Assembly: GCF_037031225.1 (NCBI RefSeq)
Contig: NZ_JAYEZN010000001.1
Span: forward strand, 1,116,001-1,180,000
Direction of reading: 5' to 3'
Length of the DNA: 64,000 bases
From: Halorientalis sp. LT38
GTDB lineage: Archaea; Halobacteriota; Halobacteria; Halobacteriales; Haloarculaceae
Both the position numbers and the translations under genes were made by a program. Below are positions 1 through 64,000 of this stretch, piece by piece. A model generated the notes under the pieces. The model made no database searches. It saw only the letters and a list, made by a program, of their open reading frames with translations, and had not been told where the DNA came from. How positions within the stretch are numbered: the first letter of the stretch is position 1; every line of letters begins with the position of its first letter.

Positions 1-853
1 TCGTGTCCGCCTCCTCGTCAACCCACGCCGCCAGATAGAAGGCCGCATTGTGCGTGTCGAGTCCGAAGTACCGACCGACGATGTACGCCACCGCTTCGGC
101 TTCGACCTCGCGTTTCGCCCGTTCGCTGTCGTCAGCGACCTGAAAATGCAACAGTGCGTGGGCATACTCGTGGATCAATGTCGTCGCCAGATCGGCATCG
201 TTCGCTCTGTTCTTTGCCTTCACCACCGGCCGTTCGTCCTGCCCCGACTGACTACAGACACCAGTTGCACTCGGATAGGTCCAATCGGATTGAGCTACGA
301 TTTGGACCTCGATATCGAGAGTGGGTGCAGCCACCTGGAGTGCGTCGACTAACTCTGTTCCATCGCCGTACGTCTCAGTCTCGAGCTCGGGAAGTGGCTC
401 GCCTTCGGTCTGGGAGACGTCGAACACCGGTGCGGGCTTGAACCCGACCAACCCCTGGCCCCACTCCTCCGGTGGCGTCTCATCGTACTCACACCCCGAC
501 GTGTCGTGATACGACGGTGCGTTCTCACATTCGGGACACCGCGTGGTGATGATCGGTACCCAGATCCAGATGGCCGATTCACCTTCTGTGACGTGTCTGT
601 CGAACTCCTCCTGCCACGTCCGGTAGCCCGCAACCTTCGTCGCCTCCGGACACTGCTGTTTGATCAGGAGTGTATTCCGATGTGAGTAGTCGTGAAGGCG
701 ACTCTGGACATCCAGCCACTCCTGGAACTCCGCACTGGCTTGTGCCTCGTCGACGAGATCGGTCAGGTCATCGACCCATTCGTCGATGGTTGCTCGCATC
801 TGTTCATCACGCGTCTCCCGGTCGTCGAATGTCGTATTGTCACTAGTCGCCAT
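1..853 (-). CDS. ArdC-like antirestriction / zinc metallopeptidase protein, partial
   Basis: The frame is open from an ATG at 853 to the left edge, so the C-terminus is missing. The N-terminal third (residues about 15-95, around the SHRNTLLIKQQ and GYRTWQ segments) matches the single-strand DNA-binding domain of ArdC-type proteins. A Cys-containing insert follows. The last part shows a zincin signature, HEYAHALLHF, followed about 20 residues later by EAEAVAYIV, which supplies the third zinc ligand. ArdC proteins are plasmid-borne antirestriction factors that protect incoming single-stranded DNA. In haloarchaea such genes usually sit on plasmids and integrative elements. The neighbour at 958 is divergent. 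The family call is firm; its activity here is inferred. Confidence 0.8.
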   Translation of the reverse strand, partial: MATSDNTTFDDRETRDEQMRATIDEWVDDLTDLVDEAQASAEFQEWLDVQSRLHDYSHRNTLLIKQQCPEATKVAGYRTWQEEFDRHVTEGESAIWIWVPIITTRCPECENAPSYHDTSGCEYDETPPEEWGQGLVGFKPAPVFDVSQTEGEPLPELETETYGDGTELVDALQVAAPTLDIEVQIVAQSDWTYPSATGVCSQSGQDERPVVKAKNRANDADLATTLIHEYAHALLHFQVADDSERAKREVEAEAVAYIVGRYFGLDTHNAAFYLAAWVDEEADT

Positions 854-957
854 CCCGAATCAGCGCGACCACAGTGTGTGGCCCCGCACCCCTTCGGGGG
901 CCAAAAACAGACCGGCGCGGTGGGTTCAAGCGGGCTCCGGGTCTACTGGATACCAGG

Positions 958-1821
958 ATGGTCTCCGAGGCCGAGATCGAGCGCCTCCGTCTGGAAGCCG
1001 ACACGATCATGACTCGCTATCAGACGGTCGAGGAGGCCCTCCAGCAGGCGCGCAACGAACCCGGCGACCACTGGGAGGAGGGCGAACTTACGGTCACACT
1101 GGAGACCCCACAGGGAGAGGCCATCGAGGTGGTGCTGGATCTCGATCAGGATCCGGCAGCCAACGCCCAGCAGCGCTACGAACGGGCCAAGGAGTTGGAA
1201 GCCGAACTCGAACAGCAACAGGCCGTCGTCGGACAGCTTGCACCACTTCCGGCCAATCCGGTGGCGTATCAGGTTCTGTATCACCTCGACACGGTCGAGG
1301 GGAACTATCCGCGGTCGATGGCCGGCCACCTCGATGCCGAACGGAAACAGGTCGAAGCGCTGTGCGAGGAGATGGAAACGGCCGGCATTCTGGAACGCGT
1401 CGAGTCGGGAACGGTCAAGCAACGCCGTGTGAAGGCCAAGAAGGCTGACGAGGTCCGACAGCACCATACCTACTACCGCCTCTCGCGGGAGGGCGATCAC
1501 CTGCTGCGCTTTCTGGAAGAGCGAGAAGGCAAGAAGAACGTCCTCCGGCACTTGCCCGATGGGCAGACGATCGCAAAGCGACTGGCTCGTGGTGGCCCCG
1601 ACTACCCGCGGATGACCGCTGATGAACTGGACATGGAGTTCGAGTACGTCCGCCATCTGTACCGTGCGCTTCGGCGTGTGGGACTGGTGACTACCTACGA
1701 GGGAAGTACGATCAAGGCCAGCGAGCGCAAGCTGAAACCCAAAGACGAGACCCACCGCAAGCACACCTACTACGTGACGACAGCCGTGGCTGAAGAATTG
1801 CTGCGGGAGTTAGAGGAGTAG
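958..1821 (+). CDS. NFACT-like segment fused to duplicated winged-helix modules
   Basis: Start chosen at ATG 958 (MVSEAEIERL); an upstream in-frame ATG at 874 would add a Gly/Arg/Pro-rich tail that looks non-coding. Residues 1-90 form a helical segment ending in DLDQDPAANAQQRYERAKEL, which resembles the motif before the coiled coil of NFACT/RqcH proteins, where an acidic tract and ENAxxYxxRAK precede long helices. Two similar modules follow (about 105-195 and 200-287). Each reads like a winged helix and each ends in HTYY plus an amphipathic helix (HTYYRLSREGDHLL and HTYYVTTAVAEELL). I do not recognise a named family. A DNA- or RNA-binding regulator is the most economical guess. Confidence 0.6.
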   Translation: MVSEAEIERLRLEADTIMTRYQTVEEALQQARNEPGDHWEEGELTVTLETPQGEAIEVVLDLDQDPAANAQQRYERAKELEAELEQQQAVVGQLAPLPANPVAYQVLYHLDTVEGNYPRSMAGHLDAERKQVEALCEEMETAGILERVESGTVKQRRVKAKKADEVRQHHTYYRLSREGDHLLRFLEEREGKKNVLRHLPDGQTIAKRLARGGPDYPRMTADELDMEFEYVRHLYRALRRVGLVTTYEGSTIKASERKLKPKDETHRKHTYYVTTAVAEELLRELEE

Positions 1822-1840
1822 GAGGGTCCCTGTAATGCGG

Positions 1841-1852
1841 GTTTTGATTTTT
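1841..1852 (+). terminator. T-rich terminator after the winged-helix gene
   Basis: A run of T residues (GTTTTGATTTTT) lies about 20 bases after the stop codon. Archaeal termination commonly uses such oligo-T tracts on the coding strand. No strong hairpin precedes it. Confidence 0.4.
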
Positions 1853-1890
1853 CCTGCTCAATTGAGGAGAGTCAAGAGAGATGAATAACC

Positions 1891-2199
1891 CTAGAACAGG
1901 CCGAGAGAATCATCAGAATCTGTCTTATACAGCAAGTCAAATGCTGGGTGTTTGTGCAGAATTTCATCACATGAGAGACATTGGGTCAGTAGAGGGCGGT
2001 TCGCATCCCAGTAATCGTTCCGCATGATGATTGTTTCTTGATGAAGGCCGTACCGGCCACCGTCCGTAGCGAAATGGCGATAATCACGCCCCCCACATTC
2101 TGGACACTCTTGTTCCATGCTCTCCCAATCAGGGTGTCGAATGCCAGTTATCTGTTGTTTCTTACCTGTATCATCCGTTATGACAAACTCTTTGTTCAT
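1891..2199 (-). CDS. Small zinc-ribbon hypothetical protein
   Basis: This 102-residue protein has two paired cysteine knuckles, CPECGG near residue 33 and CLSCDE near residue 74, as expected for one zinc ribbon. No family name is recognised. Base composition is lower in GC than the flanking genes, suggesting accessory DNA. It is convergent with the upstream gene and divergent from the GIY-YIG gene. A role in nucleic-acid or protein binding is only an inference from the zinc ribbon. Confidence 0.6.
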   Translation of the reverse strand: MNKEFVITDDTGKKQQITGIRHPDWESMEQECPECGGRDYRHFATDGGRYGLHQETIIMRNDYWDANRPLLTQCLSCDEILHKHPAFDLLYKTDSDDSLGLF

Positions 2200-2203
2200 G
2201 TTC

Positions 2204-2228
2204 CTGGGCCTCGCCCGTTAGGGCCCAG
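2204..2228. other. GC-rich inverted repeat before the zinc-ribbon gene
   Basis: CTGGGCC (2204-2210) pairs with GGCCCAG (2222-2228) around an 11-base loop, starting 4 bases upstream of the ATG at 2199. It could be an operator or a 5' leader hairpin. Its function is not known. Confidence 0.4.
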
Positions 2229-2420
2229 AAAAACGAGCATGGCCGGTGAACCTGCTTAAGTCGATAACTTCGGATAATCGGGTTTTCAGGTAATCAATCG
2301 GATCAGGTTGGCCGGTATACTGGAGATTCTGTTATCGAAATGAATAGACACCCCATACGAGCAGGATAGGTTTGTCTGTCTGACACCGTTATTGTAAGTG
2401 GTCGTGTAGCATGTATTGAT

Positions 2421-2438
2421 CCGAGAAATTTTATAAAT
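2421..2438 (+). promoter_or_regulatory. BRE/TATA promoter of the GIY-YIG gene
   Basis: A purine-rich BRE-like stretch (CCGAGAAA) is followed by TTTATAAATT about 30 bases before the ATG at 2467. This spacing predicts a leaderless or very short-leader transcript, typical of haloarchaea. Confidence 0.6.
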
Positions 2439-2466
2439 TGACCAATGTAGATTTTAGTAGTTACCT

Positions 2467-2991
2467 ATGGATATGACCGCCATTCCCACTGATCCCGGTG
2501 TATACTGTATGTTTGATCTGGATGACACCCCCACTTATGCTGGGCAAACCAGTAATCTCCGAAGCCGGCTACGTCAACATTTCGTTCGTCAAGACTCCAG
2601 CGTTTCAAGCTACGGGCGACTTGATCCTTGGGACATCGCTTCGGTAGAATGGTGGACCACCGATCAAACCGACAAAGCAGAGCGAGACTTGCTAAACACA
2701 TTCCAACCCTATCTGAACTTCCCAGCGGAGAGTGGTTCTCAGCCAATAAGTGGAGAATTCGATTTTGAGGAGCCTGACGGTAAATTCGCGCTCTTCTCCG
2801 ACGAGGAACAGGATTTTCGTCGGCAACCGTACAACCGTGTCAAGCAGAAAATCGAACACATCAACCGCATGGTGGACAAAATCAAGTATGCGAACCACAG
2901 CGACGATACACGACAAACGCTCTACGAGCACAAACGCATCCTGGAAGAGAACCTCCAAGACTTCCTCGGGGTCGACGACATCCCAGAGTGA
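2467..2991 (+). CDS. GIY-YIG nuclease domain protein
   Basis: The N-terminal 85 residues carry the GIY-YIG pattern: GVY at 11-13, YAG at 24-26, then the conserved Arg-rich helix (SNLRSRLRQHF) and an acidic residue in TDKAERDLLNTFQPYLN. Catalysis in this family is metal-dependent hydrolysis of one DNA strand. The C-terminal half (about 100-174) is charged and helical and may be a coiled coil. The gene has its own promoter and is convergent with the GHKL/DpdA operon, with 12 bases between the stops. It marks the left end of the island. A second GIY-YIG-like protein marks the right side (31746-33107). Role in restriction is inferred. Confidence 0.75.
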   Translation: MDMTAIPTDPGVYCMFDLDDTPTYAGQTSNLRSRLRQHFVRQDSSVSSYGRLDPWDIASVEWWTTDQTDKAERDLLNTFQPYLNFPAESGSQPISGEFDFEEPDGKFALFSDEEQDFRRQPYNRVKQKIEHINRMVDKIKYANHSDDTRQTLYEHKRILEENLQDFLGVDDIPE

Positions 2992-3003
2992 CCGCAAGAC
3001 AGT

Positions 3004-4536
3004 TTAGGAGACCTTATCCTTTAACTCGAGGACCGGGATTGTTTTCGGATCGGTATCGCCGTACTGGATATTGTTGTTCTGGAAATCGAAGCGGATGGAT
3101 TCGCCCATATATGACGAGCGCTCAATTCGGGTCAGAGCGTCAAGATCACCGAGCTTCCAGCAGACGAATTGGTCGATGTTGGTAAGCGGTGTCTCCTCTT
3201 CAAAGAAGTCGCTAAGTTTCACCTGCAATGACGCATTGTCGAACCCATCGTCGGTAGCGAGAATCGCATTGACCTCGTTGTCCATCTGGAAGTCCGCAAT
3301 CTGTATGTTTTCAGGTGCACCGTTGGCGCTGTACCGTTCTAATGCGGCTATGACCTCAGCTGAGTTTGACGGCGAGAGCCCCTCCTGCTTTTGGGTGCGT
3401 TCCAAGCGTTCTTGCAGAGAGCTTTCCTGAGACTGGATACTTCGTTTCTTGTCCTCAAGTTTTCGGCGTTCGATATAATTCTGATACCATGAGTCCTGAC
3501 ATACCTTGGTCATGTACCGATCCAGTTCGTCCGTGATAGCTTGGTATGCATCACCGGATTTGTTCCGGATTTTCTCTCGGTTAGCCGAAAGTTCCAAGCC
3601 CTGACAGTTGGCGATGAAAAAGAAGTGGAAAAACTCGTTGTCCGCACCTATGGCGTCGTTGTACCGTTCAACCTTGATGTGGTCTTTCGCCAGCCAAATA
3701 CCAAATTGGGCAGAGTGTTTGCCATAAGTCGGCAACTTGTTTCGTGCTTCCTTTCCACCAACCATTCCAACAACTTCAACGGTCAGTTCACGGCCGTCAT
3801 CAAGAGTCACGGTCAGCTCTCGGGGTGGATAGTGCTTGCACATTTCCTCGGCAACTAACTCGCCATCTGGATCCAGGTTTTCAGCAGGGAATTTTAGCCG
3901 GTTATCGGTATCGATTAGACCTCGGGTATCGTCAATCGTGGATGAGAGCTCAACGCTGATATCCATCTCGTGGAAGTCGTCGTTGAAGTGCCAGGCCGTC
4001 GAGCCGCCGATTGTCTTCCACTTGATGTAATGCTCAATCTTATTGTAGGTGAGTTGCTTCGGATCGAAACCCTGGCCAGCTCGGAATCCATGCACCTCAA
4101 TCCGGGTGCCTGACGGCTCGTCAACATCCGCCGTCTCAATTGAATAGGTGGGGAGCTCGCGGTTGTTGAGTTTCGCCCAGGGTTGGTCCATCACCGAGTC
4201 GGTCCGTGTCCCGTCCTTGACTGTCTCAACCCGGATCTTATCGCTCTTGTAGTAGATTTTTGTGCCGTGTCCCTTGTATCCAATCGCGTCGTCCTTATTC
4301 GAGTTTCCGAGATCAAAGAACGACGACAGATCGCTTTCATCCATCCCCTGGCCGTCGTCCTCGATGATTAATGTGTTCCGGCCCTCCTCGTCCTGCTCGA
4401 TATTGATATCGACCTGCGTCGTGTTCGCATCGTAGGAATTCGATAGTGCTTCTCTGATAACTTCCAACGGATCCTCGAAATCACTTGCAATCTCGATGAA
4501 CTCGTTGACCTCATTGACTTGTGGTGTCTTATGCAT
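3004..4536 (-). CDS. GHKL (MORC/Hsp90-like) ATPase
   Basis: The N-terminal Bergerat fold is clear: the N box EALSNSYDAN (29-38, Asn at 33) for magnesium, EDDGQGM (59-65) for adenine contact and the glycine-rich lid GYKGHGTK (86-93). The layout up to about residue 330 (ATPase plus transducer-like domain ending near SANREKIRNKSG) resembles MORC and Hsp90-type ATPases. A helical, coiled-coil-prone section (about 345-400) and an unrecognised C-terminal domain follow. Its ATG overlaps the end of the upstream dpdA paralogue by 8 bases, so the two are co-translated. MORC-like ATPases act as DNA-clamping or remodelling switches. A role in targeting or controlling the DNA modification enzymes is inference. 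Confidence 0.8.
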   Translation of the reverse strand: MHKTPQVNEVNEFIEIASDFEDPLEVIREALSNSYDANTTQVDINIEQDEEGRNTLIIEDDGQGMDESDLSSFFDLGNSNKDDAIGYKGHGTKIYYKSDKIRVETVKDGTRTDSVMDQPWAKLNNRELPTYSIETADVDEPSGTRIEVHGFRAGQGFDPKQLTYNKIEHYIKWKTIGGSTAWHFNDDFHEMDISVELSSTIDDTRGLIDTDNRLKFPAENLDPDGELVAEEMCKHYPPRELTVTLDDGRELTVEVVGMVGGKEARNKLPTYGKHSAQFGIWLAKDHIKVERYNDAIGADNEFFHFFFIANCQGLELSANREKIRNKSGDAYQAITDELDRYMTKVCQDSWYQNYIERRKLEDKKRSIQSQESSLQERLERTQKQEGLSPSNSAEVIAALERYSANGAPENIQIADFQMDNEVNAILATDDGFDNASLQVKLSDFFEEETPLTNIDQFVCWKLGDLDALTRIERSSYMGESIRFDFQNNNIQYGDTDPKTIPVLELKDKVS

Positions 4537-5791
4537 AGGTTGTATCTGTCTCCTCGAAGTATGGATTCATCCGTTCATTGATTAGCTGATAGACAAACTT
4601 TCGGAAGCCTTTCTGGTCCTTCACGGCCTCCTCAAGATACTCAGCTACCTGTTCCTGATCACTCTCGGCGATTAATTGACGGTACTGACGGAGCTCCCGT
4701 TGCTGGATCGCCAAATTATGTGCTGCGACTGAGCCGAGGATATCCTTCTGGTACAGGTCGTCCATCTCATTCCGCATCCGTGCCCGGTGAAAATCGTCGT
4801 TACAGATACGACAATCACAGGCGTCGAAGTCCGCCTCGTCGACTGGGACGGTCTCGAACAGGTTGACACTGTACTTCCCGTTGATCGCTTGGTGTAGGTA
4901 GGAGGCGGAGTCGAAGGAGTCAGCTCCAACGGCGACGAGCAATGGCATCGCCTTCCCTGAAATACCGAACACGTGCAGTGGAAGGTCGTCGTAGCCGCGT
5001 TGTTGCATCTCCCGCTTGCAGTCTGAGACGGCTTCGACCAGCACCTCAACATTGTCCTTCCGCGGAACAAGACTGCCCAAAGCTATCCCGTCGAACGCTT
5101 CAGGGATAGGTACTGCAAGTTCGTCTTCGACAAGGTCAAAAGACCGTTCGAGCATCGCCTCGTAGTAGCCGTGGACCGTCAAATAGCAGGCACCGTCAAC
5201 CTCATCGCGGCGTTCCGCGAACCGGGCAGCGTTAGCGGCGGTCTGCTCCATCTTTTCGATCCGTTCCTCGAACTCGTCATCAGGATGGATCGGATGGTCC
5301 AGATTAACCAAAATGTCGGGACCCAAGTCCAGCTGCATATCCAAGGCTTTGTCCTGGTCGATGTCCTTCTCGAAATCCTCACCCTCGAGGCCGCCGCCAT
5401 GCTTCAGGATTTTGTAGCCACCGGAGTCTGCGAAGATCATTCCGTCATAGTCGCTGAAGCAGTCCCACTCACGGACCTCGTTGTCGAGATACCAGTCCAG
5501 TTTCTTCTCACGAATCCCGTAGTCGGTCAGAGAGGCGATGGAGGTCATCACGCCGTGGAACAGGTCACTATAATCCTTCCCGGCTGTGACTTCTTTGTCG
5601 TGGGCAAGGAATTCCTTGACTGTACGATGGACGCCGCCACCGAATAGAGCGCCCTCGTTGCCACCGCCGTAGAAGTTGATGACAGGGAAAAGATGGGGGG
5701 TTTCTAAGGTACGGTCGTTGATCTGGAGCTGACCACGTCGTGCCTCACCCGCCTCTGCTACGATATCAAACGACACCATACTTTCAGTCAC
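4529..5791 (-). CDS. dpdA: DpdA-like transglycosylase, second paralogue
   Basis: Full-length TGT-fold protein of 420 residues. It has the substrate-base motif FADSGGYK (Asp 122), the GIALGSLVP loop (236-243) and GADSFDSASY, whose Asp 294 sits where the TGT nucleophile lies. It also has a zinc site formed by Cys 325, 327 and 330 with His 358. It departs from tRNA TGTs (GISGK replaces the usual GVG segment) in the way DpdA proteins do. DpdA exchanges guanine in DNA for a 7-deazaguanine base. It lies in an operon with 8-base overlaps on both sides (with the DUF6884-like gene and the GHKL ATPase gene). It has no ArcS domain, unlike its larger paralogue. It may act alone or as a subunit of a heteromeric enzyme. 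Confidence 0.8.
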   Translation of the reverse strand: MTESMVSFDIVAEAGEARRGQLQINDRTLETPHLFPVINFYGGGNEGALFGGGVHRTVKEFLAHDKEVTAGKDYSDLFHGVMTSIASLTDYGIREKKLDWYLDNEVREWDCFSDYDGMIFADSGGYKILKHGGGLEGEDFEKDIDQDKALDMQLDLGPDILVNLDHPIHPDDEFEERIEKMEQTAANAARFAERRDEVDGACYLTVHGYYEAMLERSFDLVEDELAVPIPEAFDGIALGSLVPRKDNVEVLVEAVSDCKREMQQRGYDDLPLHVFGISGKAMPLLVAVGADSFDSASYLHQAINGKYSVNLFETVPVDEADFDACDCRICNDDFHRARMRNEMDDLYQKDILGSVAAHNLAIQQRELRQYRQLIAESDQEQVAEYLEEAVKDQKGFRKFVYQLINERMNPYFEETDTTYA

Positions 5792-6245
5792 CGTGCGCCG
5801 GTACGGATCGGCTGCTTGAAACTAGATGCTTCAGTCGCTTACCTTTCATACCAATGCCACTTCCCTCGATATAGTGGACTGGAACATCGACAGCAGCTTC
5901 AAGTCCATCAACAGCCGGCAGATAATCATTTCCAAGATTGATCCATACTTTATCATACTCATTCTCCTTGACTTTCTTTGAAAGATCACTGACCAGCTCG
6001 TCGTTCAGTTCGTTAGCACGATTTGTGTCCATCTTACGATCATAATATTCTATTTTATCATCTGGTTCAACGATGCCATGCTCAGCAGATATAATTATGA
6101 TGTCAAGTCCAGGCTGAAATCGGTCCGCGCGCAGCGCCTTCTTTATGATTCTGAAGAAGTAGCCATCATACAAATCAAGAGCAGGCACCGGTGTGTCCAC
6201 CGGTTCCTTAGTCGCGGAACACGACTGGACGAGTAGTGACGCCAT
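5784..6245 (-). CDS. DUF6884-like small protein of the dpd operon
   Basis: This 153-residue protein has the hallmark sequence blocks of DUF6884: LLVQSCSATK at the start (4-13), ALDLYDGYFF (23-32), then IIISAEHGIVEPDD and YYDRKM. The CSxxK block and the GIV/P block recall the PCSxxKPY and GLYGPVP blocks of ArcS-type DUF5591 domains, one of which ends the neighbouring DpdA fusion protein. The two may share a fold and act on the same base. It starts 76 bases after the DpdA-ArcS gene and overlaps the next dpdA by 8 bases. A nucleotide- or base-tailoring role is an inference from context; the family has no firmly established reaction that I know. Confidence 0.65.
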   Translation of the reverse strand: MASLLVQSCSATKEPVDTPVPALDLYDGYFFRIIKKALRADRFQPGLDIIIISAEHGIVEPDDKIEYYDRKMDTNRANELNDELVSDLSKKVKENEYDKVWINLGNDYLPAVDGLEAAVDVPVHYIEGSGIGMKGKRLKHLVSSSRSVPAHGD

Positions 6246-6321
6246 CTACCGGGTGATCACGTGAGGAGACCTTAACCTTTGTGGAGAATCACCGGAGGTC
6301 TGCAAGATTGCTTGTGATGCC

Positions 6322-8235
6322 TTACAGCGAACTGGTAAATCGCTCCACCAGTTCGTCGATGTTCTCGCCACGGAAGTGCTCGGTAAGCTGGAGAGCTCGC
6401 GGATCAGATGGGTATATCTCACCCCGGCCATACTGAGTGAACGCCTCGTCGATAGCATGGCGATATGCTTTGCTCGTCGTGTAGGCCAGGATGTGGTCGA
6501 ACTGCTCACCGAATTGGTCCAAGTACTGGACGAGGCGATTCGTAACGAATTCGATTTGGTCCTCATCCGCAGTGGTGAGGACATACTCGTAGCTCATCAC
6601 AGGGTCCGCCTCCTCGAACTGCTCTGGCACAGGACCATACAGCCCTGAGACGGATATCTTGTGGAACTGGTCCCGGTACTCCTCAAGCGGAGAGAGCACT
6701 ACCTGCTGCGTCCTAGAATCGGAGTAGGGTTTCTCCTGGCTACAGGGCAGAATCAGCAGGACATCTGCCTCGCTTGGCGGCTGGTAGGCGTTCTGCTGGA
6801 GGATGTTGAAATCGTTGGGACCATGCTTCAACGAGATGGTCCGTTTCTCCCGTGTCGTGTCCTCAACCCCTTCGAGGAAGCCAGAGAGTTTGGTCTGGAA
6901 CGTTTCGGCGTCCGGTCCCGCAACAAGTTCCTCGTAGCCGATGTCGGCCAACTGTTCGCGGAGCTCCGGGTTGTGAAGCTGCGCTCGCTTCAACCCTTTC
7001 TCGACGATGTTCTTTCCCTGAGCGAACTTCGCCACGAGTTCAAGCAGTTCGCCGTCATCGATGGCATCCCGTACCTCCTGCATCTGGCGGCTGTACAACT
7101 CGAAGTTATGGTGAGCTATCTGTGCGTAGTACTCGCTCTTGTAGTGCTTGCCGTGCTCTCCCTCGATACGTTTGTAGCTGACATCGGACTCCAACAGGGC
7201 GTGCCGCATATCGTCGAAGTGGATATCTTGGCACGCCTGACAATCACAGTACTCCTCGTCCCAGTCGCTCAACTTGGTCCGCTGCCACGTCTCTGGATGG
7301 ATGAAACTCTTGTTGCGAGCCGCTTTCAGGTAGTTCGAGGAGTCGAATGTATCGACGCCGAGAAGAGAGAGTAGTGGACAGAGCCGGCCACTGATACCGA
7401 AAACGTGGAGCGCGATGTCATCGTACCGTTCCTCCGGTATCGCGTCCCTTGCACCTTGGACGATGTCGACGAGGACATCCGGCGAGTTGCTGAGCGGGAC
7501 AAGTGATCCAAGCGCAAAGCCCTCGAACGCTTCATCGAGTTCCTCAGCCCGGTCCAGAAATCGGCTCACGTACCAATTGACGTCCTCGTAGCTATGGCCG
7601 TGAATCGCCACGTAGACGGACGGTGTCTTCTCGACACCCCATTCCTCAAGCTTCTCATCGTCATTGAGCAGCTGTAGACATTGGACTGCGTTGTCGATAC
7701 TCCGCTCCATTCGCTCGGTGGCCTCATCCCGGTTCAGGTTCTGCGGAATCGGGAAGTCCAACGTGGCGACGATGTCCGCACCGTAATCCAGCTGTAGCTT
7801 CAGGATGCTCTCTGGATTCGTGTAGATACCCCAGTCGTTCTCACTCCCACCCTCTTCCGGCGGCTGTCCGAACGTCGTTGAGTTCATCAGCTTGAACCCG
7901 CCGGAATCGACAAACAATGGCTGCGTGAACCCCGGCTCAACGTCACTCTCCTCGAAGTGCTGTTTCAGCGGCTTCTCCCGCCACGCCGCCAGGTTGTCCG
8001 GGGTGAGGTTGTAGTCGAGAAACGTCATCGTCTGGAACATGATACCCTGGACGGTGTCACTCTGAAAGAGATGGCGACGCGTGTACCGCCAAATACCGCC
8101 TGATTTTGGTGTTGTTCCTCCGATAAGGTTCGCAACAGGGAGAAGTGCAGGTGTCTGAATCTGGCCGGCAGGCGTCTCTATCTCGCCTCGCCGACCGTAC
8201 CTGGCTTTTGCGAGAGTCCTGAATGCAGCCATCAA
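6322..8235 (-). CDS. dpdA: DpdA transglycosylase fused to an ArcS-like (DUF5591) domain
   Basis: Residues 1-430 are a TGT-fold DpdA module: VDSGGFK (Asp 110), ALGSLVP (241-247), GVDTFDSSNY (Asp 298 as nucleophile candidate) and zinc ligands Cys 330, 332, 335 with His 375/376. After a linker, residues 490-637 form a domain like the core of archaeosine synthase ArcS. Pro 497, Cys 498, Lys 502, Pro 503, Tyr 504 and Ser 507 fit the ArcS motif PCx3KPYx2Sx2H, but the final His is Gln 510. ArcS adds lysine to the preQ0 nitrile in tRNA. Fusion to a DNA transglycosylase suggests that inserted preQ0 is converted in place in DNA. It leads the leftward operon. A second Met follows directly and either could be the start. 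Confidence 0.85.
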   Translation of the reverse strand: MMAAFRTLAKARYGRRGEIETPAGQIQTPALLPVANLIGGTTPKSGGIWRYTRRHLFQSDTVQGIMFQTMTFLDYNLTPDNLAAWREKPLKQHFEESDVEPGFTQPLFVDSGGFKLMNSTTFGQPPEEGGSENDWGIYTNPESILKLQLDYGADIVATLDFPIPQNLNRDEATERMERSIDNAVQCLQLLNDDEKLEEWGVEKTPSVYVAIHGHSYEDVNWYVSRFLDRAEELDEAFEGFALGSLVPLSNSPDVLVDIVQGARDAIPEERYDDIALHVFGISGRLCPLLSLLGVDTFDSSNYLKAARNKSFIHPETWQRTKLSDWDEEYCDCQACQDIHFDDMRHALLESDVSYKRIEGEHGKHYKSEYYAQIAHHNFELYSRQMQEVRDAIDDGELLELVAKFAQGKNIVEKGLKRAQLHNPELREQLADIGYEELVAGPDAETFQTKLSGFLEGVEDTTREKRTISLKHGPNDFNILQQNAYQPPSEADVLLILPCSQEKPYSDSRTQQVVLSPLEEYRDQFHKISVSGLYGPVPEQFEEADPVMSYEYVLTTADEDQIEFVTNRLVQYLDQFGEQFDHILAYTTSKAYRHAIDEAFTQYGRGEIYPSDPRALQLTEHFRGENIDELVERFTSSL

Positions 8236-8376
8236 ATAACCTGTGTAGTACCTCTATGCGACACCTCAATTAATCTCTCGTTCCAGAAACCATTATGAAT
8301 ACTACAAATCGAAGATGGCCTTCGTTCCTTTCGGTGAGTAACCCAACCTTAAGTATGCCCCCAATAATACCTCGAT
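8236..8376. promoter_or_regulatory. Divergent promoter region between dpdA operon and queDEC
   Basis: The rightward promoter is the clearer one: CCTTAAGTATG at 8347-8357 stands about 25 bases before the queD ATG, giving a leaderless mRNA. The leftward start at 8235 is preceded by an AT-rich box around 8262-8275 (GATTAATT on the minus strand). The shared region would let precursor synthesis and base insertion be expressed together. Confidence 0.5.
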
Positions 8377-8844
8377 ATGCCTCAACGCACACTAGGCGAA
8401 CCAGCTATCTCCTCACAGGATCTTACAGAGGCTGAACGAACCCTCCATATCGGACGTGATCGGCCAATACGGATCAGCGCAGGCCACCGTATTCTGCACC
8501 ACGACGGCAAGTGTAGCCGTCCCCACGGCCATAACTACGCAATCAGTGTCGGGGTGACCGGCACCCTGACCGAGGAAGGATGGGTCGTCGACAAAGGGAG
8601 TATTACTGACGTATTATCTGACTGGGACCATAGGTTCCTAGTTGAACAGGGCGACCCGTTGATCGAGGCATTCGAGGCCAGCGGCGACGGCGACGCCGTC
8701 GTCGTCCTTGACCAGCCACCAACCGCCGAAGTCATGGGACTCGTCCTCGAACGACGATTGGAGGATGCGTTACCGGACACGGTCAGTGACGTCGCAGTCG
8801 AGATCCGAGAGACCGGTGAACTAGCTGCTGGAGGCTCGTTGTAG
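8377..8844 (+). CDS. queD: 6-carboxytetrahydropterin synthase QueD
   Basis: QueD makes 6-carboxy-tetrahydropterin from dihydroneopterin triphosphate, the first dedicated step to preQ0. The family signature is intact: zinc ligands His 37 in SAGHR and His 50/52 in PHGHNY, catalytic Cys 46 in GKCSRPHGHNY, the Asp 84/His 85 pair in DWDHRFL, and Glu 118 in PTAEVM that binds the pterin. At 155 residues it is normal length with a short N-terminal extension. It begins the rightward queD-queE-queC operon, whose genes are 4 and 8 bases apart. The genes supply preQ0 to the DpdA proteins encoded divergently. GTP cyclohydrolase is not here and must come from the host. Confidence 0.93.
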   Translation: MPQRTLGEPAISSQDLTEAERTLHIGRDRPIRISAGHRILHHDGKCSRPHGHNYAISVGVTGTLTEEGWVVDKGSITDVLSDWDHRFLVEQGDPLIEAFEASGDGDAVVVLDQPPTAEVMGLVLERRLEDALPDTVSDVAVEIRETGELAAGGSL

Positions 8845-8848
8845 ACCG

Positions 8849-9630
8849 ATGCCGGCGAGCTCGGACGCCCCAACGGTCGATGACGAGGCAGCTAATCCAG
8901 ATGCCCAAGAGGGGCTACCGGTAAACGAGTTGTTCTACTCACTACAGGGCGAGGGCAAACTAGCCGGGATGCCAAGCGTGTTCATCCGGACCAGCGGGTG
9001 TAACCTCCGGTGTTGGTTCTGTGACTCGTACCATACTAGCTGGGAACCGACCCATGCCTGGCTCGACATCGACGCTATCATCGACCGCGTCACCGACTAC
9101 GACGAAGCTGAGCACATCGTCGTGACCGGTGGCGAACCGTTGCTCCACGATGAGACAGCCGAGTTACTGGACCGACTCAGTGCTGCCGGCTTCCACACGA
9201 CCGTCGAGACGAACGGCACGATCTACCGCGACACCGCGATCGACCTTGCAAGTATCAGTCCGAAGCTGGCGAACAGTACCCCAACCGCAGGGAAGGATCC
9301 GCAAGGCGACGGAGAATGGGCTGACCGACATGAGAACGCCGGATCGACATCGACGTGCTGACCCAGCTCGTGGAGACCTACGAGTTCCAGCTGAAGTTCG
9401 TTGTCACCGGCCGCGACGATATACAGGAGATCAACCAGTTGGTCGGCCGACTGCGGGACGCTGCTGCGACGGCGATCCGGGATTCGGACGTGTTGTTGAT
9501 GCCGGAAGGAGCGACGCGGGAGCGGTTGGCGGAGAGGCGTGAACTGACTGCTGAGGTGGCGATGGAGCACGGATATCAGTATACGCCGCGGCTTCACGTC
9601 GACCTCTGGAATGACGCACCAGAGACCTAA
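8849..9630 (+). pseudogene. queE: 7-carboxy-7-deazaguanine synthase QueE, frameshifted
   Basis: QueE is the radical SAM enzyme that contracts carboxy-tetrahydropterin to 7-carboxy-7-deazaguanine. The first reading frame (8849-9361) holds FYSLQGEG, the cluster-binding CNLRCWFC (Cys 51, 55, 58), VVTGGEPLL and SPKLANSTP, then ends prematurely in TGA. The family's remaining sequence (RIDIDVL, YEFQLKFVV, LLMPEGAT, GYQYTPRLHVDLWND) continues in another frame to 9630. One extra base near 9338-9341, where a C could have been lost from a CCGG run, rejoins the frames. Everything else is conserved, so this is either a recent mutation or a sequencing error. If real, preQ0 supply depends on the host QueE of the archaeosine pathway. 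Confidence 0.88.
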
Positions 9631-9638
9631 CCACGACG

Positions 9639-10349
9639 ATGACTGACCATACAGACGACGAAGGCAGTGCTGTTGTGCTTGTATCGGGCGGTATGGATAG
9701 TGCGACGGCAGCGTTCGAGGCGAAACAGAGAGGTTACGACCTGTACTTCCTCCACACTACCTATGGCCAAGAGACAGCGGACAAAGAGTCGGAGTGCGCC
9801 CAGCAGTTGGCCGGCTGCATGGATGTAACGGACTTCCTCCACATCGAAACCGATCACCTTGCCCGGATTGGTGCCTCCAGTCTCACCGACGATAGTATTG
9901 ACGTCAAGGAAGTGAATCTCGACAGCGACGAGGTCCCGTCCAGCTACGTTCCGTTTCGGAATGCGAACCTGCTGTCGATGGCGACGTCGTACGCTGAGGC
10001 CAACGACTGCGAGGCGATTTTCATCGGTGCGCACAGTGAGGACTATTCCGGCTACCCGGACTGCAGACCGGAGTTCTTCGACGCATTCCACCAGGTCATC
10101 GAAGTTGGGACGAAACCGGCGACCTCGATTGAGTTGGTCGCGCCGTTCGTCGACTGGAACAAGACCGAGATTGCGGAGCGTGGCCTCGACTTGGATGTGC
10201 CGTACGAGTTGACATGGAGCTGTTACCGGGAGGAAGCTCCGGCTTGCGGTACCTGTGACGCCTGTGCCTACCGGCTCAAAGCGTTTCAGGAAGCCGGTGT
10301 CGAGGATCCGATTGAGTACGCGGAGCGACCAACCTATTGCGAGTCGTAG
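9639..10349 (+). CDS. queC: 7-cyano-7-deazaguanine (preQ0) synthase QueC
   Basis: QueC converts 7-carboxy-7-deazaguanine to preQ0 with ATP and ammonia. The PP-loop motif SGGMDS is at residues 16-21. VPFRNANLLSMA and FIGAHSEDYSGYPDCR are typical substrate-pocket blocks. The C-terminal zinc site is complete (CYREEAPACGTCDAC). The 236-residue length is normal. It is the last gene of the queDEC operon, starting 8 bases after the queE stop. It carries no amidotransferase (Gat) fusion of the kind linked to archaeosine in some phages, so the base delivered to DpdA should be preQ0 itself. It is convergent with the coiled-coil gene at 10416. Confidence 0.94.
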   Translation: MTDHTDDEGSAVVLVSGGMDSATAAFEAKQRGYDLYFLHTTYGQETADKESECAQQLAGCMDVTDFLHIETDHLARIGASSLTDDSIDVKEVNLDSDEVPSSYVPFRNANLLSMATSYAEANDCEAIFIGAHSEDYSGYPDCRPEFFDAFHQVIEVGTKPATSIELVAPFVDWNKTEIAERGLDLDVPYELTWSCYREEAPACGTCDACAYRLKAFQEAGVEDPIEYAERPTYCES

Positions 10350-10415
10350 CTGTCGTCGGTCAGTTCAGGGAATTTGCTGTTTTCGACGGCTTCGAGCACG
10401 ATCCCCCCGTATAAT

Positions 10416-11108
10416 CTATCCCAGTCGGATTTCAAGGTAGTCGGCAAGACTTGACCCGGTCAGTGCCTCGCGTTCTTCCTCGGAAAGGTCATTGAAGTAC
10501 AGCGGATCGTCTGATAGGAGCTGGTCCATAACATCTTCGAGAGTGGTACCGCTGTAGCTTCCGAGCAAGTCTTCCTGGACCTGTTGCAGCGCGTTCGACA
10601 TCGTGTCTGCAACGTCGCGGGCCTCCTGTTGATTCGCCTCGAACGAATCCTCGGCTTCGTCAGTGTAAACCTGGGCTTTCCAGTCCCAGTCGTCGAGCAA
10701 CGACTCAAGTGCTTTGAGTTTTCCAATGTCGGCCGCCTCAACGTGCTCATTCAATTTCCGCATCGCCCTGACCCGGTCCCGTTCCTCAGTCCGTTCCTCT
10801 TGAATCGCATTTTCGATCTGGCGGGCCTCCTGACTGACCTGGTCCTCGACGTCGTCGATGACGTCGTCCAAGGCGTCAAAATCCCGGTCGTCGGCGTACC
10901 CTTTCGCCTCGCGGACCTTCTCCTTGGCCTCGTGAGAGACCTCGACCGCTAAACCGAGGAAGTCCCTGGCGATGATCGCCTGGAGCATGGTCTCCTCCAT
11001 CTCGGTCGCTACCTCCTCTAACCGGTCCTCCAAGTCCTGGCGGAGATACTGTTGGTGGACCGTTTCCAGCTCCTGCTCGAACAGGGACTGGTCACTCGTC
11101 TCCGACAT
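10416..11108 (-). CDS. Coiled-coil protein, last gene of the dpdGH operon
   Basis: The 230-residue protein is almost entirely charged helix (many Glu, Asp, Arg and Gln), with probable coiled coil from about residue 10 to 120 and a short C-terminal domain ending in SSLADYLEIRLG. No catalytic motif is visible. Its start overlaps the end of the dpdH-like gene by 17 bases, so it is very likely made together with it and may be an adaptor for the ATPase. It may correspond to one of the small bacterial Dpd proteins such as DpdI, but I cannot show that from sequence. Confidence 0.65.
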   Translation of the reverse strand: MSETSDQSLFEQELETVHQQYLRQDLEDRLEEVATEMEETMLQAIIARDFLGLAVEVSHEAKEKVREAKGYADDRDFDALDDVIDDVEDQVSQEARQIENAIQEERTEERDRVRAMRKLNEHVEAADIGKLKALESLLDDWDWKAQVYTDEAEDSFEANQQEARDVADTMSNALQQVQEDLLGSYSGTTLEDVMDQLLSDDPLYFNDLSEEEREALTGSSLADYLEIRLG

Positions 11109-14100
11109 AGTACTGACTCACCTCCTGGAAATACGGGGCAAAGGATGACGACGACTCTCCTGTCTCGAAGTCGATGTCGTTGAACGCCTCGATGACTTCG
11201 TGCTCCATCAGTTTGTACTCGATCAGCATCTTGTGGATCGCGTCCTGCGTCGACGTTCCCAACGTGTCGAGACACAGCTGACTGGCAGCGACCACCTCGT
11301 CCACCTCGGCCTGGCTGTACGAATCGAACTGTAGCAGCGACTCGTACAACGAGCGGTCTACCTCGTAGTTATCCAAGACGTCGACCTTGTCATGGATCCG
11401 CGCCATGTCGGTCCCTGCTAGTTCATCCTGCGCTGTTCGGGCCGTCGAGTATTCCTGCATCTGGTCTTCCTGCTGATCCAGTGACTTCTGCATCCGATAC
11501 GCCTTGGTCACCATGTCGACCAGTTTCGTGTCGGTATCGAATCGGACACGTGAGCTCAACTCGTCTGGGTCAGCACGGAGACGGCTCAACACGTCCTGCG
11601 GGTCGTGATAGGAGAACCACCGACGGAGACGAGGCAGGTCCAATGTGGAATCATTGACGGCGAGACGCTCTGCGACAAGTGCGTCGAACGCCTCCGCATA
11701 CTCCATGAACTCCTCGATGTACTCCTGTGCTTCAGGAGCCAGTTCATCGGTTAGCGCCGTCTCTAACGTGGTGTCCAATGCGTAGTCCTCACCCTCGGCG
11801 AACCGCTCGTTCAAGGTTGCTGCCGTTACCTCTTGCCACGGATCGTCCAGTACGACGATCCAGGCATATGCTGCGAGGACGAAGTCGTCGAACCCGTACG
11901 GTGGATCGTACTTGTAGTAGACCGAGGTATCCTCGATATACTGCTCCCTGACCTTGGCCCGCCACTGCCGGGCATACTCCGTTAACTGGCCACCGACCAA
12001 CGTGAGGATCCGTTGCTCGTCGGCACTCGCATCCGCCTCGTCACTCCGGATCCCGTATTTCAGCAGTTCACGGACATCAGACCGCTGGAAATCCTGCGGA
12101 TCAAGCACGATTTGGTCCGGGCTAGGCGAGGACTCCGCAGAGGGATACACAAACGGATCATCCGACCGGCTGAGGTTGTACCGGAGGTCGCAGTCCGTCC
12201 ACAGCGAGTAATCCTGCGTCAACGTATTGATAAGGTCAGTGAACGCCGTCCGCAGGTAGGCGTCCGTCTCGACATACGATTCGTCCTGCGGGTTAGTGTA
12301 CCAGTTGTCCACGTACCCTCTCTGCTCGTTGATGATCCGCTCAACACGGCTCAAACCTCCACCATCACCGCTTTCACCATCTTCATCGCCTCCCTCGCTT
12401 TCCTCCTCGTCTCCACCTGTCTCATCCTCGCTTTCGTCGTCCTCGTCGGTTTCACCCGGCTCTGTCTCTTCATCCTCGGGCGGAATATACTCGACACCGG
12501 GAATCTTAACATGGTCATCCAGCAGTTCGATGTTTGCCGGGAGGTCGTCCGCTGCCGGGTTCTCGGGGAGTAGCCCGAATGCTTCGAGGAAGGCCCGGTT
12601 AACGGCGATATACTCGTCGTATCGGTCGGTATCGCCGTACCATTTGGCGACGTGGGCGAAGACTTCGGCTTCCCGGTAGACGTCGTCATGGGCTGCCACC
12701 CGGTTGGTCACGTGATTCAACGGGCTTGCCGTGGCGGGACACGTTGACGTTCCGTTGAAGTATTCGAGCACGGTCTCGAAGACGACGATGATCAGTTCAC
12801 GGGGAGACTGCTCGCTCTCATCAAGCCCGGTGTAGATCCGTTCGATAAACTGCTGGTTGAAGGGGAACAGGTCGCGGAAGCTGTCGTCACACAGTCCACA
12901 CGTCGCGCAAAGTGAGCCCGGCTCTGGGTTCAGCAAGGTGAAGCCGCCGTCGTCTCTGTCGTAGCGGACGCTGCCATCGTGGTGCTTGATGTAGCCGAGG
13001 TACGGCCGGATGAAGTCAACTGCCGTCTCGTCGTCAAGGAAGAGGACCTGGTTGGAGTTCTGTTTGTTCGTTCGGTAGAACCGGAACCGGTCCTCCGCTG
13101 TCCGTTTGTGGAGAACCGCCGTTGAATCGCGGGTGCCAGCAACGATGAAATCCCAGTTATCACCGGGGTTGTCGCGTTCCATGAATTTGCGGAGCTGTCG
13201 CGCCTGCATCCCGGTGATCGAGAAGTCCTCGAAGACAGCGACCGGCCGTTTGTCACCGTATTCCTCTTTGAACTTCTCACCAACTTCCTCCAGTAGATCA
13301 GTCAACGGCGGGGTATCGTACTGGTCGAGTAGTGCCTGCCAGAACCCGCTGCTCAGTTTCTCCGCTGGATGCCCCTCAAAGGCATCAGCGTCTTCATCAA
13401 AGACCTGTAGGAAGCTATTCTGTTCGTATTCCTGCTCAGTCACCAAGTTCGGTTCTTCGCCGTACTGCCGTGGCTCAACCAACCGGTCGCGGATCCGTTC
13501 CGCCACGAACTCGACGATGGCATCCTCTTGCTCCGGTGTCGTCGAGGTCTCATAGCCGTCCCACCCAATCTCCAACAACGCGGTGTAGACGGCCTGGCTA
13601 GCGACCATCCGCGGCCGCTGTTTGATGTCGTCTTCAAGCCGCTTGAACTGTGACGAGGTCTCCAACGTCTCGTCAAAGTGGTCCTGGTAGAATTCAGGGA
13701 TGTCCTCCGTCAGCATCGACATCAAGTCCGTGTCTTTGTCGACGCGGAGGATCGGCCGGTCAGCGTCGTTCTCTAACCGGTGAGTGAGCGCCACGCAGAG
13801 TTCCGATTTCCCGGTTCCGACCTCGCCCTCAATGACGACGGCGAAGTTCTTGTTGCGGCTTCCGGAGAAATCCTGGTAGACATCGTTCTCGGTAACGACT
13901 CGTTCCTCATCGGTTTCCAGCGATGGGCCGTCGACACCGCCTTCGGTCTGGAAGAGTTCGATCGGGCGGTGCGTGAACCAAAACAGGTCTGGATTCTCGG
14001 CGCGAACGGCAGCAACCCGGCTGAACAGGCTGCGCAGGTCGGATTCGTCCTTTTCGTGGAAGTGTGGGCAGAACAGATCGTCGGGAGGGGAAGATGCAGT

Positions 14101-14112
14101 TTCGCTACTCAT
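11092..14112 (-). CDS. dpdH: DpdH-like large P-loop ATPase
   Basis: Walker A is GEVGTGKS at 96-103. A Walker B-like strand reads PVAVFEDFSI (about 310-320) and is followed by a VAGTRDS sensor-like segment. A cysteine cluster CATCGLC lies near 405-411. An acidic low-complexity linker (Glu/Asp/Gly, about 555-605) separates this STAND-like ATPase half from a helical C-terminal half without recognised domains. Size, position next to a DpdG-like wHTH protein (4-base ATGA overlap) and the Dpd context fit DpdH, which in bacteria belongs to the restriction side of the system. Mechanism is unknown; ATP-driven recognition of unmodified DNA is a guess. Confidence 0.7.
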   Translation of the reverse strand: MSSETASSPPDDLFCPHFHEKDESDLRSLFSRVAAVRAENPDLFWFTHRPIELFQTEGGVDGPSLETDEERVVTENDVYQDFSGSRNKNFAVVIEGEVGTGKSELCVALTHRLENDADRPILRVDKDTDLMSMLTEDIPEFYQDHFDETLETSSQFKRLEDDIKQRPRMVASQAVYTALLEIGWDGYETSTTPEQEDAIVEFVAERIRDRLVEPRQYGEEPNLVTEQEYEQNSFLQVFDEDADAFEGHPAEKLSSGFWQALLDQYDTPPLTDLLEEVGEKFKEEYGDKRPVAVFEDFSITGMQARQLRKFMERDNPGDNWDFIVAGTRDSTAVLHKRTAEDRFRFYRTNKQNSNQVLFLDDETAVDFIRPYLGYIKHHDGSVRYDRDDGGFTLLNPEPGSLCATCGLCDDSFRDLFPFNQQFIERIYTGLDESEQSPRELIIVVFETVLEYFNGTSTCPATASPLNHVTNRVAAHDDVYREAEVFAHVAKWYGDTDRYDEYIAVNRAFLEAFGLLPENPAADDLPANIELLDDHVKIPGVEYIPPEDEETEPGETDEDDESEDETGGDEEESEGGDEDGESGDGGGLSRVERIINEQRGYVDNWYTNPQDESYVETDAYLRTAFTDLINTLTQDYSLWTDCDLRYNLSRSDDPFVYPSAESSPSPDQIVLDPQDFQRSDVRELLKYGIRSDEADASADEQRILTLVGGQLTEYARQWRAKVREQYIEDTSVYYKYDPPYGFDDFVLAAYAWIVVLDDPWQEVTAATLNERFAEGEDYALDTTLETALTDELAPEAQEYIEEFMEYAEAFDALVAERLAVNDSTLDLPRLRRWFSYHDPQDVLSRLRADPDELSSRVRFDTDTKLVDMVTKAYRMQKSLDQQEDQMQEYSTARTAQDELAGTDMARIHDKVDVLDNYEVDRSLYESLLQFDSYSQAEVDEVVAASQLCLDTLGTSTQDAIHKMLIEYKLMEHEVIEAFNDIDFETGESSSSFAPYFQEVSQYYVGDE

Positions 14113-14978
14113 GACATGATAACGATGGAGTTCGCTGATTGTTCGCGGCGGTCGTGCGTCGGCATCCGGTCGAAGGCGACAGCACCTTGATCACCGATCT
14201 CTGCCAGGCGGATCCGTTCCTCGTTCATCAGTTGATAGAGGGAACGGCTGAGGAGAGCGGGCACACCGCCAGTGTCGTCTGGAAGGTAGAGCAGGTTGTT
14301 CGACACCCAGTCCAGATACGTCGGCACCTCAATGACAGGGTTACCGTCGACCGTTCGGCCAGCGGCGTCATGTGCCCGTTTGATCGAGTGGTAGATAAGT
14401 GACGGGTCGGGGTAGACAGTGAACTCGTGTGTCTCATACTGGTGGAGCAGGCCAAGGTAGGTGGCGAGACGGCCCCAGTTTTCCATCTTGTTCGGGTTCA
14501 GGTCGATCCTGTCACCACGGTACGTCGGGTAGTACTCCAGGGTATCGCGTTCCCAGCGGTCCATCTGCTTCCTGACTGCTTCGTCGTTGTCGTTGATCCG
14601 CTGGTAGTCTTCTTTGATGAGGTACGCGTAGTTCAAGTGGAAGACGGCTTGCTTCCCCCAGTCAGGCGGTGTGAGAGATGACGCGAGATGTTCTAACGAG
14701 GTTAACCGGAAGTCCAGTGTCTCGTCGCCTGTCGACCACGTGTAGTCATGGACGGTGTACTCTTCGTCTTTGGAATCAAGCAGCCCTAACCGCTGTAACC
14801 CCTTTGCCCCTTCATCGACGGCAGCAACACTCAGCCCGGTATCATCGACAATTTCGTCGTCAGTCGTATTGCCGCGGTTGACTGATTCGTAGACCGGTTT
14901 GAGTGACCTGGGATTCTGGATGGTGTTGAGAAGATATCCCTGGTCAGGATCTGGCATTATGGACTCCGTTGTAGCCAC
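14109..14978 (-). CDS. dpdG: DpdG-like winged-helix protein
   Basis: The 289-residue protein starts with a winged-helix region (about 15-75: TTDDEIVDDTGLSVAAVDEG then LQRLGLLD). A mainly helical body follows with a PTYRGDRIDLNP block. In bacterial islands a protein of similar size lies directly beside DpdH and is named DpdG. Here the stop and start overlap in ATGA with the dpdH-like gene, and the gene's own start lies inside the end of the 298-residue gene (22-base overlap). DNA binding is inferred from the winged helix. The assignment rests on architecture and context, not on a catalytic motif. Confidence 0.65.
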   Translation of the reverse strand: MATTESIMPDPDQGYLLNTIQNPRSLKPVYESVNRGNTTDDEIVDDTGLSVAAVDEGAKGLQRLGLLDSKDEEYTVHDYTWSTGDETLDFRLTSLEHLASSLTPPDWGKQAVFHLNYAYLIKEDYQRINDNDEAVRKQMDRWERDTLEYYPTYRGDRIDLNPNKMENWGRLATYLGLLHQYETHEFTVYPDPSLIYHSIKRAHDAAGRTVDGNPVIEVPTYLDWVSNNLLYLPDDTGGVPALLSRSLYQLMNEERIRLAEIGDQGAVAFDRMPTHDRREQSANSIVIMS

Positions 14979-15853
14979 GCTTTGTAAGTTTGCCCTATAG
15001 GAGTTGAATCAAGGTTACGTGCTTCGCGCCGCGCATCGCTCATCGACGCATCTTGGGCGACAGCAGCTTGATCGAACGCACGGGTGTTCTCCGCGACCGT
15101 CGAATTCAGAGAACGAACCACCGACATAGCCGTAGAGGAGTCCCATTCGATACGGCGGCGCAGCCACGAGGCCAGGTTCTGCAACGCATCATCCTTCTTG
15201 GGACTGGTGCCAGGCCCGTCGTCACTTTGGAACGCTGCTGCAATCGCGTCGTACAGTGGGAGGTACGGTGCATCGTTTAACAGCGAGAAGAGTTCGGTCG
15301 TCTGCGTCACGGTCTCACCGGATACACGTTCATACAGGATGGCGTTGTCTTGGAGGAACACGTTCCGTGTGTCGGTAAGCGGGAAATCGAAGCCCTGATC
15401 GTTGTACCACTGGTTCACGGCATCATACACATCGTCGTAGGGGCGTTGTGCGATGGCGAAGGGTTCGTGGTAGAGCGGACGCAGCCCTAGCTGGGTTTGG
15501 AACTGTTTCTCGTCCGCAACGACAACCATCATCCCTCTCCCCTGCCACCGGTTGATCAAGCTGCCGATCGAATGCTGCGTCTCATCCTCGTAGTACTGCG
15601 TCGTCAAGGCAGCCAACACTTGGTCCTCATACTCGATGTTTTGGAGCAAGCTGTACTCATAAGAGAACAAGCCCCGTCCATCGCCGCTCTGAAGCTGCCG
15701 CCACCGCCAGGGATACGTGAACTCCTCAACGCCGAGGCGATCTAGCGCGGGGAGACAGCGGAGCAGGCCGAACTGTGACCGTTGCTCGGTCGTGTCGTGG
15801 ATGAGGAACACGCCCTGCTGGGAGAGGAACGATTGGAGTGTCTCCCACTTCAT
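14957..15853 (-). CDS. Unassigned 298-residue protein of the restriction operon
   Basis: I do not recognise the family. The protein begins with a fold-like segment GVFLIHDTTEQRSQFGLLRCLPAL, and later has GRGMMVVVADEKQF (beta strand) and a C-terminal Ala/Arg-rich helix. It sits between the DUF1998 helicase (37-base gap) and dpdG (22-base overlap), so it is co-expressed with them. A partner of the helicase is the simplest reading. The small size and absence of cysteine clusters or nuclease motifs argue against an independent enzyme. Confidence 0.6.
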   Translation of the reverse strand: MKWETLQSFLSQQGVFLIHDTTEQRSQFGLLRCLPALDRLGVEEFTYPWRWRQLQSGDGRGLFSYEYSLLQNIEYEDQVLAALTTQYYEDETQHSIGSLINRWQGRGMMVVVADEKQFQTQLGLRPLYHEPFAIAQRPYDDVYDAVNQWYNDQGFDFPLTDTRNVFLQDNAILYERVSGETVTQTTELFSLLNDAPYLPLYDAIAAAFQSDDGPGTSPKKDDALQNLASWLRRRIEWDSSTAMSVVRSLNSTVAENTRAFDQAAVAQDASMSDARREARNLDSTPIGQTYKAWLQRSP

Positions 15854-15890
15854 CGGTACTGTCTCATCATCGGGAACGGGGGAACGACGG

Positions 15891-18800
15891 TCATGGTGTT
15901 TGTTTTAATGCCTCCGCGAGCAGCGTCCTGTTCAGCAAGTCGTTGTCGAGATAGGTAGCCGGTGTCCGCTCGATCAAGAGGCAGTTCTCACAGTAACCGC
16001 TACACTCGTCACAGTCAACCACGTTTCGAACCTCGTCGACGACAGCGTCCAAGTTCCGGTCAACCTGTGTCGCGATCCCGTTGCCACCCTGCCGGTTATC
16101 GACGATGTAGACACGGACTTCGTCACCGGTCGTCATCACCTTCACGCGGAAATCATCTTGGTCACTCTGAGTTTCGACGGCGACCGCTTTCGTCAACGCT
16201 TGTTCCAAGCTGATGAACAGTTGGGGCCACACCGCCTCGTCTTCCTGCTCCAACAATTCATCCGGAAGACGATCAGCCACCGTTGCCTGGTCAAATGTGA
16301 GACAGATTCCCTGTGTCGCGTACTGTTTCCCAACAGGCGCGTACCGAGCATCGCCGTCGTCGCTGTCAGAGATCCGTGCTTCAGACCGTTTGATCTCTTT
16401 CCCGGACCCCATCGTATGCCGACGTTCGAACACCGGGATGAAGTCGATCACATCGTAGCCGCCGACCGCGACGTCGCAGGGAAGCCCGAATACCGTGGCT
16501 TCTTCGCCTGCCGTCGTTTCGTCACGGCTCGTAACGTGGGTCGTCATGATGGGCGAGGTACTGTACTGATCTTCGAACTGGCGGGCTTTCCGGCAGTTGA
16601 CTGCCTGGACGCCGTGGACCGAGATCGCGTCTAACGGGCTGCCGCAGTGGGGACACTGCTCTGCTGCTGTCCGGTAGCTTTCGAACGGCCGGGTACAGTC
16701 CTCATTGGTACAGATCGCCACCGTCTGTAACGATTCCTGCGTGCCTTCGACGTCCGACACCAGGTAGGTTGAGCCGTACAGGGTCATCACTGCCCCTCGC
16801 TCATTTTCCTCACCGGGGTAGAAGTCGTAGAGGCGGCCGTCACCTTGGAACGAGATGCTTTCACTGCTACCCTCGAACTGGACGGGGAACTGTTGGCCGA
16901 ACTCGCGGTAGTTCGCTAAGTAGCCAAGCCGATTAAGCCAGAAATCCAGGCGGTCATTCCCGTCACGCACGTCGTCGAGGTCGGTGCTGTCACTGAAGCT
17001 GCGGAGCTGGCCACAAGTTTGCTGTGTCCGTTGCCGGAAGCTCACCGGGCCGTCACTGGTAAAGACCGCGTCGAAGATTTCCAAGCCGCGCTGCCCGAAC
17101 ACGGCCTCGATATGGTCCCGCAACCGGTCCGTCACGTCGTCACGGACGAAGGTGCGTAGCTCGTCAAGATTCGCTTCCACTCGGTCGGCGAACTCAGCAA
17201 CCGAGTCAACCGACTGATCAATCTGGTAGGTCTCCTCGAAGGTGTCGCTGGGATGCGGATTACGGGCGAGATAGGCAACGACTTCGGTCACGACGTGGCC
17301 GGCCAGGACTTCGTCGAAGTCAAACGGGTCCGGGACACGGACAGGGTCGAAGCTGCCGAAGAACCGGTCCAGGTCGTCGTAGTAGTGTGCGTCGACAGGA
17401 TGTGTGCCGCGGACCGTAGTGGCTACCAAGGATTCGCTGCCGCGTGTCCGTCCGGTGCGGCCACTGCGTTGCACGTAGTTGGTCAAGGTTGGCGGTATCC
17501 CGACCTGTGCCACTGAATCCAGGGTGCCGATGTCCACGCCGAGTTCCATCGTCGGGGTCGCGCTGACGATGTTGACGTCCGGATCAGATTTCCGGAACCC
17601 TTCCTCGATGGCGCTCCGCAGTGTCGGTGGAACGTCCCCTTTGTGGATTCCGACCGTGATGAAGTCCAACTCCATCGTCTCGACCTTGTCGCGCGATACT
17701 GGCGGCCCTTCACTCGGGATGAGGGGTGCAAGGATGTCGTGGCCCCAGTGGTCAACCGGGTAATCCCAGTCTGTCTCGACGTCTGCCCAGCCGAGGAGGG
17801 TCATTGAGTCGTCTTCCTCGACACGGAACCGTTGGTGGACGTCGACCGTGTTGCCGCAGGTCGGGCAGTGAGCAAGGCCGTCACCGTCACGGGGGACAGG
17901 TGATGCCGTGTAACAGTCGTCGCAGAACGTTACCTGGGGAACCAGTTGGAGGTCGGTCTTACTCGCGTAGTCGTGGACGATGAAGATGCCGCCGCCGACA
18001 TCACTATAGCCGTCACATGCTTCCAGACCGTCGATCTGGTCTTCGATGTACTCGAAGACGTCGTCCTCAGTTGCTTCATCTTTCCCCGCGTTGAGAATCG
18101 TGTTGCGGACGTCATCCCACGTTTTGAGTTCTAGGACGTCGCTGTCCAGCAAGCCCTGCAACACGTCATCGACAACTTCGTCGATTTCCTGTTCGGTGAA
18201 CCTTGTCTCGGACTCGAGCTTGTTGACCAACCGTTCCCGGGTGTACCCCTGGAACTTGATTCCGTGTTTCTGGAACTGGGGCGGGAACCGGCTGACGAAG
18301 AGATTGAACACCTCGTGGCCGATTGCCGCGGTCTTCGGATCGGGACAGGTGTAGACCCAGGCAGGGGTGACAAGCGCTGCTTCACGGAGGTGCTGGCACT
18401 GGGAGAGCCGTGCGTTCGGCTCAATCTCGTTCCACAGCTCAACGAGGATATCGTTCGCATCCGTTTCCCGGTCCGGAGTGTTCTGTCGCAGCGGCTGCCA
18501 GTACTTCTCCCGCAGCGTATCCAACACCGGGTAAAATAGCGACCGGGCCTCGGCTCGGCCACCTTCCTCGATCAACTGCTTCACGTACAGCGTCTCAGCG
18601 GTCAACCCGTACTCCGTCCCGATGATCTCGTTGCTGACCGATTCAGCTGTCGACCGTGAATCAGAGAAGACCAACGTCTTCTCGGACGGCATCGACCGGC
18701 ACAGCGACGTCAACATGAACGAAAGCAGGGTCGGCGTCGGCACCGTAATATCAGTCAAACGGAGCCGCGACGTCGTACAGCCAGGACACGGACCGTCCGT

Positions 18801-20630
18801 CCCGCCGCCATAGACCGGTTGAAACACCTCTTCATCCTCGTCCTCGTCTTCGTTTTCGGTGTCGGCTTCGACGAACGGGTGGTGGCAGGTCCGGCAAAAC
18901 CGGAGTTCCCGTGTTTGGTGGCCCTCGGGACAGGACCGGCCACGGGTCACTTCCTCGCATGTCTGGCACCAGTAGATCTTCCGCGGCGGTTTGGCGAACA
19001 TGTGGTACTTCGCCGTCACCATCCCGGCTGCCCGGCCCAAGGCAAGCAGAGCTGACATCGCCTCTTCCGGGTTCGATGCACCTGCTTCCTCGAGCCGGTT
19101 CACGAGGTCAGCGTAGTGCTCGAATTCGACCTCGGTGGTCGACTCGTCCATGAACCACGATGCAAGAGTTGCGACTTCCGGGACCGTATCACGGATGAAC
19201 TGGAACCATCTGCCGCCGAGATCGCCGTGCTCCACCACCTGTTCCGTCAAGGTATCCAGTTCATCGGCGGCGAGGCCAAGTGTCCCACCGTTCTGGACAG
19301 CTCTCGCTGTACCGTCCTCCTGTTCGGTGTCGATGCGATCGGCGATCGGGGCGAATACCCAGTCTCGGTGCTGGTCTGGCACGGTCAACGGGTCTGGCCC
19401 TGCCAGGAGTCCGATCTCCTCCAATGTAGTGACGGCGCCGGTCAACTGGGGATAGCTGTCGCAGAACGTCTCCCGGTCGACGTCGTGGCGTCCGATGAGG
19501 ACGAGTGTTTCAACGATGTCTCGGAGTGAGCATTCCGCAAACCTGTCGAAGTCAGTCGTCCCGGTGACCGGGAAGTCGCGAGCGGTGAACCCGAGCTCGT
19601 TGACGTCGTCTCGGTCCGCCCCGGTCAGGACGGATGCCAAGTCGCTGGGGTTCTCGATGGTGGCAGAGACCAGCGTGACCTGCGGGTCGTGCGCTGCGTA
19701 AAACTGTTTGAGGCGACGGGTGAGCAACCCGATACTTGACCCGGAGATCCCGCTCCACACGTGGGCCTCGTCGAAAATTAAGTGCTGGACCGGGCTTTTC
19801 TCCGGTCCTTGCCCCAAGATGTCACGGGTAGCCTCGTTGTCGCTGACGAACATGTAGTCGAGCGCTTCCGGGTTCGTCAGGAGGATGTCGACCCCGTCCC
19901 GGATCTGCTCCCGAGTGATCTTGAGCCACGGATACGTCCAGTCCTCGCTGCCCGGTGTCCCATCGCTGGTCACCCGCAAATCGTCCTGCGTGCGGGGACA
20001 TTCCAGGCCGCGAACGTTGGCACCGATATCCAGGTCGAAGTCACGCGGTCCGACAGCTGCCGGCGTATCTCGGTCCCAGATTCCGATCGTGACGCGGTCT
20101 TCGCGTGGCAGTTCTTGGTTCACCGTGTCGATGTAGCGGAGGAACCGGTTGAGCTGGTCGACACCCAGCGTCTTCATCGGGTAGATGACGATCGCTTTCA
20201 ACCCGTCGGCGTCCGTCGACACACAGTCATTGAGTACCGGGAGGAAGAACGACTCCGTTTTCCCGGTCGCTGTCGGCACAGCCAAGATGTTGTCGTTGGG
20301 GTCCGTCTCGATGGCCTCAATCGTATCTGCCTGGTGCTGATAGAGCGACCCGGTACGGTCCCCGCCGAATAACTCGTCGACGACCGCGTCCACAACCCGG
20401 TCATCGTAGCCGTACTGGTCCAATAACTCGGTGGCTGGCCGCTCCGCTGTGGCTGGCGGTGAGACAAACTCGAGATACGGTCCTTTGGTATCCACCAATT
20501 CGTTGGAGACGAAGGAGCTAGCGTTGGTGACGCCTGAAATACGGTTGAGCTTGGTAAGTTTCCGATTCCACCACGTGATCTCGGAGGCACGATCCGTGGC
20601 GGTTGTAAATGCATTCAACGGGGACGGCAT
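15891..20630 (-). CDS. DUF1998-containing superfamily 2 helicase
   Basis: Large (1579 residues) DExH helicase. Motif I is ATGKTES at 121-127, motif II DEAH at 287-290, motif III SAT at 322-324. Motif IV-like KTLVFSDSR, motif V ATPTMELGVDIG and motif VI QRSGRTGRTRG lie in the second half. Zinc knuckles interrupt it (WCQTCEEV, FCRTCHHPF, CPGC, FCDDC, CPTC, CEDC-like CPHC). The C-terminus is a DUF1998 domain with GGNGIATQV and CDECSGYCENC. This is the architecture of COG1205/YprA-type helicases and of helicases in Dpd and DISARM defence systems. It leads the leftward operon with the 298-residue, DpdG, DpdH and coiled-coil genes. DNA translocation or unwinding for restriction is inferred. Confidence 0.85.
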   Translation of the reverse strand: MPSPLNAFTTATDRASEITWWNRKLTKLNRISGVTNASSFVSNELVDTKGPYLEFVSPPATAERPATELLDQYGYDDRVVDAVVDELFGGDRTGSLYQHQADTIEAIETDPNDNILAVPTATGKTESFFLPVLNDCVSTDADGLKAIVIYPMKTLGVDQLNRFLRYIDTVNQELPREDRVTIGIWDRDTPAAVGPRDFDLDIGANVRGLECPRTQDDLRVTSDGTPGSEDWTYPWLKITREQIRDGVDILLTNPEALDYMFVSDNEATRDILGQGPEKSPVQHLIFDEAHVWSGISGSSIGLLTRRLKQFYAAHDPQVTLVSATIENPSDLASVLTGADRDDVNELGFTARDFPVTGTTDFDRFAECSLRDIVETLVLIGRHDVDRETFCDSYPQLTGAVTTLEEIGLLAGPDPLTVPDQHRDWVFAPIADRIDTEQEDGTARAVQNGGTLGLAADELDTLTEQVVEHGDLGGRWFQFIRDTVPEVATLASWFMDESTTEVEFEHYADLVNRLEEAGASNPEEAMSALLALGRAAGMVTAKYHMFAKPPRKIYWCQTCEEVTRGRSCPEGHQTRELRFCRTCHHPFVEADTENEDEDEDEEVFQPVYGGGTDGPCPGCTTSRLRLTDITVPTPTLLSFMLTSLCRSMPSEKTLVFSDSRSTAESVSNEIIGTEYGLTAETLYVKQLIEEGGRAEARSLFYPVLDTLREKYWQPLRQNTPDRETDANDILVELWNEIEPNARLSQCQHLREAALVTPAWVYTCPDPKTAAIGHEVFNLFVSRFPPQFQKHGIKFQGYTRERLVNKLESETRFTEQEIDEVVDDVLQGLLDSDVLELKTWDDVRNTILNAGKDEATEDDVFEYIEDQIDGLEACDGYSDVGGGIFIVHDYASKTDLQLVPQVTFCDDCYTASPVPRDGDGLAHCPTCGNTVDVHQRFRVEEDDSMTLLGWADVETDWDYPVDHWGHDILAPLIPSEGPPVSRDKVETMELDFITVGIHKGDVPPTLRSAIEEGFRKSDPDVNIVSATPTMELGVDIGTLDSVAQVGIPPTLTNYVQRSGRTGRTRGSESLVATTVRGTHPVDAHYYDDLDRFFGSFDPVRVPDPFDFDEVLAGHVVTEVVAYLARNPHPSDTFEETYQIDQSVDSVAEFADRVEANLDELRTFVRDDVTDRLRDHIEAVFGQRGLEIFDAVFTSDGPVSFRQRTQQTCGQLRSFSDSTDLDDVRDGNDRLDFWLNRLGYLANYREFGQQFPVQFEGSSESISFQGDGRLYDFYPGEENERGAVMTLYGSTYLVSDVEGTQESLQTVAICTNEDCTRPFESYRTAAEQCPHCGSPLDAISVHGVQAVNCRKARQFEDQYSTSPIMTTHVTSRDETTAGEEATVFGLPCDVAVGGYDVIDFIPVFERRHTMGSGKEIKRSEARISDSDDGDARYAPVGKQYATQGICLTFDQATVADRLPDELLEQEDEAVWPQLFISLEQALTKAVAVETQSDQDDFRVKVMTTGDEVRVYIVDNRQGGNGIATQVDRNLDAVVDEVRNVVDCDECSGYCENCLLIERTPATYLDNDLLNRTLLAEALKQTP

Positions 20631-20660
20631 TGACCGTATAGAGCTGAAGACGTGGACCCC

Positions 20661-20676
20661 TCAATAAGGCTTTATG
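20661..20676 (-). promoter_or_regulatory. TATA promoter of the leftward restriction operon
   Basis: On the minus strand ACATAAAGCCTTATTGA lies 32-46 bases upstream of the helicase ATG at 20630. Either the CATAAAG or the CCTTATTG box would place the start site a short way before the ATG. Confidence 0.45.
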
Positions 20677-20887
20677 TTTCCAGCCTATTCGCAATACGAG
20701 AGTGCCCCTGCGGAAAGGTCCTCTATATCACTTCAACCTGTAAGGGCCTATATTCCAAATTCGGTACGGGCTATCCGATTTCGGGAACCGGTCTCCGAAT
20801 TCGTCGATCCACACAAAAGTAGAGTCAAATACCTAGCAGCTCACCTGACAGCCCCTATGAGAGGGTTTGGTGCATCGGTTCGATGAT

Positions 20888-21340
20888 TTAGTCTCCTGGG
20901 TTGATGGCTTCTTCAACACTAAATAACGATTCGATACAATCTCGCAAGCTGTCATCATAAGAACACCGGTTCGCCTCGCCGTCGGTCACTTCACGATGTT
21001 GTGTCTTGCCTTCCTCAAAGTACACTTCAAGATTCGAGATACACGTATACTCCGAGATGGACTCAACCACCAACACAACCATGTTGTTACGGTACTTGTC
21101 CATGAGGCGATGATCAAGCTGTTCTGCCTCGATGCAGACGCCGAAATCGATGTCTGGATATCTCTCTGGGAGGCGGTGATAGTAGTCGTCACTACCCGGG
21201 GTGTCAGTCGGACGGTTCACCGTAACACGTTCTACATTTGGAATCGCTAATGCGAGGATTTCGAGGTCATCTTGGGCGAGTTGTGTCGTGAGATATCGCC
21301 GTACACCTCGCGGAAACGAGTCGCAACTGAGCGTTACCAT
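20888..21340 (-). CDS. Unassigned 150-residue protein coupled to a DpdJ-like helicase
   Basis: No family is recognised. The protein has alternating strands and helices (ILALAIPNVERVTVNRP, NMVVLVVESISEYTCISNLEVYF) and no membrane segment. Its ATG lies inside the end of the upstream helicase gene (7-base overlap), so it is translationally coupled. A 257-base gap with a promoter separates it from the next operon. In the plus-strand copy of this helicase the equivalent downstream position is taken by the PLD-fold DpdK-like gene. The two small proteins show no similarity that I can see. Confidence 0.6.
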   Translation of the reverse strand: MVTLSCDSFPRGVRRYLTTQLAQDDLEILALAIPNVERVTVNRPTDTPGSDDYYHRLPERYPDIDFGVCIEAEQLDHRLMDKYRNNMVVLVVESISEYTCISNLEVYFEEGKTQHREVTDGEANRCSYDDSLRDCIESLFSVEEAINPGD

Positions 21341-24300
21341 GAGACGAAAAACACCTCCTCATTCGACGCATCAAGCCATGCCCAGTACGCGCCTCGTTCA
21401 ATCATCGCTTCACGGTTCTCGGATTTCGGAATTGCATCGACAAGATAGTCCTCGAGTTGCTCTAAAATACAGTAACTCAGTGCCTCGTCCTGAGGAACAT
21501 CGGATATGCTCCGATCGAGCTGTAAATTAACCTGACAACTATCGATATCTTTCGGGAGTAAGAGTGACCGTATACTTTCCTCGCCTAACGTCTCGATAGT
21601 GTCTTCAAATTCAGTATGTACATCCGCAGGAATCTCATCCGTCCGGACTGTAGTGTTGTCTGCTTGCGAGTTATGCACGAGTGCGGCTGCAAGCTCATGC
21701 TTGAGGTGGAATAGCTGTTCCATCGAGACTTCGTCTGTTGTTAGCGACGCCATCCGGTCGATACTTGCCGCCACCTCCTCCGTTACCCGAGACAACGAAT
21801 CAGGATACGAGAACCCAAAGACATCCGTAACAATCGATTCGATCTGCTCCACTGCCACTGCTCGGTCACCACCAGTCCTCGTAAACTCTTCTATCTCTAC
21901 CTCATCGTAGAGGCGATCTACAGTTGGCATATGTGCCCACAGACGTTCAGTCAGAATCTGGGGGTTGTGCAACAGCCGGTACAGCGAGTTCAACACCAAG
22001 TCAGGACGTTGCTCTTGATGTTCACAGAACAGATCTACAATCCCCTGGCCCCCCTCTGTCTGTTCAAATACATATATCTCCTGCATGTCAGTGTCATAGC
22101 CATACAGGAGGAGGTTTGGATCGACTCCAGTGACGTCAGCCACTAACAATGTCAGAAGATGGGCTGCTGTCGTATACATCGTCTCTCGTGGGTCAACCTG
22201 ATCAAAGCGCTTGTACATCGCAGCCCGCACCTCACTGTCACCCGGCACCCGACGGCCCGACCCCAGTGCGTCGACATCAAGCCCACCACCAGATTCATAC
22301 TCAGCCATAAAGTCTGAAACATCCCAAGTAAGTGTCCGGGTATTCAGTTGATAGCCAAGTTTGGGAGTGCTTGCTTCGATACGATGAGGCTCAGGGTCCC
22401 CAACCCGAACGTACTCGTTCTCATCGCCATCATCCAGCGGCACTTGTTCCGTGATTTGCAGTAAGATATCTTCTAGCCACACCTTCGCGTCCGCAGCACA
22501 CAACTGAAGGTTGCCGGACTCAAAGTCGATATCACCGGTCGCAGTCACCTCTGATTGGATGGTAGCCTCTGCGAACAGTTTTACCGGACGGGTACTCCCG
22601 CCACTACTTGAGGCGGGAGTTGGGCCATCAGCAGCCGGTTTGATCTTATAATTGTCCATATCGAACTCAAACACACCCTGCGCGAGTTCTCCCGACTCAT
22701 CACGGACACCATCCAACCGTATCCGGTCTGGGACCCGGAGGTCCTCCGTCGGGTCCTCTCCGGGGATGCTTGAGAAGTCAAATTTCGGCTGTCCGTCCTC
22801 TGTAGTCACACGCGGCTGGAATACCTGACACTCCCCAACATCGGGTTTATGTTCAACTTTGAAGGGGATAAACTGCGAGAGCATCGACGTGACCGGCTTC
22901 TCATCCAATTTGTAATCATCACCATCACCGAACTCGGGCTGCTCTAACGTATAGTACCGGCCCGCATCGTTGAAGTAGTTCGGTGGCACATACCAGATCT
23001 GTACATACTCATCGGGGAGCGCTGACTCAGCTGCCTCTCCAGCTTCCCATTCTGATGGCGGCTGGTGAAGTTGGAACTCTTGGGTGTTGCGCAGCGTTTT
23101 CAGACTACGATTATAATAATACGCTGCTCTGAACAGACCCTTGATCGCAGATAACTGGCCATGGTTGGCGACCCATGGTTCTCGGTATTCTTCAATCCCA
23201 TCCAAGGCCTGGTCGAGATAGTAGAGAGCACGTCGTTCACGAGCTTTCCTCTCTAATGCGCCGCCTCCGATTGCCTCCTGAATGACGGTGATTGCTCTAT
23301 CAAGCCGATCCAATCTATCACTAGGGAATGCCTCTGGACCAAGCGATATCCGCTTCGATTCTATCGATACCTTGATCTTGTTCAGAGCGGATAGGAATTC
23401 ATCAACTCTATCGCCGGGGTTCGGCGCGTCAGTAACCGACTCCAATGTCGCTCGTGCCTCGTCAAAGGAGTCATCGGTTATGGTATTGGTGAAGTCATCG
23501 TGGAGTGCGATACCTGCCTCACTCATTTCCAAGATGAATTGAGTGACAGCATCCTGATCCAGTAAGAGGTCACCGGTATCTTCATCTACAACCGATTGAA
23601 TGTCTGAGTACTCATCACGAATTGATCGGATTTTCTCCTCGATCTTCTCCCGGATTGTGTCGAGGTTTTCACCACTCTGGAGCAAGTTCTGCCCAGAGGT
23701 GCGGATGTCATAAATCTCATCGAATTGTGAGTTCGGGTAGAGGAGGAATTTCGTGAACGCCGTCCACCCAAGTTCTTGTGTGAAATACGCTTTGATGAGT
23801 TCTGGTGCGTTACTATCATCACTCCAACTTCCGTGATACCAGGATTCGTTCCTAAACTCTGCGAGGGTGTGGTAGTACTCGTGGAAGCGGTCATGCATCC
23901 ATGAGATGACGGCGTTTTCAGCCCAAATGGGGGTGGTGACGTTGTTTTGGATGAAACGGTCGGCGCGGTAGTGGAAGTTGCTATCGCCGGCAAACTCTGA
24001 CAGATGGATGAAAACGTGCCCGGAGCCGTCTTTCTCGCGTGCGGCCCGTCCAGCTCGTTGCTTGAAAGTCGTGATGTTTTCCGGTGGGCGGTATTGGGAG
24101 ACGAAATGGAGGTTCTCGATGTCGATGCCAACCTCAAGGAAGCTAGTGCCGTGGATGATATCTGCATCGTCGATATCATCCACGTCAGCTTCACTTCCGG
24201 AATACACTGCGATGGGGTTATCCAGTTCGTCTGTCGTGTCTAAGAACTCGTGGTCAGTCCGGTCGGCAAGAGTTCGCCAATCCCCTGGTTGGCCGAGATC

Positions 24301-25773
24301 GTGGTAACGCCATAGCTCGCGCGTTTTATCTGCGTTCTCGAACTGGTGTTTGAGTCGGTTGATTTGACTCTTACTCTGAATAAACGCTAACAGTTTTCGA
24401 CGTGCGTCGGAGCCATCAGTCAGCGACAAGAGAGACATCTCGTCGTCGTTGGCTTCAGAATCATTCTGGGATGTGGGATCGGGTTGAAGGAGTGACCGCC
24501 CGATCATCATGGCATGTTGGAGGTACTGAGATGCCACTCCAGGTTGTTGGTTCTGCCCAGTCAGCATGAAGTAATAGTGGAGTGCATCAGAGCTCGAGTC
24601 ATCTATGTCGGACTCGTATGGTTCTAACAGCTCCACCGTGTTTGGGCCGGCTTCAAATTCGTCATACTCTTCTATGGCTCGAGAGCTAAACCCAAACAGC
24701 GATTCCGCGAAGGAGCTTGGGGTGTCGACGGTTGCACTTGCTCCAAGAAATACTGCATTGTCGTCTCGAATTTGTCGGATATTTCTGATGATCTGTGCGG
24801 CGTGACTGCCACGTAGCCCCTGATATTGATGGATTTCGTCGAAGATGAAATACTCGGCATTAAGGACAATATCATAATGGGGTTTTGCAGCTAGGATTTC
24901 CAGTGATTCGAGAGTCGTCAGTAAAATATCTGGTCGGGGATCGTTGCTATCATCCTCTTTGATAGCGTTTCGGTGTAGCACGAGTTCATCTTCGGTGAAC
25001 CGTATTCCGTCGGTGCCATCTGTTCTCCGATAAACTTCATCAAACACTTCATAGCCGGGGTCGACGCGAGGAAGCGACCTCCGGGCAATATAGAACGTTG
25101 TTTGGTTGTCCGACCAATGGCTCGCTACTTTCAGTTTTGCAGGAGATCCAGGTTCGACAAAGCTGCGGCCATCAGTGACTAAGTCGTCTTTTGAGTAGGG
25201 TTGTCGACCCATCCACGCCCCCACTGATAGGTCATTTTCAAAGTCGGGGTCGTTGTTGACTTTATGTACGGTTTTGAGGATGCGACCGAGTTGGTCTTTG
25301 AGTAGGGCGCGACTCGGGTAGACAATGATTGTTCGGTCGCCATTTTGCAGCACCGCGTTATGGAATGCTGGTCCGAGAAAGGCAGGAGTTTTTCCAAAGC
25401 CAGTTGGAGCGCTGACGACGGCTGCTCTGTCTGTGGTTTCGGTGGCATCACGAATGTGTTCGAGTTGGTCTGTGATCGTCTGCCAGCTTTCGAGTTGGAA
25501 GCGGGATGCTTGGCGGTCAAAGTCGAAAAATCGAAAGATATCTTCAACCCGGTCGGTCTGTAATCGCTCCGGGAAGCTTTCTAGATCGGAGAATTTGGCT
25601 CGCGGGCGATTTTCGTTATCGTATCGTAGTGAGCCCGTCGTGTAGCGTTCGTCATCGTGAATTTGGCTCTCATTGAAAAGCCGTTTGTTGTGCGCCGTAG
25701 CCCGGAGGATTTCGGTGACGTCTCGCGGTAAGTCGAGGGTATCAAAGGAGGATGAAAAGTCAAAATGTCGCAT
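21334..25773 (-). CDS. DpdJ-like DUF1998 helicase, paralogue A
   Basis: A 1479-residue superfamily 2 helicase: motif I APTGFGKT (122-129), motif II DEIH (312-315), motif III GASAT, and a second RecA-like domain with GTSFLEVGIDIENL and QRAGRAARE. A long helical middle follows. The C-terminal DUF1998-type domain includes LLLYGYDTD and the diagnostic EQTEGGQGIVDL. It is clearly paralogous to the helicase at 27144-31313: the APTGFGKT, TTLESLE, LRGxHAA, GASAT and TEGGQGIVDL blocks match in order. Lower GC than that copy suggests a separate history. It is cotranscribed with the 150-residue gene downstream. Confidence 0.82.
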   Translation of the reverse strand: MRHFDFSSSFDTLDLPRDVTEILRATAHNKRLFNESQIHDDERYTTGSLRYDNENRPRAKFSDLESFPERLQTDRVEDIFRFFDFDRQASRFQLESWQTITDQLEHIRDATETTDRAAVVSAPTGFGKTPAFLGPAFHNAVLQNGDRTIIVYPSRALLKDQLGRILKTVHKVNNDPDFENDLSVGAWMGRQPYSKDDLVTDGRSFVEPGSPAKLKVASHWSDNQTTFYIARRSLPRVDPGYEVFDEVYRRTDGTDGIRFTEDELVLHRNAIKEDDSNDPRPDILLTTLESLEILAAKPHYDIVLNAEYFIFDEIHQYQGLRGSHAAQIIRNIRQIRDDNAVFLGASATVDTPSSFAESLFGFSSRAIEEYDEFEAGPNTVELLEPYESDIDDSSSDALHYYFMLTGQNQQPGVASQYLQHAMMIGRSLLQPDPTSQNDSEANDDEMSLLSLTDGSDARRKLLAFIQSKSQINRLKHQFENADKTRELWRYHDLGQPGDWRTLADRTDHEFLDTTDELDNPIAVYSGSEADVDDIDDADIIHGTSFLEVGIDIENLHFVSQYRPPENITTFKQRAGRAAREKDGSGHVFIHLSEFAGDSNFHYRADRFIQNNVTTPIWAENAVISWMHDRFHEYYHTLAEFRNESWYHGSWSDDSNAPELIKAYFTQELGWTAFTKFLLYPNSQFDEIYDIRTSGQNLLQSGENLDTIREKIEEKIRSIRDEYSDIQSVVDEDTGDLLLDQDAVTQFILEMSEAGIALHDDFTNTITDDSFDEARATLESVTDAPNPGDRVDEFLSALNKIKVSIESKRISLGPEAFPSDRLDRLDRAITVIQEAIGGGALERKARERRALYYLDQALDGIEEYREPWVANHGQLSAIKGLFRAAYYYNRSLKTLRNTQEFQLHQPPSEWEAGEAAESALPDEYVQIWYVPPNYFNDAGRYYTLEQPEFGDGDDYKLDEKPVTSMLSQFIPFKVEHKPDVGECQVFQPRVTTEDGQPKFDFSSIPGEDPTEDLRVPDRIRLDGVRDESGELAQGVFEFDMDNYKIKPAADGPTPASSSGGSTRPVKLFAEATIQSEVTATGDIDFESGNLQLCAADAKVWLEDILLQITEQVPLDDGDENEYVRVGDPEPHRIEASTPKLGYQLNTRTLTWDVSDFMAEYESGGGLDVDALGSGRRVPGDSEVRAAMYKRFDQVDPRETMYTTAAHLLTLLVADVTGVDPNLLLYGYDTDMQEIYVFEQTEGGQGIVDLFCEHQEQRPDLVLNSLYRLLHNPQILTERLWAHMPTVDRLYDEVEIEEFTRTGGDRAVAVEQIESIVTDVFGFSYPDSLSRVTEEVAASIDRMASLTTDEVSMEQLFHLKHELAAALVHNSQADNTTVRTDEIPADVHTEFEDTIETLGEESIRSLLLPKDIDSCQVNLQLDRSISDVPQDEALSYCILEQLEDYLVDAIPKSENREAMIERGAYWAWLDASNEEVFFVSW

Positions 25774-25800
25774 TATTATTGCTGCTCTTTTCCGTATGAA

Positions 25801-25811
25801 CCCTTATAAAA
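25801..25811 (-). promoter_or_regulatory. TATA box of the paralogue A helicase gene
   Basis: TTTTATAAGGG on the minus strand stands about 30 bases before the ATG at 25773, predicting a start site within a few bases of the start codon. Confidence 0.6.
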
Positions 25812-25843
25812 CTGGAGGAGAGCGACTCGTGTCTGAAATGAGA

Positions 25844-26746
25844 TTATTCGGATGTTTGTGCTTCGTATTCCTCGCGGTTATTCCGGAATCGATCGTATGG
25901 CATGCCGATATCCAGCGCCTGTTCTATTGTTAAGCCATCAACTGCTGGAATCACATAATCAAACACGGTTTCCTTTTCTGCTACACCGAATTCGTTCGCT
26001 GGCCGCACAAGCACCCGGAGACGGTAATGCTCAGCACTATCTTGGAGGTCCTCGATGGCTGCTCCGAATGTCTTGACATATGGATTCTGCTGGTTGACTG
26101 TCTTTGGAAGCCATGGGCGGAACTGATGCCATCTTCGCGAGAAACTGTCAGGGAAAACATTTGGGTTAGTTTTCAACGACAGTTCGACACGATACTGGCC
26201 GGAACCGGACGGGGCCATTCGAGCACCGTACGGCTGTTTCCAAGCATCCGAATCGGATTCTCCGTTCTCCTCAGATTCATTATTTACAGATATCGGTTTT
26301 ATAACCGGGTACGCGGATGAAGATGTTGGAATTCGGTTCTTACCCCAGACCACTAAGCGATCTCCCCATGTATCTATCACTCGTGCATCCACTGGTGCAA
26401 CAATTGTTCGTACCTGTATCTGGGTTGCGCTCCCATGGCCATAGTTTTTTAACTGGACCGCGATGCTGTCAACATCGTGTTTCTTGTATGCTTGAGCGGC
26501 GATAATGGGCCGCTGTTCCAATTTCTTCAGTTTTACCTGTTCACGATATACGAGGACAATCAATGTGGTGAGTACCACTGACAGTAGCGCTGCCAGTGCT
26601 TCCAGCTCAGATGGCGACCATCCACCAAGAAAATTATCAGACTGTTGTGATATATATGCCCCCCCTGTTATTAAATTAATATTTTTGTGTATCAATGAAA
26701 GAGCCCCATATTTGACACCAGCGCCCAGAGCCAATAGGTACTGCAT
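25844..26746 (-). CDS. Membrane-anchored hypothetical protein
   Basis: Start set at ATG 26746 rather than 26764, because the TATA box at 26771-26780 would leave the first ATG on top of the start site. The N-terminus has a hydrophobic stretch and then a clear transmembrane helix (LEALAALLSVVLTTLIVLVY), followed by a positively charged stop-transfer (REQVKLKKLEQRP). The rest (about 200 residues) is soluble, with beta-rich segments. No family is recognised. It sits between the two paralogous DpdJ-like helicases. Defence islands often carry membrane proteins, but nothing in the sequence shows an effector activity. Confidence 0.6.
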   Translation of the reverse strand: MQYLLALGAGVKYGALSLIHKNINLITGGAYISQQSDNFLGGWSPSELEALAALLSVVLTTLIVLVYREQVKLKKLEQRPIIAAQAYKKHDVDSIAVQLKNYGHGSATQIQVRTIVAPVDARVIDTWGDRLVVWGKNRIPTSSSAYPVIKPISVNNESEENGESDSDAWKQPYGARMAPSGSGQYRVELSLKTNPNVFPDSFSRRWHQFRPWLPKTVNQQNPYVKTFGAAIEDLQDSAEHYRLRVLVRPANEFGVAEKETVFDYVIPAVDGLTIEQALDIGMPYDRFRNNREEYEAQTSE

Positions 26747-26770
26747 AGACACCGTTTCCAACATACCCTC

Positions 26771-26780
26771 ATTATATAAA
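26771..26780 (-). promoter_or_regulatory. TATA box of the membrane protein gene
   Basis: TTTATATAAT on the minus strand, about 25 bases before the preferred ATG at 26746. Confidence 0.6.
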
Positions 26781-27143
26781 AGTCGTTTTCATGGTCCTGC
26801 ACAACTTTGATATCAAAGCTTGAGGTTCATATATCGACTCCGATCACATCTTTTTGACCGGGATCGGAGAGCACCGTCGCAGTGGGCGGCTGACGGCCCG
26901 ACTCCTCCGGTTACCAGCCGATAGAAGTCGTCGGAGCCCATCTGTTAACTACCACTATATATAATTTGCTAGAGGGTTGCGACACATTTTCTCCAGAGAA
27001 AATCGGTGTCGGGTAACAGCAATTCGATAAGCGAACAACGAGGTCCCAGAGCAAAGTTATTTAGATAGACCTCTGTATCTCTTCAGCATACGAATTGATG
27101 ACACATTCTCCAACTGCCTGGCGGATCGTCCACCTCGCCACTA
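26781..27143. other. Intergenic stretch before the DpdJ-like helicase
   Basis: About 360 bases without a credible reading frame. An AT-rich run (CTATATATAATTTGC) lies near 26953-26967, and a weaker GTTATTTAGAT box lies near 27055-27065. Both are far from the ATG at 27144, so the leader may be longer than usual for this organism. A short inverted repeat (CTCCG...CGGAG) lies around 26899-26936. Confidence 0.4.
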
Positions 27144-30100
27144 ATGCAATATAGCGACCATACAACGAACCCTGACCGGATTCCGGGCGATGTCCGCCCC
27201 TTGATCCGCGGGATGTTATTCAATCGCCAGCTGCTCGGCACCGATCACGACGGCGACCCGGTGACCGACGCAGTCAAATATACAAGCGAAGAGCAGAAAC
27301 GCCGGCAGTCCACTCCGTACGACGGCGACGACCCGTTCGTCGATGACATCCTCGACATTTTCGACTTCGACCCGCTTGATTTCCAGGTTGACAGCTGGCA
27401 GCTGATCAACGACTTCCACCAGCGACGCTACGACACGGGGCAGCCACATGCCGCGATCCTTTCGGCCCCGACCGGATTCGGGAAGACCGAGGCATTTCTC
27501 GGCCCGCTATACCAACAACTGCGGAACGGTGAGCAAGATACCACAGTTATCGTCTATCCACGGCGGGCACTCCTCCAAGACCAGCTCGGCCGCATCCTGA
27601 AGCACGTCCACTCCATGCGTTCTGCTGATGAGCAGGCACCGCTCTCCGTCGGTGTCTACATGGGTGGTATGCCCTACAGCGTGGACGAAGTCCGCGATGA
27701 CTACTTCGAATCCGAGAACGGACGGGAAACGTTCCAATTAGCGCACTGCTGGTGCGGCGATGAAAACACGACAAATGCGTTCACCTATGATGGGAGTTCA
27801 AACTCCTACACCATTCGCTGCGAGGCGGACGACACCCACAGTTTCACCAACAACGAACTGGTCCTGAGCCGAGAACGGATCAAGAACGGGGAAACCCCAG
27901 ACATCCTGTTGACTACGCTGGAATCGCTGGAACTCTTCGCGCTCAAACCGAACTACGACATTATCGACGACGTGGACACGTTCGTCCTGGATGAGGTCCA
28001 CCTGTATACCCGGCTGCGTGGCGCGCACGCGGCCAAAATCATCGGCAACATCAACGACATCACGGACCAGCCCCTGCTCTGGATTGGGGCGAGCGCCACA
28101 ATAGACAACGCCGATCGGTTCATCCGGAAACTGTTTGACTTCCCCTCCGACCATCTAGCCACGGTTGACGTCCCTGAATCCGACCTCAAACAAGACCACA
28201 ACGACAAAGAACACTACTATTTCCTGTTATCACCGGAGGACGGCCCAGGCGCCTCCTCCATGATGATCCAGCAGCTGCTGTTGATCGGGCACGGCCTCCT
28301 CCGCGACATTGACGGCAACGAGGGTAAAGCCCTATCGTTCATCGACAGCATCAGTCAGGTGAACCAGAAGAAAGCCCAGCTTGACGACGCCGAACGCGGC
28401 GACGACAGCCAAGACGAACCCCCCCTCTGGCACCATCATACTGATCGGTCACCGCGCGGCCAGCAACCGGCTAATCCGGAAGCAGACTGGGCTGATATCG
28501 CCGACGCCATGGGCTACGACTTCATCGAGGACCGTGCCCTGGACTTTCTCCCGGTCTACTCCAAGATCGGGTTCGACGCGGAGGATGCCGCTGACAGCGA
28601 TATCTTCCTCTCTACCTCGTTCCTCGAAGTCGGAATCGACATCGGCGAGATCAAGCACGTCACTCAGTACCGGACGCCGCAAAACCTGTCCTCCTTCGTC
28701 CAGCGGACCGGCCGGGCCGCTCGGGAGGAAGGGATGGACGCCCACATCTTCGTCTTCCTCTCCAACCTGACGAACGACGCCAACATGTTCTACCGGGCGG
28801 ACCGCTTCCTCAGCTCCGAACTTCGCACCCCGCTCAAACCCGACAACGACGTCATCGAGTGGATCCACACCACGCTTAACACCTATTACACCCGGGCCAG
28901 CGACATAGAGAACCGTCGCATCCGCCGCGGTGAAGAAGAAACCTTCCTCGAAGAATTCCTCACTCAGGACAAGCAGTATCAGGAGTTCTACCAGTTGCTG
29001 GTCAATCCCAGCGACTTCCTCCTCGCCGAATTCAATATCGACGAAACCGTCGAACCGTTGACCACGGAGGCGGGAATCGATTCCTTCCGCGATATCCTCA
29101 ACGAACGCGAAACCGAGCTGGAAGAGGAGTTCGCGGAGGTCGATGACCTGATCAATATCGACAGCGGTGAAATCACCCGCAGCGACAACGCCTTCGAACA
29201 GTACGTCGACGAAGTCCGGCAACGAACCCTCGAAGTCATTAGCCACTACGTCGACATCGCCGACCAGTACCAAGACCACATCGACAGCAGCGACGCCTCT
29301 GATCTCGTTGACCAGCTTGACGAGCTTCGCGACGAGTTCGAAGAGCTACGCGAGGAGGCCCGTTACGGCTACCGCGGTGCTGAAACTGAACGCGTCGAAC
29401 AGTATGAACAGCTCTTCGGCAGCATCATCTCGGCAGTCGGCGACCTCACCGGGCTCCGCGCCCAGGTCAACATCCACATCGATGACCGCCCCGAGGACGT
29501 CTCCCTTGACCGGATTACCGATCTCAGTGACGCCGTCGACATTCTGAGTTCGATCGCGGGTGACGGCCGACTCGAGGAGAACATCGACGAGCGCTACCAG
29601 ATCTACTACTTGCGCCGCGTCCTCGACCAACTCGGAGAGTATCGCGACCTCGAACGAGACCCTGAAAGCCGGGTGAACAGGCCGCATATGAGTCTCCACT
29701 ACGTGAAGCACATGCTCCGTGCGGCCTACTACCTCCACCGCTACCTCCAGGTCACCGACCGCACATATAGCGACGAAATCTGGTACGTGCCGCCGTCATA
29801 CTTCGACAGTAGCGGCCAGTTCTTCACCGTGATTGGCCCCGACGGATTCAACGACAACGAGGAAACCATCGACAGCCTCGTCCACTCCCACGCACCGTAC
29901 CGCAGCGAATTCCAAAATGAATCCACCAATCTCCACGTCTTCCTCCCGCCGACCGAAGTCGAGAACTACGGTGAACAGCCGACAGGCAACGAGGTCCGGT
30001 TCGACTTCAGCGACATCCCCGGCGATCGGCGGAACGGGATGCTGATCCCGGACTCCATCCAGCTCTCGGAAATCCCTGACGTCACCGGGCAACGCGCGCT

Positions 30101-31313
30101 CAACATCGTGGCCTACTGCCCGCAGTGCCTCACCCTGCTTGACGATCAGCGGTGCGTCCGGCACAACGAGATTGGGTGGGGAAAGGTCCATGCCGAACCC
30201 CAGGTCCGGACCGTCGCTCGCGACACCGACGTCGAGGACGCGACCGGCAGTCTCGCGCTCGCCGGGCTCCGCGGCCAAGTCACCCTGGAAGGAGTCTCTC
30301 TGGATATCACACCGGCCCGGCCGATGGGCGACATGGGCATCCAGTTCACCGGTGATGACCGCATTCAACGCGAAATCAACAGTCCGGAGATGCCGCTCGG
30401 CTTCGACCTGAAGACACGCGGCCTCATCTACGACCTTACCGACTTCGTCGCCTACGTCGAGGATAACGAGGAGCTCATCGCTGACGTCGCCCGGTACAAG
30501 AACCTGGACGAGGTCCCGATCGACGAACTAGCGTACCATACAGCCGCTCACTTCTTCCTCCACTTGGTCGCGGACGTCGGCGGTGTCAACCCGTCCATGC
30601 TGTTCTACGGCCTGGATCCCGAGGAAGGCATCGTGTTCATCTTCGAACGGACGGAAGGAGGTCAAGGGATCGTCGATCTTGTCTACGATGAACTGGAGAA
30701 CAATCCCGGCACCCTGCTCGAATCCTTGGTCCGCATCACCTACAACACGCAGGTCATCAACGAACAACTCTGGGCAGACCCCGATTTCGTCGACGACTTG
30801 CCCGAGCACGGCGTCGATGAAGACGCTGTCCAACGCTGTGTCGACACACATCTCGACGAGCAGCTCGACATGGTCTTCCCCGAGATCCGGGATGAAGTGG
30901 TGCAGGAGGTATTATCGACCTGTGACCGGGCCGCCCAGCTCAGGAACGAGGAAACCATCCCGCTCCGCGACGCCTACACCGTAAAGCACACCGTGGCCGA
31001 TGCCCAGCTGGACGGAGCTGATGCATTCCCTGAGGGACGCGTTGATGCACTCAACGTTGACCTGGATGAGCTGTCCCGTGTCGAGTCATTGTTCTTCTCC
31101 CCGGATATCGACGGCTGCGTCGAAAACCTGCACACCGGGGAATGCATCTCTGGCCATGACCAAGAGGAAGTCCTGAGCCACGTCTTGTTGCAGGAACTCC
31201 GCCACCACCTCGTCGACTTCGTGGACGCCGACGACGCCGTTGATGAGATGTTTGACCGTGAGCAAGTCCCCGCAGGAGAAATCAATGACACGAGCATTTA
31301 CTTTACCTTCTAA
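27144..31313 (+). CDS. dpdJ: DpdJ-like DUF1998 helicase, paralogue B
   Basis: A 1389-residue superfamily 2 helicase: motif I APTGFGKT (108-115), motif II DEVH (283-286), motif III GASAT, then STSFLEVGIDIGEI and QRTGRAARE in the second RecA-like domain. A helical region follows, then a zinc-ribbon segment (YCPQCLTLLDDQRCVRH), and a C-terminal DUF1998-type domain with LFYGLDPEEG and ERTEGGQGIVDLVYDEL. It pairs with the DpdK-like PLD gene, whose start lies inside its last 29 bases, the pairing known for DpdJ-DpdK. A helicase plus PLD-fold pair also occurs in DISARM. It probably belongs to the restriction arm that attacks unmodified DNA; that role is inferred. Confidence 0.83.
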   Translation: MQYSDHTTNPDRIPGDVRPLIRGMLFNRQLLGTDHDGDPVTDAVKYTSEEQKRRQSTPYDGDDPFVDDILDIFDFDPLDFQVDSWQLINDFHQRRYDTGQPHAAILSAPTGFGKTEAFLGPLYQQLRNGEQDTTVIVYPRRALLQDQLGRILKHVHSMRSADEQAPLSVGVYMGGMPYSVDEVRDDYFESENGRETFQLAHCWCGDENTTNAFTYDGSSNSYTIRCEADDTHSFTNNELVLSRERIKNGETPDILLTTLESLELFALKPNYDIIDDVDTFVLDEVHLYTRLRGAHAAKIIGNINDITDQPLLWIGASATIDNADRFIRKLFDFPSDHLATVDVPESDLKQDHNDKEHYYFLLSPEDGPGASSMMIQQLLLIGHGLLRDIDGNEGKALSFIDSISQVNQKKAQLDDAERGDDSQDEPPLWHHHTDRSPRGQQPANPEADWADIADAMGYDFIEDRALDFLPVYSKIGFDAEDAADSDIFLSTSFLEVGIDIGEIKHVTQYRTPQNLSSFVQRTGRAAREEGMDAHIFVFLSNLTNDANMFYRADRFLSSELRTPLKPDNDVIEWIHTTLNTYYTRASDIENRRIRRGEEETFLEEFLTQDKQYQEFYQLLVNPSDFLLAEFNIDETVEPLTTEAGIDSFRDILNERETELEEEFAEVDDLINIDSGEITRSDNAFEQYVDEVRQRTLEVISHYVDIADQYQDHIDSSDASDLVDQLDELRDEFEELREEARYGYRGAETERVEQYEQLFGSIISAVGDLTGLRAQVNIHIDDRPEDVSLDRITDLSDAVDILSSIAGDGRLEENIDERYQIYYLRRVLDQLGEYRDLERDPESRVNRPHMSLHYVKHMLRAAYYLHRYLQVTDRTYSDEIWYVPPSYFDSSGQFFTVIGPDGFNDNEETIDSLVHSHAPYRSEFQNESTNLHVFLPPTEVENYGEQPTGNEVRFDFSDIPGDRRNGMLIPDSIQLSEIPDVTGQRALNIVAYCPQCLTLLDDQRCVRHNEIGWGKVHAEPQVRTVARDTDVEDATGSLALAGLRGQVTLEGVSLDITPARPMGDMGIQFTGDDRIQREINSPEMPLGFDLKTRGLIYDLTDFVAYVEDNEELIADVARYKNLDEVPIDELAYHTAAHFFLHLVADVGGVNPSMLFYGLDPEEGIVFIFERTEGGQGIVDLVYDELENNPGTLLESLVRITYNTQVINEQLWADPDFVDDLPEHGVDEDAVQRCVDTHLDEQLDMVFPEIRDEVVQEVLSTCDRAAQLRNEETIPLRDAYTVKHTVADAQLDGADAFPEGRVDALNVDLDELSRVESLFFSPDIDGCVENLHTGECISGHDQEEVLSHVLLQELRHHLVDFVDADDAVDEMFDREQVPAGEINDTSIYFTF

Positions 31314-31728
31314 CGAACTCGCCTACTTCATCGGGTACACCCTGATCCACGCCGACAAGGTCGTCCTTGTTTCGCCGTGGCTGAGCGACGTCGAACTCCG
31401 GTTCCCAGTGAACGACCAGACATCCAGCCGCGAACTCCTCCTTTCCGAAGCCGTCGCCGAACTCACCGACACCGACATCATCTTCCTCATCAACGGCAAC
31501 GAAGACCACAACGACTACATCAAATCCCGCGTCGAACGGAACGCCGAGATCGTTGACGTCCCCGACCTCCACGCCAAAGCCGTCATCACCGACGACTGGG
31601 TCTACGCCGGATCCGCCAACATCACCCGCCGCGGCCTCCTCGTCAACCGCGAACTCTGTAAAATCGTCACCAACACTCACTCCGACGCCAACACCTACGT
31701 CCAAAAAGAGCTCAACGTTGACCTCTAA
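31285..31728 (+). CDS. dpdK: DpdK-like phospholipase D-fold protein
   Basis: Start chosen at ATG 31285 (MTRAFTLP), within the end of dpdJ; an earlier in-frame ATG at 31240 lies deeper in the helicase. The protein has one HKD motif: His 96, Lys 98 and Asp 103, then SANITRRG (Ser 110, Asn 112). Single-HKD proteins dimerise to form a nuclease or phosphodiesterase active site. At 147 residues it is a compact single-domain form. In bacterial Dpd islands the PLD-family member is DpdK and follows DpdJ. It would be the most direct candidate for the DNA-cutting component. Convergent with the gene at 31746 (17-base gap). Confidence 0.82.
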   Translation: MTRAFTLPSNELAYFIGYTLIHADKVVLVSPWLSDVELRFPVNDQTSSRELLLSEAVAELTDTDIIFLINGNEDHNDYIKSRVERNAEIVDVPDLHAKAVITDDWVYAGSANITRRGLLVNRELCKIVTNTHSDANTYVQKELNVDL

Positions 31729-31745
31729 TCACTTGGCAACGGGGC

Positions 31746-33107
31746 CTATTCTGATGGGAGATCGGAATGGCGTTCTTCCACGAACTGTCGTAAGTCAACG
31801 CCGTTCAGTTTGCGACTTTCGGACCCCCGCCGCTGGTAGAACCGTCCGTTCTCGCTGTAGGGGATTTCGTCTGCCTTCTCGATTTCAGCAATGAGTACCT
31901 GGTTGCTGTCGATTTCCGCAATCTGTGTGAACCGGAGTGGGGAGTTAGGGTCGACACCGTCCTCGATGATGTTCAATAACCGTTCTTCAACTCGTTGTGG
32001 ATCCTTGCCGCTGGATGTCGTTTCGATCCCTGCTACTGTGCCGCTGTCTTCGACACCGACCAAGAGGTAGCCACCCTCGGCATTGGCTAAGGCGACGACT
32101 GCTTTCCGGATCTTCTGTGGGTCGGACAATTCTGCCTTGCTTTCCACCGTCTGGGACTCGTATTCGTCAATCAGGTCTCTAATCTCGTCGTTGGGGAGAT
32201 CCTCTTTCGTCACACTGGATTTGGGTACGATATCTTTCGCCAGGTAGTGAGCACCGACGAGATCGGTCGCGATGGCCTGTCGGTCAGCGACATCCCCGAT
32301 GTCGCGTTGGTCGAATGAGACCATCGTCCCGTTTTCGTGCATTTCTGCGTCCAAGACCTGGTTCCGGATGTCTGTCGTCACACCGACTTGGGCCAAGGTG
32401 TCGGTCCCCTTCTGCCAGATGCGGAACACGCCCTCCGCTTCCGGATATGGGTCTTCAAAGTCGCCTAAGTCGTATGTTTCCCAGTCGAAGCCCATCCAGC
32501 TGTCCGAGGTCAAGTCATCCCACGCATCCCACGTCGCGATGGTCTCCTCTCGGACGCCCGGCTCGACATCGTCCTGCTCGATTTTTCCACCACGTTTTCC
32601 GGAGCTGCTCGGACCTGACTGCTCATACCCGGGAAGCATATAGCCAAAGTTGGCGGTCGGTGACTGCCGCGAGACAAAACGATACCCCGCGATATAGGCC
32701 GCCTTCAGCCCGACTAACTCGTTGACTGTGGCCAACTCGCCGATAGTTCGTGTCGATGTCAAACTCGCCGGTGTTTCGTCTCCGCCGATCCGGCCGATCG
32801 AGGCCCAGCACACCTGATAGTCCATATCGTACTCTTGGGCGATAGCCCAGAGGCACGGCGCTGCCGTATGCGGATCCCGGTACGGCATCTCCTCTGAATC
32901 GATCGCGTATCCCATGCGGCGGATACGGTCCCGTAGATCCGTCCGGCTGTGCCCGACATACTGGATCCCGCTCAACGATTCATGCGACACCAGATAGATG
33001 CCCGGCTCCTGCGGAATGACATCAAGCTCCTTGGTCGGAAAGAGCGGCGTCCAGTCCGACCAGTTGATGACCGGGTGGACAATGGGTACTATCCCGGAAG
33101 CTGCCAT
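31746..33107 (-). CDS. GIY-YIG-like and AlbA_2 (Schlafen-type) fusion protein
   Basis: Residues about 34-115 resemble GIY-YIG nucleases (PGIYLVSHE, then QYVGHSRTDLRDRIRR). A second degenerate copy seems to lie at about 225-295 (GVFRIW, then LAQVGVTTDIRNQVLD). The C-terminal part (about 315-440) is an AlbA_2 / Schlafen-like domain: VESKAELSDPQKIRKAVVALANAEGGYLLVGVEDSGTVAGI with QRRGSESRKL at the end. AlbA_2 domains bind nucleic acids and occur in regulators and in defence nucleases. The gene begins directly after the stop of a decayed gene. With the GIY-YIG protein at 2467 it brackets the core island. The fusion arrangement is clear; function is inferred. Confidence 0.7.
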   Translation of the reverse strand: MAASGIVPIVHPVINWSDWTPLFPTKELDVIPQEPGIYLVSHESLSGIQYVGHSRTDLRDRIRRMGYAIDSEEMPYRDPHTAAPCLWAIAQEYDMDYQVCWASIGRIGGDETPASLTSTRTIGELATVNELVGLKAAYIAGYRFVSRQSPTANFGYMLPGYEQSGPSSSGKRGGKIEQDDVEPGVREETIATWDAWDDLTSDSWMGFDWETYDLGDFEDPYPEAEGVFRIWQKGTDTLAQVGVTTDIRNQVLDAEMHENGTMVSFDQRDIGDVADRQAIATDLVGAHYLAKDIVPKSSVTKEDLPNDEIRDLIDEYESQTVESKAELSDPQKIRKAVVALANAEGGYLLVGVEDSGTVAGIETTSSGKDPQRVEERLLNIIEDGVDPNSPLRFTQIAEIDSNQVLIAEIEKADEIPYSENGRFYQRRGSESRKLNGVDLRQFVEERHSDLPSE

Positions 33108-33442
33108 TAACTTCGATGTTGTTTCCAGTGAATAAGTTCTACCGGCTGCCTCGGGTCGTCGTATAAGCCGTCCAGTCGCTCCTGAAGATCTTGGATGACA
33201 TCGCCGCTGAGTTTCTCGACGGCGTGGTACTAGTCCGGGCCGTGGCCATCCTCAGCCGGATTGGATTCGTGGTGGCCGAACTCGTGGAGGACGGTCACGA
33301 TCCGTCGCGGTGTGGGTTCGTTCCAGTCGTCAGCGAGCGCGTTCAGGTAGGCGGTCTCGTCGTCGGGGCTGTACGTGGCGTGGGTCTGCCCGTCGTCGGT
33401 GTCCTCGCTGATGCAGGCGAGTTCGAGGGTTAGGTTGGTGAT
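33108..33442 (-). pseudogene. Decayed HExxH protein gene
   Basis: A coding-looking frame without a start is interrupted by one TAG. Before the stop it reads LELACISEDTDDGQTHATYSP and, later, IVTVLHEFGHHESNP, where HEFGH is an HExxH zinc-site motif. After the TAG it continues as YHAVEKLSGDVIQDLQERLDGLYDD to a TAA that abuts the next gene's ATG. A Trp codon (TGG) turned to TAG would explain the stop. The N-terminus is missing at the boundary with the Dna2-like gene, which suggests that insertion or deletion at this junction truncated it. Confidence 0.6.
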
Positions 33443-33464
33443 TCAGGATTGTGTGTCTTGAAGT

Positions 33465-36400
33465 CTATCGCTGGTAGCCGGAGTACATGCGGATGGGTTC
33501 ATCGAGGTCGCTGGGGTCGAGGAATTCGTCTGCTGTGTCTGGGCTGACGAGGTCCTCGAGGTCGTAGGTGTCGAATTCGTCGTGGTGGTTTCCTATTGCT
33601 TGGTAGAAGTTGATCCAGGCTTTTTGTTCTTCGAAGGTTTCGACGTCGTCGCTGGATTCTTCGAAGAGGCCGGCTGAGGCTATGATGACGACTTTCTGTT
33701 TCATGCGGCTTGCACCGACGTTGAACCGGTTGGGTTCGAGGAGGAATTCACTGATCTGGCTGATGTAGCCACGGTCAGAGGCAGTCATCGAGAGGATCAT
33801 CAAGTCTCGTTCCCCGCCCTGGAACCGTTCCACCGTATCGACCGCTGCATCCGGCGAGACGAACCCGATGATGTCGCGGCGCTGCGCACGGAACGGGACG
33901 ACGACACCTGCCGTCACCGCATCATCGTCCGGCTCTTCCTCATCCGGCGGGTGGATGTCGACGGCGTTGAGCAGTTCGGCGATCAAGGCCTGCTCCACGG
34001 CGTTCGTCTTCTGGGACTGGTTCTCGTTGTGGACCAACAGCGTCACCCGGTCGTCAGTGTTCAGGATGTTTGCGGCTGGACCGTCCACCTCGGCGAGTTC
34101 GTCGCTGTCGCTTGCGCTGACGAGGTCGATGTCGTCGTCCTCGTAGAACAGGTCAGTGTGCATGTCCGCCGATTCCTGGGGGAGGCGGTAGGTGACGTTG
34201 AGGCGGTGGACAGGTAGCGTTTCGTCGGGTTCGTCCGGGACTTCGACGGGGCGGTCGAAGTACTCGATCTCGGTCTCGCCGCGGAGGTAGCGGATGAAGT
34301 CCAGTGCTGAGAGGAAGGGGACGTGTTGTTCGATGGGTTCACGGTCTTCTTCCTCCCAGTCGTGTTTCTGGATGGGCTGCATCTGGCGGTGATCGCCGAC
34401 TAGGATGATCTGGCCGTTCCCATCGATGTAGGACCCGACGAGGAGGAACAGGGGGAGGTCCATCATGCTGGCCTCGTCGACCACCGCTAGGTCGAACGGC
34501 GAGGAGTCCTGGGACTGTAGGAAGTCCTCGATCTCGTCGTAGTCGAAGTCGTCCACCTCGCCGGCCATCCGGTTGAACAGGCCGCGCAGCGAGGTCGGTG
34601 TTGAGAAGAACACGACGCGGTTGCTGGTGTCCCGGTCGTCGGCAAAGTACCGGTCGTATAGATCTTCCAGCTGCGCGGTGTTGTCATCCGCGTTGTAGTT
34701 GATCGTCTCGACACGGGGATCATTGATGCTCTGTCCTGCACTCGACATCACCCGGATGAACGCGACCTCGTCATCACCGGTTCCAGGCGGGCAGTCGCTG
34801 TCGAGGTCGATGGTGCCTTCCAAGGCTTCGTTGACGGCGGTATGGGAGACAGCGGAGACGACCCCGCGGAACGGCTGTCCTTGGTTGATGGCTGCATAGG
34901 CACGGCTCAGCAGAGTGGGTGCGACGGTGAACTTGGTTTTGCCGGTGCCTGGCGGGCCTTGCAGCATGACAAGGCCGTTGTTGACGTCCGCGACCAAGTC
35001 CCGTTGTGCTGTGTTCGGCCGCTGCCATCCAACGGTCACCGCCATCAACCGGATGTACTCTTGGATGTCGTCCTCGTCCCAGTGGTCGATCGGGATGGCG
35101 TCGCGGCGGCCATTGTAGATCTGGCGAAGCCACCGCCGTACCGGCGCATCGAAGGCGTGTTGCAGGGATTCGAAGGCACGTTCCTGCGGGATCTGGTCGA
35201 AGTTCGGATCGAGGACGTACTGTTCGCCTTCCGCGACGTACGTTTCCCACTCCGCATTGATGTCGGCTGGATCGTTTGACCAGCCGCGGTGTCGGACCGT
35301 ATACTCGCCCCAGTACGGCCATCCCCAGTGGAAGGTGCCCGCAATCGTGATCGTGCCGTCCGCTTCGTCAATGTCCGAGATGATGACGGTGGTCGAGTTC
35401 CCAATTGAGCTGGGGTCGTCTGGGTCATCTAATCGGTAGGCTTCCGGCCGGTCACCCTGGTCGTCCAACCGAGTCAGCACCATGAAGTCGTCGTCAGTGA
35501 CGGAGATCGCGCCGCCGGTCAGGCCGTCGTGGACGTCCGGGTCGTATTCATCCCGGTTACTGAGTAGCAACTGTCCCTCGATGATGTGATTATCTGTATC
35601 GACGTTGGTGCATTCGAAGAGGAGTGAGGATCCGGAGTCGACCCGTTCCTCCAACGGCTGCCGGTAGTAGTCCTCCAGGTTCTTCTTCGTGGTCTGGTAC
35701 TCCAACCGCTGGTATTCGATGCAGACGTCATCCAGGCTGCGGGGTGCGAACGAGAAGTCGGCTAACTCCGCGAGCTCGATCGGTTCTTTCGTGACGAACT
35801 GGTCGTTCGCCAGTTTATCCGTTTCTTCGATCGTCCGCTCGATGTGGTGGGAAGATCGTGCGAATCGTTGCGCAAGCAAGGTCAGGTCCGTATCTGTGAT
35901 CGGGTTGTCGGAGTCGGGCGTCCGAGTGAGGTATGGATCGAGGTCGTCAGGGTTGTCAGCCAGGTCAGGATCAAGGCGGTCGTGGCGGCCCCAGATGTAT
36001 TCGATCGGGATTTGGTCGGTTTCCCGGTACTGCACCGGGTAGATATGGCGGCCTATTCGACGGTCGTCCGGCGTCCACGCTGGTTCCTGCTGGCTGTGAT
36101 CCAGGTTCGGCCCGGGATAGTAGCGGACGGTGCCGTCGAACAGCCCTGCCTCGAAGATTCGATGCAGCTGGACGAAGCCATCATCACTGATTTCCTCGAT
36201 CTCGTCTTCGTTGCGCAGTGCATCGTCGTCAAGGGCGGTGACGGGTGCCCGCCAGTCAAAGAAGTCGCCGTTCCACAGGAATTGGCCGACGCTTTGGACC
36301 GATCCCAGCCCGGGGAACCGGAGCGCCCACCGCCGCCGGAAGTCCTCCTGCATCAGGGAAACCATTTCCTGGTCGATGCTGGGACGGAGACCCAGCAGGG

Positions 36401-37961
36401 TGCGGAACGGGCGCTGCCATTCCGCCGTCGGATGGCGGCGGATTGCGTCCATCAACGCGTCCCGTTGCGTATCGCTGTAGAGATACAGGTGGAGGAAACC
36501 TTGGTCGTCGTCGAGGTCGATATCGATGTGAGGGTGATTCGACCAATCAGGGGAGACGCGGTCAACCTCGTCAGCTAACTGCTCGAAAAACTGGGAGAAC
36601 AACCGGTTTTCCTCAGCTTGTTTTGCACCGGTTTCGATTGGGAGACCATCTGGCAGCTCCGTGACGGACCCGCTGCGGCCGGAAAGAGAGCACTCGATGT
36701 ATGCGCTGAGGAGGGTGACCCGGTTCTGGGCGAAGTCCTGCTGGACGTAGAGAAAAACACGGACCAAGGATTCGGACGGATAGTCAGGCCCGCCCCAAGC
36801 GTCCCAATCAACATCGAACTCGCCGTGAGCATCCTGCGGCAGGGCATCCCCCGTGCCACGGAGCGGATGGGCAAAGTAGTCTGGGCCGTCACGGCCGTAG
36901 TCATCGTCGATTTCAGCGAGGAACCGGTATGCGATCTGCGCCCGTTTCTGCAGATTCGTGATGTCCGCTTCCTGCCGGACCCGTTGCGTCAACCTCTCAT
37001 CTTGGGGTGTCAATCCGCCGTAATCCCAGTGGACACCGCCTTCAGGATCATGCTCGAACAGCGTTGCGAAGTCCTCGATATCGGTGATTCCGAGCTCGTG
37101 GAGCGCCTGTTGCGTCCCCGCCTGCAAACCCAGCAGTTCGAGTCCTTTGTTCTCTGCGCCCAGCGTCACGCAGAACGGTTCGTACTCGCATCCCGAGCAG
37201 CGTCGGGCGATACGGTTCGTCGTCTGCTCGAAATCGGTGTCGAGAATGGTCTGGTCGAACGACCCGCCTTCACCCAGCTTGAGCTCCAACTTCGCCCGAT
37301 ATGGCGCTGTGTCGAACCCGTCGGGATCGCCGTCATCAAGGTGGTTCTCCGGCGTGATGATCTTGACCGGAATCGAGTCTGGCACGGCTGCATCATCGTT
37401 TGCATCCAGGTACTGTTCCAGAAGGATGGCGTAGATTGTGGCCTGGTATCGGTGGTGGACCTTCTGCTCGCTTGAGGACTTGATCTCGTATAGCGTCGGG
37501 ACAAGCCCGTCGTCGGTCGGTTCAAGTAGGAGAGCATCTGCCTTCCCGCCAACCGGGTATGCCCCAATCTGTCCGGACAAGTGGGGCTGATGGATGACTG
37601 TTGTCCCGAGCTCAGAGTTCGCCACGTCCGCGATGACCGACTGGACCTCGTCGCGGCCTGTGTCGCTGTCGTCTTCCCAGGTCCCGGTAAACTCAACAGC
37701 TGTTCCACTGGTGTCCGTGTCGTCGAGGCCGAAGACTGCATCCGCCTCGCCGACGAGATGCTCTAACTGCGCGAACTCAAAGTTATCACCTTCCCCTGTC
37801 AGCACAGGGTTGACCGAGGCTGGGGACCAGTCACGCGCTTCGATCCGGTCCTGCGCGTCATCATCGTACTCCCACTGCAGATACATCGGACAGCTCTGGA
37901 GACGAAAGAATTGGCCAATTGCACTTGGGCTCAAGATAGGGCGGTCGTCACGTGCTCCCAT
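33465..37961 (-). CDS. Dna2-like nuclease-helicase (RecB-type nuclease plus SF1 helicase)
   Basis: Start taken at ATG 37961 (MGARDDRPILSPSAIGQF); an upstream in-frame ATG at 38069 is possible, but a TTAAGG box near 37990 favours the later one. The N-terminal 300 residues look like a RecB/Cas4-type PD-(D/E)xK nuclease with GGKADALLL, YEIKSSS and a C-terminal cysteine set (CSGCEYEPFC) that may hold an iron-sulfur cluster. The last third is an UPF1/Dna2-type superfamily 1 helicase: GPPGTGKT, VVDEASMMD, VGDHRQMQP, QGGERDLMILS and NVGASRMK. Such enzymes process DNA ends. It stands alone on its transcript and may be the degradation engine of the island or a separate defence gene. Confidence 0.82.
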   Translation of the reverse strand: MGARDDRPILSPSAIGQFFRLQSCPMYLQWEYDDDAQDRIEARDWSPASVNPVLTGEGDNFEFAQLEHLVGEADAVFGLDDTDTSGTAVEFTGTWEDDSDTGRDEVQSVIADVANSELGTTVIHQPHLSGQIGAYPVGGKADALLLEPTDDGLVPTLYEIKSSSEQKVHHRYQATIYAILLEQYLDANDDAAVPDSIPVKIITPENHLDDGDPDGFDTAPYRAKLELKLGEGGSFDQTILDTDFEQTTNRIARRCSGCEYEPFCVTLGAENKGLELLGLQAGTQQALHELGITDIEDFATLFEHDPEGGVHWDYGGLTPQDERLTQRVRQEADITNLQKRAQIAYRFLAEIDDDYGRDGPDYFAHPLRGTGDALPQDAHGEFDVDWDAWGGPDYPSESLVRVFLYVQQDFAQNRVTLLSAYIECSLSGRSGSVTELPDGLPIETGAKQAEENRLFSQFFEQLADEVDRVSPDWSNHPHIDIDLDDDQGFLHLYLYSDTQRDALMDAIRRHPTAEWQRPFRTLLGLRPSIDQEMVSLMQEDFRRRWALRFPGLGSVQSVGQFLWNGDFFDWRAPVTALDDDALRNEDEIEEISDDGFVQLHRIFEAGLFDGTVRYYPGPNLDHSQQEPAWTPDDRRIGRHIYPVQYRETDQIPIEYIWGRHDRLDPDLADNPDDLDPYLTRTPDSDNPITDTDLTLLAQRFARSSHHIERTIEETDKLANDQFVTKEPIELAELADFSFAPRSLDDVCIEYQRLEYQTTKKNLEDYYRQPLEERVDSGSSLLFECTNVDTDNHIIEGQLLLSNRDEYDPDVHDGLTGGAISVTDDDFMVLTRLDDQGDRPEAYRLDDPDDPSSIGNSTTVIISDIDEADGTITIAGTFHWGWPYWGEYTVRHRGWSNDPADINAEWETYVAEGEQYVLDPNFDQIPQERAFESLQHAFDAPVRRWLRQIYNGRRDAIPIDHWDEDDIQEYIRLMAVTVGWQRPNTAQRDLVADVNNGLVMLQGPPGTGKTKFTVAPTLLSRAYAAINQGQPFRGVVSAVSHTAVNEALEGTIDLDSDCPPGTGDDEVAFIRVMSSAGQSINDPRVETINYNADDNTAQLEDLYDRYFADDRDTSNRVVFFSTPTSLRGLFNRMAGEVDDFDYDEIEDFLQSQDSSPFDLAVVDEASMMDLPLFLLVGSYIDGNGQIILVGDHRQMQPIQKHDWEEEDREPIEQHVPFLSALDFIRYLRGETEIEYFDRPVEVPDEPDETLPVHRLNVTYRLPQESADMHTDLFYEDDDIDLVSASDSDELAEVDGPAANILNTDDRVTLLVHNENQSQKTNAVEQALIAELLNAVDIHPPDEEEPDDDAVTAGVVVPFRAQRRDIIGFVSPDAAVDTVERFQGGERDLMILSMTASDRGYISQISEFLLEPNRFNVGASRMKQKVVIIASAGLFEESSDDVETFEEQKAWINFYQAIGNHHDEFDTYDLEDLVSPDTADEFLDPSDLDEPIRMYSGYQR

Positions 37962-38107
37962 ACCCCTAGCACTGAAACAACCCATCTCCTTAACGGTAAG
38001 CGTCCGATCAGCAAACCGGGTATCGGATACAGATACCGACGATCCTAATTTTCGCAGAATCAGCGTCACTGCCCCAGTTTCTGCACATCATCGAATACTG
38101 TATTAAG

Positions 38108-38344
38108 TTAGAGCAGCCCACCGTTGTGGAGATTGAGTGTTCCGAACTCGATCAGTGGTTCGCCGTCCTTGTTTGTGCGGAGGGCGTAGAGGTGCTGGAT
38201 GTTGCTGAGTTGATTCAAGTGCCGGTGGAAGGTGAAGTTCTTCAAAGCGATGTGGATCTAATCGACATCCACGTTTTACTCATCGTACTTGTTGAAGATC
38301 GCGTCGACCTTCTTTGCTGGTTACTTGCCACCGCTGACAAGCAT
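38108..38344 (-). pseudogene. Small gene with three in-frame stops
   Basis: Reading from ATG 38344, stop codons (TAA, TAA, TAG) fall early, yet the frame afterwards is protein-like: an intact tail ALKNFTFHRHLNQLSNIQHL, then LYALRTNKDGEPLIEFGTLN, to a TAA at 38108. The opening part (MLVSGGK, then PAKKVDAIFNKYDE) is also sensible. The family is not recognised. The decay signals a relic rather than an active gene. Confidence 0.45.
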
Positions 38345-38407
38345 CTCAATCCTTACACCTAATTCTGTTCCCCAGAAAAGAACGCGTCAGGAACCACACC
38401 ACCGAAT

Positions 38408-38491
38408 TCAGTTCTTAAACCATCGAGCCGTATGAAAAGCTGACAGAACGCTGTTATCCAGGACCAGCCATGCCTGTTCATCCTCACTCAT
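38408..38491 (-). pseudogene. Truncated PIN-type toxin fragment
   Basis: From an ATG overlapping the previous gene's stop, 27 residues read MSEDEQAWLVLDNSVLSAFH and end in TGA after RWFKN. The LVLDNSVLSAF segment matches the start of PIN-domain toxins, where the first Asp is a metal ligand. The rest of the domain is absent. Together with the short upstream gene this is a toxin-antitoxin remnant. Confidence 0.5.
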
Positions 38492-38627
38492 CGATCAGCT
38501 CATCACCCAGCAACTCCAGGGCATCACTTGATCTATAGCCTGACTCCATCCCGGGCTTTAAGAATAGTTCTCTGAACTGGTCCTCGGTCTTACGGAGATG
38601 GATCAGAGACATCTCCTGGGCCAGCAT
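38484..38627 (-). CDS. Small antitoxin-like protein beside the PIN fragment
   Basis: A 47-residue frame (MLAQEMSLIHLRKTEDQF, ending DALELLGDELIDE) overlaps the PIN fragment's start in an ATGA-like junction, as antitoxin-toxin pairs do. A TATA-like box precedes it at the right distance. It is too short to classify by sequence. It may be full length with a lost partner, or itself a remnant. Confidence 0.45.
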   Translation of the reverse strand: MLAQEMSLIHLRKTEDQFRELFLKPGMESGYRSSDALELLGDELIDE

Positions 38628-38650
38628 CGGAAATCAAAGAGGCACTAGCA

Positions 38651-38664
38651 CGTTGTTTTTATGG
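38651..38664 (-). promoter_or_regulatory. TATA-like box of the antitoxin-like gene
   Basis: CCATAAAAACAAC on the minus strand lies about 25-35 bases before the ATG at 38627. Confidence 0.4.
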
Positions 38665-38804
38665 ATAGTTTGGGTTGACTGATGCAGAACATCCACAGCG
38701 TGAGGTTGTGGCTGCGCGCACAGTGTAGCGAGGCGTGACGACAGGAATGCCTCGTGAGCGAGCACGGAGCGGAGGGTGGGGAGGTGGGTCGTGAGAGGTC
38801 TGGT

Positions 38805-38822
38805 CTACAAATTAAAAAGAAA
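38805..38822 (-). terminator. T-rich terminator after the HNH gene
   Basis: On the minus strand TTTCTTTTTAATTTGTAGA follows the HNH stop by about 15 bases. A similar TTTGTAGA-ending tract follows the OB-fold gene. Confidence 0.5.
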
Positions 38823-38834
38823 TTGCCGCATAGC

Positions 38835-39794
38835 TCACTCCCGGATATCTGGCTTGAGTGGAGACAATTGCTCCCAGTACCGGTGATGAGGAATACACAA
38901 TGTGACCAAATTATCTATCCGGTTCATTTTGTCAAAGTCCACGTCTTCTCCCTCGCCGAAGGTTGGAGCAGGAATGATGTGATGGACATTGAGATCACGC
39001 CCAAAACGGTCCAAGTGTAGATCCCGCGTCATCTCACAACCGGGCATTTGACATATGAAGTCATCAAGTTCCAGTCGCTGCTTGCGTTCCTCCTCCCAAT
39101 TCGACCCGTAATAGAACGTGGTCGTTTCGTCTTTCCAGCCAGGATGGTCTGGTCCAGAGGGCCAGCCCCGGTGTTCATACCCCGCCTCAGTGATGACAGA
39201 TTCCCAATCGTCGAATTTGCGAAAGTACGGCCGGTGAGAGAACCGACCGTCTTGCTTCAAATCGTTCGTAGACGGGGGATGTCCCAGTTCTTCGGCAAGT
39301 CTGCGAATCTCGTCCAGAAGCCGGTCCCTTGAAATCCGCTTCTCCATGTTCGGCGCGAACCCCGAAGCGCGGAGGGCTTCGTTCCAAGACCCGAATCGGC
39401 TCTGGGCTGTTTTCAGTGAATATCGACCATGCTCCTCCATTTCCGGGGCAGTCGGTACCCGTCCTAATTGATCCCCTAACGCTTGTATCGCGCCACAGAC
39501 ATCTTTCTCACTGATCTGAACATCTAGTCCAGCCTTCTGTGGCTCGAGATCGGCAATTTTGAGCGCCGCTGACCATGACCCGAACCGAGTTCCGTATGTC
39601 GTAGCGGAATATGCTCCGTCGTCATTCATATCACTCTGCGATGGGGTATGCCCCAACTCGTCAGATAATTTGTTTAATTCTGATATCAACTGTTTCTCTG
39701 AAATTCGATTATGAGCCCGATTTGAATCGGAATCTTGATTAAGTTGCTCGGTTGTCTCAACAAAGGTCTCTTCACGAGAAGTGCGGCCTGTCAT
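38835..39794 (-). CDS. HNH endonuclease with three HNH-associated repeats
   Basis: Residues about 33-83, 95-145 and 154-205 are three copies of the homing-endonuclease-associated repeat, each running from an ISxxxLxxEI helix through ELGHxPs and SxxxYxxRFGSW to an AL.xAG end. The C-terminal 100 residues form an HNH nuclease with zinc cysteines (CQMPGC) and the core LNVHHIIPAP, DNLVTLCIPHHRYWE. The repeats probably read DNA sequence, as DNA-binding modules of HNH enzymes. The gene is single, has an inverted repeat just before its ATG and a terminator after it. It could be a selfish nuclease or a site-specific restriction-like enzyme. Confidence 0.82.
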   Translation of the reverse strand: MTGRTSREETFVETTEQLNQDSDSNRAHNRISEKQLISELNKLSDELGHTPSQSDMNDDGAYSATTYGTRFGSWSAALKIADLEPQKAGLDVQISEKDVCGAIQALGDQLGRVPTAPEMEEHGRYSLKTAQSRFGSWNEALRASGFAPNMEKRISRDRLLDEIRRLAEELGHPPSTNDLKQDGRFSHRPYFRKFDDWESVITEAGYEHRGWPSGPDHPGWKDETTTFYYGSNWEEERKQRLELDDFICQMPGCEMTRDLHLDRFGRDLNVHHIIPAPTFGEGEDVDFDKMNRIDNLVTLCIPHHRYWEQLSPLKPDIRE

Positions 39795-39797
39795 TGT

Positions 39798-39826
39798 ATT
39801 CGCTCCGCACCCATCGAGGAGCGAAT
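39798..39826. promoter_or_regulatory. Inverted repeat in front of the HNH gene
   Basis: ATTCGCTCC (39798-39806) and GGAGCGAAT (39818-39826) are perfect inverted copies with an 11-base spacer, ending 3 bases upstream of the ATG. The position suits an operator or leader hairpin that limits expression of the nuclease. Confidence 0.5.
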
Positions 39827-39867
39827 AGAAATCACCGTGAGCAGCGATTGATTTGCAGGACAGACCC

Positions 39868-39891
39868 TGATCTACAAAATCAAAATAAGAA
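39868..39891 (-). terminator. T-rich terminator after the OB-fold gene
   Basis: Minus-strand TTCTTATTTTGATTTTGTAG follows the stop at 39905 by about 15 bases. Confidence 0.5.
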
Positions 39892-39904
39892 GTCGATTCT
39901 TGGA

Positions 39905-40777
39905 CTATTCAGAGACGGTCATCATCGATGACCCCGTAACCGCGACCGAACACCGTCCCTGGTACCAATTCTTTACGACATTTCGGAGAACCACCCTATC
40001 ACCTTCCTCGACCGTCTTAGGCTCGCTTTTTACCCAACTGGTGAACTTCGTTCTGCCCGAGCCATCATCTAGAAGACCCACCTGGTGGATTTTTGCTGAG
40101 TCCGATTGCCACAACTGGACGACTTCCCCGCGGATGCTCACCTCGTAGGCGTCTACCCGCTCCAGTGCTGCAATCGGGATCACCTGTCCGGGGCCCATCT
40201 GTAACTCCTCGAACACCGTCATCACTGCACTCGCCACATCCACACCGTCTGCAACCCGCTCTGCTATCCGCCGACTGATCGCCGCTCGTGACCACCCGCG
40301 TAGCTCCTCGCTCACCCGCGCTGCCTCTTGATTCACTTTCGCCAGTTCAGCTCTAGACAACTGCAGTCGCGCGTCCTCCCGATCTGGGTCCGCCCAGGGG
40401 TCGACACTCGCCGCGCGCTTCTCGAATGCACGCCGGCGCTTGATACTCCCCGACCGAGCCACCGCTTGCGTTCGTTTCTCTCGATCGGAGTCCACTCGCC
40501 GATCCACCCGCTGGAACGTCCGACTGATCTCCGCCTCTCGTGCCTGCATCCGTTCTTCTGCTTCGAGGGTCAGCCCCTCGGGTGTTGCATCCGGGTGGTT
40601 CGTATCCACTTTCCCCTGTATTTCCTGCTCAACAGACGGCCGCAGTTCGGATTTCTCCTCAACTACGTCTTCCAGTGCCTGTTCATCCGCGATCGGCTCA
40701 CGGACATCCAGATCGACGTGTTTGACTGCCTGTGCAACGGACGAAACTTCATTACCTCGTGGGTTTGTATCTGACAT
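39905..40777 (-). CDS. OB-fold nucleic-acid-binding protein
   Basis: Start set at ATG 40777 (MSDTNPRGNEVSS); an upstream in-frame ATG at 40846 adds an unlikely basic tail. The first 190 residues are charged and helical, with a likely coiled coil. The last 90 residues form an OB fold: VSIRGEVVQLWQSDSAKIHQ, VGLLDDGSGRTKFTSWV, VEEGDRVVLRNVVKNWYQGR, the strand pattern of RPA-type single-strand DNA binders. Similar proteins are common on haloarchaeal plasmids and integrated elements, upstream of transfer ATPases as here. A role in element replication or transfer is inferred. Confidence 0.7.
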   Translation of the reverse strand: MSDTNPRGNEVSSVAQAVKHVDLDVREPIADEQALEDVVEEKSELRPSVEQEIQGKVDTNHPDATPEGLTLEAEERMQAREAEISRTFQRVDRRVDSDREKRTQAVARSGSIKRRRAFEKRAASVDPWADPDREDARLQLSRAELAKVNQEAARVSEELRGWSRAAISRRIAERVADGVDVASAVMTVFEELQMGPGQVIPIAALERVDAYEVSIRGEVVQLWQSDSAKIHQVGLLDDGSGRTKFTSWVKSEPKTVEEGDRVVLRNVVKNWYQGRCSVAVTGSSMMTVSE

Positions 40778-40872
40778 TGGGATCCTATTCCCGAAGGCGC
40801 TCACCGCGCCGACAACCGCGATCACTACTCGCGGTTTTCTACACACCGACCGACTCGATCAGTCACAACGCT

Positions 40873-41154
40873 GCGCGCCGCTCGCGCCTTCGCTTGCGCC
40901 CGCCAGGGCGCGAGCGGCGCGCTCTCTCGGACGGCTAACCAGCGACGCGCGCCGGATCGCCCGGCACGACCGGCCAGCACACAAGCCGGTTTCGTGTCCG
41001 AGCCTGCGAGGACCGACAGCGCGCTTGGTGCTGGCGCGAAACCAGACGCCCGGAACGGCTCCCAAAGGGAGCCGCACGCCCGGAATGGTCGGTCGCGAGG
41101 GACGAGCGGTTCTCCCTGCAAGGAGAACCGCGTGTGCGAACGGCTGGAAGCCGT
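40873..41154. repeat. Cluster of four strong hairpins between OB-fold and transfer ATPase genes
   Basis: Perfect stems are: 16 bp, 40873-40888 with 40907-40922 (GCGCGCCGCTCGCGCC arm); 8 bp, 41056-41063 with 41067-41074 (CGGCTCCC, loop AAA); 9 bp, 41107-41115 with 41122-41130 (CGGTTCTCC, loop CTGCAA); 6 bp, 41140-41145 with 41149-41154 (ACGGCT, loop GGA). ACGCCCGGAA occurs twice (41046 and 41076). Long open frames here run on both strands and look like GC-rich artefacts. The region could be a structured RNA, an origin or a transfer origin. Confidence 0.55.
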
Positions 41155-41484
41155 GAGCAAGTGCCGGGCGAGAGAGGCGAGCGGGGCGTGCCACTCATAA
41201 TGTCAACAAACATCCGCTTCGCCACCTCGAAAAACCACGCCTGGTGGATGAAGGGCGAGTGCGCTCCGGGAACCCCGACCCGTCAAGCACCGACAGGAGC
41301 GCAGACGCGGTCGCGGGACTGGAGCGCACGAGGGCTTTCAGTGCATCACAATCGACGCCCCTGCTCACCCCGAACTACGCTCTCCTTTCACCCACACACG
41401 ACCACTAACAACTCGAATACATGATCCCCACCAAGACACGCTGCTCACCCATGACATCTCCAAACCTGCCACAGCAATCCCTTG

Positions 41485-41494
41485 CCTTATAGTA
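41485..41494 (+). promoter_or_regulatory. TATA-like box before the transfer ATPase gene
   Basis: CCTTATAGTA stands about 35-40 bases before the ATG at 41528, with a purine-rich GAGGGGGGATC between that may serve as ribosome binding site. Confidence 0.45.
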
Positions 41495-41527
41495 TCCACA
41501 TTCGAGGGGGGATCATCGACCAGCGTA

Positions 41528-44500
41528 ATGACGACTCCACCCACATCCCCCGCAAGGTCCCAACAGTCCCCGAATGCAGACTCCCTCCCCGTTCTTGCCG
41601 ATGATGCGCGCCCCTATATCCAGATCCGACCGACGACAGATCACGCTGATCCCTGGAATCTCCCGCTGCACCTGAAGCGCCTCCACCGACTCTGCTTCGA
41701 CGATAGCGCTCGTCATTGGTTACCCTTCGATTCGCCGGCTCACTCCACGATCGAAGTAACACTCTATACCCGTGGACACGGAGAGATTGCCTACCTATTC
41801 GGATGCAGCGCTCCCGAGAAACTCGACGCACTCGAAGGCTTGCTACGAGAGGCCGTTCCCAACAGCTACCAATTCCAGCGTGTCGAGTTCCATACCGACT
41901 CACTGACGGACCCCAATCATGGATCGATCGCTGGAATCGAATTCGAGGGCCGGCCCAGATCGCCCAGAGATTGGCAGACGAGACTCACACCATATACGGA
42001 CTTCTACGGTCCCGAAAACCGATACAGAGCGAACGGATCGAACTCCTCACGTGAGGGCCAGACGAAGACGATTCCACTCGCGACCATCGCAGAGGCGATG
42101 GCGAGAAGCGATACACCAGTCCTGTATCAGGCACTCCTCACACCCTATGACGATTTCACGAGTGAACTCGACACCTATAGCAGGGCCATCGAGACGGGTT
42201 CCGTTGGCATCCTCGATCAGGCCATCAACGCACTGGCTGGCTATCCCGACCCGGAGGATATCCGACTCACGGCAACTGATCAAACGCGACTAGAGACCCT
42301 CGCCGAGAAGGACGGTCGCCATTCGTTCATCGTGAATGCCCGAGCAGTTGCGATGGGTGGGAAAGCCCGGGAGTCAGAAAACCTGATTCGAACCCTCGAA
42401 AGCGCTTTCGCCGAGGTGAGTGGGGAGACCTACGACATACGCGCGTCCATCTCCACTGGAAATCCAGGGCAAGATCTCTTCGAGCGTATCACTGACCGAA
42501 CCATCCACCACCCAACTTACGAGACACTCACACAGCGACTCCCGGGAACCCAGACAGGGAGTGCCGGAATCGTCGCTGACCCCGCCGAGGTCGGGAGTTT
42601 CTGCCTGTTGGATGGCGATGCACTCACCACCGAAGGAAGGCGTGCAGTGGCTCCGACACCGGCCGCAAAAACTGGACTGAGGCTCCCACCCCAGTCCGTC
42701 CTGGAGAACTACCAGCAACCGGGCTTCGAGGTTGGCCTCCCGCTCACTGCCGATAAGACTCCAAGGAACAGTCCTGTTGCCGTCCCGCCTGCACTCCAGC
42801 CGATGCATCAGGCGATTCTGGGTGCGACTGGTTCCGGAAAGTCAGTCTTGAATCTCAGTGGTGTGCTCTCAAATCACGCCAGGACGGATGGACCAAGTGT
42901 TCTCTTTCTCCCCAAGGGCGGCAATGCTGTTACAGAGTATTTGCTGGCCCACTATGCGAGATTCGATGGACTGGACGACGTCGTCTACTTCGATTGCAGT
43001 GAGACGGTGCCTGCCCTCTCGTTTTTCGACATCAGGCCACAACTCGAGACGGGCATTCCACGAACCACAGCCGTCCAGGACGTCGCAGATCACTATATCG
43101 AGTTGCTCGGCCAGATCATGGGCACGGAGCGATTCGAGCGTGCCGTTCGCTCACCAGACTTGATTCGGTATCTGATTCACGCACTGTTCGATCCAGTCCA
43201 TGGCTCGGATGCCTTCTCCCATCGTGAGCTCCACCTCGCCGTCAAGACGATGCAACAGGATGGGAGTCCGCCTGCCGTCTCGGATGCAGAACTCGAACGC
43301 TCGCTGAGCAAGCAACCCGATACGGATGCTCGCACGTTCTCGAAGATCATGGCTGGTGTGGCGAGTCGGATCGAGAAGATCACGATCGATGCCAGACTGG
43401 CTCGGATGTTCAATCACGTCGCTGTCGATGAGCCGACTGACGACGAGCATGCGAGCCCCGACGAAGACGGCACTGCCGAAGACACTGCACAGACACCCCA
43501 TTTCGATCTCGGGGAGTACCTCGACGAGGACGTGGTCATCATCGTCGACACGGGCGGCATTCGGACGGCAGCCCAGCGTGCAATTGCACTCGCGATCCTC
43601 TCGAATGCCTGGTCGGCACTCAAGCGTCGGACGCGCTCGAGTGGCCCCGAAACCGATCACTCACTGGTCAATCTCTATATCGAGGAAGCAGCGAGTATCG
43701 CAAACGCCTCGCTCTTGAAAGAGCTCCTGGCCCAGGGCCGAGAGTTCGACGTCTCGGTGACGCTGGCGATGCAGTTTCCGAGCCAACTCGCCGGTGCTGA
43801 TGCCAGTGCAGCAGATGAGTTGTTGAACAACGTCCAGTCGGTGGTCTCGGGAAGCGTCCCGTCTGATTTTGAGTTGGCCAAACGGCTGGCGACCGGGGAA
43901 ACGGATGCACAGACGATTGCTGATCGCCTCGATGGCCTTCGCCGTGGTGAGTGGCTCGTGAAGCTACCCGGTGAATTCCTCGGTGAAACTCCCGAGCCAT
44001 TCCTCGTGCAGTCTCTGCCGCTCCCGCCCGGCCATCCGAAGGGGTCGATGCCGCTTGCTGGGGAGACTCACTCAGACTTCGAGTCCGCTCGTGATGATCT
44101 TGAAGCCCGTAGTATAGAAACGGTCGGGCTTGAGCTCACAGAGCCACAGACTGTCGAGAACGCGAGTCAAGAGGGAGACGAGGACGAAGAAGCAGTTCCG
44201 GTGCGAGTGGATAGTGCCCTCCCACATACCAAGCGACTCCCGGGGATGGTCAGCTACGATGAGGGTGGCCATGCACTGCTGTGTGTTGATTGTGAGACGC
44301 GCTACTCGCCTGATGATGCCGGACTCGAACAGGCGATCGAGTGTTGTCACTCCCGCTCTGAGGTTGACCCTGATGATATCCCGATCACCGACGTAAATCT
44401 CAGACTCGACGAGAGCGAGCGTCGTCAGAGTGAGTGGTCCGATCAGGCGCTCATGTTCCTCCAGGCTGTGCACAATGCGAGTCAGTTCACCTACGAGCCA

Positions 44501-45235
44501 CCGGGATACGATCTGCTCTCGGATTCGATGATCCGCTTACGGGAGTACGTCGGTGTAGAGTCTTCGGAGGTGGATGCGCTCATCGATGCGGGGTTGCTGA
44601 GTCAGGATACGACGCGTCCACATCGATTGTATTCGCTTCGCCCGGAGGGACGCAATCTGATCGGCCAGGTGAATCAACACGGTGTCCATTACGGCCATGG
44701 CAAAGGCGATCTCGATGAGTCTGCCCAGCACGTACTGGGTGTCGAGGTGACGCGCCAATGGCTCGAACGGGAGTTCCGCGAGGATTCAGAGTCACCAGTC
44801 ACGGAGGTCCGGCCCTATTACGAACTCCGAGAGGGATCGGTTCCGGTAGCTGGGTTCATGGGCGATGATTCTGATGCTGCTGAGGCGAGTTCGGATTTCG
44901 AGCAACACCGACTCGATCTTGCTGGATTGGACGTGGATGAGGAGATCGTTGTCGTCTGTGAGATCGAACGCGTCAATCACGATCTCCGAAGAGCGGCCCC
45001 GAGTGATTACGATAAGATGGCTGCCTGTGATCCTGACGAGGCGATCTGGGTGGCGATGTCCCATTCGGAGGCACACGAGATTCTCCAGGCGCTGAACGAT
45101 CCTCTAGAGGGTGACCAGCGTGTCGAAAAGACGTATTCTGAAAGTAGCCCGGTACAGAAGTTCAGGATCGACGAGCCGGGGTTCACGCAGATGCATACCC
45201 TGGAACAGTTGCTCTCGAAGGTACGCGAGGAGTGA
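41528..45235 (+). CDS. HerA/TraG-type DNA transfer ATPase
   Basis: 1235 residues. A long N-terminal part precedes the motor domain, which has Walker A GATGSGKSV (about 445-453) and a Walker B-like VNLYIEEAASIANAS that places the Glu pair as in HerA/FtsK/VirD4 ATPases. SVTLAMQFPSQL and ELLNNVQSVVSG are family blocks after it. The C-terminal 350 residues contain a zinc site (LLCVDCETRY, IECCHS) and a winged-helix region (VDALIDAGLLSQDTTRPHRLYSLRPEG). Proteins of this build are found in haloarchaeal conjugative plasmids and integrated elements as coupling or DNA-pumping ATPases. No other transfer genes are visible in the window. Confidence 0.75.
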   Translation: MTTPPTSPARSQQSPNADSLPVLADDARPYIQIRPTTDHADPWNLPLHLKRLHRLCFDDSARHWLPFDSPAHSTIEVTLYTRGHGEIAYLFGCSAPEKLDALEGLLREAVPNSYQFQRVEFHTDSLTDPNHGSIAGIEFEGRPRSPRDWQTRLTPYTDFYGPENRYRANGSNSSREGQTKTIPLATIAEAMARSDTPVLYQALLTPYDDFTSELDTYSRAIETGSVGILDQAINALAGYPDPEDIRLTATDQTRLETLAEKDGRHSFIVNARAVAMGGKARESENLIRTLESAFAEVSGETYDIRASISTGNPGQDLFERITDRTIHHPTYETLTQRLPGTQTGSAGIVADPAEVGSFCLLDGDALTTEGRRAVAPTPAAKTGLRLPPQSVLENYQQPGFEVGLPLTADKTPRNSPVAVPPALQPMHQAILGATGSGKSVLNLSGVLSNHARTDGPSVLFLPKGGNAVTEYLLAHYARFDGLDDVVYFDCSETVPALSFFDIRPQLETGIPRTTAVQDVADHYIELLGQIMGTERFERAVRSPDLIRYLIHALFDPVHGSDAFSHRELHLAVKTMQQDGSPPAVSDAELERSLSKQPDTDARTFSKIMAGVASRIEKITIDARLARMFNHVAVDEPTDDEHASPDEDGTAEDTAQTPHFDLGEYLDEDVVIIVDTGGIRTAAQRAIALAILSNAWSALKRRTRSSGPETDHSLVNLYIEEAASIANASLLKELLAQGREFDVSVTLAMQFPSQLAGADASAADELLNNVQSVVSGSVPSDFELAKRLATGETDAQTIADRLDGLRRGEWLVKLPGEFLGETPEPFLVQSLPLPPGHPKGSMPLAGETHSDFESARDDLEARSIETVGLELTEPQTVENASQEGDEDEEAVPVRVDSALPHTKRLPGMVSYDEGGHALLCVDCETRYSPDDAGLEQAIECCHSRSEVDPDDIPITDVNLRLDESERRQSEWSDQALMFLQAVHNASQFTYEPPGYDLLSDSMIRLREYVGVESSEVDALIDAGLLSQDTTRPHRLYSLRPEGRNLIGQVNQHGVHYGHGKGDLDESAQHVLGVEVTRQWLEREFREDSESPVTEVRPYYELREGSVPVAGFMGDDSDAAEASSDFEQHRLDLAGLDVDEEIVVVCEIERVNHDLRRAAPSDYDKMAACDPDEAIWVAMSHSEAHEILQALNDPLEGDQRVEKTYSESSPVQKFRIDEPGFTQMHTLEQLLSKVREE

Positions 45236-45732
45236 TTTTCAGAAGTGCTGGTCGTGCGTGTTCTACGGCTGTGTAGTGTCGGACACCGAGCTTCCGATCT
45301 GGTCCCTTGAAACTCGCATCCAGTGAGTGGATTCAACGTGATTGCTAAATACAGAGCGCCTACTGTGCATATCAGTGAGAAATCCTTCTAGAGCTCATGG
45401 AAGATACGTAGCGAGAAAGTTGAGGATACGATCAAGCCACTCGATTTTCACCCTCTTCATCCGGTTCTCTGGCGTCTTCGGTCATAGGCAGATTATCAAG
45501 CGATTCCGTCAATAGGTATCGTCCTGATGTTCGCCATTATCAACATAGAATCACTTTGTGAGCCGTTCTGAAGAGGACTCAGAACCCATTCAACAGGTAC
45601 TCCCTCCCGGAGTGATACCAATCGCACCTGCCCCGCCACGGCGTCGGTCGATGCCGTCGTCACCGCGACAGGTGGACCGACCTGCAGAGAAATCAACAAT
45701 ACGAAGTGACAGCGCTGAAAATCCAATCGGTG
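45236..45732. other. Intergenic region upstream of the PstS-like gene
   Basis: About 500 bases without a supported gene. Open frames on both strands are short or overlap pstS. No clear TATA box is seen before 45733. Low-GC DNA near 45330-45550 differs from the GC-rich flanks. Confidence 0.4.
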
Positions 45733-46920
45733 ATGTCCGATGCCCCTCCAAACCGGCGCGAGTTCCTGCGTGCGACGGGACTCGCGGTCGCCCTGACCGG
45801 TATCGCCGGCTGTATTCAAGACGGCGCGCCCGGCACGCCCGAACCGAACAGCACAACAGCGACAGACGAGCCAACTGCCACCGCGACGGCCCCAGAGGGT
45901 ACCGACACACCCACCGCAACCGAGACCGAGGTCGACGAGACCACCGAGGCGGAGACGACGGACGAAGAACCCACCGAGTCGCTCCCCCCGCTCACGGCGG
46001 ACGGGTCTTCCACGGTCTATCCGATCGCGAACAAAGCGGCCTCGTACTGGAACTCGAACGTGCCCGCCGACGACGAGGAGTACTGGCCCCACGACGAGTA
46101 CGGCATCGAGACCGACCAGAACCTCGCGGACTACTGGGCGGGGCAGTACGGGTTCGAACCGACCGGCGACCGCTCGGAGCCCCCGTATGTCATCAATGTG
46201 GGATTGAGCCACTCAGAGCGAGGGCTGAAAGCCATCAAAGACGGCCGCGTCGACATCGGAAACGCTTCGGCCCCTGCCGCGTCCGAACTCCCGAACGCGA
46301 GTCAGTCCACGCTGGACTCGCTCGTCGATCACGTCGTCGCTGTGGACGGCCAGCCCATCGTCGTCTCACGCGAAATCTACGACTCTGGCGTCACATCACT
46401 TACCGGCGACGAACTGAAGAAAATCTACAAAAAAGAGATTACCAACTGGAGTGAAGTCGGCGGTCCGGACAAGGAGATTCGGACAATCGGCCGGCTGGAG
46501 GGGTCCGGGACCGCAACTGCGTTCCGCGCGAACCTCTACGGCGATCCCGAGGCACCAATCAAACCCGACGACAGAAAGGGGATGAACCAGCAAGTTAAGC
46601 AACTCGTCGAGCAGTCCGACAACGCCATCGCCTATCTCGCGCTCGCGTTCGTCGACCCCGACGGTCCAGTCCCGCCGGTCGCGCTCGAACTCGACGGGAC
46701 GACCTATGAGTACGGGAAAAACCTCGGTGCCACGGGGTACCCGCTCAGTCGCGACCTCCATTGCTACACGTGGGAGGACACGTCAAAGAAAGAGGCCGCC
46801 TTCATCGACATGCTCCTCTCGGAGTTCGGACAGGAGACGTTCGTCGCTGACAATCACTACTTTACCCTCCCCGAAAACCGGAGAGCGACCCAGCTTCGAC
46901 GCCTGCCGAGCCAGAACTGA
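45733..46920 (+). CDS. PstS-like phosphate-binding lipoprotein
   Basis: Start set at ATG 45733 (MSDAPPNRREFLRATG), which places the twin-arginine motif RREFLRATG near the N-terminus; a hydrophobic stretch and the lipobox GIAGC follow. A Thr/Glu-rich linker leads to the solute-binding domain: ADGSSTVYPIANKAA, then RVDIGNASAP, VVAVDGQPIVVSR, LTGDELKKIYKKEITNWSEVGG and GRLEGSGTATAF, all typical of PstS. It is probably an exported, membrane-anchored phosphate receptor. No pstC, pstA or pstB follows, so it must work with a transporter encoded elsewhere or act as a sensor. Confidence 0.88.
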   Translation: MSDAPPNRREFLRATGLAVALTGIAGCIQDGAPGTPEPNSTTATDEPTATATAPEGTDTPTATETEVDETTEAETTDEEPTESLPPLTADGSSTVYPIANKAASYWNSNVPADDEEYWPHDEYGIETDQNLADYWAGQYGFEPTGDRSEPPYVINVGLSHSERGLKAIKDGRVDIGNASAPAASELPNASQSTLDSLVDHVVAVDGQPIVVSREIYDSGVTSLTGDELKKIYKKEITNWSEVGGPDKEIRTIGRLEGSGTATAFRANLYGDPEAPIKPDDRKGMNQQVKQLVEQSDNAIAYLALAFVDPDGPVPPVALELDGTTYEYGKNLGATGYPLSRDLHCYTWEDTSKKEAAFIDMLLSEFGQETFVADNHYFTLPENRRATQLRRLPSQN

Positions 46921-47754
46921 CGGCCCAGCACCATCGATTTTCGCATAGCGAGTCATTCGGTAGATATCTCCTCTCTATGCAGCAGACTAGGCCTGATAAT
47001 TGCAGACCGTTACAACAGTGTCGAGTCAATTACGTTAATTCTGAAGAGTTTGGTTTAGTGGCTGAGTAGACCAAGTTGCAATACTGGTACACGTTCGAAT
47101 GGGATTCAACGACGTCGCAGTCGACAGCGAAACGGAGTGTAACAGTAGCCCGATTCACCGCTAGAAAGGAACAGTTCTGAGAGGAAGGCGACTAGAAGCG
47201 GGGGTGCTCACTGGCTGGGTGTGAACAGGCGAAAATTTGGATTGCCGGGCAGGGTCGTTCTCGGGAGGACTTCGAAGGGATCTAGAAGTTGGGGGCACCC
47301 AGTGAGTATATCAGATTGTAGAGTTAATAGTTTCTGTAAATTCCTAACCCCGGATCCCGTATGGGGATTACAACTATCCTTACAACACCTCGTGGATCAG
47401 GTAGTTCAACCAGATTGACTTCGTACAGTCTTCGCCGATCAGCCTGAGCAGCACGCTTTCGACCGCTTCAGCAATGCCCCCTGTGGGTCGTCCAGACCAC
47501 AGTCAATCGAGTCCCAGTCTAGGCAACTGTATCAAATATACACCACTACCTAGCGGTGGCGACAGCCAAGATTACACCACCAATTTCACCACCCTGAGCC
47601 AATCACGATTCATAATCCACTCAGGTAGAGGATTTGCTAAAATCAATAGGGGCTACATGAACGGGAACAACTACACTAAGCCATTAGTATTTAAATCGCT
47701 GGATGAATGGAAGTCACTGATTCCTGATCACGGTGGAAAGTGTGGCGTGTAGCG
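46921..47754. other. Gene-poor region between PstS and hydrolase genes
   Basis: About 830 bases of mixed composition. A minus-strand fragment at about 47383-47486 reads IAEAVESVLLRLIGEDCTK then SIWLNYLIHEVL before a stop and may be the tail of a decayed gene. An imperfect inverted pair (CTCACTGG.GGGTG and CACCCAGTGAG) lies near 47208-47222 and 47297-47307. A GTATTTAAATCG box at 47688-47699 is the likely promoter of the hydrolase gene. The frame at 47474-47752 does not look real. Confidence 0.4.
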
Positions 47755-48552
47755 ATGGAATCAGTAACATCGGATGATGGAACTCGCATTAGCTATGAAA
47801 AACACGGCGAAGGGCCGCCCCTTCTTCTCATTCACGGAGGTTCTTCTCCGAAGTATTGGATGCCGCTTATCCCTAGCTTTGCCGACAACTACACAGTGAT
47901 TGTCCCGCACCGACGGGGAGTGGGAAAAAGCGGCGACAGTGACGACTATTCCCTCGAAAGAGGCATTGAGGACATCCAAGCAGTCATCAACGATGTCTCA
48001 GGTACGCCCTCTCTTTTCGGCCACTCCTTCGGTGGACTCCTCGCACTTGAAACCGCTCGAAGAACGCCAATCAAGAGCCTCATCGTCTACGAACCCGCGG
48101 TTCTCGTCGGCGACTATCGCGAGCAAGCCTCCTTGGCCGATCAAATGCAGACTCGACTCGAAGATGGCGACCGCCGAGAGGCAATGAAGTTCTACGTTCG
48201 CGAAGTCATGCACGGTGGCGAAATCGAAAACCTGGATGGGTGGCTACGAAACTGGCCTCCCTGGCCAGAAATCGCTGAACTGGCCGAAAACATCGTGCGC
48301 ATCAACAACGCTATCGAACAGTATCGTCTTCCCGATTCGATTACCGTTGATGCACCGGCGCGCCTCCTCACCGGGACCGAGGGACCCCCACATCTCCAGG
48401 ACGGTATTCGTGCTGTAGATGATGCGATGAACGAAGGACAGATCGTTGAGTTCGACGGTGTCGGGCACGGCGGCCCGTCTGAAGCACCCGAGCAGGTCCT
48501 GCCCGAGATTCAGGAGTTCCTTCGATCCACAAACCCCCAAGTCTCTAACTAG
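47755..48552 (+). CDS. Alpha/beta hydrolase
   Basis: Start set at ATG 47755 (MESVTSDDGTRISYEKHG), where family similarity begins. The oxyanion-hole motif is LLLIHGGSS, the nucleophile elbow GHSFGG carries Ser, and the catalytic His is in GVGHGG near the C-terminus. The acid is probably in the LLTGTEGPPHLQDG block. At 265 residues it is a standard single-domain hydrolase; the substrate is not evident. The frame is isolated between a gene-poor region and the convergent HTH_10 regulator. Confidence 0.85.
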   Translation: MESVTSDDGTRISYEKHGEGPPLLLIHGGSSPKYWMPLIPSFADNYTVIVPHRRGVGKSGDSDDYSLERGIEDIQAVINDVSGTPSLFGHSFGGLLALETARRTPIKSLIVYEPAVLVGDYREQASLADQMQTRLEDGDRREAMKFYVREVMHGGEIENLDGWLRNWPPWPEIAELAENIVRINNAIEQYRLPDSITVDAPARLLTGTEGPPHLQDGIRAVDDAMNEGQIVEFDGVGHGGPSEAPEQVLPEIQEFLRSTNPQVSN

Positions 48553-48649
48553 CTGAGTAGAGAGGTTGTCCGATCGGTACCTTCCCCTGTAATCTCCCAA
48601 ATTCTCTAACTGGGTTCTTATGGGAGACATCAACTCCGATGAATCGCTC

Positions 48650-49351
48650 TCAATTGGTGTTAGATTGGTTAGGCAGGGGCGGCCACATTGGCGCAACTGA
48701 CGTCTCGATAATGTGGGTCTGGGCTCGCCGAAGTCGCTCTGAAACGGCCGAGGATGTCACGCCGAGTTCGTCTGCGATATCCTCCAAAGACGCCTTGCTG
48801 GGAATTTCAAAATATCCCATCTCGTAAGCGAGCCGAAGCGCCTCACGTTGTTGATCACTGAGTCCTTCTCCAGGAGGTTCAGGTTCTCTGTCTCTTGTGA
48901 GTCGGCGTAACGTGAGGCCGCCATTTTCCTGCCAAAACTTCCGAAGTTCATCAAATGCTTCACGGTTTGCGAACCAACCAGTTTGCACCCAGCATGATTC
49001 TTGAACTCGTATTCGTTCGATTATTACCTCAGTTGTCGCGAGCGAGCGAAACGCACTGAAATCGTCGATAACATCACCCAGTTGTTCTTCTTCACTCTTT
49101 GATGGAACAATCTGATAGTGGAGAGTGTCACCAGCTTCACCGATGAAAGTATATTCGCCGACGAAATCGGAGGCTTCCAGCGCTTTTGAGAGCTTGGGTC
49201 TCGACGCGCCAGTTACATAGGCCAGAAACACCGCGCGCTCCCCGTGATTGTACTGGAGTTCTACCTCAATCGTAGCACCCGATACTTCTCTTGCAACATC
49301 AATGAGCGGAAGCGTCTCACAGTGCATTTCGTACTCAGCGACGAGCCCCAT
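48650..49351 (-). CDS. HTH_10 (Bat-type) transcriptional regulator
   Basis: Start chosen at ATG 49351 (MGLVAEYEMHC) rather than the GTG at 49372, since family N-termini begin with this strand and a TATA-like ATATTTCC lies at 49384-49391. The N-terminal 150 residues are the DUF-type sensor seen with this family. The C-terminal 60 residues are HTH_10: LSDQQREALRLAYEMGYFE, then SLEDIADELGVTSSAVSERL. Such regulators resemble the bacterio-opsin activator. The convergent hydrolase is a possible but unproven target. Confidence 0.88.
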   Translation of the reverse strand: MGLVAEYEMHCETLPLIDVAREVSGATIEVELQYNHGERAVFLAYVTGASRPKLSKALEASDFVGEYTFIGEAGDTLHYQIVPSKSEEEQLGDVIDDFSAFRSLATTEVIIERIRVQESCWVQTGWFANREAFDELRKFWQENGGLTLRRLTRDREPEPPGEGLSDQQREALRLAYEMGYFEIPSKASLEDIADELGVTSSAVSERLRRAQTHIIETSVAPMWPPLPNQSNTN

Positions 49352-49578
49352 GTCTTCCCAATTCGGATACACAGGCTTGGAAATATCGATGATTAGTTCT
49401 CAACCAGGTAGTTTGGCTATCCCCGATTCACGCTCAAGAGCTGTTGTGTGAGGAGATGGACTGTCTACCCTCAGAATAAACGACCTCGGTTGAAGTGATC
49501 TAAGACTTCTATGATTTTCTCAGTTGTGGGCTAGCTCTCTCTGCTCGGCAAGCAAGCGGAACGGGCGAAACTGGGTTA

Positions 49579-49983
49579 CTACGGCAAGAGTCCAAGTGTC
49601 GTGAGCTGCCAGCTAAACAAGAGGCCCAACAGCGCCAGTATTGTTTGGTGGATGCGTGCAGCCAGTGACCAATATCGGTACCGCCATGCCAGCAATGCAC
49701 CAGCAGTTGTTCCGAGTGTGAGGGCCCCAATGAGAGACGGGAGCGCAAGTACGAGTTGCATCGGGAGCGGGCGCGTGATGAGTGTGAGATCGCCGCCGGT
49801 TTCCAAAACGTATCCAAAGAGCAGGACGAACGCGATCGCGAGACTGCTCACGCCAACGCTTGCCGCACGGGCGAGCCAGGAGAGACTGGCCAGTCGGCGT
49901 TTGATGTCTTTGACGAACTCGTTTGGATCATTGTGTTCTTCTGGCTGTCCGGTTGGTTGTTCTGGGACGTTTGGGTCTGTCAT
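49579..49983 (-). CDS. Small integral membrane protein
   Basis: 134 residues. A charged N-terminus (MTDPNVPEQPTGQPEEHNDP) is followed by three predicted transmembrane helices (AASVGVSSLAIAFVLLFGYV, LVLALPSLIGALTLGTTAGA, IHQTILALLGLLFSW). Its ATG overlaps the end of the serine hydrolase gene by 4 bases, so it is the last gene of a three-gene operon. Family not recognised. Confidence 0.7.
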   Translation of the reverse strand: MTDPNVPEQPTGQPEEHNDPNEFVKDIKRRLASLSWLARAASVGVSSLAIAFVLLFGYVLETGGDLTLITRPLPMQLVLALPSLIGALTLGTTAGALLAWRYRYWSLAARIHQTILALLGLLFSWQLTTLGLLP

Positions 49984-51665
49984 TCGAGATCCCCCACCCC
50001 AGGATCGTTCTCAGAGCGGTGCTGATTCCAGAGCTGCCTGCCGGTGTGTCCACCCCATCCGGCGAGTGAGAGGCCAAAGCCAGACAGTGCCGTCCCGAGG
50101 ACACTGCCGGTGACGAGCTGGCGTTCGTGGAACGGAACTGGCTGGTAGACGGCGGTAGGTTTGCTGCTCATATTCACCACCTCTACATCACCATCTGTGA
50201 CCTCGAAAGCGAGGGCGTCGTGACCGCCAGTTTCCTGATACACGTACGGTTCGGTCTCGACCCACTGCCGGGTGTCTCCGCCGAGTGTCGATGTTCGCAG
50301 TCGGCCGTCGTCTATGGGTTTGACGGTCAGATGTTCGAGCAGGTCGACGATCTGAAGCGGACCGCTCTCCGGGAGATGCGTCAGACTGTACTCGCCAGCG
50401 ACGGTTTCGGCGCGCTCCTGACCGCCCGGCCGTAATGTCGGTGTCGGTGGGGTCGGAGCTGCCTGAAGGTCGTATGCCGCAACTATCTCGTCGACGACAG
50501 CTGCCGGTAGCTCCTTGGGGTTGCTGTTGTAGGCGACGAAGATTCCGACATCGTGGTCTGGAGCGAGCAGGAGATGGCTCGTGAAGTTGACTGTTGCTCC
50601 CGAGTGGGCAATGAGGTTGGCGTCCGGGTCACCGTACTCGTAGAATCCGTACCGCCAGTTTGTGACCGCAGGATGGCGAACGTGGTGGCGGCTATGCATT
50701 CGATCGGCAGTCTCTGATTCGAGGATTCGCGTGTTGCCGACTGCGCCATCCCCGAGATGTGCGCTCATAAACGACGCCATATCAGTGGCAGTCGCGCTCA
50801 ACGAGCCAGCGGGGCGCATATTGATATACGCGTCCTCAGCCGCGACGGGCGAGTTTCCATCGCGGACGTGAGGCGTCGCGAGGTGACCTGGGTGATCTGC
50901 CGGAACGGGCTGAGCAAACGTGCTGTGGGTCATGCCGAGCGGTTCGAAGAGTTCCGACTGAACGTACTCCTCGAACGTCAAGCCGTGGGCTTCGGCAACG
51001 ATGTGGCCAGCCAGTGCCGCACCGTAGTTGGAGTAGCCGACGAGTTCGCCGGGTGGACGAATGCGTGAGGGTTGTCGGTTGGCAAGGACTGTTTCCAGCG
51101 ACTCCAGATCATCGGGATCGGCCACGACGCCAGGATCGAGCGCAGATTCGAACCCAGCAGTGTGGGTTCCGAGGTGCCGAAGTGTCACAGGATCGTCGTA
51201 CGCAGCCGGAACTGTGACAGCCGAGTCACTCAGATACGAGTTGACGTCGGTATCAAGATCTAGCACGCCTCGTTCGACACTCTGCATCACAGCGGTGTAG
51301 GTAACGAGCTTGCCGACTGAACCGACTCGGAAGACTGTCTCGTCAGCCCGAACCGGAACCTCGGAGCCGAGGTTGGCGGAGCCGTATCCTTTTATCAATA
51401 GGGGAGTCTCTCCGTTGACAATAGCGACAGTGGCCCCGGGCGTCGCCGTCCCGATCCGTTCGTCCATCACACCATCGACGAACGCCTTGAGTTCGGCCTG
51501 GTCTGTGAACGACTCGACACCTGGCTGTGAGGTGATCTTGGCCCTCGCTCGACCGCTTGCGGTGCCGAGGCCGACAGCGCCGAGGATACCGAGACCAGCG
51601 AGGAACGACCGCCTTGTAGATTCAGCGCTCTTATCGCGCATCGTGGCGAGTTGTGGCCGTTTCAT
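49980..51665 (-). CDS. Exported beta-lactamase-family serine hydrolase
   Basis: Start set at ATG 51665, which overlaps the methyltransferase stop in ATGA; a further in-frame ATG at 51641 would put the Tat motif STRRSFLAGLG nearer the N-terminus. The catalytic domain has SxxK as SVGK (nucleophile Ser), the YSN triad residue in VGYSNYGAALAG, and HSGA in place of KTG. This is the class C beta-lactamase/esterase/DD-peptidase fold. The C-terminus ends in a hydrophobic segment (LVTGSVLGTALSGFGLSLAG), so the enzyme may be membrane-anchored outside the cell. Haloarchaea lack peptidoglycan, so an esterase or peptidase role is more likely than antibiotic hydrolysis. Confidence 0.85.
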   Translation of the reverse strand: MKRPQLATMRDKSAESTRRSFLAGLGILGAVGLGTASGRARAKITSQPGVESFTDQAELKAFVDGVMDERIGTATPGATVAIVNGETPLLIKGYGSANLGSEVPVRADETVFRVGSVGKLVTYTAVMQSVERGVLDLDTDVNSYLSDSAVTVPAAYDDPVTLRHLGTHTAGFESALDPGVVADPDDLESLETVLANRQPSRIRPPGELVGYSNYGAALAGHIVAEAHGLTFEEYVQSELFEPLGMTHSTFAQPVPADHPGHLATPHVRDGNSPVAAEDAYINMRPAGSLSATATDMASFMSAHLGDGAVGNTRILESETADRMHSRHHVRHPAVTNWRYGFYEYGDPDANLIAHSGATVNFTSHLLLAPDHDVGIFVAYNSNPKELPAAVVDEIVAAYDLQAAPTPPTPTLRPGGQERAETVAGEYSLTHLPESGPLQIVDLLEHLTVKPIDDGRLRTSTLGGDTRQWVETEPYVYQETGGHDALAFEVTDGDVEVVNMSSKPTAVYQPVPFHERQLVTGSVLGTALSGFGLSLAGWGGHTGRQLWNQHRSENDPGVGDLE

Positions 51666-52438
51666 TCGTCGGAACGACTGTGGGTGAAATGGGTCCATTG
51701 CTGGGCGGGACGGTCCTGTGCGCGTTCGGTACCTGATGACCTCGGGATGGCATCGATTGCGGTGACGAGGCCGAAGCACGCAGTGGAGGCGTTGTCAACG
51801 GAGATGCCGGCCTGCCGAACGGTCGTCAGCGGATCGTGGTTCAACCGGCAGCCGGTCTTCTCATAATGGGCCTCGGCACGCCAGTCCTGGAGCCAGGCGA
51901 GCGGTGCAGCATCGCTCCGACGGTGTTCGAGCAGTCGGATCTTGCCGTCAGAGGTACAGACTCGCTCCATCTCGTGGAGTGCCGCAATTGGGTCGGGGAA
52001 CGTACACGTGGAAAACGACGAAATGACAGTATCGAAGCTATCGTCTGGGAAGTCGAGTGCCTGTGCATCCATCTGATGGACGGTGCCCTCCAGATTGAGT
52101 CTGGTGAGCTCAGTACGGGCATGGGTGAGCATTTCATCGCTGATGTCGATGCCAACGACCTCGCTTGAATCCGAGAGATAGCGGAAGTTTCGCCCGGTGC
52201 CACAGGCGACGTCAAGCACTTGCCCGTCTACATTTTCGAACTGATGGCGACGATACCGACCAGCGAATAGCCGGTCAAGTTCCCGCCAGCGTGCAAGTTT
52301 GTCAGCTACGTCTGCGTACGCGTCGGCGATCTCTTCAGCTGATTTCGGACGTCTTTGTACCGACTGTTGTCGGTCGGAGTTCTTGGTCTGCGTTCGATTC
52401 TGCTGGCTTGTCGAGTCGTGTGAATTGTTCGATTGCAT
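51662..52438 (-). CDS. Class I SAM-dependent methyltransferase
   Basis: 258 residues with a Gln/Ser/Asn-rich N-terminal tail, then the Rossmann core: motif I VLDVACGTGRN, acidic loop VVGIDISDEML, MDAQALDFPDDSFDTVISSF and a LHEMERVCTSDGKIRLLEH block. This is the methyltransferase type 11 (UbiE-like) family. It is the first gene of the operon with the serine hydrolase and the membrane protein. The substrate is unknown; small molecules or lipids are most likely for this family. Confidence 0.85.
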   Translation of the reverse strand: MQSNNSHDSTSQQNRTQTKNSDRQQSVQRRPKSAEEIADAYADVADKLARWRELDRLFAGRYRRHQFENVDGQVLDVACGTGRNFRYLSDSSEVVGIDISDEMLTHARTELTRLNLEGTVHQMDAQALDFPDDSFDTVISSFSTCTFPDPIAALHEMERVCTSDGKIRLLEHRRSDAAPLAWLQDWRAEAHYEKTGCRLNHDPLTTVRQAGISVDNASTACFGLVTAIDAIPRSSGTERAQDRPAQQWTHFTHSRSDE

Positions 52439-52636
52439 AGTGTGGACCTCCGTTGATCGCGATTATGGATCGAGCCAGCGACACCAATAAATGTATTGGA
52501 GATTTGATAATTTATCAGAGTCGCATCAAAACTGAGTTTGAGCAGAATACCGGGAGAGTGACTTTCTCCAACCGCTAATCAGAGAGCCATTCGATCTGTA
52601 CAATATCTGCTCAACGCCGCTTTCGTAACAATACTG

Positions 52637-53560
52637 TCAGGATAGGCGGAACTCACCACTCTCGCGGCGCACGCGCTCCGTCCGCACAACCGACGCAGTC
52701 GAATCGAGGTAAAGTCTGACCGCATCCTCCTCGTGGCGCAATACCACCTCGTATTCGTCGGGATCAGACGCGATCCGGTCGGACGTCCAGCGACCCTCGT
52801 AGACGTACTCGTGGAACTCCCAGATGCCTCGTGACGTCACATCGATCCCGCGCTCCCAATAGAACGCGATAGACGCCGGGTGGTAGACGACGCTGTAGGT
52901 CAGTGGGCTGTTGTACTCCCGTAGACACTCCTCACAGGAACTCATTACGAGAAACGGATCAGCAGTTGGCAATGCACTCCCGTGCACTTCAACTACCTCA
53001 GTAGACAGATTTGCGCCACACTCTGAGCACATCCCTCGCCGAATCTGCTTGACATCCTCGGCACTTCGTAGCCTGACACTCTCAAGTATCGCATCGACTT
53101 CTCGTGTGTTGACCTGTGCAGGCGTTACTGGCTGTCCCATTACCTGCTGCTCACACGCCGAACAGTCGATACGGAAAAACTGATGGGAGAGACTTGCTAC
53201 GAGCGCTTCTTCTCCACAAAAGACGCACATCCCATCGACCGGTTCAGGTCCGAATGACTCCGGTTGTTCGTAATTTCCCGACAGGATGAACCGGACAATG
53301 CGCTCACCTGCATGTGAAAGCGAATACCCATTGTCGCTTTTTCGAAGATACGTCCCAGTAAGTTCGCCCAGGTGGTACGACAGTTTCGACGTATTCTCCA
53401 CATCGACGTGATCGTAAATCTCTGAGAAGGCCAGTTCAGCAGCCCCCGACCCTGCCTGCTCACGTTCGTATTGTGCGACAGCAACGGCACGGAGAATATC
53501 GATACGTGTCTCATCGGCAAGAAGATGAAAAATATCCGTTGCCGAACGTTTCTCCGTCAT
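52637..53560 (-). CDS. ArsR-type winged-helix regulator with zinc-binding sensor
   Basis: The first 90 residues are an ArsR-like winged helix (IFHLLADETRIDILRAVAV, KLSYHLGELTGTYLRKSDNGYSLSHAG). The rest contains zinc knuckles (CVFCGEE, CSACEQQ, CSECGAN, SSCEECL), a common haloarchaeal arrangement (DUF7351-type), and ends in a beta-rich domain. It is a DNA-binding transcription regulator, perhaps sensing metal or redox state through the cysteines. It stands alone, with 198 bases before the methyltransferase operon and 484 after. Confidence 0.8.
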   Translation of the reverse strand: MTEKRSATDIFHLLADETRIDILRAVAVAQYEREQAGSGAAELAFSEIYDHVDVENTSKLSYHLGELTGTYLRKSDNGYSLSHAGERIVRFILSGNYEQPESFGPEPVDGMCVFCGEEALVASLSHQFFRIDCSACEQQVMGQPVTPAQVNTREVDAILESVRLRSAEDVKQIRRGMCSECGANLSTEVVEVHGSALPTADPFLVMSSCEECLREYNSPLTYSVVYHPASIAFYWERGIDVTSRGIWEFHEYVYEGRWTSDRIASDPDEYEVVLRHEEDAVRLYLDSTASVVRTERVRRESGEFRLS

Positions 53561-54044
53561 TGTCTCCAGTATCTACTTCCAGTTCTGCGCTGATATTGAA
53601 ACCTCGGGCGCCGATTACGTACACTTTTGCACCAGGTTCCTAAGACATTGTGCCGGTATCGGGCTGGTTTGAGACGACGGGAGGATAAGACCTACCCTCA
53701 GCTGTAAAGTCATTTATTGCAGATCAGTTCCTTCTGCTTTGCCGGGCTGTCGGATTGGGACGACTGATCGATCTACGTCTACGCCAATGCAGTCACGAAA
53801 GCGTACAGGCAGCACTCGTAATGGCCCTAGAAATTGTGTCGTGAATCAATCTCGAATCAAGTGAAGATCAATCCAGAAATCGGTGAGGCTCAACTGACCT
53901 GGGCCGACACGACAACTTTGGTCGACAGCACAGAGGAAAAAGGGGGATGGAGCGTGACGGCCGAGTGGTGACGGCCGTGTTTATCGGCAGCGTTGCAATC
54001 TGTTTGTTCGACTACGCCACTTACGCGGTGATGTGAGTGTCACC
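53561..54044. other. Intergenic region
   Basis: 484 bases with no supported gene. GTGACGGCCG occurs twice (near 53955 and 53971) and can form a small stem. Nothing else stands out. Confidence 0.4.
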
Positions 54045-54653
54045 TTACTCCAGTTCGATGGTGAACACACCGTTGTCCTGTGACTCAGCCGTACTCATGT
54101 TGAACTGTTCTTCGTGCACCTGGTCGGCAGTGATCTTTGTCGCGTTGATGTCGTGCTGTTCGGTACTGTCTTCATCGTTGTTGTCGTTCAACGTGAACTC
54201 ATCACCGTCGTCCGACACGATACCGTACTCGGTCTCGTTGATCGAGATGGCGCTCGAAGCGTTGAGTTTCACCGGTTCGGAGACGTCGGTGACCGTCTCG
54301 GCGTCGAGGTCGACAGTGGCCGTAACGCGCGTCTCATCGGGGGCATCCTGCGGAGCCACGTCGACGTGGACGATGCCGTCCTTCAGTTCCGAGGCCCAGA
54401 CCTCGAAGTGGACGGCGGCATCGTCGTCGAAGTAGCTCTGGACTTCGTCGTTCGCCCAGGCGATGTCGACTGCCTGATCGACTTCTTCGTCGCTCACTTC
54501 TTCGGGATTCACGACATCGATGGTTTGGTTAGCAGGTGATGCAGCTGCCGACGGGGTGTCGGCAGTCGGCGCGGTCATACTGGCGGCCACGACACCGGTT
54601 GCGCTGAGTGCAACCAATGCCACGATCGCGAGCGTGAGTGCGTTTCTTCGCAT
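54045..54653 (-). CDS. Secreted protein of unknown function
   Basis: 202 residues beginning with a signal peptide (RNALTLAIVALVALSATGVVAAS). The mature part is acidic and has NQTIDVVNPEEVSDEEVDQA and a VDLDAETVTDVSE segment. The latter is close to VDLKNETVTDITD in the secreted protein encoded at 55576, suggesting a shared domain (PepSY-like beta hairpin is possible). Downstream of the membrane HTH gene on the same strand, separated by 200 bases with an inverted repeat. Confidence 0.7.
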   Translation of the reverse strand: MRRNALTLAIVALVALSATGVVAASMTAPTADTPSAAASPANQTIDVVNPEEVSDEEVDQAVDIAWANDEVQSYFDDDAAVHFEVWASELKDGIVHVDVAPQDAPDETRVTATVDLDAETVTDVSEPVKLNASSAISINETEYGIVSDDGDEFTLNDNNDEDSTEQHDINATKITADQVHEEQFNMSTAESQDNGVFTIELE

Positions 54654-54815
54654 GGTTGGAGTTGTCGGCAGCGAACCGGAGTGGGAGGGCTGATATCCAC
54701 GGTCAGTCAGTGGGGACCACAGCCGTGTTGCCCCGGCTCGCCTCGCTTTGACCTTCGCTGAAAGACCTCATAGTCCTTGATTGGGAAGGGCTACGAAAGC
54801 CGTTTGTAACACGTT

Positions 54816-54838
54816 GAAACAGGCGAAAACGCTGTTTC
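54816..54838. promoter_or_regulatory. Inverted repeat between the HTH and secreted protein genes
   Basis: GAAACAG (54816-54822) and CTGTTTC (54832-54838) are perfect inverted copies. The GAAAC half-sites recall the tandem repeat upstream of the HTH gene. It lies after the HTH stop codon, so a transcription terminator is the alternative. Confidence 0.4.
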
Positions 54839-54853
54839 TGGCCCTACGCCTAG

Positions 54854-55429
54854 TCACTGTAGATAGATCGTATTCCCCATTCCATCCCGTTCTCGCTCCA
54901 CAAGGTGTCGGTGTTCAAGTTTGTCGAGCGTCCGGCTGACAGTCGCCTTCGAAAGATCGGTCTCCTCGACGAGTTGCCGTTGTGCCAGCTCCCCCTCTGC
55001 CTCGATGAGTCGTTCGTAGATAGTCGCTTGATTATTCGAGAGTTTCTCGAGTGTCTCTTCCCACCGGTCTACATCTGGCTGTTGGTCCCGATTCATTCTG
55101 GGTGGTGCAGGTCCCCCACCATCATGTATTTCAACAGGTGGCTGTGTCTGCGCTCGCGGTGGTGACTGCTCCTGTGGGTCGAACTGGGTTGCCTTATTAA
55201 AGAAGAGGAGCCACACGCCGCTAGCCCCACACACGAAAGCCGCGACCACGGCAATGGTCACCTCACGATACGTAAAATACTCACCAACACTCGTCGTCTG
55301 TGTCCCATTCTCGTTGAGCGAGATCATCACCGGGGAGGGCGTAATTAATTGGAGGGACAACACGAGAGCTGCCACAACGAAAATGACAGCAGCTAACAAG
55401 TGTATGTGTTGGGGAGGGCGGAAACGCAT
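54854..55429 (-). CDS. Membrane-anchored winged-helix regulator
   Basis: Two N-terminal transmembrane helices (LLAAVIFVVAALVLSLQLIT and TIAVVAAFVCGASGVWLLFF) with about 30 exterior residues between them. A Pro/Gln-rich linker follows, then a C-terminal MarR-like winged helix (ATIYERLIEAEGELAQRQLV, DLSKATVSRTLDKLEHRHLV). This layout suits a one-component sensor at the membrane. It is divergent from the secreted protein at 55576 with a tandem repeat between, and upstream of another secreted protein. Both are plausible targets. The TATA box at 55451-55460 makes the transcript leaderless. Confidence 0.82.
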   Translation of the reverse strand: MRFRPPQHIHLLAAVIFVVAALVLSLQLITPSPVMISLNENGTQTTSVGEYFTYREVTIAVVAAFVCGASGVWLLFFNKATQFDPQEQSPPRAQTQPPVEIHDGGGPAPPRMNRDQQPDVDRWEETLEKLSNNQATIYERLIEAEGELAQRQLVEETDLSKATVSRTLDKLEHRHLVERERDGMGNTIYLQ

Positions 55430-55450
55430 AGGGTCACCATGCGATACTGG

Positions 55451-55460
55451 GACTTTATGT
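55451..55460 (-). promoter_or_regulatory. TATA box of the membrane HTH gene
   Basis: ACATAAAGTC on the minus strand, about 25 bases before the ATG at 55429. Confidence 0.55.
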
Positions 55461-55489
55461 CCATCGATCTATATGCCGGTATCCGGCCG

Positions 55490-55533
55490 TGAAACGGACA
55501 TGAAACGCGTTTCCAACGTGTTTCGAACGCGTT
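55490..55533. promoter_or_regulatory. Tandem 11-bp repeat, candidate operator
   Basis: Four consecutive 11-base units: TGAAACGGACA, TGAAACGCGTT, TCCAACGTGTT and TCGAACGCGTT. The second and third units together contain the 12-base palindrome GAAACGCGTTTC (55502-55513). One unit per helical turn puts all copies on one face of the DNA, as in cooperative repressor sites. It lies between the divergent HTH and secreted protein genes. Confidence 0.6.
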
Positions 55534-55575
55534 TCACCCCGGGATTGATGAGGTCTTTCAGCCTACTTAGACCGT

Positions 55576-56286
55576 ATGGATGATGGTATTCGCACACGCC
55601 TGCTCGTGCTTGTCGGGCTTGTCGCAGTCAGTATTGGATTAGCCGGCATTGGAGCCGCCTTCGGCATGACTGAGCCCCTTACATCGGACCCATCGGGTGA
55701 ATTTGTCGTCGCCGATGGCAATATAACATTTAATTCAAGTGGTGAATCGAAGACTGTCGTCAAGAATCTCTCAAAGGTTCGGGAAGTGAAAATCGAAGAG
55801 ACCGACACCGGCCAGTTCACGATCCAGACAATTGAGGAGCAGCCACTGACGGTGCGTGAGCGCGAGCGAGCGCGTGAAATCACACTCGCGAACCAAACCG
55901 TGAACTCTGCACTCTCTGAGATGGACTCCTACGAATTCTCGGTCGATCCGATTCAGCAGATAAACGCCTCAGCGTTCAATCGAGTTTCCTACGATGGCAC
56001 TACGAGCCACGAAACGAGCGATGGGATATCCATCATTGAAGTATCAAATAAAAAGGAGGACTATGGAGCTATCACGATTACGCGCGAGTCCAATTATGTC
56101 GAAGATCGCGCGGTTGTGCGGATCCGCCAGCCAGATGCACCGCAGTCAGAGGATCTGAAGTATTCGGTGGATGTTGACCTCAAGAATGAAACAGTCACGG
56201 ACATTACCGACTGGGATGCTATTCGAAAGGGGGCGCCCACCGTTACCACGACTGAAAACCTCAATGTGACCGGGATAGGGGATTAG
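55576..56286 (+). CDS. Secreted or membrane-anchored protein of unknown function
   Basis: An N-terminal hydrophobic segment (RLLVLVGLVAVSIGLAGIGAAFG) acts as signal or anchor. The remaining 205 residues are exterior, beta-rich and hold several NxT/S sequons. SVDVDLKNETVTDITDW near the C-terminus resembles part of the secreted protein at 54045. No enzyme motif is visible. Its promoter region contains the tandem 11-bp repeat, so control by the divergent membrane HTH protein is likely. Confidence 0.7.
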   Translation: MDDGIRTRLLVLVGLVAVSIGLAGIGAAFGMTEPLTSDPSGEFVVADGNITFNSSGESKTVVKNLSKVREVKIEETDTGQFTIQTIEEQPLTVRERERAREITLANQTVNSALSEMDSYEFSVDPIQQINASAFNRVSYDGTTSHETSDGISIIEVSNKKEDYGAITITRESNYVEDRAVVRIRQPDAPQSEDLKYSVDVDLKNETVTDITDWDAIRKGAPTVTTTENLNVTGIGD

Positions 56287-56750
56287 ACATAGAACAGGCT
56301 ACAGAGTAACAGTGTTTCAACTGCAGGCCCAAACTCAAATGTGAGTTAGAATCTGCTACGAATCGGAGATCCATCACGGTGGCTGTCTCCCAACCTCGAC
56401 ACACCCATCAAAAGGGAGGCGTCGGGACGGGGTCAAAATATTGCCCCATCAACGTTGGTACAATCGCTTAGCGCAGCCATGGCGAACTAGATGTCCGTCG
56501 CAAGTAAGAAGCAGCGGACCTCAAGCAATAGCAGTGCTACCAGAAAGCCACATTACACCGGACCCGATACTCTTATTTCGGCAAACGCTAGAGGTCGCAA
56601 GCGATCGTCTCTCAAATGTTCTCGCTGGAGGTGCCACTCTAGCATTCGAAGTTACAGGCTCTGTTGAGATCCAATTGTAACGAAACCTTTCCGGCTGAAA
56701 CAGCCGTTAGGAAGGACTGAGAAGATTAACGAGATCCAGGAAAGATACAT
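56287..56750. other. Intergenic region
   Basis: About 460 bases without a supported gene. GGCTCTGTTGAGATCCAATTG near 56659 recalls the ends of some IS6-type elements but has no partner copy or transposase nearby. Confidence 0.35.
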
Positions 56751-56759
56751 ATTATAAAG
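56751..56759 (+). promoter_or_regulatory. TATA box of the small membrane protein gene
   Basis: ATTATAAAG about 25 bases before the ATG at 56776; the mRNA should be leaderless. Confidence 0.6.
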
Positions 56760-56775
56760 TACTAACCATCCACAT

Positions 56776-56964
56776 ATGGGTGAAAACTTAGTTCGGGCAC
56801 TACAATTGGTCGTGTTGTTCCTCTTAGCCATCTCTCTATTGGGAGCAGGTATCTGGACATATCAGGGGTTGGGACTTACTGTTGGACTTGCTCTCCTCAT
56901 TCTCGGTGTCGGAGGGTTTCTATATGCCGGATATAACACCTACCAGTTTGCTTCCTCAGTGTAG
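56776..56964 (+). CDS. Two-helix small membrane protein
   Basis: 62 residues made almost entirely of two transmembrane helices (LQLVVLFLLAISLLGAGIW and LTVGLALLILGVGGFLYAGY) with a short polar turn. A well-placed TATA box supports a real gene. Function unknown. Confidence 0.65.
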   Translation: MGENLVRALQLVVLFLLAISLLGAGIWTYQGLGLTVGLALLILGVGGFLYAGYNTYQFASSV

Positions 56965-57037
56965 TCAGATTTCCCGAAAAATTCCGTGATTCGTCGCTTA
57001 TCTGCACTGAGCGGTTTTGGGGATCAGGAAACAAGGT

Positions 57038-57143
57038 ATGAGGACTAATTTATAACCCACTCACGCAAAGGCGACTTGTGACCGTCACGACCGAGCGTGG
57101 ACGGCGACGGGTGGCCCTGGTGATCGAAACGGTGAACGAGTGA
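57038..57143 (+). repeat. Short degenerate repeat, copy A
   Basis: Shares ATGAGGACnAAT, CTCACGC and the 17-base ACCGTCACGACCGAGCG with copy B at 59671-59770, in the same order and spacing. From a GTG at 57078 it reads VTVTTERGRRRVALVIETVN to a TGA, a coding-like fragment. It is probably the decayed start region of a duplicated small gene. Confidence 0.5.
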
Positions 57144-57161
57144 CGGACTGCTTGGATCTCG

Positions 57162-57392
57162 TCACTCAACCGAATCCGGTATCGCGTCGGCGTCGATCGT
57201 CTGTTCCAGCACTGCGGAGACGCCGATTCGCACGCGGACAGAGACCGCCGAGTCCGACACGTCAAGGGCTTCGGCCAGATCGGCGAGCAGGGACTCGCCC
57301 GTCCCGTAGTCCGCGTTCGAACCGGACAGATGAACCAGGTAACACACCGGTTTGCGGTCTGTCCAGCACCTATCAGAAACGCCGTGCTGCAC
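57162..57392 (-). CDS. Possible small helical protein or remnant
   Basis: The frame reads DYGTGESLLADLAEALDVSD then SAVSVRVRIGVSAVLEQTID and looks like real protein (an amphipathic DNA-binding or dimerisation segment), but its opening residues do not. It may be the second half of a gene whose first half is the frame at 57373-57516, now out of phase. Family not recognised. Confidence 0.35.
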   Translation of the reverse strand: MQHGVSDRCWTDRKPVCYLVHLSGSNADYGTGESLLADLAEALDVSDSAVSVRVRIGVSAVLEQTIDADAIPDSVE

Positions 57393-57516
57393 ACAAAGTG
57401 TGTACGGTCAGGAATAGGGCCGCGATCTCGCGGTCGTCGAACCTGAGATCACAACTGACAAACTGATTTGCCGCCTGTTCGGTCACCTTCCGGTTCAACT
57501 CGGTCTTACTCGTCAT
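57373..57516 (-). CDS. Possible 47-residue protein or gene fragment
   Basis: From ATG 57516 the frame reads MTSKTELNRKVTEQAANQFV then CDLRFDDREIAALFLTVHTL, acidic and helical like other haloarchaeal proteins, and stops at 57373. It overlaps the end of the next minus-strand frame, consistent with a single frameshifted gene. Confidence 0.35.
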   Translation of the reverse strand: MTSKTELNRKVTEQAANQFVSCDLRFDDREIAALFLTVHTLCAARRF

Positions 57517-57638
57517 TTGGATCCTTTAGTTCACCATCCTCGTCCCGTGAGACCTGTTCCGCGTCACGGGTCAGCAATTCATGCTGGCTCGCCACGGTCC
57601 TTTCTTCCTTCTTGCAAGAATTCGGTTGCCTCACCGTA

Positions 57639-58280
57639 TCACAACAAGAGGTAGGGGAGGAACTGGACGATGACGCCAGGGACGGCGGCCAGTGCCGCTT
57701 GCCACCATCGCACCCGTCGCAGGACCTGTATACCGACGGTCCAAAGGCCTCCTGCCAGGACGATTGCGACGGCGTCAAGATACTGGGTGGCCCGGACGAG
57801 TTGCGTCTCCTGAACTTCCCGGACAAATTCGGCGCTCCCGGCCGCAGTCTCGGGTGGTGGCGTCATCTGGATGCTCACGAGCATGGCGAGGAGCCAGACA
57901 GCACCCGAGAGCAACACCGGGCCGAATCCCCAGCCGAGAATCCAGAGGGTGGTGCGGAGGTCGCCCGCATCCGAGACCGGCGCGGTCAGCAGATACGCGC
58001 CAACAGTCGCGACCAACCAGTACACAAGCGCGCTGGCAAAGCTCACGACCGACCCAGCGACGAGTGAAACGGCGACGTCGACCGTCTGGTCACCGACAGC
58101 GTACGACAACGTCGGCCCCGAATTCGTGCCGACGACAATCGCAGAGGTGAGCGACAACTGCGCGAGCAAGGGAACGAGTGCGGTGCCGACGACGATCGCC
58201 AGTATCGCAAGTCGGCTTGGGTCGTCGCGTTGTGTAGCGAAAAACGACCGCAAATTTGTCACGGAGACTCGATTCGACAC
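57639..58280 (-). CDS. Yip1-like multi-pass membrane protein
   Basis: Start set at GTG 58280 (SNRVSVTNLRSFF), with a CTTAATG TATA box at 58304-58310; the longer open frame to 58529 adds a non-membrane-like tail. About five transmembrane helices follow (LAILAIVVGTALVPLLAQL; VAVSLVAGSVVSFASALVYW; TLWILGWGFGPVLLSGAVWL; YLDAVAIVLAGGLWTVGIQV; ALAAVPGVIVQFLPYLLL). The layout and FGPVLLSGAVW-type segment fit the archaeal Yip1 family. Role unknown. Confidence 0.7.
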   Translation of the reverse strand: MSNRVSVTNLRSFFATQRDDPSRLAILAIVVGTALVPLLAQLSLTSAIVVGTNSGPTLSYAVGDQTVDVAVSLVAGSVVSFASALVYWLVATVGAYLLTAPVSDAGDLRTTLWILGWGFGPVLLSGAVWLLAMLVSIQMTPPPETAAGSAEFVREVQETQLVRATQYLDAVAIVLAGGLWTVGIQVLRRVRWWQAALAAVPGVIVQFLPYLLL

Positions 58281-58303
58281 GGGTGGTAGTGTCCAGCCGA
58301 ACA

Positions 58304-58310
58304 CATTAAG
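58304..58310 (-). promoter_or_regulatory. TATA-like box of the Yip1-like gene
   Basis: CTTAATG on the minus strand about 26 bases before the preferred GTG start at 58280. Confidence 0.45.
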
Positions 58311-58437
58311 AGTTCCGTGGTCGGTCGACTGCCTTGTCGTCCGGTTCGCCGGTCGCTCTCCGGTCCAGCAGCCGTTCCAGCAAACCCAAGTGCGTTCGCT
58401 GTGACACCTCAATTCGATTGAAACCGTCCACCCCCCT

Positions 58438-58782
58438 ATGACAGACGAGGATGCCTTCGAGGACATCGTCGACCTCCTCGCCGACGAGTACGCGCAGTCG
58501 ATCCTCAGGGCAACCAACGTCGAGGGCATGTCGGCCGACGAACTCAGCAGTCATTGCGAGATGTCCAAGCCGACAGTCTACCGACGGCTAGAAGATTTGC
58601 GTGCGGCAGACCTCGTCGAGGAGCGACAGCGGGTCGACCCGGACGGCAACCACGCCAAAGAGTACTATGCATCACTCTCGGACGTGCACATCGGTCTCGA
58701 AGGTGGTGAGTTCGAGTGTAATATCGAGCGCCGGGAATTGGACGTCGCTGACCACTTTACCGAACTGTTCGAGAACCTCTAA
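58438..58782 (+). CDS. ArsR-type HTH regulator
   Basis: 114 residues comprising a winged helix: DIVDLLADEYAQSILRATNV, then MSADELSSHCEMSKPTVYRR and LEDLRAADLVEERQRVDPDG with KEYYASL in the wing. It begins a three-gene operon: its TAA overlaps the ATG of the next membrane protein by one base. Haloarchaea often place such a regulator before DUF7521-type membrane proteins. It probably represses its own operon and perhaps the divergent Yip1-like gene. Confidence 0.85.
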   Translation: MTDEDAFEDIVDLLADEYAQSILRATNVEGMSADELSSHCEMSKPTVYRRLEDLRAADLVEERQRVDPDGNHAKEYYASLSDVHIGLEGGEFECNIERRELDVADHFTELFENL

Positions 58783-59117
58783 TGATCCCACACCCACTGC
58801 AAACCGCGTCGACGAACACGCCCGAGACAGTGCTCGCTATCCTGTTGTTCTTGGGGTTGTTCGTGACCGTGGTCGTCTCAGCGATCATCCTCTGGCGCGG
58901 GGTTCGACGCTACTGGCAGGATCGGAATGTTGCCCTGCTCGGCCTTTCGGTCGGCATCGCCTTCACGACCGGCATCCCGATCGTGGCGAACATGGGGCTC
59001 TCGACAGCGGCCAATCTGGAGACGGCGGCGATCACGGTCTTCACGAATTGCCTTCGCCTCCTCGGCTTGGGCCTCCTCCTGGTGGTCATCTACGGGAGTC
59101 GAGGTGACCGACGATGA
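58782..59117 (+). CDS. DUF7521-like membrane protein 1
   Basis: 111 residues, three predicted transmembrane helices (LAILLFLGLFVTVVVSAIIL; LGLSVGIAFTTGIPIVANMG; RLLGLGLLLVVIYGSRG) and a GVRRYWQDRN loop typical of these small haloarchaeal proteins. It is translationally coupled to the HTH gene before it and overlaps the next gene by 4 bases. Function unknown. Confidence 0.75.
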   Translation: MIPHPLQTASTNTPETVLAILLFLGLFVTVVVSAIILWRGVRRYWQDRNVALLGLSVGIAFTTGIPIVANMGLSTAANLETAAITVFTNCLRLLGLGLLLVVIYGSRGDRR

Positions 59118-59395
59118 GTGGCCTGCTCGTCCCGCTCGGGCTGGTCACGGAAGTCGCGACGCTTCTGATCGGGACCTTTGTCGCCTATCAGAGTTATCGC
59201 GGCTACAGACGAAATGAGAGCCCCGCGATGCTGGCGCTGGCGGTCGGCCTCGTCCTTATGATCCCCGTCGCGTCTCTGGTTCGACTCGCGATCGATAGCT
59301 TCGCACTCGTGGGTACAACCCAATCGGCACTGATCTTCCAGGCAATTAGCATCGTCGGCCTCCTGGTGGTCTTCTACGGACTGGTCCAGGATTGA
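59114..59395 (+). CDS. DUF7521-like membrane protein 2
   Basis: 93 residues with three transmembrane helices and the loop YRGYRRNESPAMLALAVGLV, closely similar in plan to the preceding protein (both end in VVxYG). The pair may form a hetero-oligomer in the membrane, controlled by the HTH protein of the same operon. ATGA overlap with the gene before. Confidence 0.75.
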   Translation: MSGLLVPLGLVTEVATLLIGTFVAYQSYRGYRRNESPAMLALAVGLVLMIPVASLVRLAIDSFALVGTTQSALIFQAISIVGLLVVFYGLVQD

Positions 59396-59670
59396 ATATG
59401 CCGGAACCGAGTGCGCTGGCATCGTTGCAATCTACCACGGGAAGCCTCGGGGTTGTCCGAAACGGCGTATCCATTTCGTGCTGACGAGAGACCGTCGATC
59501 TCGAAACACTTGCCCCAGGAGCGGTTCACAGACGCAGATATCGTATGCCAGTTGTGCTCTAGAGACGCCAATATACAGCAGGCCACTTTCGACTGAAACT
59601 GTCTGGTAGTAAGTGGTCCTGATCCAGTATAAATCTGTACTGAGGGATGTCTGGAACCAGTAAAATTGGG

Positions 59671-59770
59671 ATGAGGACGAATGAATATCCCCCTCACGCG
59701 TGGCTAACGTGAGACCGTCACGACCGAGCGCGGCGAGCGGCGGGTGACGCTGGTCGTCGAGTCGAACTAG
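59671..59770 (+). repeat. Short degenerate repeat, copy B
   Basis: Second copy of the segment at 57038-57143. The coding-like fragment reads ETVTTERGERRVTLVVESN before a TAG and lacks a start codon in frame. It lies in an otherwise empty 544-base gap (59396-59939). Confidence 0.5.
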
Positions 59771-59939
59771 CGGTCGAACCGTTTCGGGGTCGTTCGTGCC
59801 CTCGAAAGGTGGGTGGTCCGCTCGAAACGTGCGCCCACAGTTCGGTTCGAACACCGCGACCGCTTGACGATACACGCTCAGTTTCAGAGCCGGAAACACC
59901 GAACCCCGTTTTTAGTGGCGTCACCGCTTTTTTGCAACT
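59771..59939. other. Remainder of the 59396-59939 gap
   Basis: Apart from repeat copy B the gap shows no gene on either strand. A TTTTTAGTGG box at 59909-59918 stands about 26 bases before the ATG at 59940 and is the likely promoter of that gene. Confidence 0.4.
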
Positions 59940-60302
59940 ATGATGCCCGACTCGCCCCTCCAAGATCGATCCGCGGTGGATCCGTCGGTTGGCGAAGAGT
60001 GGTTGCTCGTCTCCGACGAGACCCTCGTCCTTCGCAACTACGACAGCGAGACCACTCACCAAGTCGTCGTCGAGTTTCGCAACGCCGACGACCAAATCGC
60101 GTTCCAGCAGACCTACACCCTCACCCCGCAGGCGGTCACGAGCATCCAGACGCGACTCCAGCGCGCGGTCTACCGCGTCGAAGTTCGGGTCGACGGTGCC
60201 GACAGTTACAGCGCCGACTGTCTCGTTGGGAGCGCCCCGTCCGAGACTGCGCTCGTCGAAGTCGGAAACGGTCTCGTGAGCGTCGCAGAAGGCGTCGTTT
60301 GA
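59940..60302 (+). CDS. Small beta-rich hypothetical protein
   Basis: 120 residues; two adjacent ATGs are possible starts. Beta-strand blocks (EWLLVSDETLVLRNYDSETT, HQVVVEFRNADDQIAFQQTY, YRVEVRVDGADSY, ETALVEVGNGLVSV) resemble a single immunoglobulin-like sandwich. No signal peptide is visible, so it is probably cytoplasmic. Function unknown. Confidence 0.65.
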   Translation: MMPDSPLQDRSAVDPSVGEEWLLVSDETLVLRNYDSETTHQVVVEFRNADDQIAFQQTYTLTPQAVTSIQTRLQRAVYRVEVRVDGADSYSADCLVGSAPSETALVEVGNGLVSVAEGVV

Positions 60303-60378
60303 CGGTCACGCGCCTGGGAACGGGTGACGCTACTGCGGCGGTCTTTATCCCCAGGGGTTCGATAGCGACGGGAGCCCG

Positions 60379-61422
60379 TCAGGGCTTGACCAGCACCTTC
60401 AGCGCCTCCCGGTCGGACATCGCCTGGTAGCCCTCGGGCACGCCGTCGAGGTCGACGGTCTTCGTGAAGATCGGCGCGGGGTCGAGCGTCCCGCCGAGTA
60501 CGTCGTCCATCAACTCCTCGGCGTAGGCCCGGACCGGTGCGACTCCGCCCCGGAGCGTGATATTGTCGACGAAGAAGTCGAAGAGATCCAGGCCCGCGGC
60601 GTCGACGCCGTGGGGGACGCCGACGTAGCCGACCGTCCCGCCGGGCCGGCAGACGCCGACGGCGGTCTCCATCGACGACGCCGCGCCGACGCACTCCAGG
60701 ACGTGATCGGCGCCGCCACCTGTTACTTCCCGGACGGCCTCGACCTCGTCGGTCTCGCCGCCGCCCAGCACTGTGTCGGTCGCGCCGAACTCGTCGGCGA
60801 GGTCCAGTCGGTCCTCGTGGTGGCCGACGGCGACGATACGGCGGGCGCCCAGTCGACGGGCCGCGAGGACGCCACAGAGGCCGACCGCGCCGTCGCCGAC
60901 GACGACGCAGGTGCTCCCGGGTTCGACGCCGGCGCTGACCGCGGCGTGGTGGCCGGTTCCCATCACGTCGGTGAGCGGGAGGAGCGATTCGAGGGCGTCC
61001 TCGTCCTCGGCGTAGCGGTCGGGGACGCGCACGAGCGTGCCGTCGGCGTGTGGGGCACGGACGTACTCACCCTGCGCGCCGCCGTTGTCGCCGTTCCAGG
61101 AGTCGCCGTTCACACAGGAGGTGTGCAGGCCCGTCCGGCAGAACTCGCACTCGCCGCAACTGATCACGAACGGGGCGAACACGCGGTCGCCCGGCTCGAC
61201 GCGCCGGACGTCGTCACCGACGGCTTCGACGATGCCCATCGGCTCGTGACCGACTCGCGATCCAGCCTCGCGGTCGCTGTCGCCGTGGTAGAACCACAGG
61301 TCCGACCCGCAGATTGCGGTGTGGGTGACCCGGACAAGCGCGTCCGTCGGGGCCGTCAGTTCCGGTTTCGGGACCTCCTCGACCCGGACGTCGCCGGGGC
61401 CGTGAAAGACTGCTGCGCGCAT
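60379..61422 (-). CDS. Zinc-dependent alcohol dehydrogenase family protein
   Basis: Start set at ATG 61422 (MRAAVFHGPGDVRVEEV); the frame reaches 61455 but the added residues precede the family's usual start. Catalytic zinc ligands are Cys in AICGSD and His-Glu in VGHEPMG. The structural zinc lobe is CGECEFCRTGLHTSC. The nucleotide-binding glycine motif is VVGDGAVGLCGVL, and LFDFFVDNITLRGGVAPVRA is typical of this subgroup. It oxidises an alcohol or reduces an aldehyde with NAD(P); the substrate is not clear. Confidence 0.9.
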   Translation of the reverse strand: MRAAVFHGPGDVRVEEVPKPELTAPTDALVRVTHTAICGSDLWFYHGDSDREAGSRVGHEPMGIVEAVGDDVRRVEPGDRVFAPFVISCGECEFCRTGLHTSCVNGDSWNGDNGGAQGEYVRAPHADGTLVRVPDRYAEDEDALESLLPLTDVMGTGHHAAVSAGVEPGSTCVVVGDGAVGLCGVLAARRLGARRIVAVGHHEDRLDLADEFGATDTVLGGGETDEVEAVREVTGGGADHVLECVGAASSMETAVGVCRPGGTVGYVGVPHGVDAAGLDLFDFFVDNITLRGGVAPVRAYAEELMDDVLGGTLDPAPIFTKTVDLDGVPEGYQAMSDREALKVLVKP

Positions 61423-61740
61423 ACCGAGTGCAGGGACAGCCGGTACTAATAGCATGCGCAGGCTGCGGTCCGTTCGGACCCGCCGCCGGCCTCACCCATC
61501 GATCGCACGACTGCGGTACCACCACCACCAGCCCAACAGTCCGATGCCGAAGGCGAGGACGCCGACCGCGGCGACGCGCAGGGATCGACCGAGAGTGCCG
61601 ACATGAGGTGTACGTGGATAAGGCCGGGGTCGGCGAGTCAGCTCGCGAACAGGACGTGTCGCCAGCCCACGTGGAGTGCTGGCGTCATCCCGTGGAGACC
61701 TCGATTCGGGTACTCGGGTCGTTGCGTCCTGTGTCCATGA
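61423..61740. other. Intergenic region with a possible membrane-protein relic
   Basis: Between the dehydrogenase and the DUF583-like gene. A minus-strand frame ends LRVAAVGVLAFGIGLLGWWW then WYRSRAIDG and a stop at about 61492, which looks like one transmembrane helix, but I find no start codon for it. It may be the tail of a lost gene. Confidence 0.35.
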
Positions 61741-62613
61741 CTATGTGCCTCCGGGGATCGTGACGGGTTCGAACCGCTGGAGCCCGAAGTACGTGTTCAG
61801 GACGGCACCGAACCCGACGACTGCGAAGAGGATCTGGACGACCCCACCGAGGTAGGGGACGGCTCCGAGTACCTCGAGGACGAGCAGAAACACGGCAATT
61901 CCAGCGAGCGTCGCGATGCCATCCGACTCGATCGGGAGGCGCGTCCCGACGAGATACCCGAACACGGCCTGGCCGTAGAGGATGACCAGGAACTCGGCGA
62001 ACAGCCCGACGATGGCGAGCGGAAGCAGGATGAGGGTGAACGCCATGTAGACGAACAGGACGAGGAGGGTCGTTGCGCCGAGGCTGCCGACGACGCCGCT
62101 GACGAGCCCGTGATCGGTGATAGCCGCGCCGACGTGCTCGAAGAGGAGTGGGTGCCGTCGTACGAGCCACCACCCGAACGCACCGAGAACGAAGAACTGC
62201 AGGAGGAAGGCCCCAATCCGCTGTCCCGGCGAGTTCGATGGGGTGGGAGCCTCGAATTGTGAGATCTGCCCGACCGACGCGTCGGAGCTGACAGCAGCGG
62301 CGCCCGAATACGTCTGGAGAGTCCCAGTCACAGTTGCGCCGTCAGTGATCGAGAGATTCCCATCGAGAAGGGTCACGTCGCCGTCGACGCTGCCGTTGAT
62401 GGCTGCGGTGCCACCGATTACGTAGATATCGCCGTCGAGAGTCGCGTTTCCGGGGACGGTGGAGGTACCGCCGGCGACGACATGCACGTCCGCGAGCGAA
62501 TCGGGTTCGCTGTCCCCTTGGAACGTCACGGACAGCTCCTGGACGTCGCCGCCCCCGATGGAGACCATGAGGAGGACGACGATGAGAAGCGGGATAGCCT
62601 CGGTCGGACTCAC
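61741..62613 (-). CDS. DUF583 (bactofilin-like) and membrane domain protein
   Basis: An N-terminal signal or anchor (EAIPLLIVVLLMVSIGGG) leads to an exterior stretch of short repeated beta turns: VHVVAGGTSTVPGNATLDGD, IYVIGGTAAINGSVDGDVTL, LDGNLSITDGATVTGTLQTY, the pattern of DUF583/polymer-forming cytoskeletal proteins. The second half has four or more transmembrane helices. Its ATG overlaps the MFS gene in ATGA, so the two are one operon. It may build a surface or envelope-associated scaffold; that is inferred. Confidence 0.75.
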   Translation of the reverse strand: MSPTEAIPLLIVVLLMVSIGGGDVQELSVTFQGDSEPDSLADVHVVAGGTSTVPGNATLDGDIYVIGGTAAINGSVDGDVTLLDGNLSITDGATVTGTLQTYSGAAAVSSDASVGQISQFEAPTPSNSPGQRIGAFLLQFFVLGAFGWWLVRRHPLLFEHVGAAITDHGLVSGVVGSLGATTLLVLFVYMAFTLILLPLAIVGLFAEFLVILYGQAVFGYLVGTRLPIESDGIATLAGIAVFLLVLEVLGAVPYLGGVVQILFAVVGFGAVLNTYFGLQRFEPVTIPGGT

Positions 62614-63917
62614 GCACCGACACCTCCGTTCTCGCGAGCGAGTTCAGCCATCCGTCTCGCGTACAGGCCGACCCCGAGTCCGAACAGGAGGAGCAAGGAG
62701 AGCGCCTGCACCACGTTCAGGTGCGAGAGGAGCGTGAGGTCGGCCGCCTGGAAGTACAGCGCGAGCGCGGTGCTCGAGAACGTGGCGAGCCACCCAGCGA
62801 CGCCGATGCCGATCGCGGAGTGGGTCCCGATCGTCTCTGGGGTGGAGAGGTCAGGCCAGAGCGCGAAGTTCAGCGTCGTATAGAAGCTCACGGCCACCGC
62901 ATACAGGGCGGGACTCAGGGGAGACGTCCCGTCGCCGGCGATAGTGGGAAACAACTCCGCGAATCGGAGGTCGGACGTGTACATGACGTGCGTGAGCGCG
63001 AACAGCGCGAACGTCCAGAGGAAGATGCGCGAGAGCGAGTAGTTCGCGTAGATGACGCCGGCCATCACCGCACCGATGACGTGTGCGACGGCGATGAACA
63101 GGCGCGTCGAGAGGTCGGGCGACTGCCAGGAACTCAGGAGGAGCGATGGCGTGTCGATGATCCGGAGAAATCCGAGGCTGTCGATGAAGAACACGCCGAA
63201 CATCAGGACGACCGGCACGACGAACGCGAGACTCCGCGTCCGGATCCGCTCCCCGTGACAGAACCGGCCGATGCCGTAGGTCTCGTGTTGCGTGCCCAGG
63301 GCGTCGAGAAAGGAGTCGAGACGGTCGACACTGACGAACGAAAGGACGCCCAACACGACGAGTCCTGGTGCCATCACGGCGACCAGCAGCCGACTGAAGA
63401 CGTCGATCGACCAGGAAAGCGGGATGGCGTTCGCGAGGAAGTACGTGATCGCCGTGATGGCCGCAGCGACGTACCCCCGGTCCGGGACAGGAACGAGATC
63501 GATCGCGAGCGAGAACGAGACCGGAAAGCCGACACCGAGTCCGATCGACGCGAGGACGATCCACGCGCCGAACGCGGGAACGCTCCGTATCATCGGTGCA
63601 ACGACCGTGAGCGCGAACTGGACGCAGACCACGCCAAACAGGAGTCGAAGCTTCGTTCGAAGGTCCGTGCTCCAGCCGCGGCGGTCCATCGTCACGCCGG
63701 TCACGACCGCGACGACGAGCGTCACGAGCGCGAGCGCGGCCATCCACATCGAGACGGCGGTTTCGGACATCCCGACGAGGCGCGTCCCGAGATCGATGAG
63801 CCCCAGCTGGACGAACGTGATGTTGTAGTAGTAGCCGGCGACCATCAGCGCGACGAACAGAAGATACCCTGACACTGTCGTCCACCGTTGGTGCCGTAGG
63901 TGTGTGAGAAACTGCAT
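62610..63917 (-). CDS. MFS transporter
   Basis: 435 residues with about twelve transmembrane helices. The loop VTGVTMDRRGWSTDLRTKLR between helices 2 and 3 carries the basic/Gly-Asp-Arg pattern of the major facilitator family, and SIGLGVGFPVSFSLAIDLVPVP is a typical later segment. The substrate is not evident. Overlaps the DUF583-like gene and is probably transcribed from the TATA box at 63951-63960. Confidence 0.85.
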   Translation of the reverse strand: MQFLTHLRHQRWTTVSGYLLFVALMVAGYYYNITFVQLGLIDLGTRLVGMSETAVSMWMAALALVTLVVAVVTGVTMDRRGWSTDLRTKLRLLFGVVCVQFALTVVAPMIRSVPAFGAWIVLASIGLGVGFPVSFSLAIDLVPVPDRGYVAAAITAITYFLANAIPLSWSIDVFSRLLVAVMAPGLVVLGVLSFVSVDRLDSFLDALGTQHETYGIGRFCHGERIRTRSLAFVVPVVLMFGVFFIDSLGFLRIIDTPSLLLSSWQSPDLSTRLFIAVAHVIGAVMAGVIYANYSLSRIFLWTFALFALTHVMYTSDLRFAELFPTIAGDGTSPLSPALYAVAVSFYTTLNFALWPDLSTPETIGTHSAIGIGVAGWLATFSSTALALYFQAADLTLLSHLNVVQALSLLLLFGLGVGLYARRMAELARENGGVGA

Positions 63918-63950
63918 CGATCTGTCTGACGTATAGGGGTGACCGAGACG

Positions 63951-63960
63951 CTATAATAAC
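63951..63960 (-). promoter_or_regulatory. TATA box of the MFS operon
   Basis: GTTATTATAG on the minus strand, about 35-40 bases before the ATG at 63917, giving a leader of about 10 bases. Confidence 0.5.
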
Positions 63961-64000
63961 GGTGTCGAAGCTGTCAGAAACCTCTCTACCAGCAGTATCG

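Follow-up and report, generated by a model that had tools for sequence, protein, structure and literature searches.

A MORC/MutL-type GHKL ATPase as a candidate writer-side partner of a TGT-family transglycosylase in haloarchaeal islands

In the window, the 64,000-nucleotide stretch of Halorientalis sp. LT38 DNA analysed here, the gene for a GHKL ATPase and that for a TGT-family transglycosylase have 8 bases in common, with the ATPase start covering the transglycosylase stop. We propose, with moderate confidence, that the GHKL protein serves the transglycosylase as an obligate partner on the writer side, acting as an ATP-driven clamp that aids base exchange. The two genes belong to an island with the following features.

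3004–4536, minus strand: GHKL (MORC/MutL-type) ATPase, 510 aa
4529–5791, minus strand: TGT-family transglycosylase, 420 aa, called dpdA in the initial annotation
5784–6245, minus strand: DUF6884 protein, DpdC-like (PADLOC DpdC, 3.9e-5)
6322–8235, minus strand: TGT2, a second TGT-family protein with a TGT domain and a DUF5591/ArcS-like domain
8377–8844, plus strand: queD, preQ0 synthesis, from a model match
8849–9630, plus strand: presumably queE, preQ0 synthesis, from the family and the conserved neighbourhood
9639–10349, plus strand: presumably queC, preQ0 synthesis, from the family, its position and the conserved neighbourhood
10416–11108, minus strand: 230 aa protein without assigned family, adjoining the DpdH-like gene
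11092–14112, minus strand: DpdH-like ATPase of the restriction cassette (NCBIfam DpdH, 6.8e-10)
14109–15853, minus strand: two proteins without assigned family (289 and 298 aa), in the DpdH-like restriction cassette
15891–20630, minus strand: YprA-type helicase (PADLOC nearest DruE, with DpdJ lower at 5e-27)
21334–25773, minus strand: DpdJ-like helicase (4.9e-42)
27144–31313, plus strand: DpdJ-like helicase
31240–31728, plus strand: DpdK-like phospholipase-D-type protein (NCBIfam DpdK, 2.3e-15)

The GHKL protein carries the ATP-binding motifs of its superfamily, as indicated by a profile match of 3004–4536 to Pfam HATPase_c_3 (6.7e-15). Residues E29, N33, D60, G62, G64, G86, G89, G91, T92 and K93, which we take to belong to the N, G1 and G2 boxes, are invariant in all 28 GHKL sequences. 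In the predicted structure (mean pLDDT 76), the ATPase domain is followed by an S5-like transducer domain, the two spanning approximately residues 1–345, and then by a coiled coil (residues 346–388) and a C-terminal alpha/beta domain (residues 389–510). The model has a MORC/MutL fold: structure comparison aligned MORC3 to residues 2–362 (Z 18.7, rmsd 3.7, 297 aligned), with SMCHD1, B. subtilis MutL and GyrB tying with MORC3 within 1. The initial description of a MORC-like ATPase gene overlapping the transglycosylase gene by 8 bases thus agrees with the open reading frame coordinates and with the HATPase_c_3 and MORC3 matches. No relative that would point to a viral origin was found among the viral contigs or phage records searched.

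The two genes are inherited as a pair. In a class sample of 391 Halobacteria genomes, strong GHKL matches and strong transglycosylase matches occurred in the identical 42 genomes, and in every one of these the pair lay on one contig and one strand, adjacent, with −10 to +28 nt between the matched segments. Because the pair is present in 42/42 genomes having either gene at full strength, chance does not explain the adjacency, although the genome counts are non-independent, the modules being inherited and transferred. All ten genomes of the family set (own genome and nine relatives) have the order DUF6884, transglycosylase, GHKL, and in a genome-contig scan all 21 full-length GHKL relatives, every one haloarchaeal, had a transglycosylase beside them. 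The survey of other archaeal loci suggested in the initial annotation therefore recovered the GHKL gene at 10/10 family, 42/42 class-sample and 21/21 genome-contig loci. Carriers include Halorubrum lipolyticum (locus L075) and Haloplanus ruber (L084). Eight further family genomes with weaker GHKL hits (E 5e-9 to 6e-6), covering the ATPase domain only, were left uncounted.

The constant core consists of DUF6884, the transglycosylase and GHKL, together with TGT2. An overlap of 8 bases likewise joins the DUF6884 and transglycosylase genes. In TGT2, the C-terminal domain matches DUF5591 (7.6e-17), an ArcS-type domain, and the protein matches the ArcS model at 3.1e-31 (108.6 bits, under the whole-protein cut-off of 440); the last His of its ArcS-like motif is Gln in the window and His in the other seven aligned sequences. 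TGT2 is not among the matches of the bacterial DpdA model NF041059. The queE reading frame shifts near 9337 when compared with the intact relative in locus L091.

Partial versions of the module were also seen. In the class sample, G180 has GHKL fragments only and no transglycosylase at E<=1e-30, and G336 has a 644 aa frame of TGT2 length and no GHKL. G136, a 77% complete genome, has TGT2 alone; GHKL remnants are present in G008 and L093. Among plasmid records, 17 had a TGT match and just two of these also a GHKL match, the other 15 including ordinary tRNA enzymes and fragments. On Natrinema thermotolerans plasmids the transglycosylase was matched over its first 91 residues only, and a Caballeronia plasmid encodes a GHKL protein (29.5% identical) with no TGT match within 15 kb on either side. 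The TGT-only plasmid records and the Caballeronia gene weigh against the proposed partnership.

Profile searches placed the 420 aa enzyme in the TGT family (Pfam TGT, 1.2e-28), with 120.8 bits against the arcTGT model. Because it scored 27.2 bits against NCBIfam DpdA NF041059, below the cut-off of 200, dpdA is a loose label for this gene. In a tree of 31 TGT rows, the window enzymes fall outside the group of Picosynechococcus DpdA and haloarchaeal bigTGT (100/100), in a deep split that has long branches and support of just 90/85. By these sequence comparisons, the 420 aa enzyme and bacterial DpdA are not orthologous. Its active and zinc sites are intact, with Asp122, Asp291, Asp294 and the zinc ligands C325, C327, C330 and H358 invariant in 10/10 genomes; the presumed catalytic and zinc roles of these residues come from alignment to arcTGT 1iq8 and from background on the family.

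The closer score to arcTGT than to DpdA, along with the ArcS-like domain on TGT2, would also suit a module that modifies RNA (tRNA or other) rather than DNA, with GHKL as a remodelling factor. We consider this very unlikely: the 420 aa enzyme stops after the TGT domain and is missing the further C-terminal part of arcTGT, and the island holds Dpd-type restriction genes. Moreover, a separate canonical arcTGT scored above cut-off in each of the ten genomes, so the island TGT enzymes are extra. The 420 aa enzyme probably exchanges guanine for a modified base and thereby marks the host's own DNA.

Bacterial Dpd systems pair their transglycosylase with DpdB, and the initial annotation had noted no such ParB-like protein near the window enzyme. 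Profile searches bear this out and extend it beyond the neighbourhood, as had been suggested for a divergent DpdB: in the own genome the DpdB model NF041060 reached 10 bits (E 0.37), which does not indicate a homologue, and it gave nothing at E<=10 in the nine relatives, while the broader DndB family PF14072 was found in 0/10 genomes; the same PF14072 search scored above cut-off in 2/14 control genomes. In the class sample, NF041060 matched 2/391 genomes, both below 50 bits against a cut-off of 300. Of the two findings that would have spoken against the initial proposal, a DpdB homologue elsewhere in the genome and related operons lacking the GHKL gene, neither turned up in the ten family genomes. 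The accompanying premise, that DpdB is needed beside DpdA, carries over only in part. DpdB is not necessarily expected here, because the window transglycosylase is not a bacterial-type DpdA. Furthermore, phage DpdA enzymes operate in systems without DpdB, so TGT-fold base exchange is not always ATPase-dependent, as far as the available text of PMC6884629 goes; the term DpdB does not occur in that text.

GHKL tracks the modification genes and not the restriction genes, as judged from two relatives that have exchanged cassettes in opposite directions. G003 shares 85, 92, 80 and 81% identity with the window in GHKL, TGT, DUF6884 and TGT2, respectively, but 45% in DpdH, whereas G094 shares 55, 48, 44 and 49% in the same four proteins but 83% in DpdH and 75–81% in the three smaller cassette neighbours of DpdH. 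Pairwise distances point the same way. Over 23 loci, the GHKL–TGT correlation was 0.961, compared with 0.766–0.836 for the other five pairs. At equal length (150 columns) it was 0.871 [0.803–0.923] versus 0.674–0.749, with slightly overlapping intervals, and without the window clade it was 0.74 [0.614–0.838] versus 0.606 [0.422–0.747] for TGT–TGT2, with clear interval overlap. The 23 were taken from 28 distinct loci: L076, L078 and L080 were dropped because they nearly duplicate L075/L077, as were L085 and L086, where TGT2 is missing from the 10 kb flanks. Cassette swapping and distance correlation together support a writer-side coupling of GHKL, and the distances predict that GHKL would associate with the 420 aa enzyme rather than with TGT2.

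A different assignment would put GHKL on the restriction side, like MORC/paraMORC proteins, and treat its place in the modification operon as incidental. MORC/paraMORC genes lie mostly in restriction-modification operons according to the available text of PMC2292703, and a BbrUII-type restriction model matches the GHKL protein at 1.1e-9. Modelled separately, the C-terminal domain gave EcoT38I (Z 4.0), MspJI (3.3), VRR_NUC (3.3) and Hjc (3.2) among its best fold matches, all weak, and Foldseek returned no match at E<=0.001. However, no column in residues 386–510 has Lys in >=70% of the 28 sequences, so a conserved (D/E)xK is absent there; an acidic residue at position 421 (D or E in 28/28) could be a remnant of such a motif. 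An active PD-(D/E)xK nuclease was accordingly rejected for this domain, given only weak fold likeness and no conserved lysine. GHKL is also kept in the three of ten genomes that are missing a DpdH homologue genome-wide. Together with the module swapping, which mostly rejects GHKL as a restriction component, these observations make the assignment improbable in our view.

Shared inheritance and constant adjacency suggest instead that the ATPase helps the transglycosylase, replacing an unrelated bacterial helper; by analogy, GHKL may be a functional replacement of DpdB. It would most likely act like MORC and MutL proteins, as a dimeric clamp driven by ATP. ATP-bound GHKL would close on its nucleic acid target, which is most likely host DNA, recruit the transglycosylase and help to present a flipped or melted guanine, which would be exchanged for preQ0 or a derivative; ATP hydrolysis would then free GHKL from the nucleic acid. 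Further processing of the base after insertion would fall to the DUF6884 protein and to TGT2 with its ArcS-like domain, while DNA without the mark would be attacked by the DpdH/DpdJ/DpdK-like cassette.

The ATPase could alternatively serve as a licensing or quality-control factor that governs the place or time of transglycosylase action without helping the exchange itself. It might, for instance, confine the enzyme to host DNA that is replicating or complete, or to times when the mark is absent. The obligate pairing and the extra C-terminal domain would suit a switch equally well, TGT folds are able to exchange bases with no ATPase, and MutL/MORC-type proteins elsewhere have been proposed as ATP engines coupling recognition to another enzyme (PMC2292703, available text). 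Still, none of the domains was recognisable as a sensor, the C-terminal fold matches being weak (Z at most 4.0), and we judge a licensing role rather unlikely.

In gene content, the island corresponds to BRIGADE type I, which Bell et al. put forward in a 2025 preprint (PMC12458937) whose available text describes it as restricted to halophilic archaea, with a predicted 7-deazaguanine cluster, a PLD nuclease and two YprA helicases, the first ARMADA/Druantia-like and the second Dpd-like. The window island has counterparts of these features, for the two helicases candidate ones named by best profile match (15891–20630 best DruE, 3.1e-46; 27144–31313 best DpdJ, 8.2e-52); in addition to its DruE-like helicase, the window encodes DpdJ-like helicases twice over. 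GHKL, MORC, MutL, HATPase, TGT, transglycosylase and DUF6884 have no occurrence in the main text of the preprint as available. No published GHKL–transglycosylase link was found in the literature searched, as far as its accessible text goes, although a BRIGADE supplementary figure may draw one; likewise, Dpd-related text on this module was not found in PMC13321033 and PMC12988326. The writer module and GHKL partner of a BRIGADE-type island are described here from sequence.

Comparison with other systems, based on the available portions of the cited papers, separates what is common from what differs. Bacterial Dpd (DpdA–DpdK; PMC12839542, PMC11888242) has a TGT-family enzyme, a DUF6884/DpdC-like protein and preQ0 genes in common with the window island, which also holds relatives of DpdH, DpdJ and DpdK. 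In contrast, the island has no DpdB, its transglycosylase neither reaches the cut-off for DpdA nor falls in the DpdA branch, and GHKL and the ArcS-fused TGT2 are additions. Prokaryotic MORC/paraMORC proteins (PMC2292703) share with the window GHKL the GHKL and S5 module, intact motifs and a DNA-marking defence context, but their partner is a methylase or nuclease instead of a transglycosylase, and neither "transglycosylase" nor "TGT" occurs in the text available. In BREX-related capture (BRC; PMC12839542), an ATPase beside a TGT has been proposed as a substitute for DpdB, much as suggested here for GHKL; the BRC ATPase is a STAND NTPase in a PglZ/HerA context, unlike GHKL. A second haloarchaeal transglycosylase operon (L109, L042 and L043) has a BrxC/BrxD-type P-loop ATPase in the place of GHKL. 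We tentatively suggest, while holding it doubtful, that at least three unrelated ATPases, namely the ParB/DndB-like DpdB in bacteria, a MORC/MutL-type GHKL clamp in the present haloarchaeal module and a BrxC/BrxD-type protein in the second one, fill a needed partner slot of chromosomal DNA transglycosylases. Were that so, a MORC-type ATPase would be found in a DNA-base writer, and not in a silencing or restriction machine.

If the proposed partnership holds, GHKL and the transglycosylase, with TGT2 and DUF6884, would offer a small defined system for a question raised by DpdB, namely why 7-deazaguanine insertion into chromosomal DNA needs ATP. It would place a MORC-type ATPase directly on a prokaryotic DNA-marking reaction, provide BRIGADE islands with the account of a writer that they lack, and predict that many haloarchaea have in their DNA a modified base that may resemble archaeosine, the pair being present in 42 of the 391 sampled genomes.

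The four writer genes of the island lie on the minus strand, with 8-base overlaps at both the DUF6884/transglycosylase and the transglycosylase/GHKL junctions, and a large Dpd-like gene set lies upstream of the writer and que genes (genome of 3.58 Mb, in 2 contigs).

6322-8235, minus strand: TGT2, a second TGT-family protein with an ArcS-like domain, first of four in transcription order
5784-6245, minus strand: DUF6884, second in transcription order
4529-5791, minus strand: TGT-family transglycosylase, 420 aa, third in transcription order
3004-4536, minus strand: GHKL ATPase, 510 aa, fourth in transcription order
8377-10349, divergent from the minus-strand writer genes: queD, queE and queC
Upstream set: DpdH-like gene (match 6.8e-10)
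Upstream set: DruE/DpdJ-type helicase
Upstream set, 21334-25773 and 27144-31313: two DpdJ-like helicases
Upstream set: DpdK-like PLD protein (match 2.3e-15)

Relatives have a single DpdJ-like helicase, to which both DpdJ-like helicases of the window match, the copy at 27144-31313 better; the DruE-like helicase is additional to these two. Compared with the intact queE of locus L091, the window queE (8801-9627, plus strand) shifts frame near 9337, aligning as one segment at 88% identity (frame 2) and another at 93% (frame 1). Either the gene is disrupted or the sequence is wrong at this point, although the island would require preQ0 synthesis. A GIY-YIG protein (2467-2991, plus strand) adjoins the GHKL gene and also occurs beside several such islands (L073, L076, L081, L090 and G094). 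By eye, the protein at 31746-33107 (minus strand) seems to combine GIY-YIG and AlbA-like parts, with no NCBIfam match.

The ATPase motif residues are invariant in 28/28 GHKL orthologues. In the predicted structure (pLDDT 76, pTM 0.61), residues 2 to ~375 matched MORC3, SMCHD1, MutL, GyrB, topoisomerase VI B and Hsp90 at Z 16.8–18.7; since all six folds fall within this range, the model identifies a GHKL plus transducer machine with MORC and MutL types not separable. The C-terminal domain, modelled alone (pLDDT 89.8), found weak fold neighbours only, at least four of the best five being of restriction-endonuclease type (Z 3.2–4.0), and it contains no conserved lysine. As modelled, it would be at most a dead nuclease fold, and perhaps a DNA-binding module.

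The initial annotation described this ATPase as overlapping dpdA by 8 bases; the overlap is real, but the enzyme is not DpdA. The 420 aa transglycosylase scored 27.2 bits against the DpdA model (cut-off 200), on which DpdA orthology was rejected, and 120.8 bits against the arcTGT (archaeosine) model (cut-off 350). A 31-row tree also placed it apart from a cyanobacterial DpdA, less firmly, since the deep split has support of only 90/85 and long branches. Both results favor labeling it a candidate DpdA-like DNA transglycosylase. In 10/10 orthologues the four zinc ligands and the catalytic aspartates, as placed by alignment, are all conserved; the enzyme terminates with the TGT domain, whereas arcTGT 1iq8 runs on to 582 residues. 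A separate arcTGT above cut-off is present in 10/10 genomes carrying the pair.

GHKL and this enzyme occur together. Among 146 family genomes, the 10 in which the transglycosylase matched strongly (E<1e-100) were also the 10 with a strong GHKL match (E<1e-170). In all of them DUF6884, transglycosylase and GHKL follow one another in this order on a single strand, the start of GHKL overlapping the transglycosylase gene by 1 to 8 bases. Across 391 Halobacteria genomes, GHKL (E<=4.4e-161) and the transglycosylase (E<=2.1e-111) each matched in 42, 7 of which are also within the family set; the two sets were identical and the matches adjacent. In the genome-contig scan, full-length GHKL relatives directly followed the transglycosylase and DUF6884 in 21/21 cases (L082, L083 and L092 are probably the same genomes as G094, G096 and G141), one additional hit being a remnant, and two haloarchaeal plasmids added two more cases. 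A survey of related loci, the check initially proposed, thus found GHKL beside the transglycosylase in 10/10 family, 42/42 class and 21/21 contig-scan cases; because the three samples share genomes and the loci are connected through inheritance and transfer, we draw no probability from these counts. TGT2 is a constant but detachable partner, present in 10/10 family genomes but ~180 kb away in G046. On the Haladaptatus sp. YSMS36 plasmid, the DUF6884-TGT-GHKL operon is accompanied by a pair of distinct TGT2 genes (L100, 22509-27208), making three TGT-family genes in ~14 kb. The sole bacterial GHKL relative found, on Caballeronia plasmid pSBC2-5 (L098, 14983-16668; 29.5% identity over 90%), has no TGT match within 15 kb and a ParB-family gene 2.6 kb upstream.

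Two natural swaps distinguish writer-side from restriction-side placement of GHKL. Relative genome G003 is near the window in its writer genes (GHKL 85, transglycosylase 92, DUF6884 80 and TGT2 81% identity) and distant in DpdH (45%), whereas G094 is near in the restriction cassette (DpdH 83%, three small neighbours 75–81%) and distant in the writer genes (55, 48, 44 and 49% for GHKL, transglycosylase, DUF6884 and TGT2). In both, GHKL moves with the writer genes, and DpdH is absent genome-wide in 3/10 carriers. Pairwise distances across 23 loci correlated at 0.961 for GHKL and the 420 aa enzyme versus 0.766–0.836 for the other five pairs, and at 0.928 versus 0.575–0.759 without the window's clade. 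Sampling columns to equal length shrank the gap (0.871 versus 0.674–0.749), and with that clade also left out the intervals overlap. For DUF6884, whose linkage in the operon is equally close, the correlation is lower (0.766); linkage therefore cannot by itself account for the GHKL-enzyme correlation, although the shortness of DUF6884 explains part of its difference. Taken together, comparative sequence data support well the view of GHKL as a strict writer-side partner of an archaeal transglycosylase.

The initial observation that no ParB-like DpdB was in sight extends to the whole genome and nine pair-carrying relatives. The NCBIfam DpdB model gave a single match in the window's own genome (10 bits, E 0.37) and nothing at E<=10 in the relatives. 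A search for the DndB family as a whole, in which DpdB has been placed (PMC11888242), found 0/10 in these genomes, whereas the same search rose above its cut-off in 2/14 control genomes. Across the 391 Halobacteria genomes, the DpdB model matched in 2, both below 50 bits (cut-off 300), and for 19 scanned island and flanking proteins it was absent among the matches listed (for helicases, the best 25).

TGT2 combines an ArcS-like domain (DUF5591, 7.6e-17) with a TGT domain that is intact, scores 108.6 bits against the ArcS model (cut-off 440), and bears what we take to be an ArcS-like motif. At residue 510 of the window TGT2 this motif ends in Gln, with His in 7 other aligned TGT2 proteins. DUF6884 matched the same domain marginally by hhalign profile comparison (P 1.4e-4, probability 53%). 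Given these domains, the product in DNA could be preQ0, its amide, a lysine adduct or archaeosine, among which sequence cannot decide.

Its gene content matches the island to BRIGADE type I as described in a preprint (PMC12458937), a type confined there to halophilic archaea, with a 7-deazaguanine cluster, a PLD nuclease and two YprA helicase types; the halophilic host, 7-deazaguanine cluster and PLD nuclease are common to the window island, whose DruE-like and DpdJ-like helicases are probable counterparts of the two YprA types. The preprint's main text names no GHKL, MORC, MutL, HATPase, TGT, transglycosylase or DUF6884. Possible replacement of DpdB by another ATPase has been put forward for BRC systems, with a STAND NTPase (PMC12839542) where the window has GHKL. 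In a second haloarchaeal transglycosylase operon, a BrxC/BrxD-type ATPase (PF10923, 1.8e-13 to 4.5e-16) accompanies a short TGT (341–344 aa) and an unknown ~290 aa protein, the TGT-ATPase pairing holding in 3/3 loci examined:

L109, 5018-11076: second operon (Haloferax alexandrinus plasmid pBNX82-4)
L042, 8219-13020: second operon
L043, 5737-11862: second operon

Next to the TGT and ATPase, L109 and L042 also carry a DpdA-type enzyme with a DUF6884 domain; in the 31-row tree, a 966 aa protein from L043 clusters with its L109 counterpart. Another twin-TGT arrangement occurs on a Picosynechococcus plasmid (L107, 1074-7082), where a protein annotated as DpdA, with DUF6884 as its N-terminal domain, is accompanied by a second, short TGT; DEAD/DEAH helicases lie between and after the two, and parA adjoins.

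The initial observation is confirmed, and its interpretation is supported in part: the comparative data favor GHKL as a strict writer-side transglycosylase partner, but of an enzyme that is not DpdA. GHKL may replace DpdB, the transglycosylase may act on DNA, and GHKL might work as a clamp. Together with the BRC idea, the BrxC/BrxD-type operon suggests that a transglycosylase plus some ATPase is a recurrent combination, of which GHKL would be one solution.

Follow-up and report, generated by a model that had tools for sequence, protein, structure and literature searches.

A stretch of 64,000 nucleotides from Halorientalis sp. LT38 (hereafter the window, with positions counted from its first letter) encodes a single polypeptide in which a catalytically complete, apparently DNA-type base-exchange (TGT) domain is followed by a DUF5591 domain like that of ArcS. 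For this fusion and the gene island around it, we observed the domains, the predicted fold, the motifs, their conservation and the co-occurrence of genes described below. With a little better than even confidence, we propose that the protein is a two-headed DNA enzyme of a haloarchaeal Dpd-type island, which would insert preQ0 into DNA and then cap its nitrile, most likely with lysine. Judged by its genes, the module that contains the fusion is a new form of predicted Dpd-type DNA modification.

A TGT domain and an ArcS-like domain are joined in one open reading frame

The initial annotation of this DNA had described one open reading frame (ORF) at 6322–8235 encoding a two-domain fusion, and both Pfam and a scan of 391 haloarchaeal genomes, 38 of them with the fusion, bore this out. 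The ORF is intact and encodes 637 amino acids from a TTG at 8235 (the numbering used here) or 636 from an ATG at 8232, which is the more likely start because homologues share it. The protein has the following features.

6322..8235, minus strand: TGT-DUF5591 fusion protein, 637 aa, start TTG 8235 or, likelier, ATG 8232
7018..8196, minus strand: TGT (base-exchange) domain, residues 14–406 (Pfam PF01702, E 2e-31)
Within the TGT domain, minus strand: catalytic Asp110 (DSGG) and Asp298 (TFDS), an invariant pair, and Zn motif CDCQAC
6829..6912, minus strand: flexible inter-domain linker, residues ~442–469 (pLDDT < 50 in the AlphaFold2 model)
6421..6795, minus strand: DUF5591 (ArcS-like) domain, residues 481–605 (Pfam PF17884, E 8e-17)
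6706..6747, minus strand: motif PCSQEKPYSDSRTQ (P497–Q510), with putative nitrile-reacting Cys498 and Lys502; C498, K502, P503, Y504 and S507 invariant

The TGT domain, with its two catalytic aspartates and Zn motif in place, scored 109.7 bits against PF01702 (gathering score 26.3), and the DUF5591 domain scored 62 bits (versus 26) in Pfam. The NCBIfam ArcS model (NF040592) matched residues 481–598 (E 3e-31), with the whole fusion reaching 108.6 bits, far under the equivalog cut-off of 440 bits. A Pfam scan of the fusion found no TGT_C2 or PUA domain, even at E 1. An AlphaFold2 model of the whole protein had a mean pLDDT of 82, with the linker at about 442–469 disordered, and its best match in the PDB was the archaeosine TGT (ArcTGT) 1iq8 (E 1.6e-20). 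Modeled alone, the C-terminal domain had a pLDDT of 90 and a sole significant PDB match, 2q07/AF0587 (E 5.7e-6, TM 0.59 by query); a sequence-profile search likewise gave this as the one clear relative in the PDB (E 3e-11). This was the structure prediction that the initial annotation had suggested as a check, and its outcome means that the fold is not unrelated to DUF5591; the ArcS-like C-terminal domain claimed there is a DUF5591 domain by profile, motif and structure prediction. AF0587-like proteins have the fold and motif of the fused domain, but they stand alone at about 230 aa, with no TGT. In the sampled non-halobacterial euryarchaea (L117–L136), such stand-alone DUF5591 proteins of ~230 aa, with the motif PCAxxKPYxxSPSH, were common besides ArcS.

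The ArcS motif PCx3KPYx2Sx2H had been read in the C-terminal domain as retaining Pro-Cys, Lys-Pro-Tyr and Ser, and P497, C498, K502, P503, Y504 and S507 are exactly as given. The further claim, that Gln510 replaces the last His, names the right residue but does not describe the family: the full motif is the norm among fused proteins, and because most homologues keep the His (nearly all of them do), Gln510 is a trait of the window copy and one other, L020. Codon 510 is CAG (Gln) in the window versus CAT (His) in L005, a relative of 93% identity. Across 28 diverse homologues, down to about 50% identity, Asp110, Asp298, C498, K502, P503, Y504 and S507 were invariant, and both heads of the fusion must therefore be under strong constraint; the conservation of the motif is far beyond chance. 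In the distant half of the fused family (L023, L012 and relatives), the TGT zinc motif CxCxxC becomes Cx5CxxC, and L023 has lost it.

Phylogeny places each half in a clade of its own

The fused TGT was the sister of TGT2, a second TGT encoded in the same module (tree support 99/99). The Asp of the DSGG motif was missing in 12 of 12 ArcS sequences checked and present in every fused protein examined. Forcing the fused TGT to group with ArcS or with TgtA gave topologies that were rejected (AU p 0.015 and p 0.0001, respectively). An origin of the fusion as a duplicate of the ArcS gene with a revived TGT runs against the same AU p 0.015 and against the separate DUF5591 clade described below, a rejection that is moderate, not absolute, since the TGT of ArcS evolves fast. 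In a wider tree, a 93/97 split put the tRNA-type enzymes (TgtA, ArcS, Tgt) on one side and the fusion, TGT2 and true DpdA on the other; in a smaller tree, a joint clade of fusion and DpdA did not appear, and forcing it was not rejected (AU p 0.475). The DpdA proteins of phages 9g, nt-1, HVTV-1 and 7-11 were left out of the trees, being too divergent for PF01702 or NF041059.

The name 'DpdA' used in the initial annotation could not be upheld. NCBIfam DpdA (NF041059, cut-off 200 bits) gave no match to the fusion at E <= 0.01, PADLOC gave no match and did not name it DpdA, and TGT2 scored 27 bits against NF041059. By these models and trees, the fusion is not a DpdA in the strict NCBIfam sense, and its TGT forms a haloarchaeal clade of its own next to TGT2; 'DpdA-like, DNA-type' remains a fair label.

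The fused DUF5591 domains likewise formed their own clade (93/93; 92% of bootstrap trees place them on one side of a branch), distinct from ArcS (99/97) and the stand-alone AF0587-like proteins, and about equidistant from both. PC-x3-KPY-x2-S-x2-H is common to all three groups, and later GxxP, E and Y positions are mostly shared. Clade membership provides no read-across of function. ArcS itself (archaeosine synthase alpha, NF040592) has the layout TGT-like, DUF5591, TGT_C2, PUA, all of which the host ArcS possesses. The fusion has the same order of TGT-like domain and DUF5591 and the motif PCx3KPYx2S; unlike ArcS, it has a catalytically complete TGT of another lineage, no TGT_C2 or PUA, a DUF5591 domain of its own clade and a place in a Dpd-like island. 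Because ArcS already combines a TGT-like domain with DUF5591, the distinctive point of the fusion is a complete TGT of putative DNA type without TGT_C2 and PUA.

Identity to the window copy ranged from 93% down to about 50%, and in 9 of the 38 fusion genomes the search matched a single open frame in two parts. Close homologues occur in the public strains Halorussus halobius HD8-83, Halobellus captivus ZY8, Halorubrum sp. CBA1125 and Natronosalvus hydrolyticus AArc-curdl1. No fusion was found outside Halobacteria in a phylum-wide sample of 393 genomes, the other Halorientalis genomes in the class sample were without it, and some copies were borne on plasmids. This sporadic and partly plasmid-borne occurrence, together with absence from the window's genus-mates, indicates a mobile pattern. 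We rejected a virus-borne gene: IMG/VR contained no relatives of the fusion, whether searched with the single protein or with the family alignment, and the phage matches were ordinary Tgt-like ones. A plasmid of Haladaptatus sp. YSMS36 (L069) carries two copies of the fusion in one locus, which also encodes DEAD helicases and a protein with a PLD domain.

The fusion lies in a Dpd-like island

The initial annotation had passed over TGT2 and, next to the fusion, a DUF6884 protein resembling DpdC; both belong to the following set of neighbors.

3004..4536, minus strand: GHKL/HATPase_c_3 (MORC/MutL-like) ATPase, 510 aa (PF13589, E 7e-15)
4529..5791, minus strand: TGT2 (second TGT), 420 aa, catalytic residues intact (PF01702, E 1e-28)
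5784..6245, minus strand: DUF6884 protein, DpdC-like, 153 aa, with CSATK and ISAEHG motifs (PF21818, E 8e-14)
8377..8844, plus strand: QueD (Pfam, NCBIfam)
8849..9630, plus strand: QueE, as two overlapping ORFs (8849–9361 and 9355–9630; 170 + 91 aa; Radical_SAM, E 2e-17)
9639..10349, plus strand: QueC, island copy (Pfam, NCBIfam)
11092..14112, minus strand: DpdH-like ATPase, 1006 aa (PADLOC DpdH, E 2e-6)
15891..20630, minus strand: DpdJ/DruE-like helicase, 1579 aa (PADLOC, NCBIfam)

In the window, the TGT2 gene overlaps its neighbors on either side, the DUF6884 and GHKL ATPase genes, by 8 bases each. The order DUF6884, TGT2, GHKL ATPase was contiguous in 32 of the 32 TGT2 loci that we read; the fusion was usually no more than a few kilobases away, QueD/E/C were often nearby, and a subset also had DpdJ-, p298-, p289- and DpdH-like genes. 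TGT2 was present in 37 of the 38 fusion-bearing genomes. The window's DUF6884 protein showed weak similarity to PADLOC DpdC (E 4e-5), and its CSATK and ISAEHG motifs were invariant. The DpdH-like ATPase matched NCBIfam DpdH at E 7e-10, and this match, like those of several DpdJ-like proteins of the island, sits below the equivalog cut-off. The DpdJ/DruE-like helicase was kept with the module in several loci. The same island holds three large helicases of this type in all (15891–20630, 21334–25773 and 27144–31313), as well as an MkoA-like protein at 33465–38069. QueE appears frameshifted or mis-sequenced in the window; in relatives the gene is whole and encodes about 260 aa. Beside the module is a gene for a GIY-YIG nuclease (2467–2991, plus strand), a candidate effector that also occurs in L038, L039, L053 and apparently L171/L188. 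Four loci (L171, L172, L173, L188) have the module without the fusion and with a second stand-alone DUF6884 gene; the extra DUF6884 that we tested, from L171, was a clear member of PF21818, and the GHKL gene there is followed by a restriction gene of the GmrSD type.

Outside the island, the host genome encodes TgtA, ArcS, RaSEA and another QueC, which makes the island genes a supplementary set; the island has no RaSEA. Known Dpd systems comprise the TGT DpdA, DpdB, DpdC (DUF6884/DUF328) and DpdD–K. Like them, the island combines a putative DNA-type TGT with a DpdC-like DUF6884 protein, QueD/E/C and DpdH- and DpdJ-like proteins. Unlike them, it has two TGTs, both outside NF041059, and a DUF5591 head, and no homologue of DpdB (DGQHR/DndB) was detected among the window proteins scanned with PADLOC or Pfam; the GHKL ATPase occupies the place of DpdB. 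The fusion is probably part of a mobile, restriction-like gene cluster for self/non-self marking.

A proposed two-headed enzyme for base exchange and nitrile capping

With a catalytically complete TGT in a Dpd-like island, the best reading is that preQ0 is placed into DNA and its nitrile then converted. Here QueD, QueE and QueC of the island would provide preQ0, and the TGT head, possibly as a heterodimer with TGT2 and aided by the GHKL ATPase, would swap guanine in DNA for preQ0. The linked DUF5591 head would then attack the nitrile via Cys498 and Lys502 to cap the base. The cap would most likely arise through addition of an amine donor, with lysine serving as it does in ArcS, and would also block reverse exchange. 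The adjacent DpdC-like DUF6884 protein would serve as a second nitrile enzyme, paired with TGT2, and unmarked DNA would be restricted by the DpdH/DpdJ-like proteins and helicases. DNA as the substrate, preQ0 as the inserted base and the order of the steps are what we infer; lysine as the nucleophile, rather than water or ammonia, is the least certain element, although lysine addition would be the most likely single outcome of nitrile conversion, with hydration next.

ArcS of T. kodakarensis adds lysine to preQ0 as a nucleoside or 5'-nucleotide but leaves the free base unmodified, does not require the shape of tRNA, and forms an adduct that blocks reverse exchange (PMC11298593). These properties fit a cap that acts in cis to make base exchange in DNA irreversible. 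The same enzyme is active only in complex with RaSEA, free ArcS being inactive, and for M. jannaschii ArcS ammonia, Asn or Gln has been reported as the donor (PMC11298593). Given this RaSEA dependence and the separate lineage of the fused DUF5591 domain, lysine addition cannot simply be read across from ArcS; the interpretation in the initial annotation is therefore supported in part, its two-step order of preQ0 insertion and nitrile conversion being the best reading. Against a two-headed enzyme are the position of the DUF5591 head outside the ArcS clade, the lack of RaSEA in the island, the missing terminal His in the window copy and a TGT outside NCBIfam DpdA.

Vibrio phage nt-1 combines preQ0 insertion into DNA, as predicted for the island, with a DUF5591 protein in one genome, and its DNA contains dPreQ0, dADG and dG+ (PMC6884629), which means that mixtures of products are possible. 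Unlike the fusion, its DpdA2 and ArcS homologue are separate proteins, and its DUF5591 has CxxxR rather than CxxxK; the phage protein (L065) reads CTTTRPY, with Arg replacing the conserved Lys, and is without the terminal His.

Kinship of the nitrile domains and alternative activities

In bacterial Dpd systems, the preQ0 hydratase DpdC has a DUF6884 domain (PMC11888242; PMC12839542). In profile-profile comparisons, DUF5591 aligned with DUF6884 over about 100 residues, with the two CSxxK motifs superposed and SGxYG facing SAxxG. The fused domains gave p 1.8e-6 and ArcS 3.3e-6, compared with 0.005–0.76 when unrelated families were used and about 0.2 when profiles were reversed; an AF0587-like profile alone gave no match to DUF6884. 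This kinship suggests that the locus holds two related nitrile-chemistry domains, which may attack the preQ0 nitrile with the same Cys; besides its two TGTs, the module would thus have one nitrile head in cis and a related one in trans. A pattern of TGTs paired with nitrile heads is supported by fusions of DpdA to DUF6884 in a Halorientalis litorea plasmid (L068:4949–7852; true DpdA, 276 bits, with C-terminal DUF6884) and in Paenibacillus (L169:3762–5831; true DpdA with N-terminal DUF6884), each with a second TGT gene nearby. These proteins resemble our fusion in joining a DNA-type TGT to a CSxxK domain and differ in having a genuine DpdA, and DUF6884 instead of DUF5591.

The shared CSxxK site also raises a possibility that we consider real but clearly the lesser one: that the DUF5591 head, like DpdC, hydrates the nitrile, with water attacking the Cys thioimidate to yield 7-amido-7-deazaguanine (dADG). 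In that case, the fusion and the DUF6884 protein would both produce this base, possibly at separate sites. True DpdA is fused to DUF6884 in the two genera just named, and some dADG occurs in phage nt-1, which has an ArcS homologue (PMC6884629). Where an island lacks the fusion, an additional DUF6884 takes its place, so hydration may suffice. The fused head, however, carries the signature of ArcS/DUF5591 (PCSxxKPYSxS, VPxxxE), not that of DUF6884, and one reaction performed by two enzymes of one operon would be redundant.

TGT2 and the fusion might instead form one heterodimeric base-exchange complex, in which DUF5591 mainly binds or flips preQ0-DNA and the DUF6884 protein performs the nitrile chemistry. 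TGTs act as dimers (PMC6884629), the pairing of the two TGTs is near-obligate, and the Gln510 copy, a substitution L020 also has, may be catalytically weak. We think this unlikely, as Cys498 and Lys502 are invariant family-wide and nearly all members have the His. A second archaeosine enzyme, joining the TGT and ArcS steps on tRNA, is less probable still: similarity to ArcTGT and ArcS, and the domain order that ArcS shares, favor it, but the host already has TgtA, ArcS and RaSEA, the fusion is without the tRNA-binding domains TGT_C2 and PUA, its distribution is sporadic and partly plasmid-borne with linkage to Dpd-like restriction genes, and the trees reject joining it with ArcS or TgtA. Gln510 and the apparent frameshift in QueE might hint at an ORF that arose by chance or has decayed and has no function, but this is scarcely credible, as about 30 intact full-length homologues, diverging to about 50% identity, keep the active-site residues of both domains invariant.

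Discussion

DNA marks based on 7-deazaguanine are known from bacteria and phages. We know of no cellular system in which a single polypeptide both exchanges the base and converts the nitrile via the chemistry of tRNA ArcS. Our literature search, of partial coverage, found no paper on DUF5591 or on cellular 7-deazaguanine DNA marks in haloarchaea, and an earlier mention of the fusion is possible.

The capping enzyme that we favor opens a more far-reaching prospect, which we offer tentatively: cellular archaeal DNA may be hypermodified with 2'-deoxy-preQ0-lysine by one swap-and-cap polypeptide, while the parallel pair of TGT2 and DUF6884 may write a second base. If true, this would give a restriction system a self mark of two letters. 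Widespread in haloarchaea, the module occurs in about 10% of the species sampled, and one shared active-site motif would tie the ArcS DUF5591 and DpdC DUF6884 families together. With public strains that carry the module, the role of phage and archaeal ArcS-like proteins on DNA becomes directly testable.
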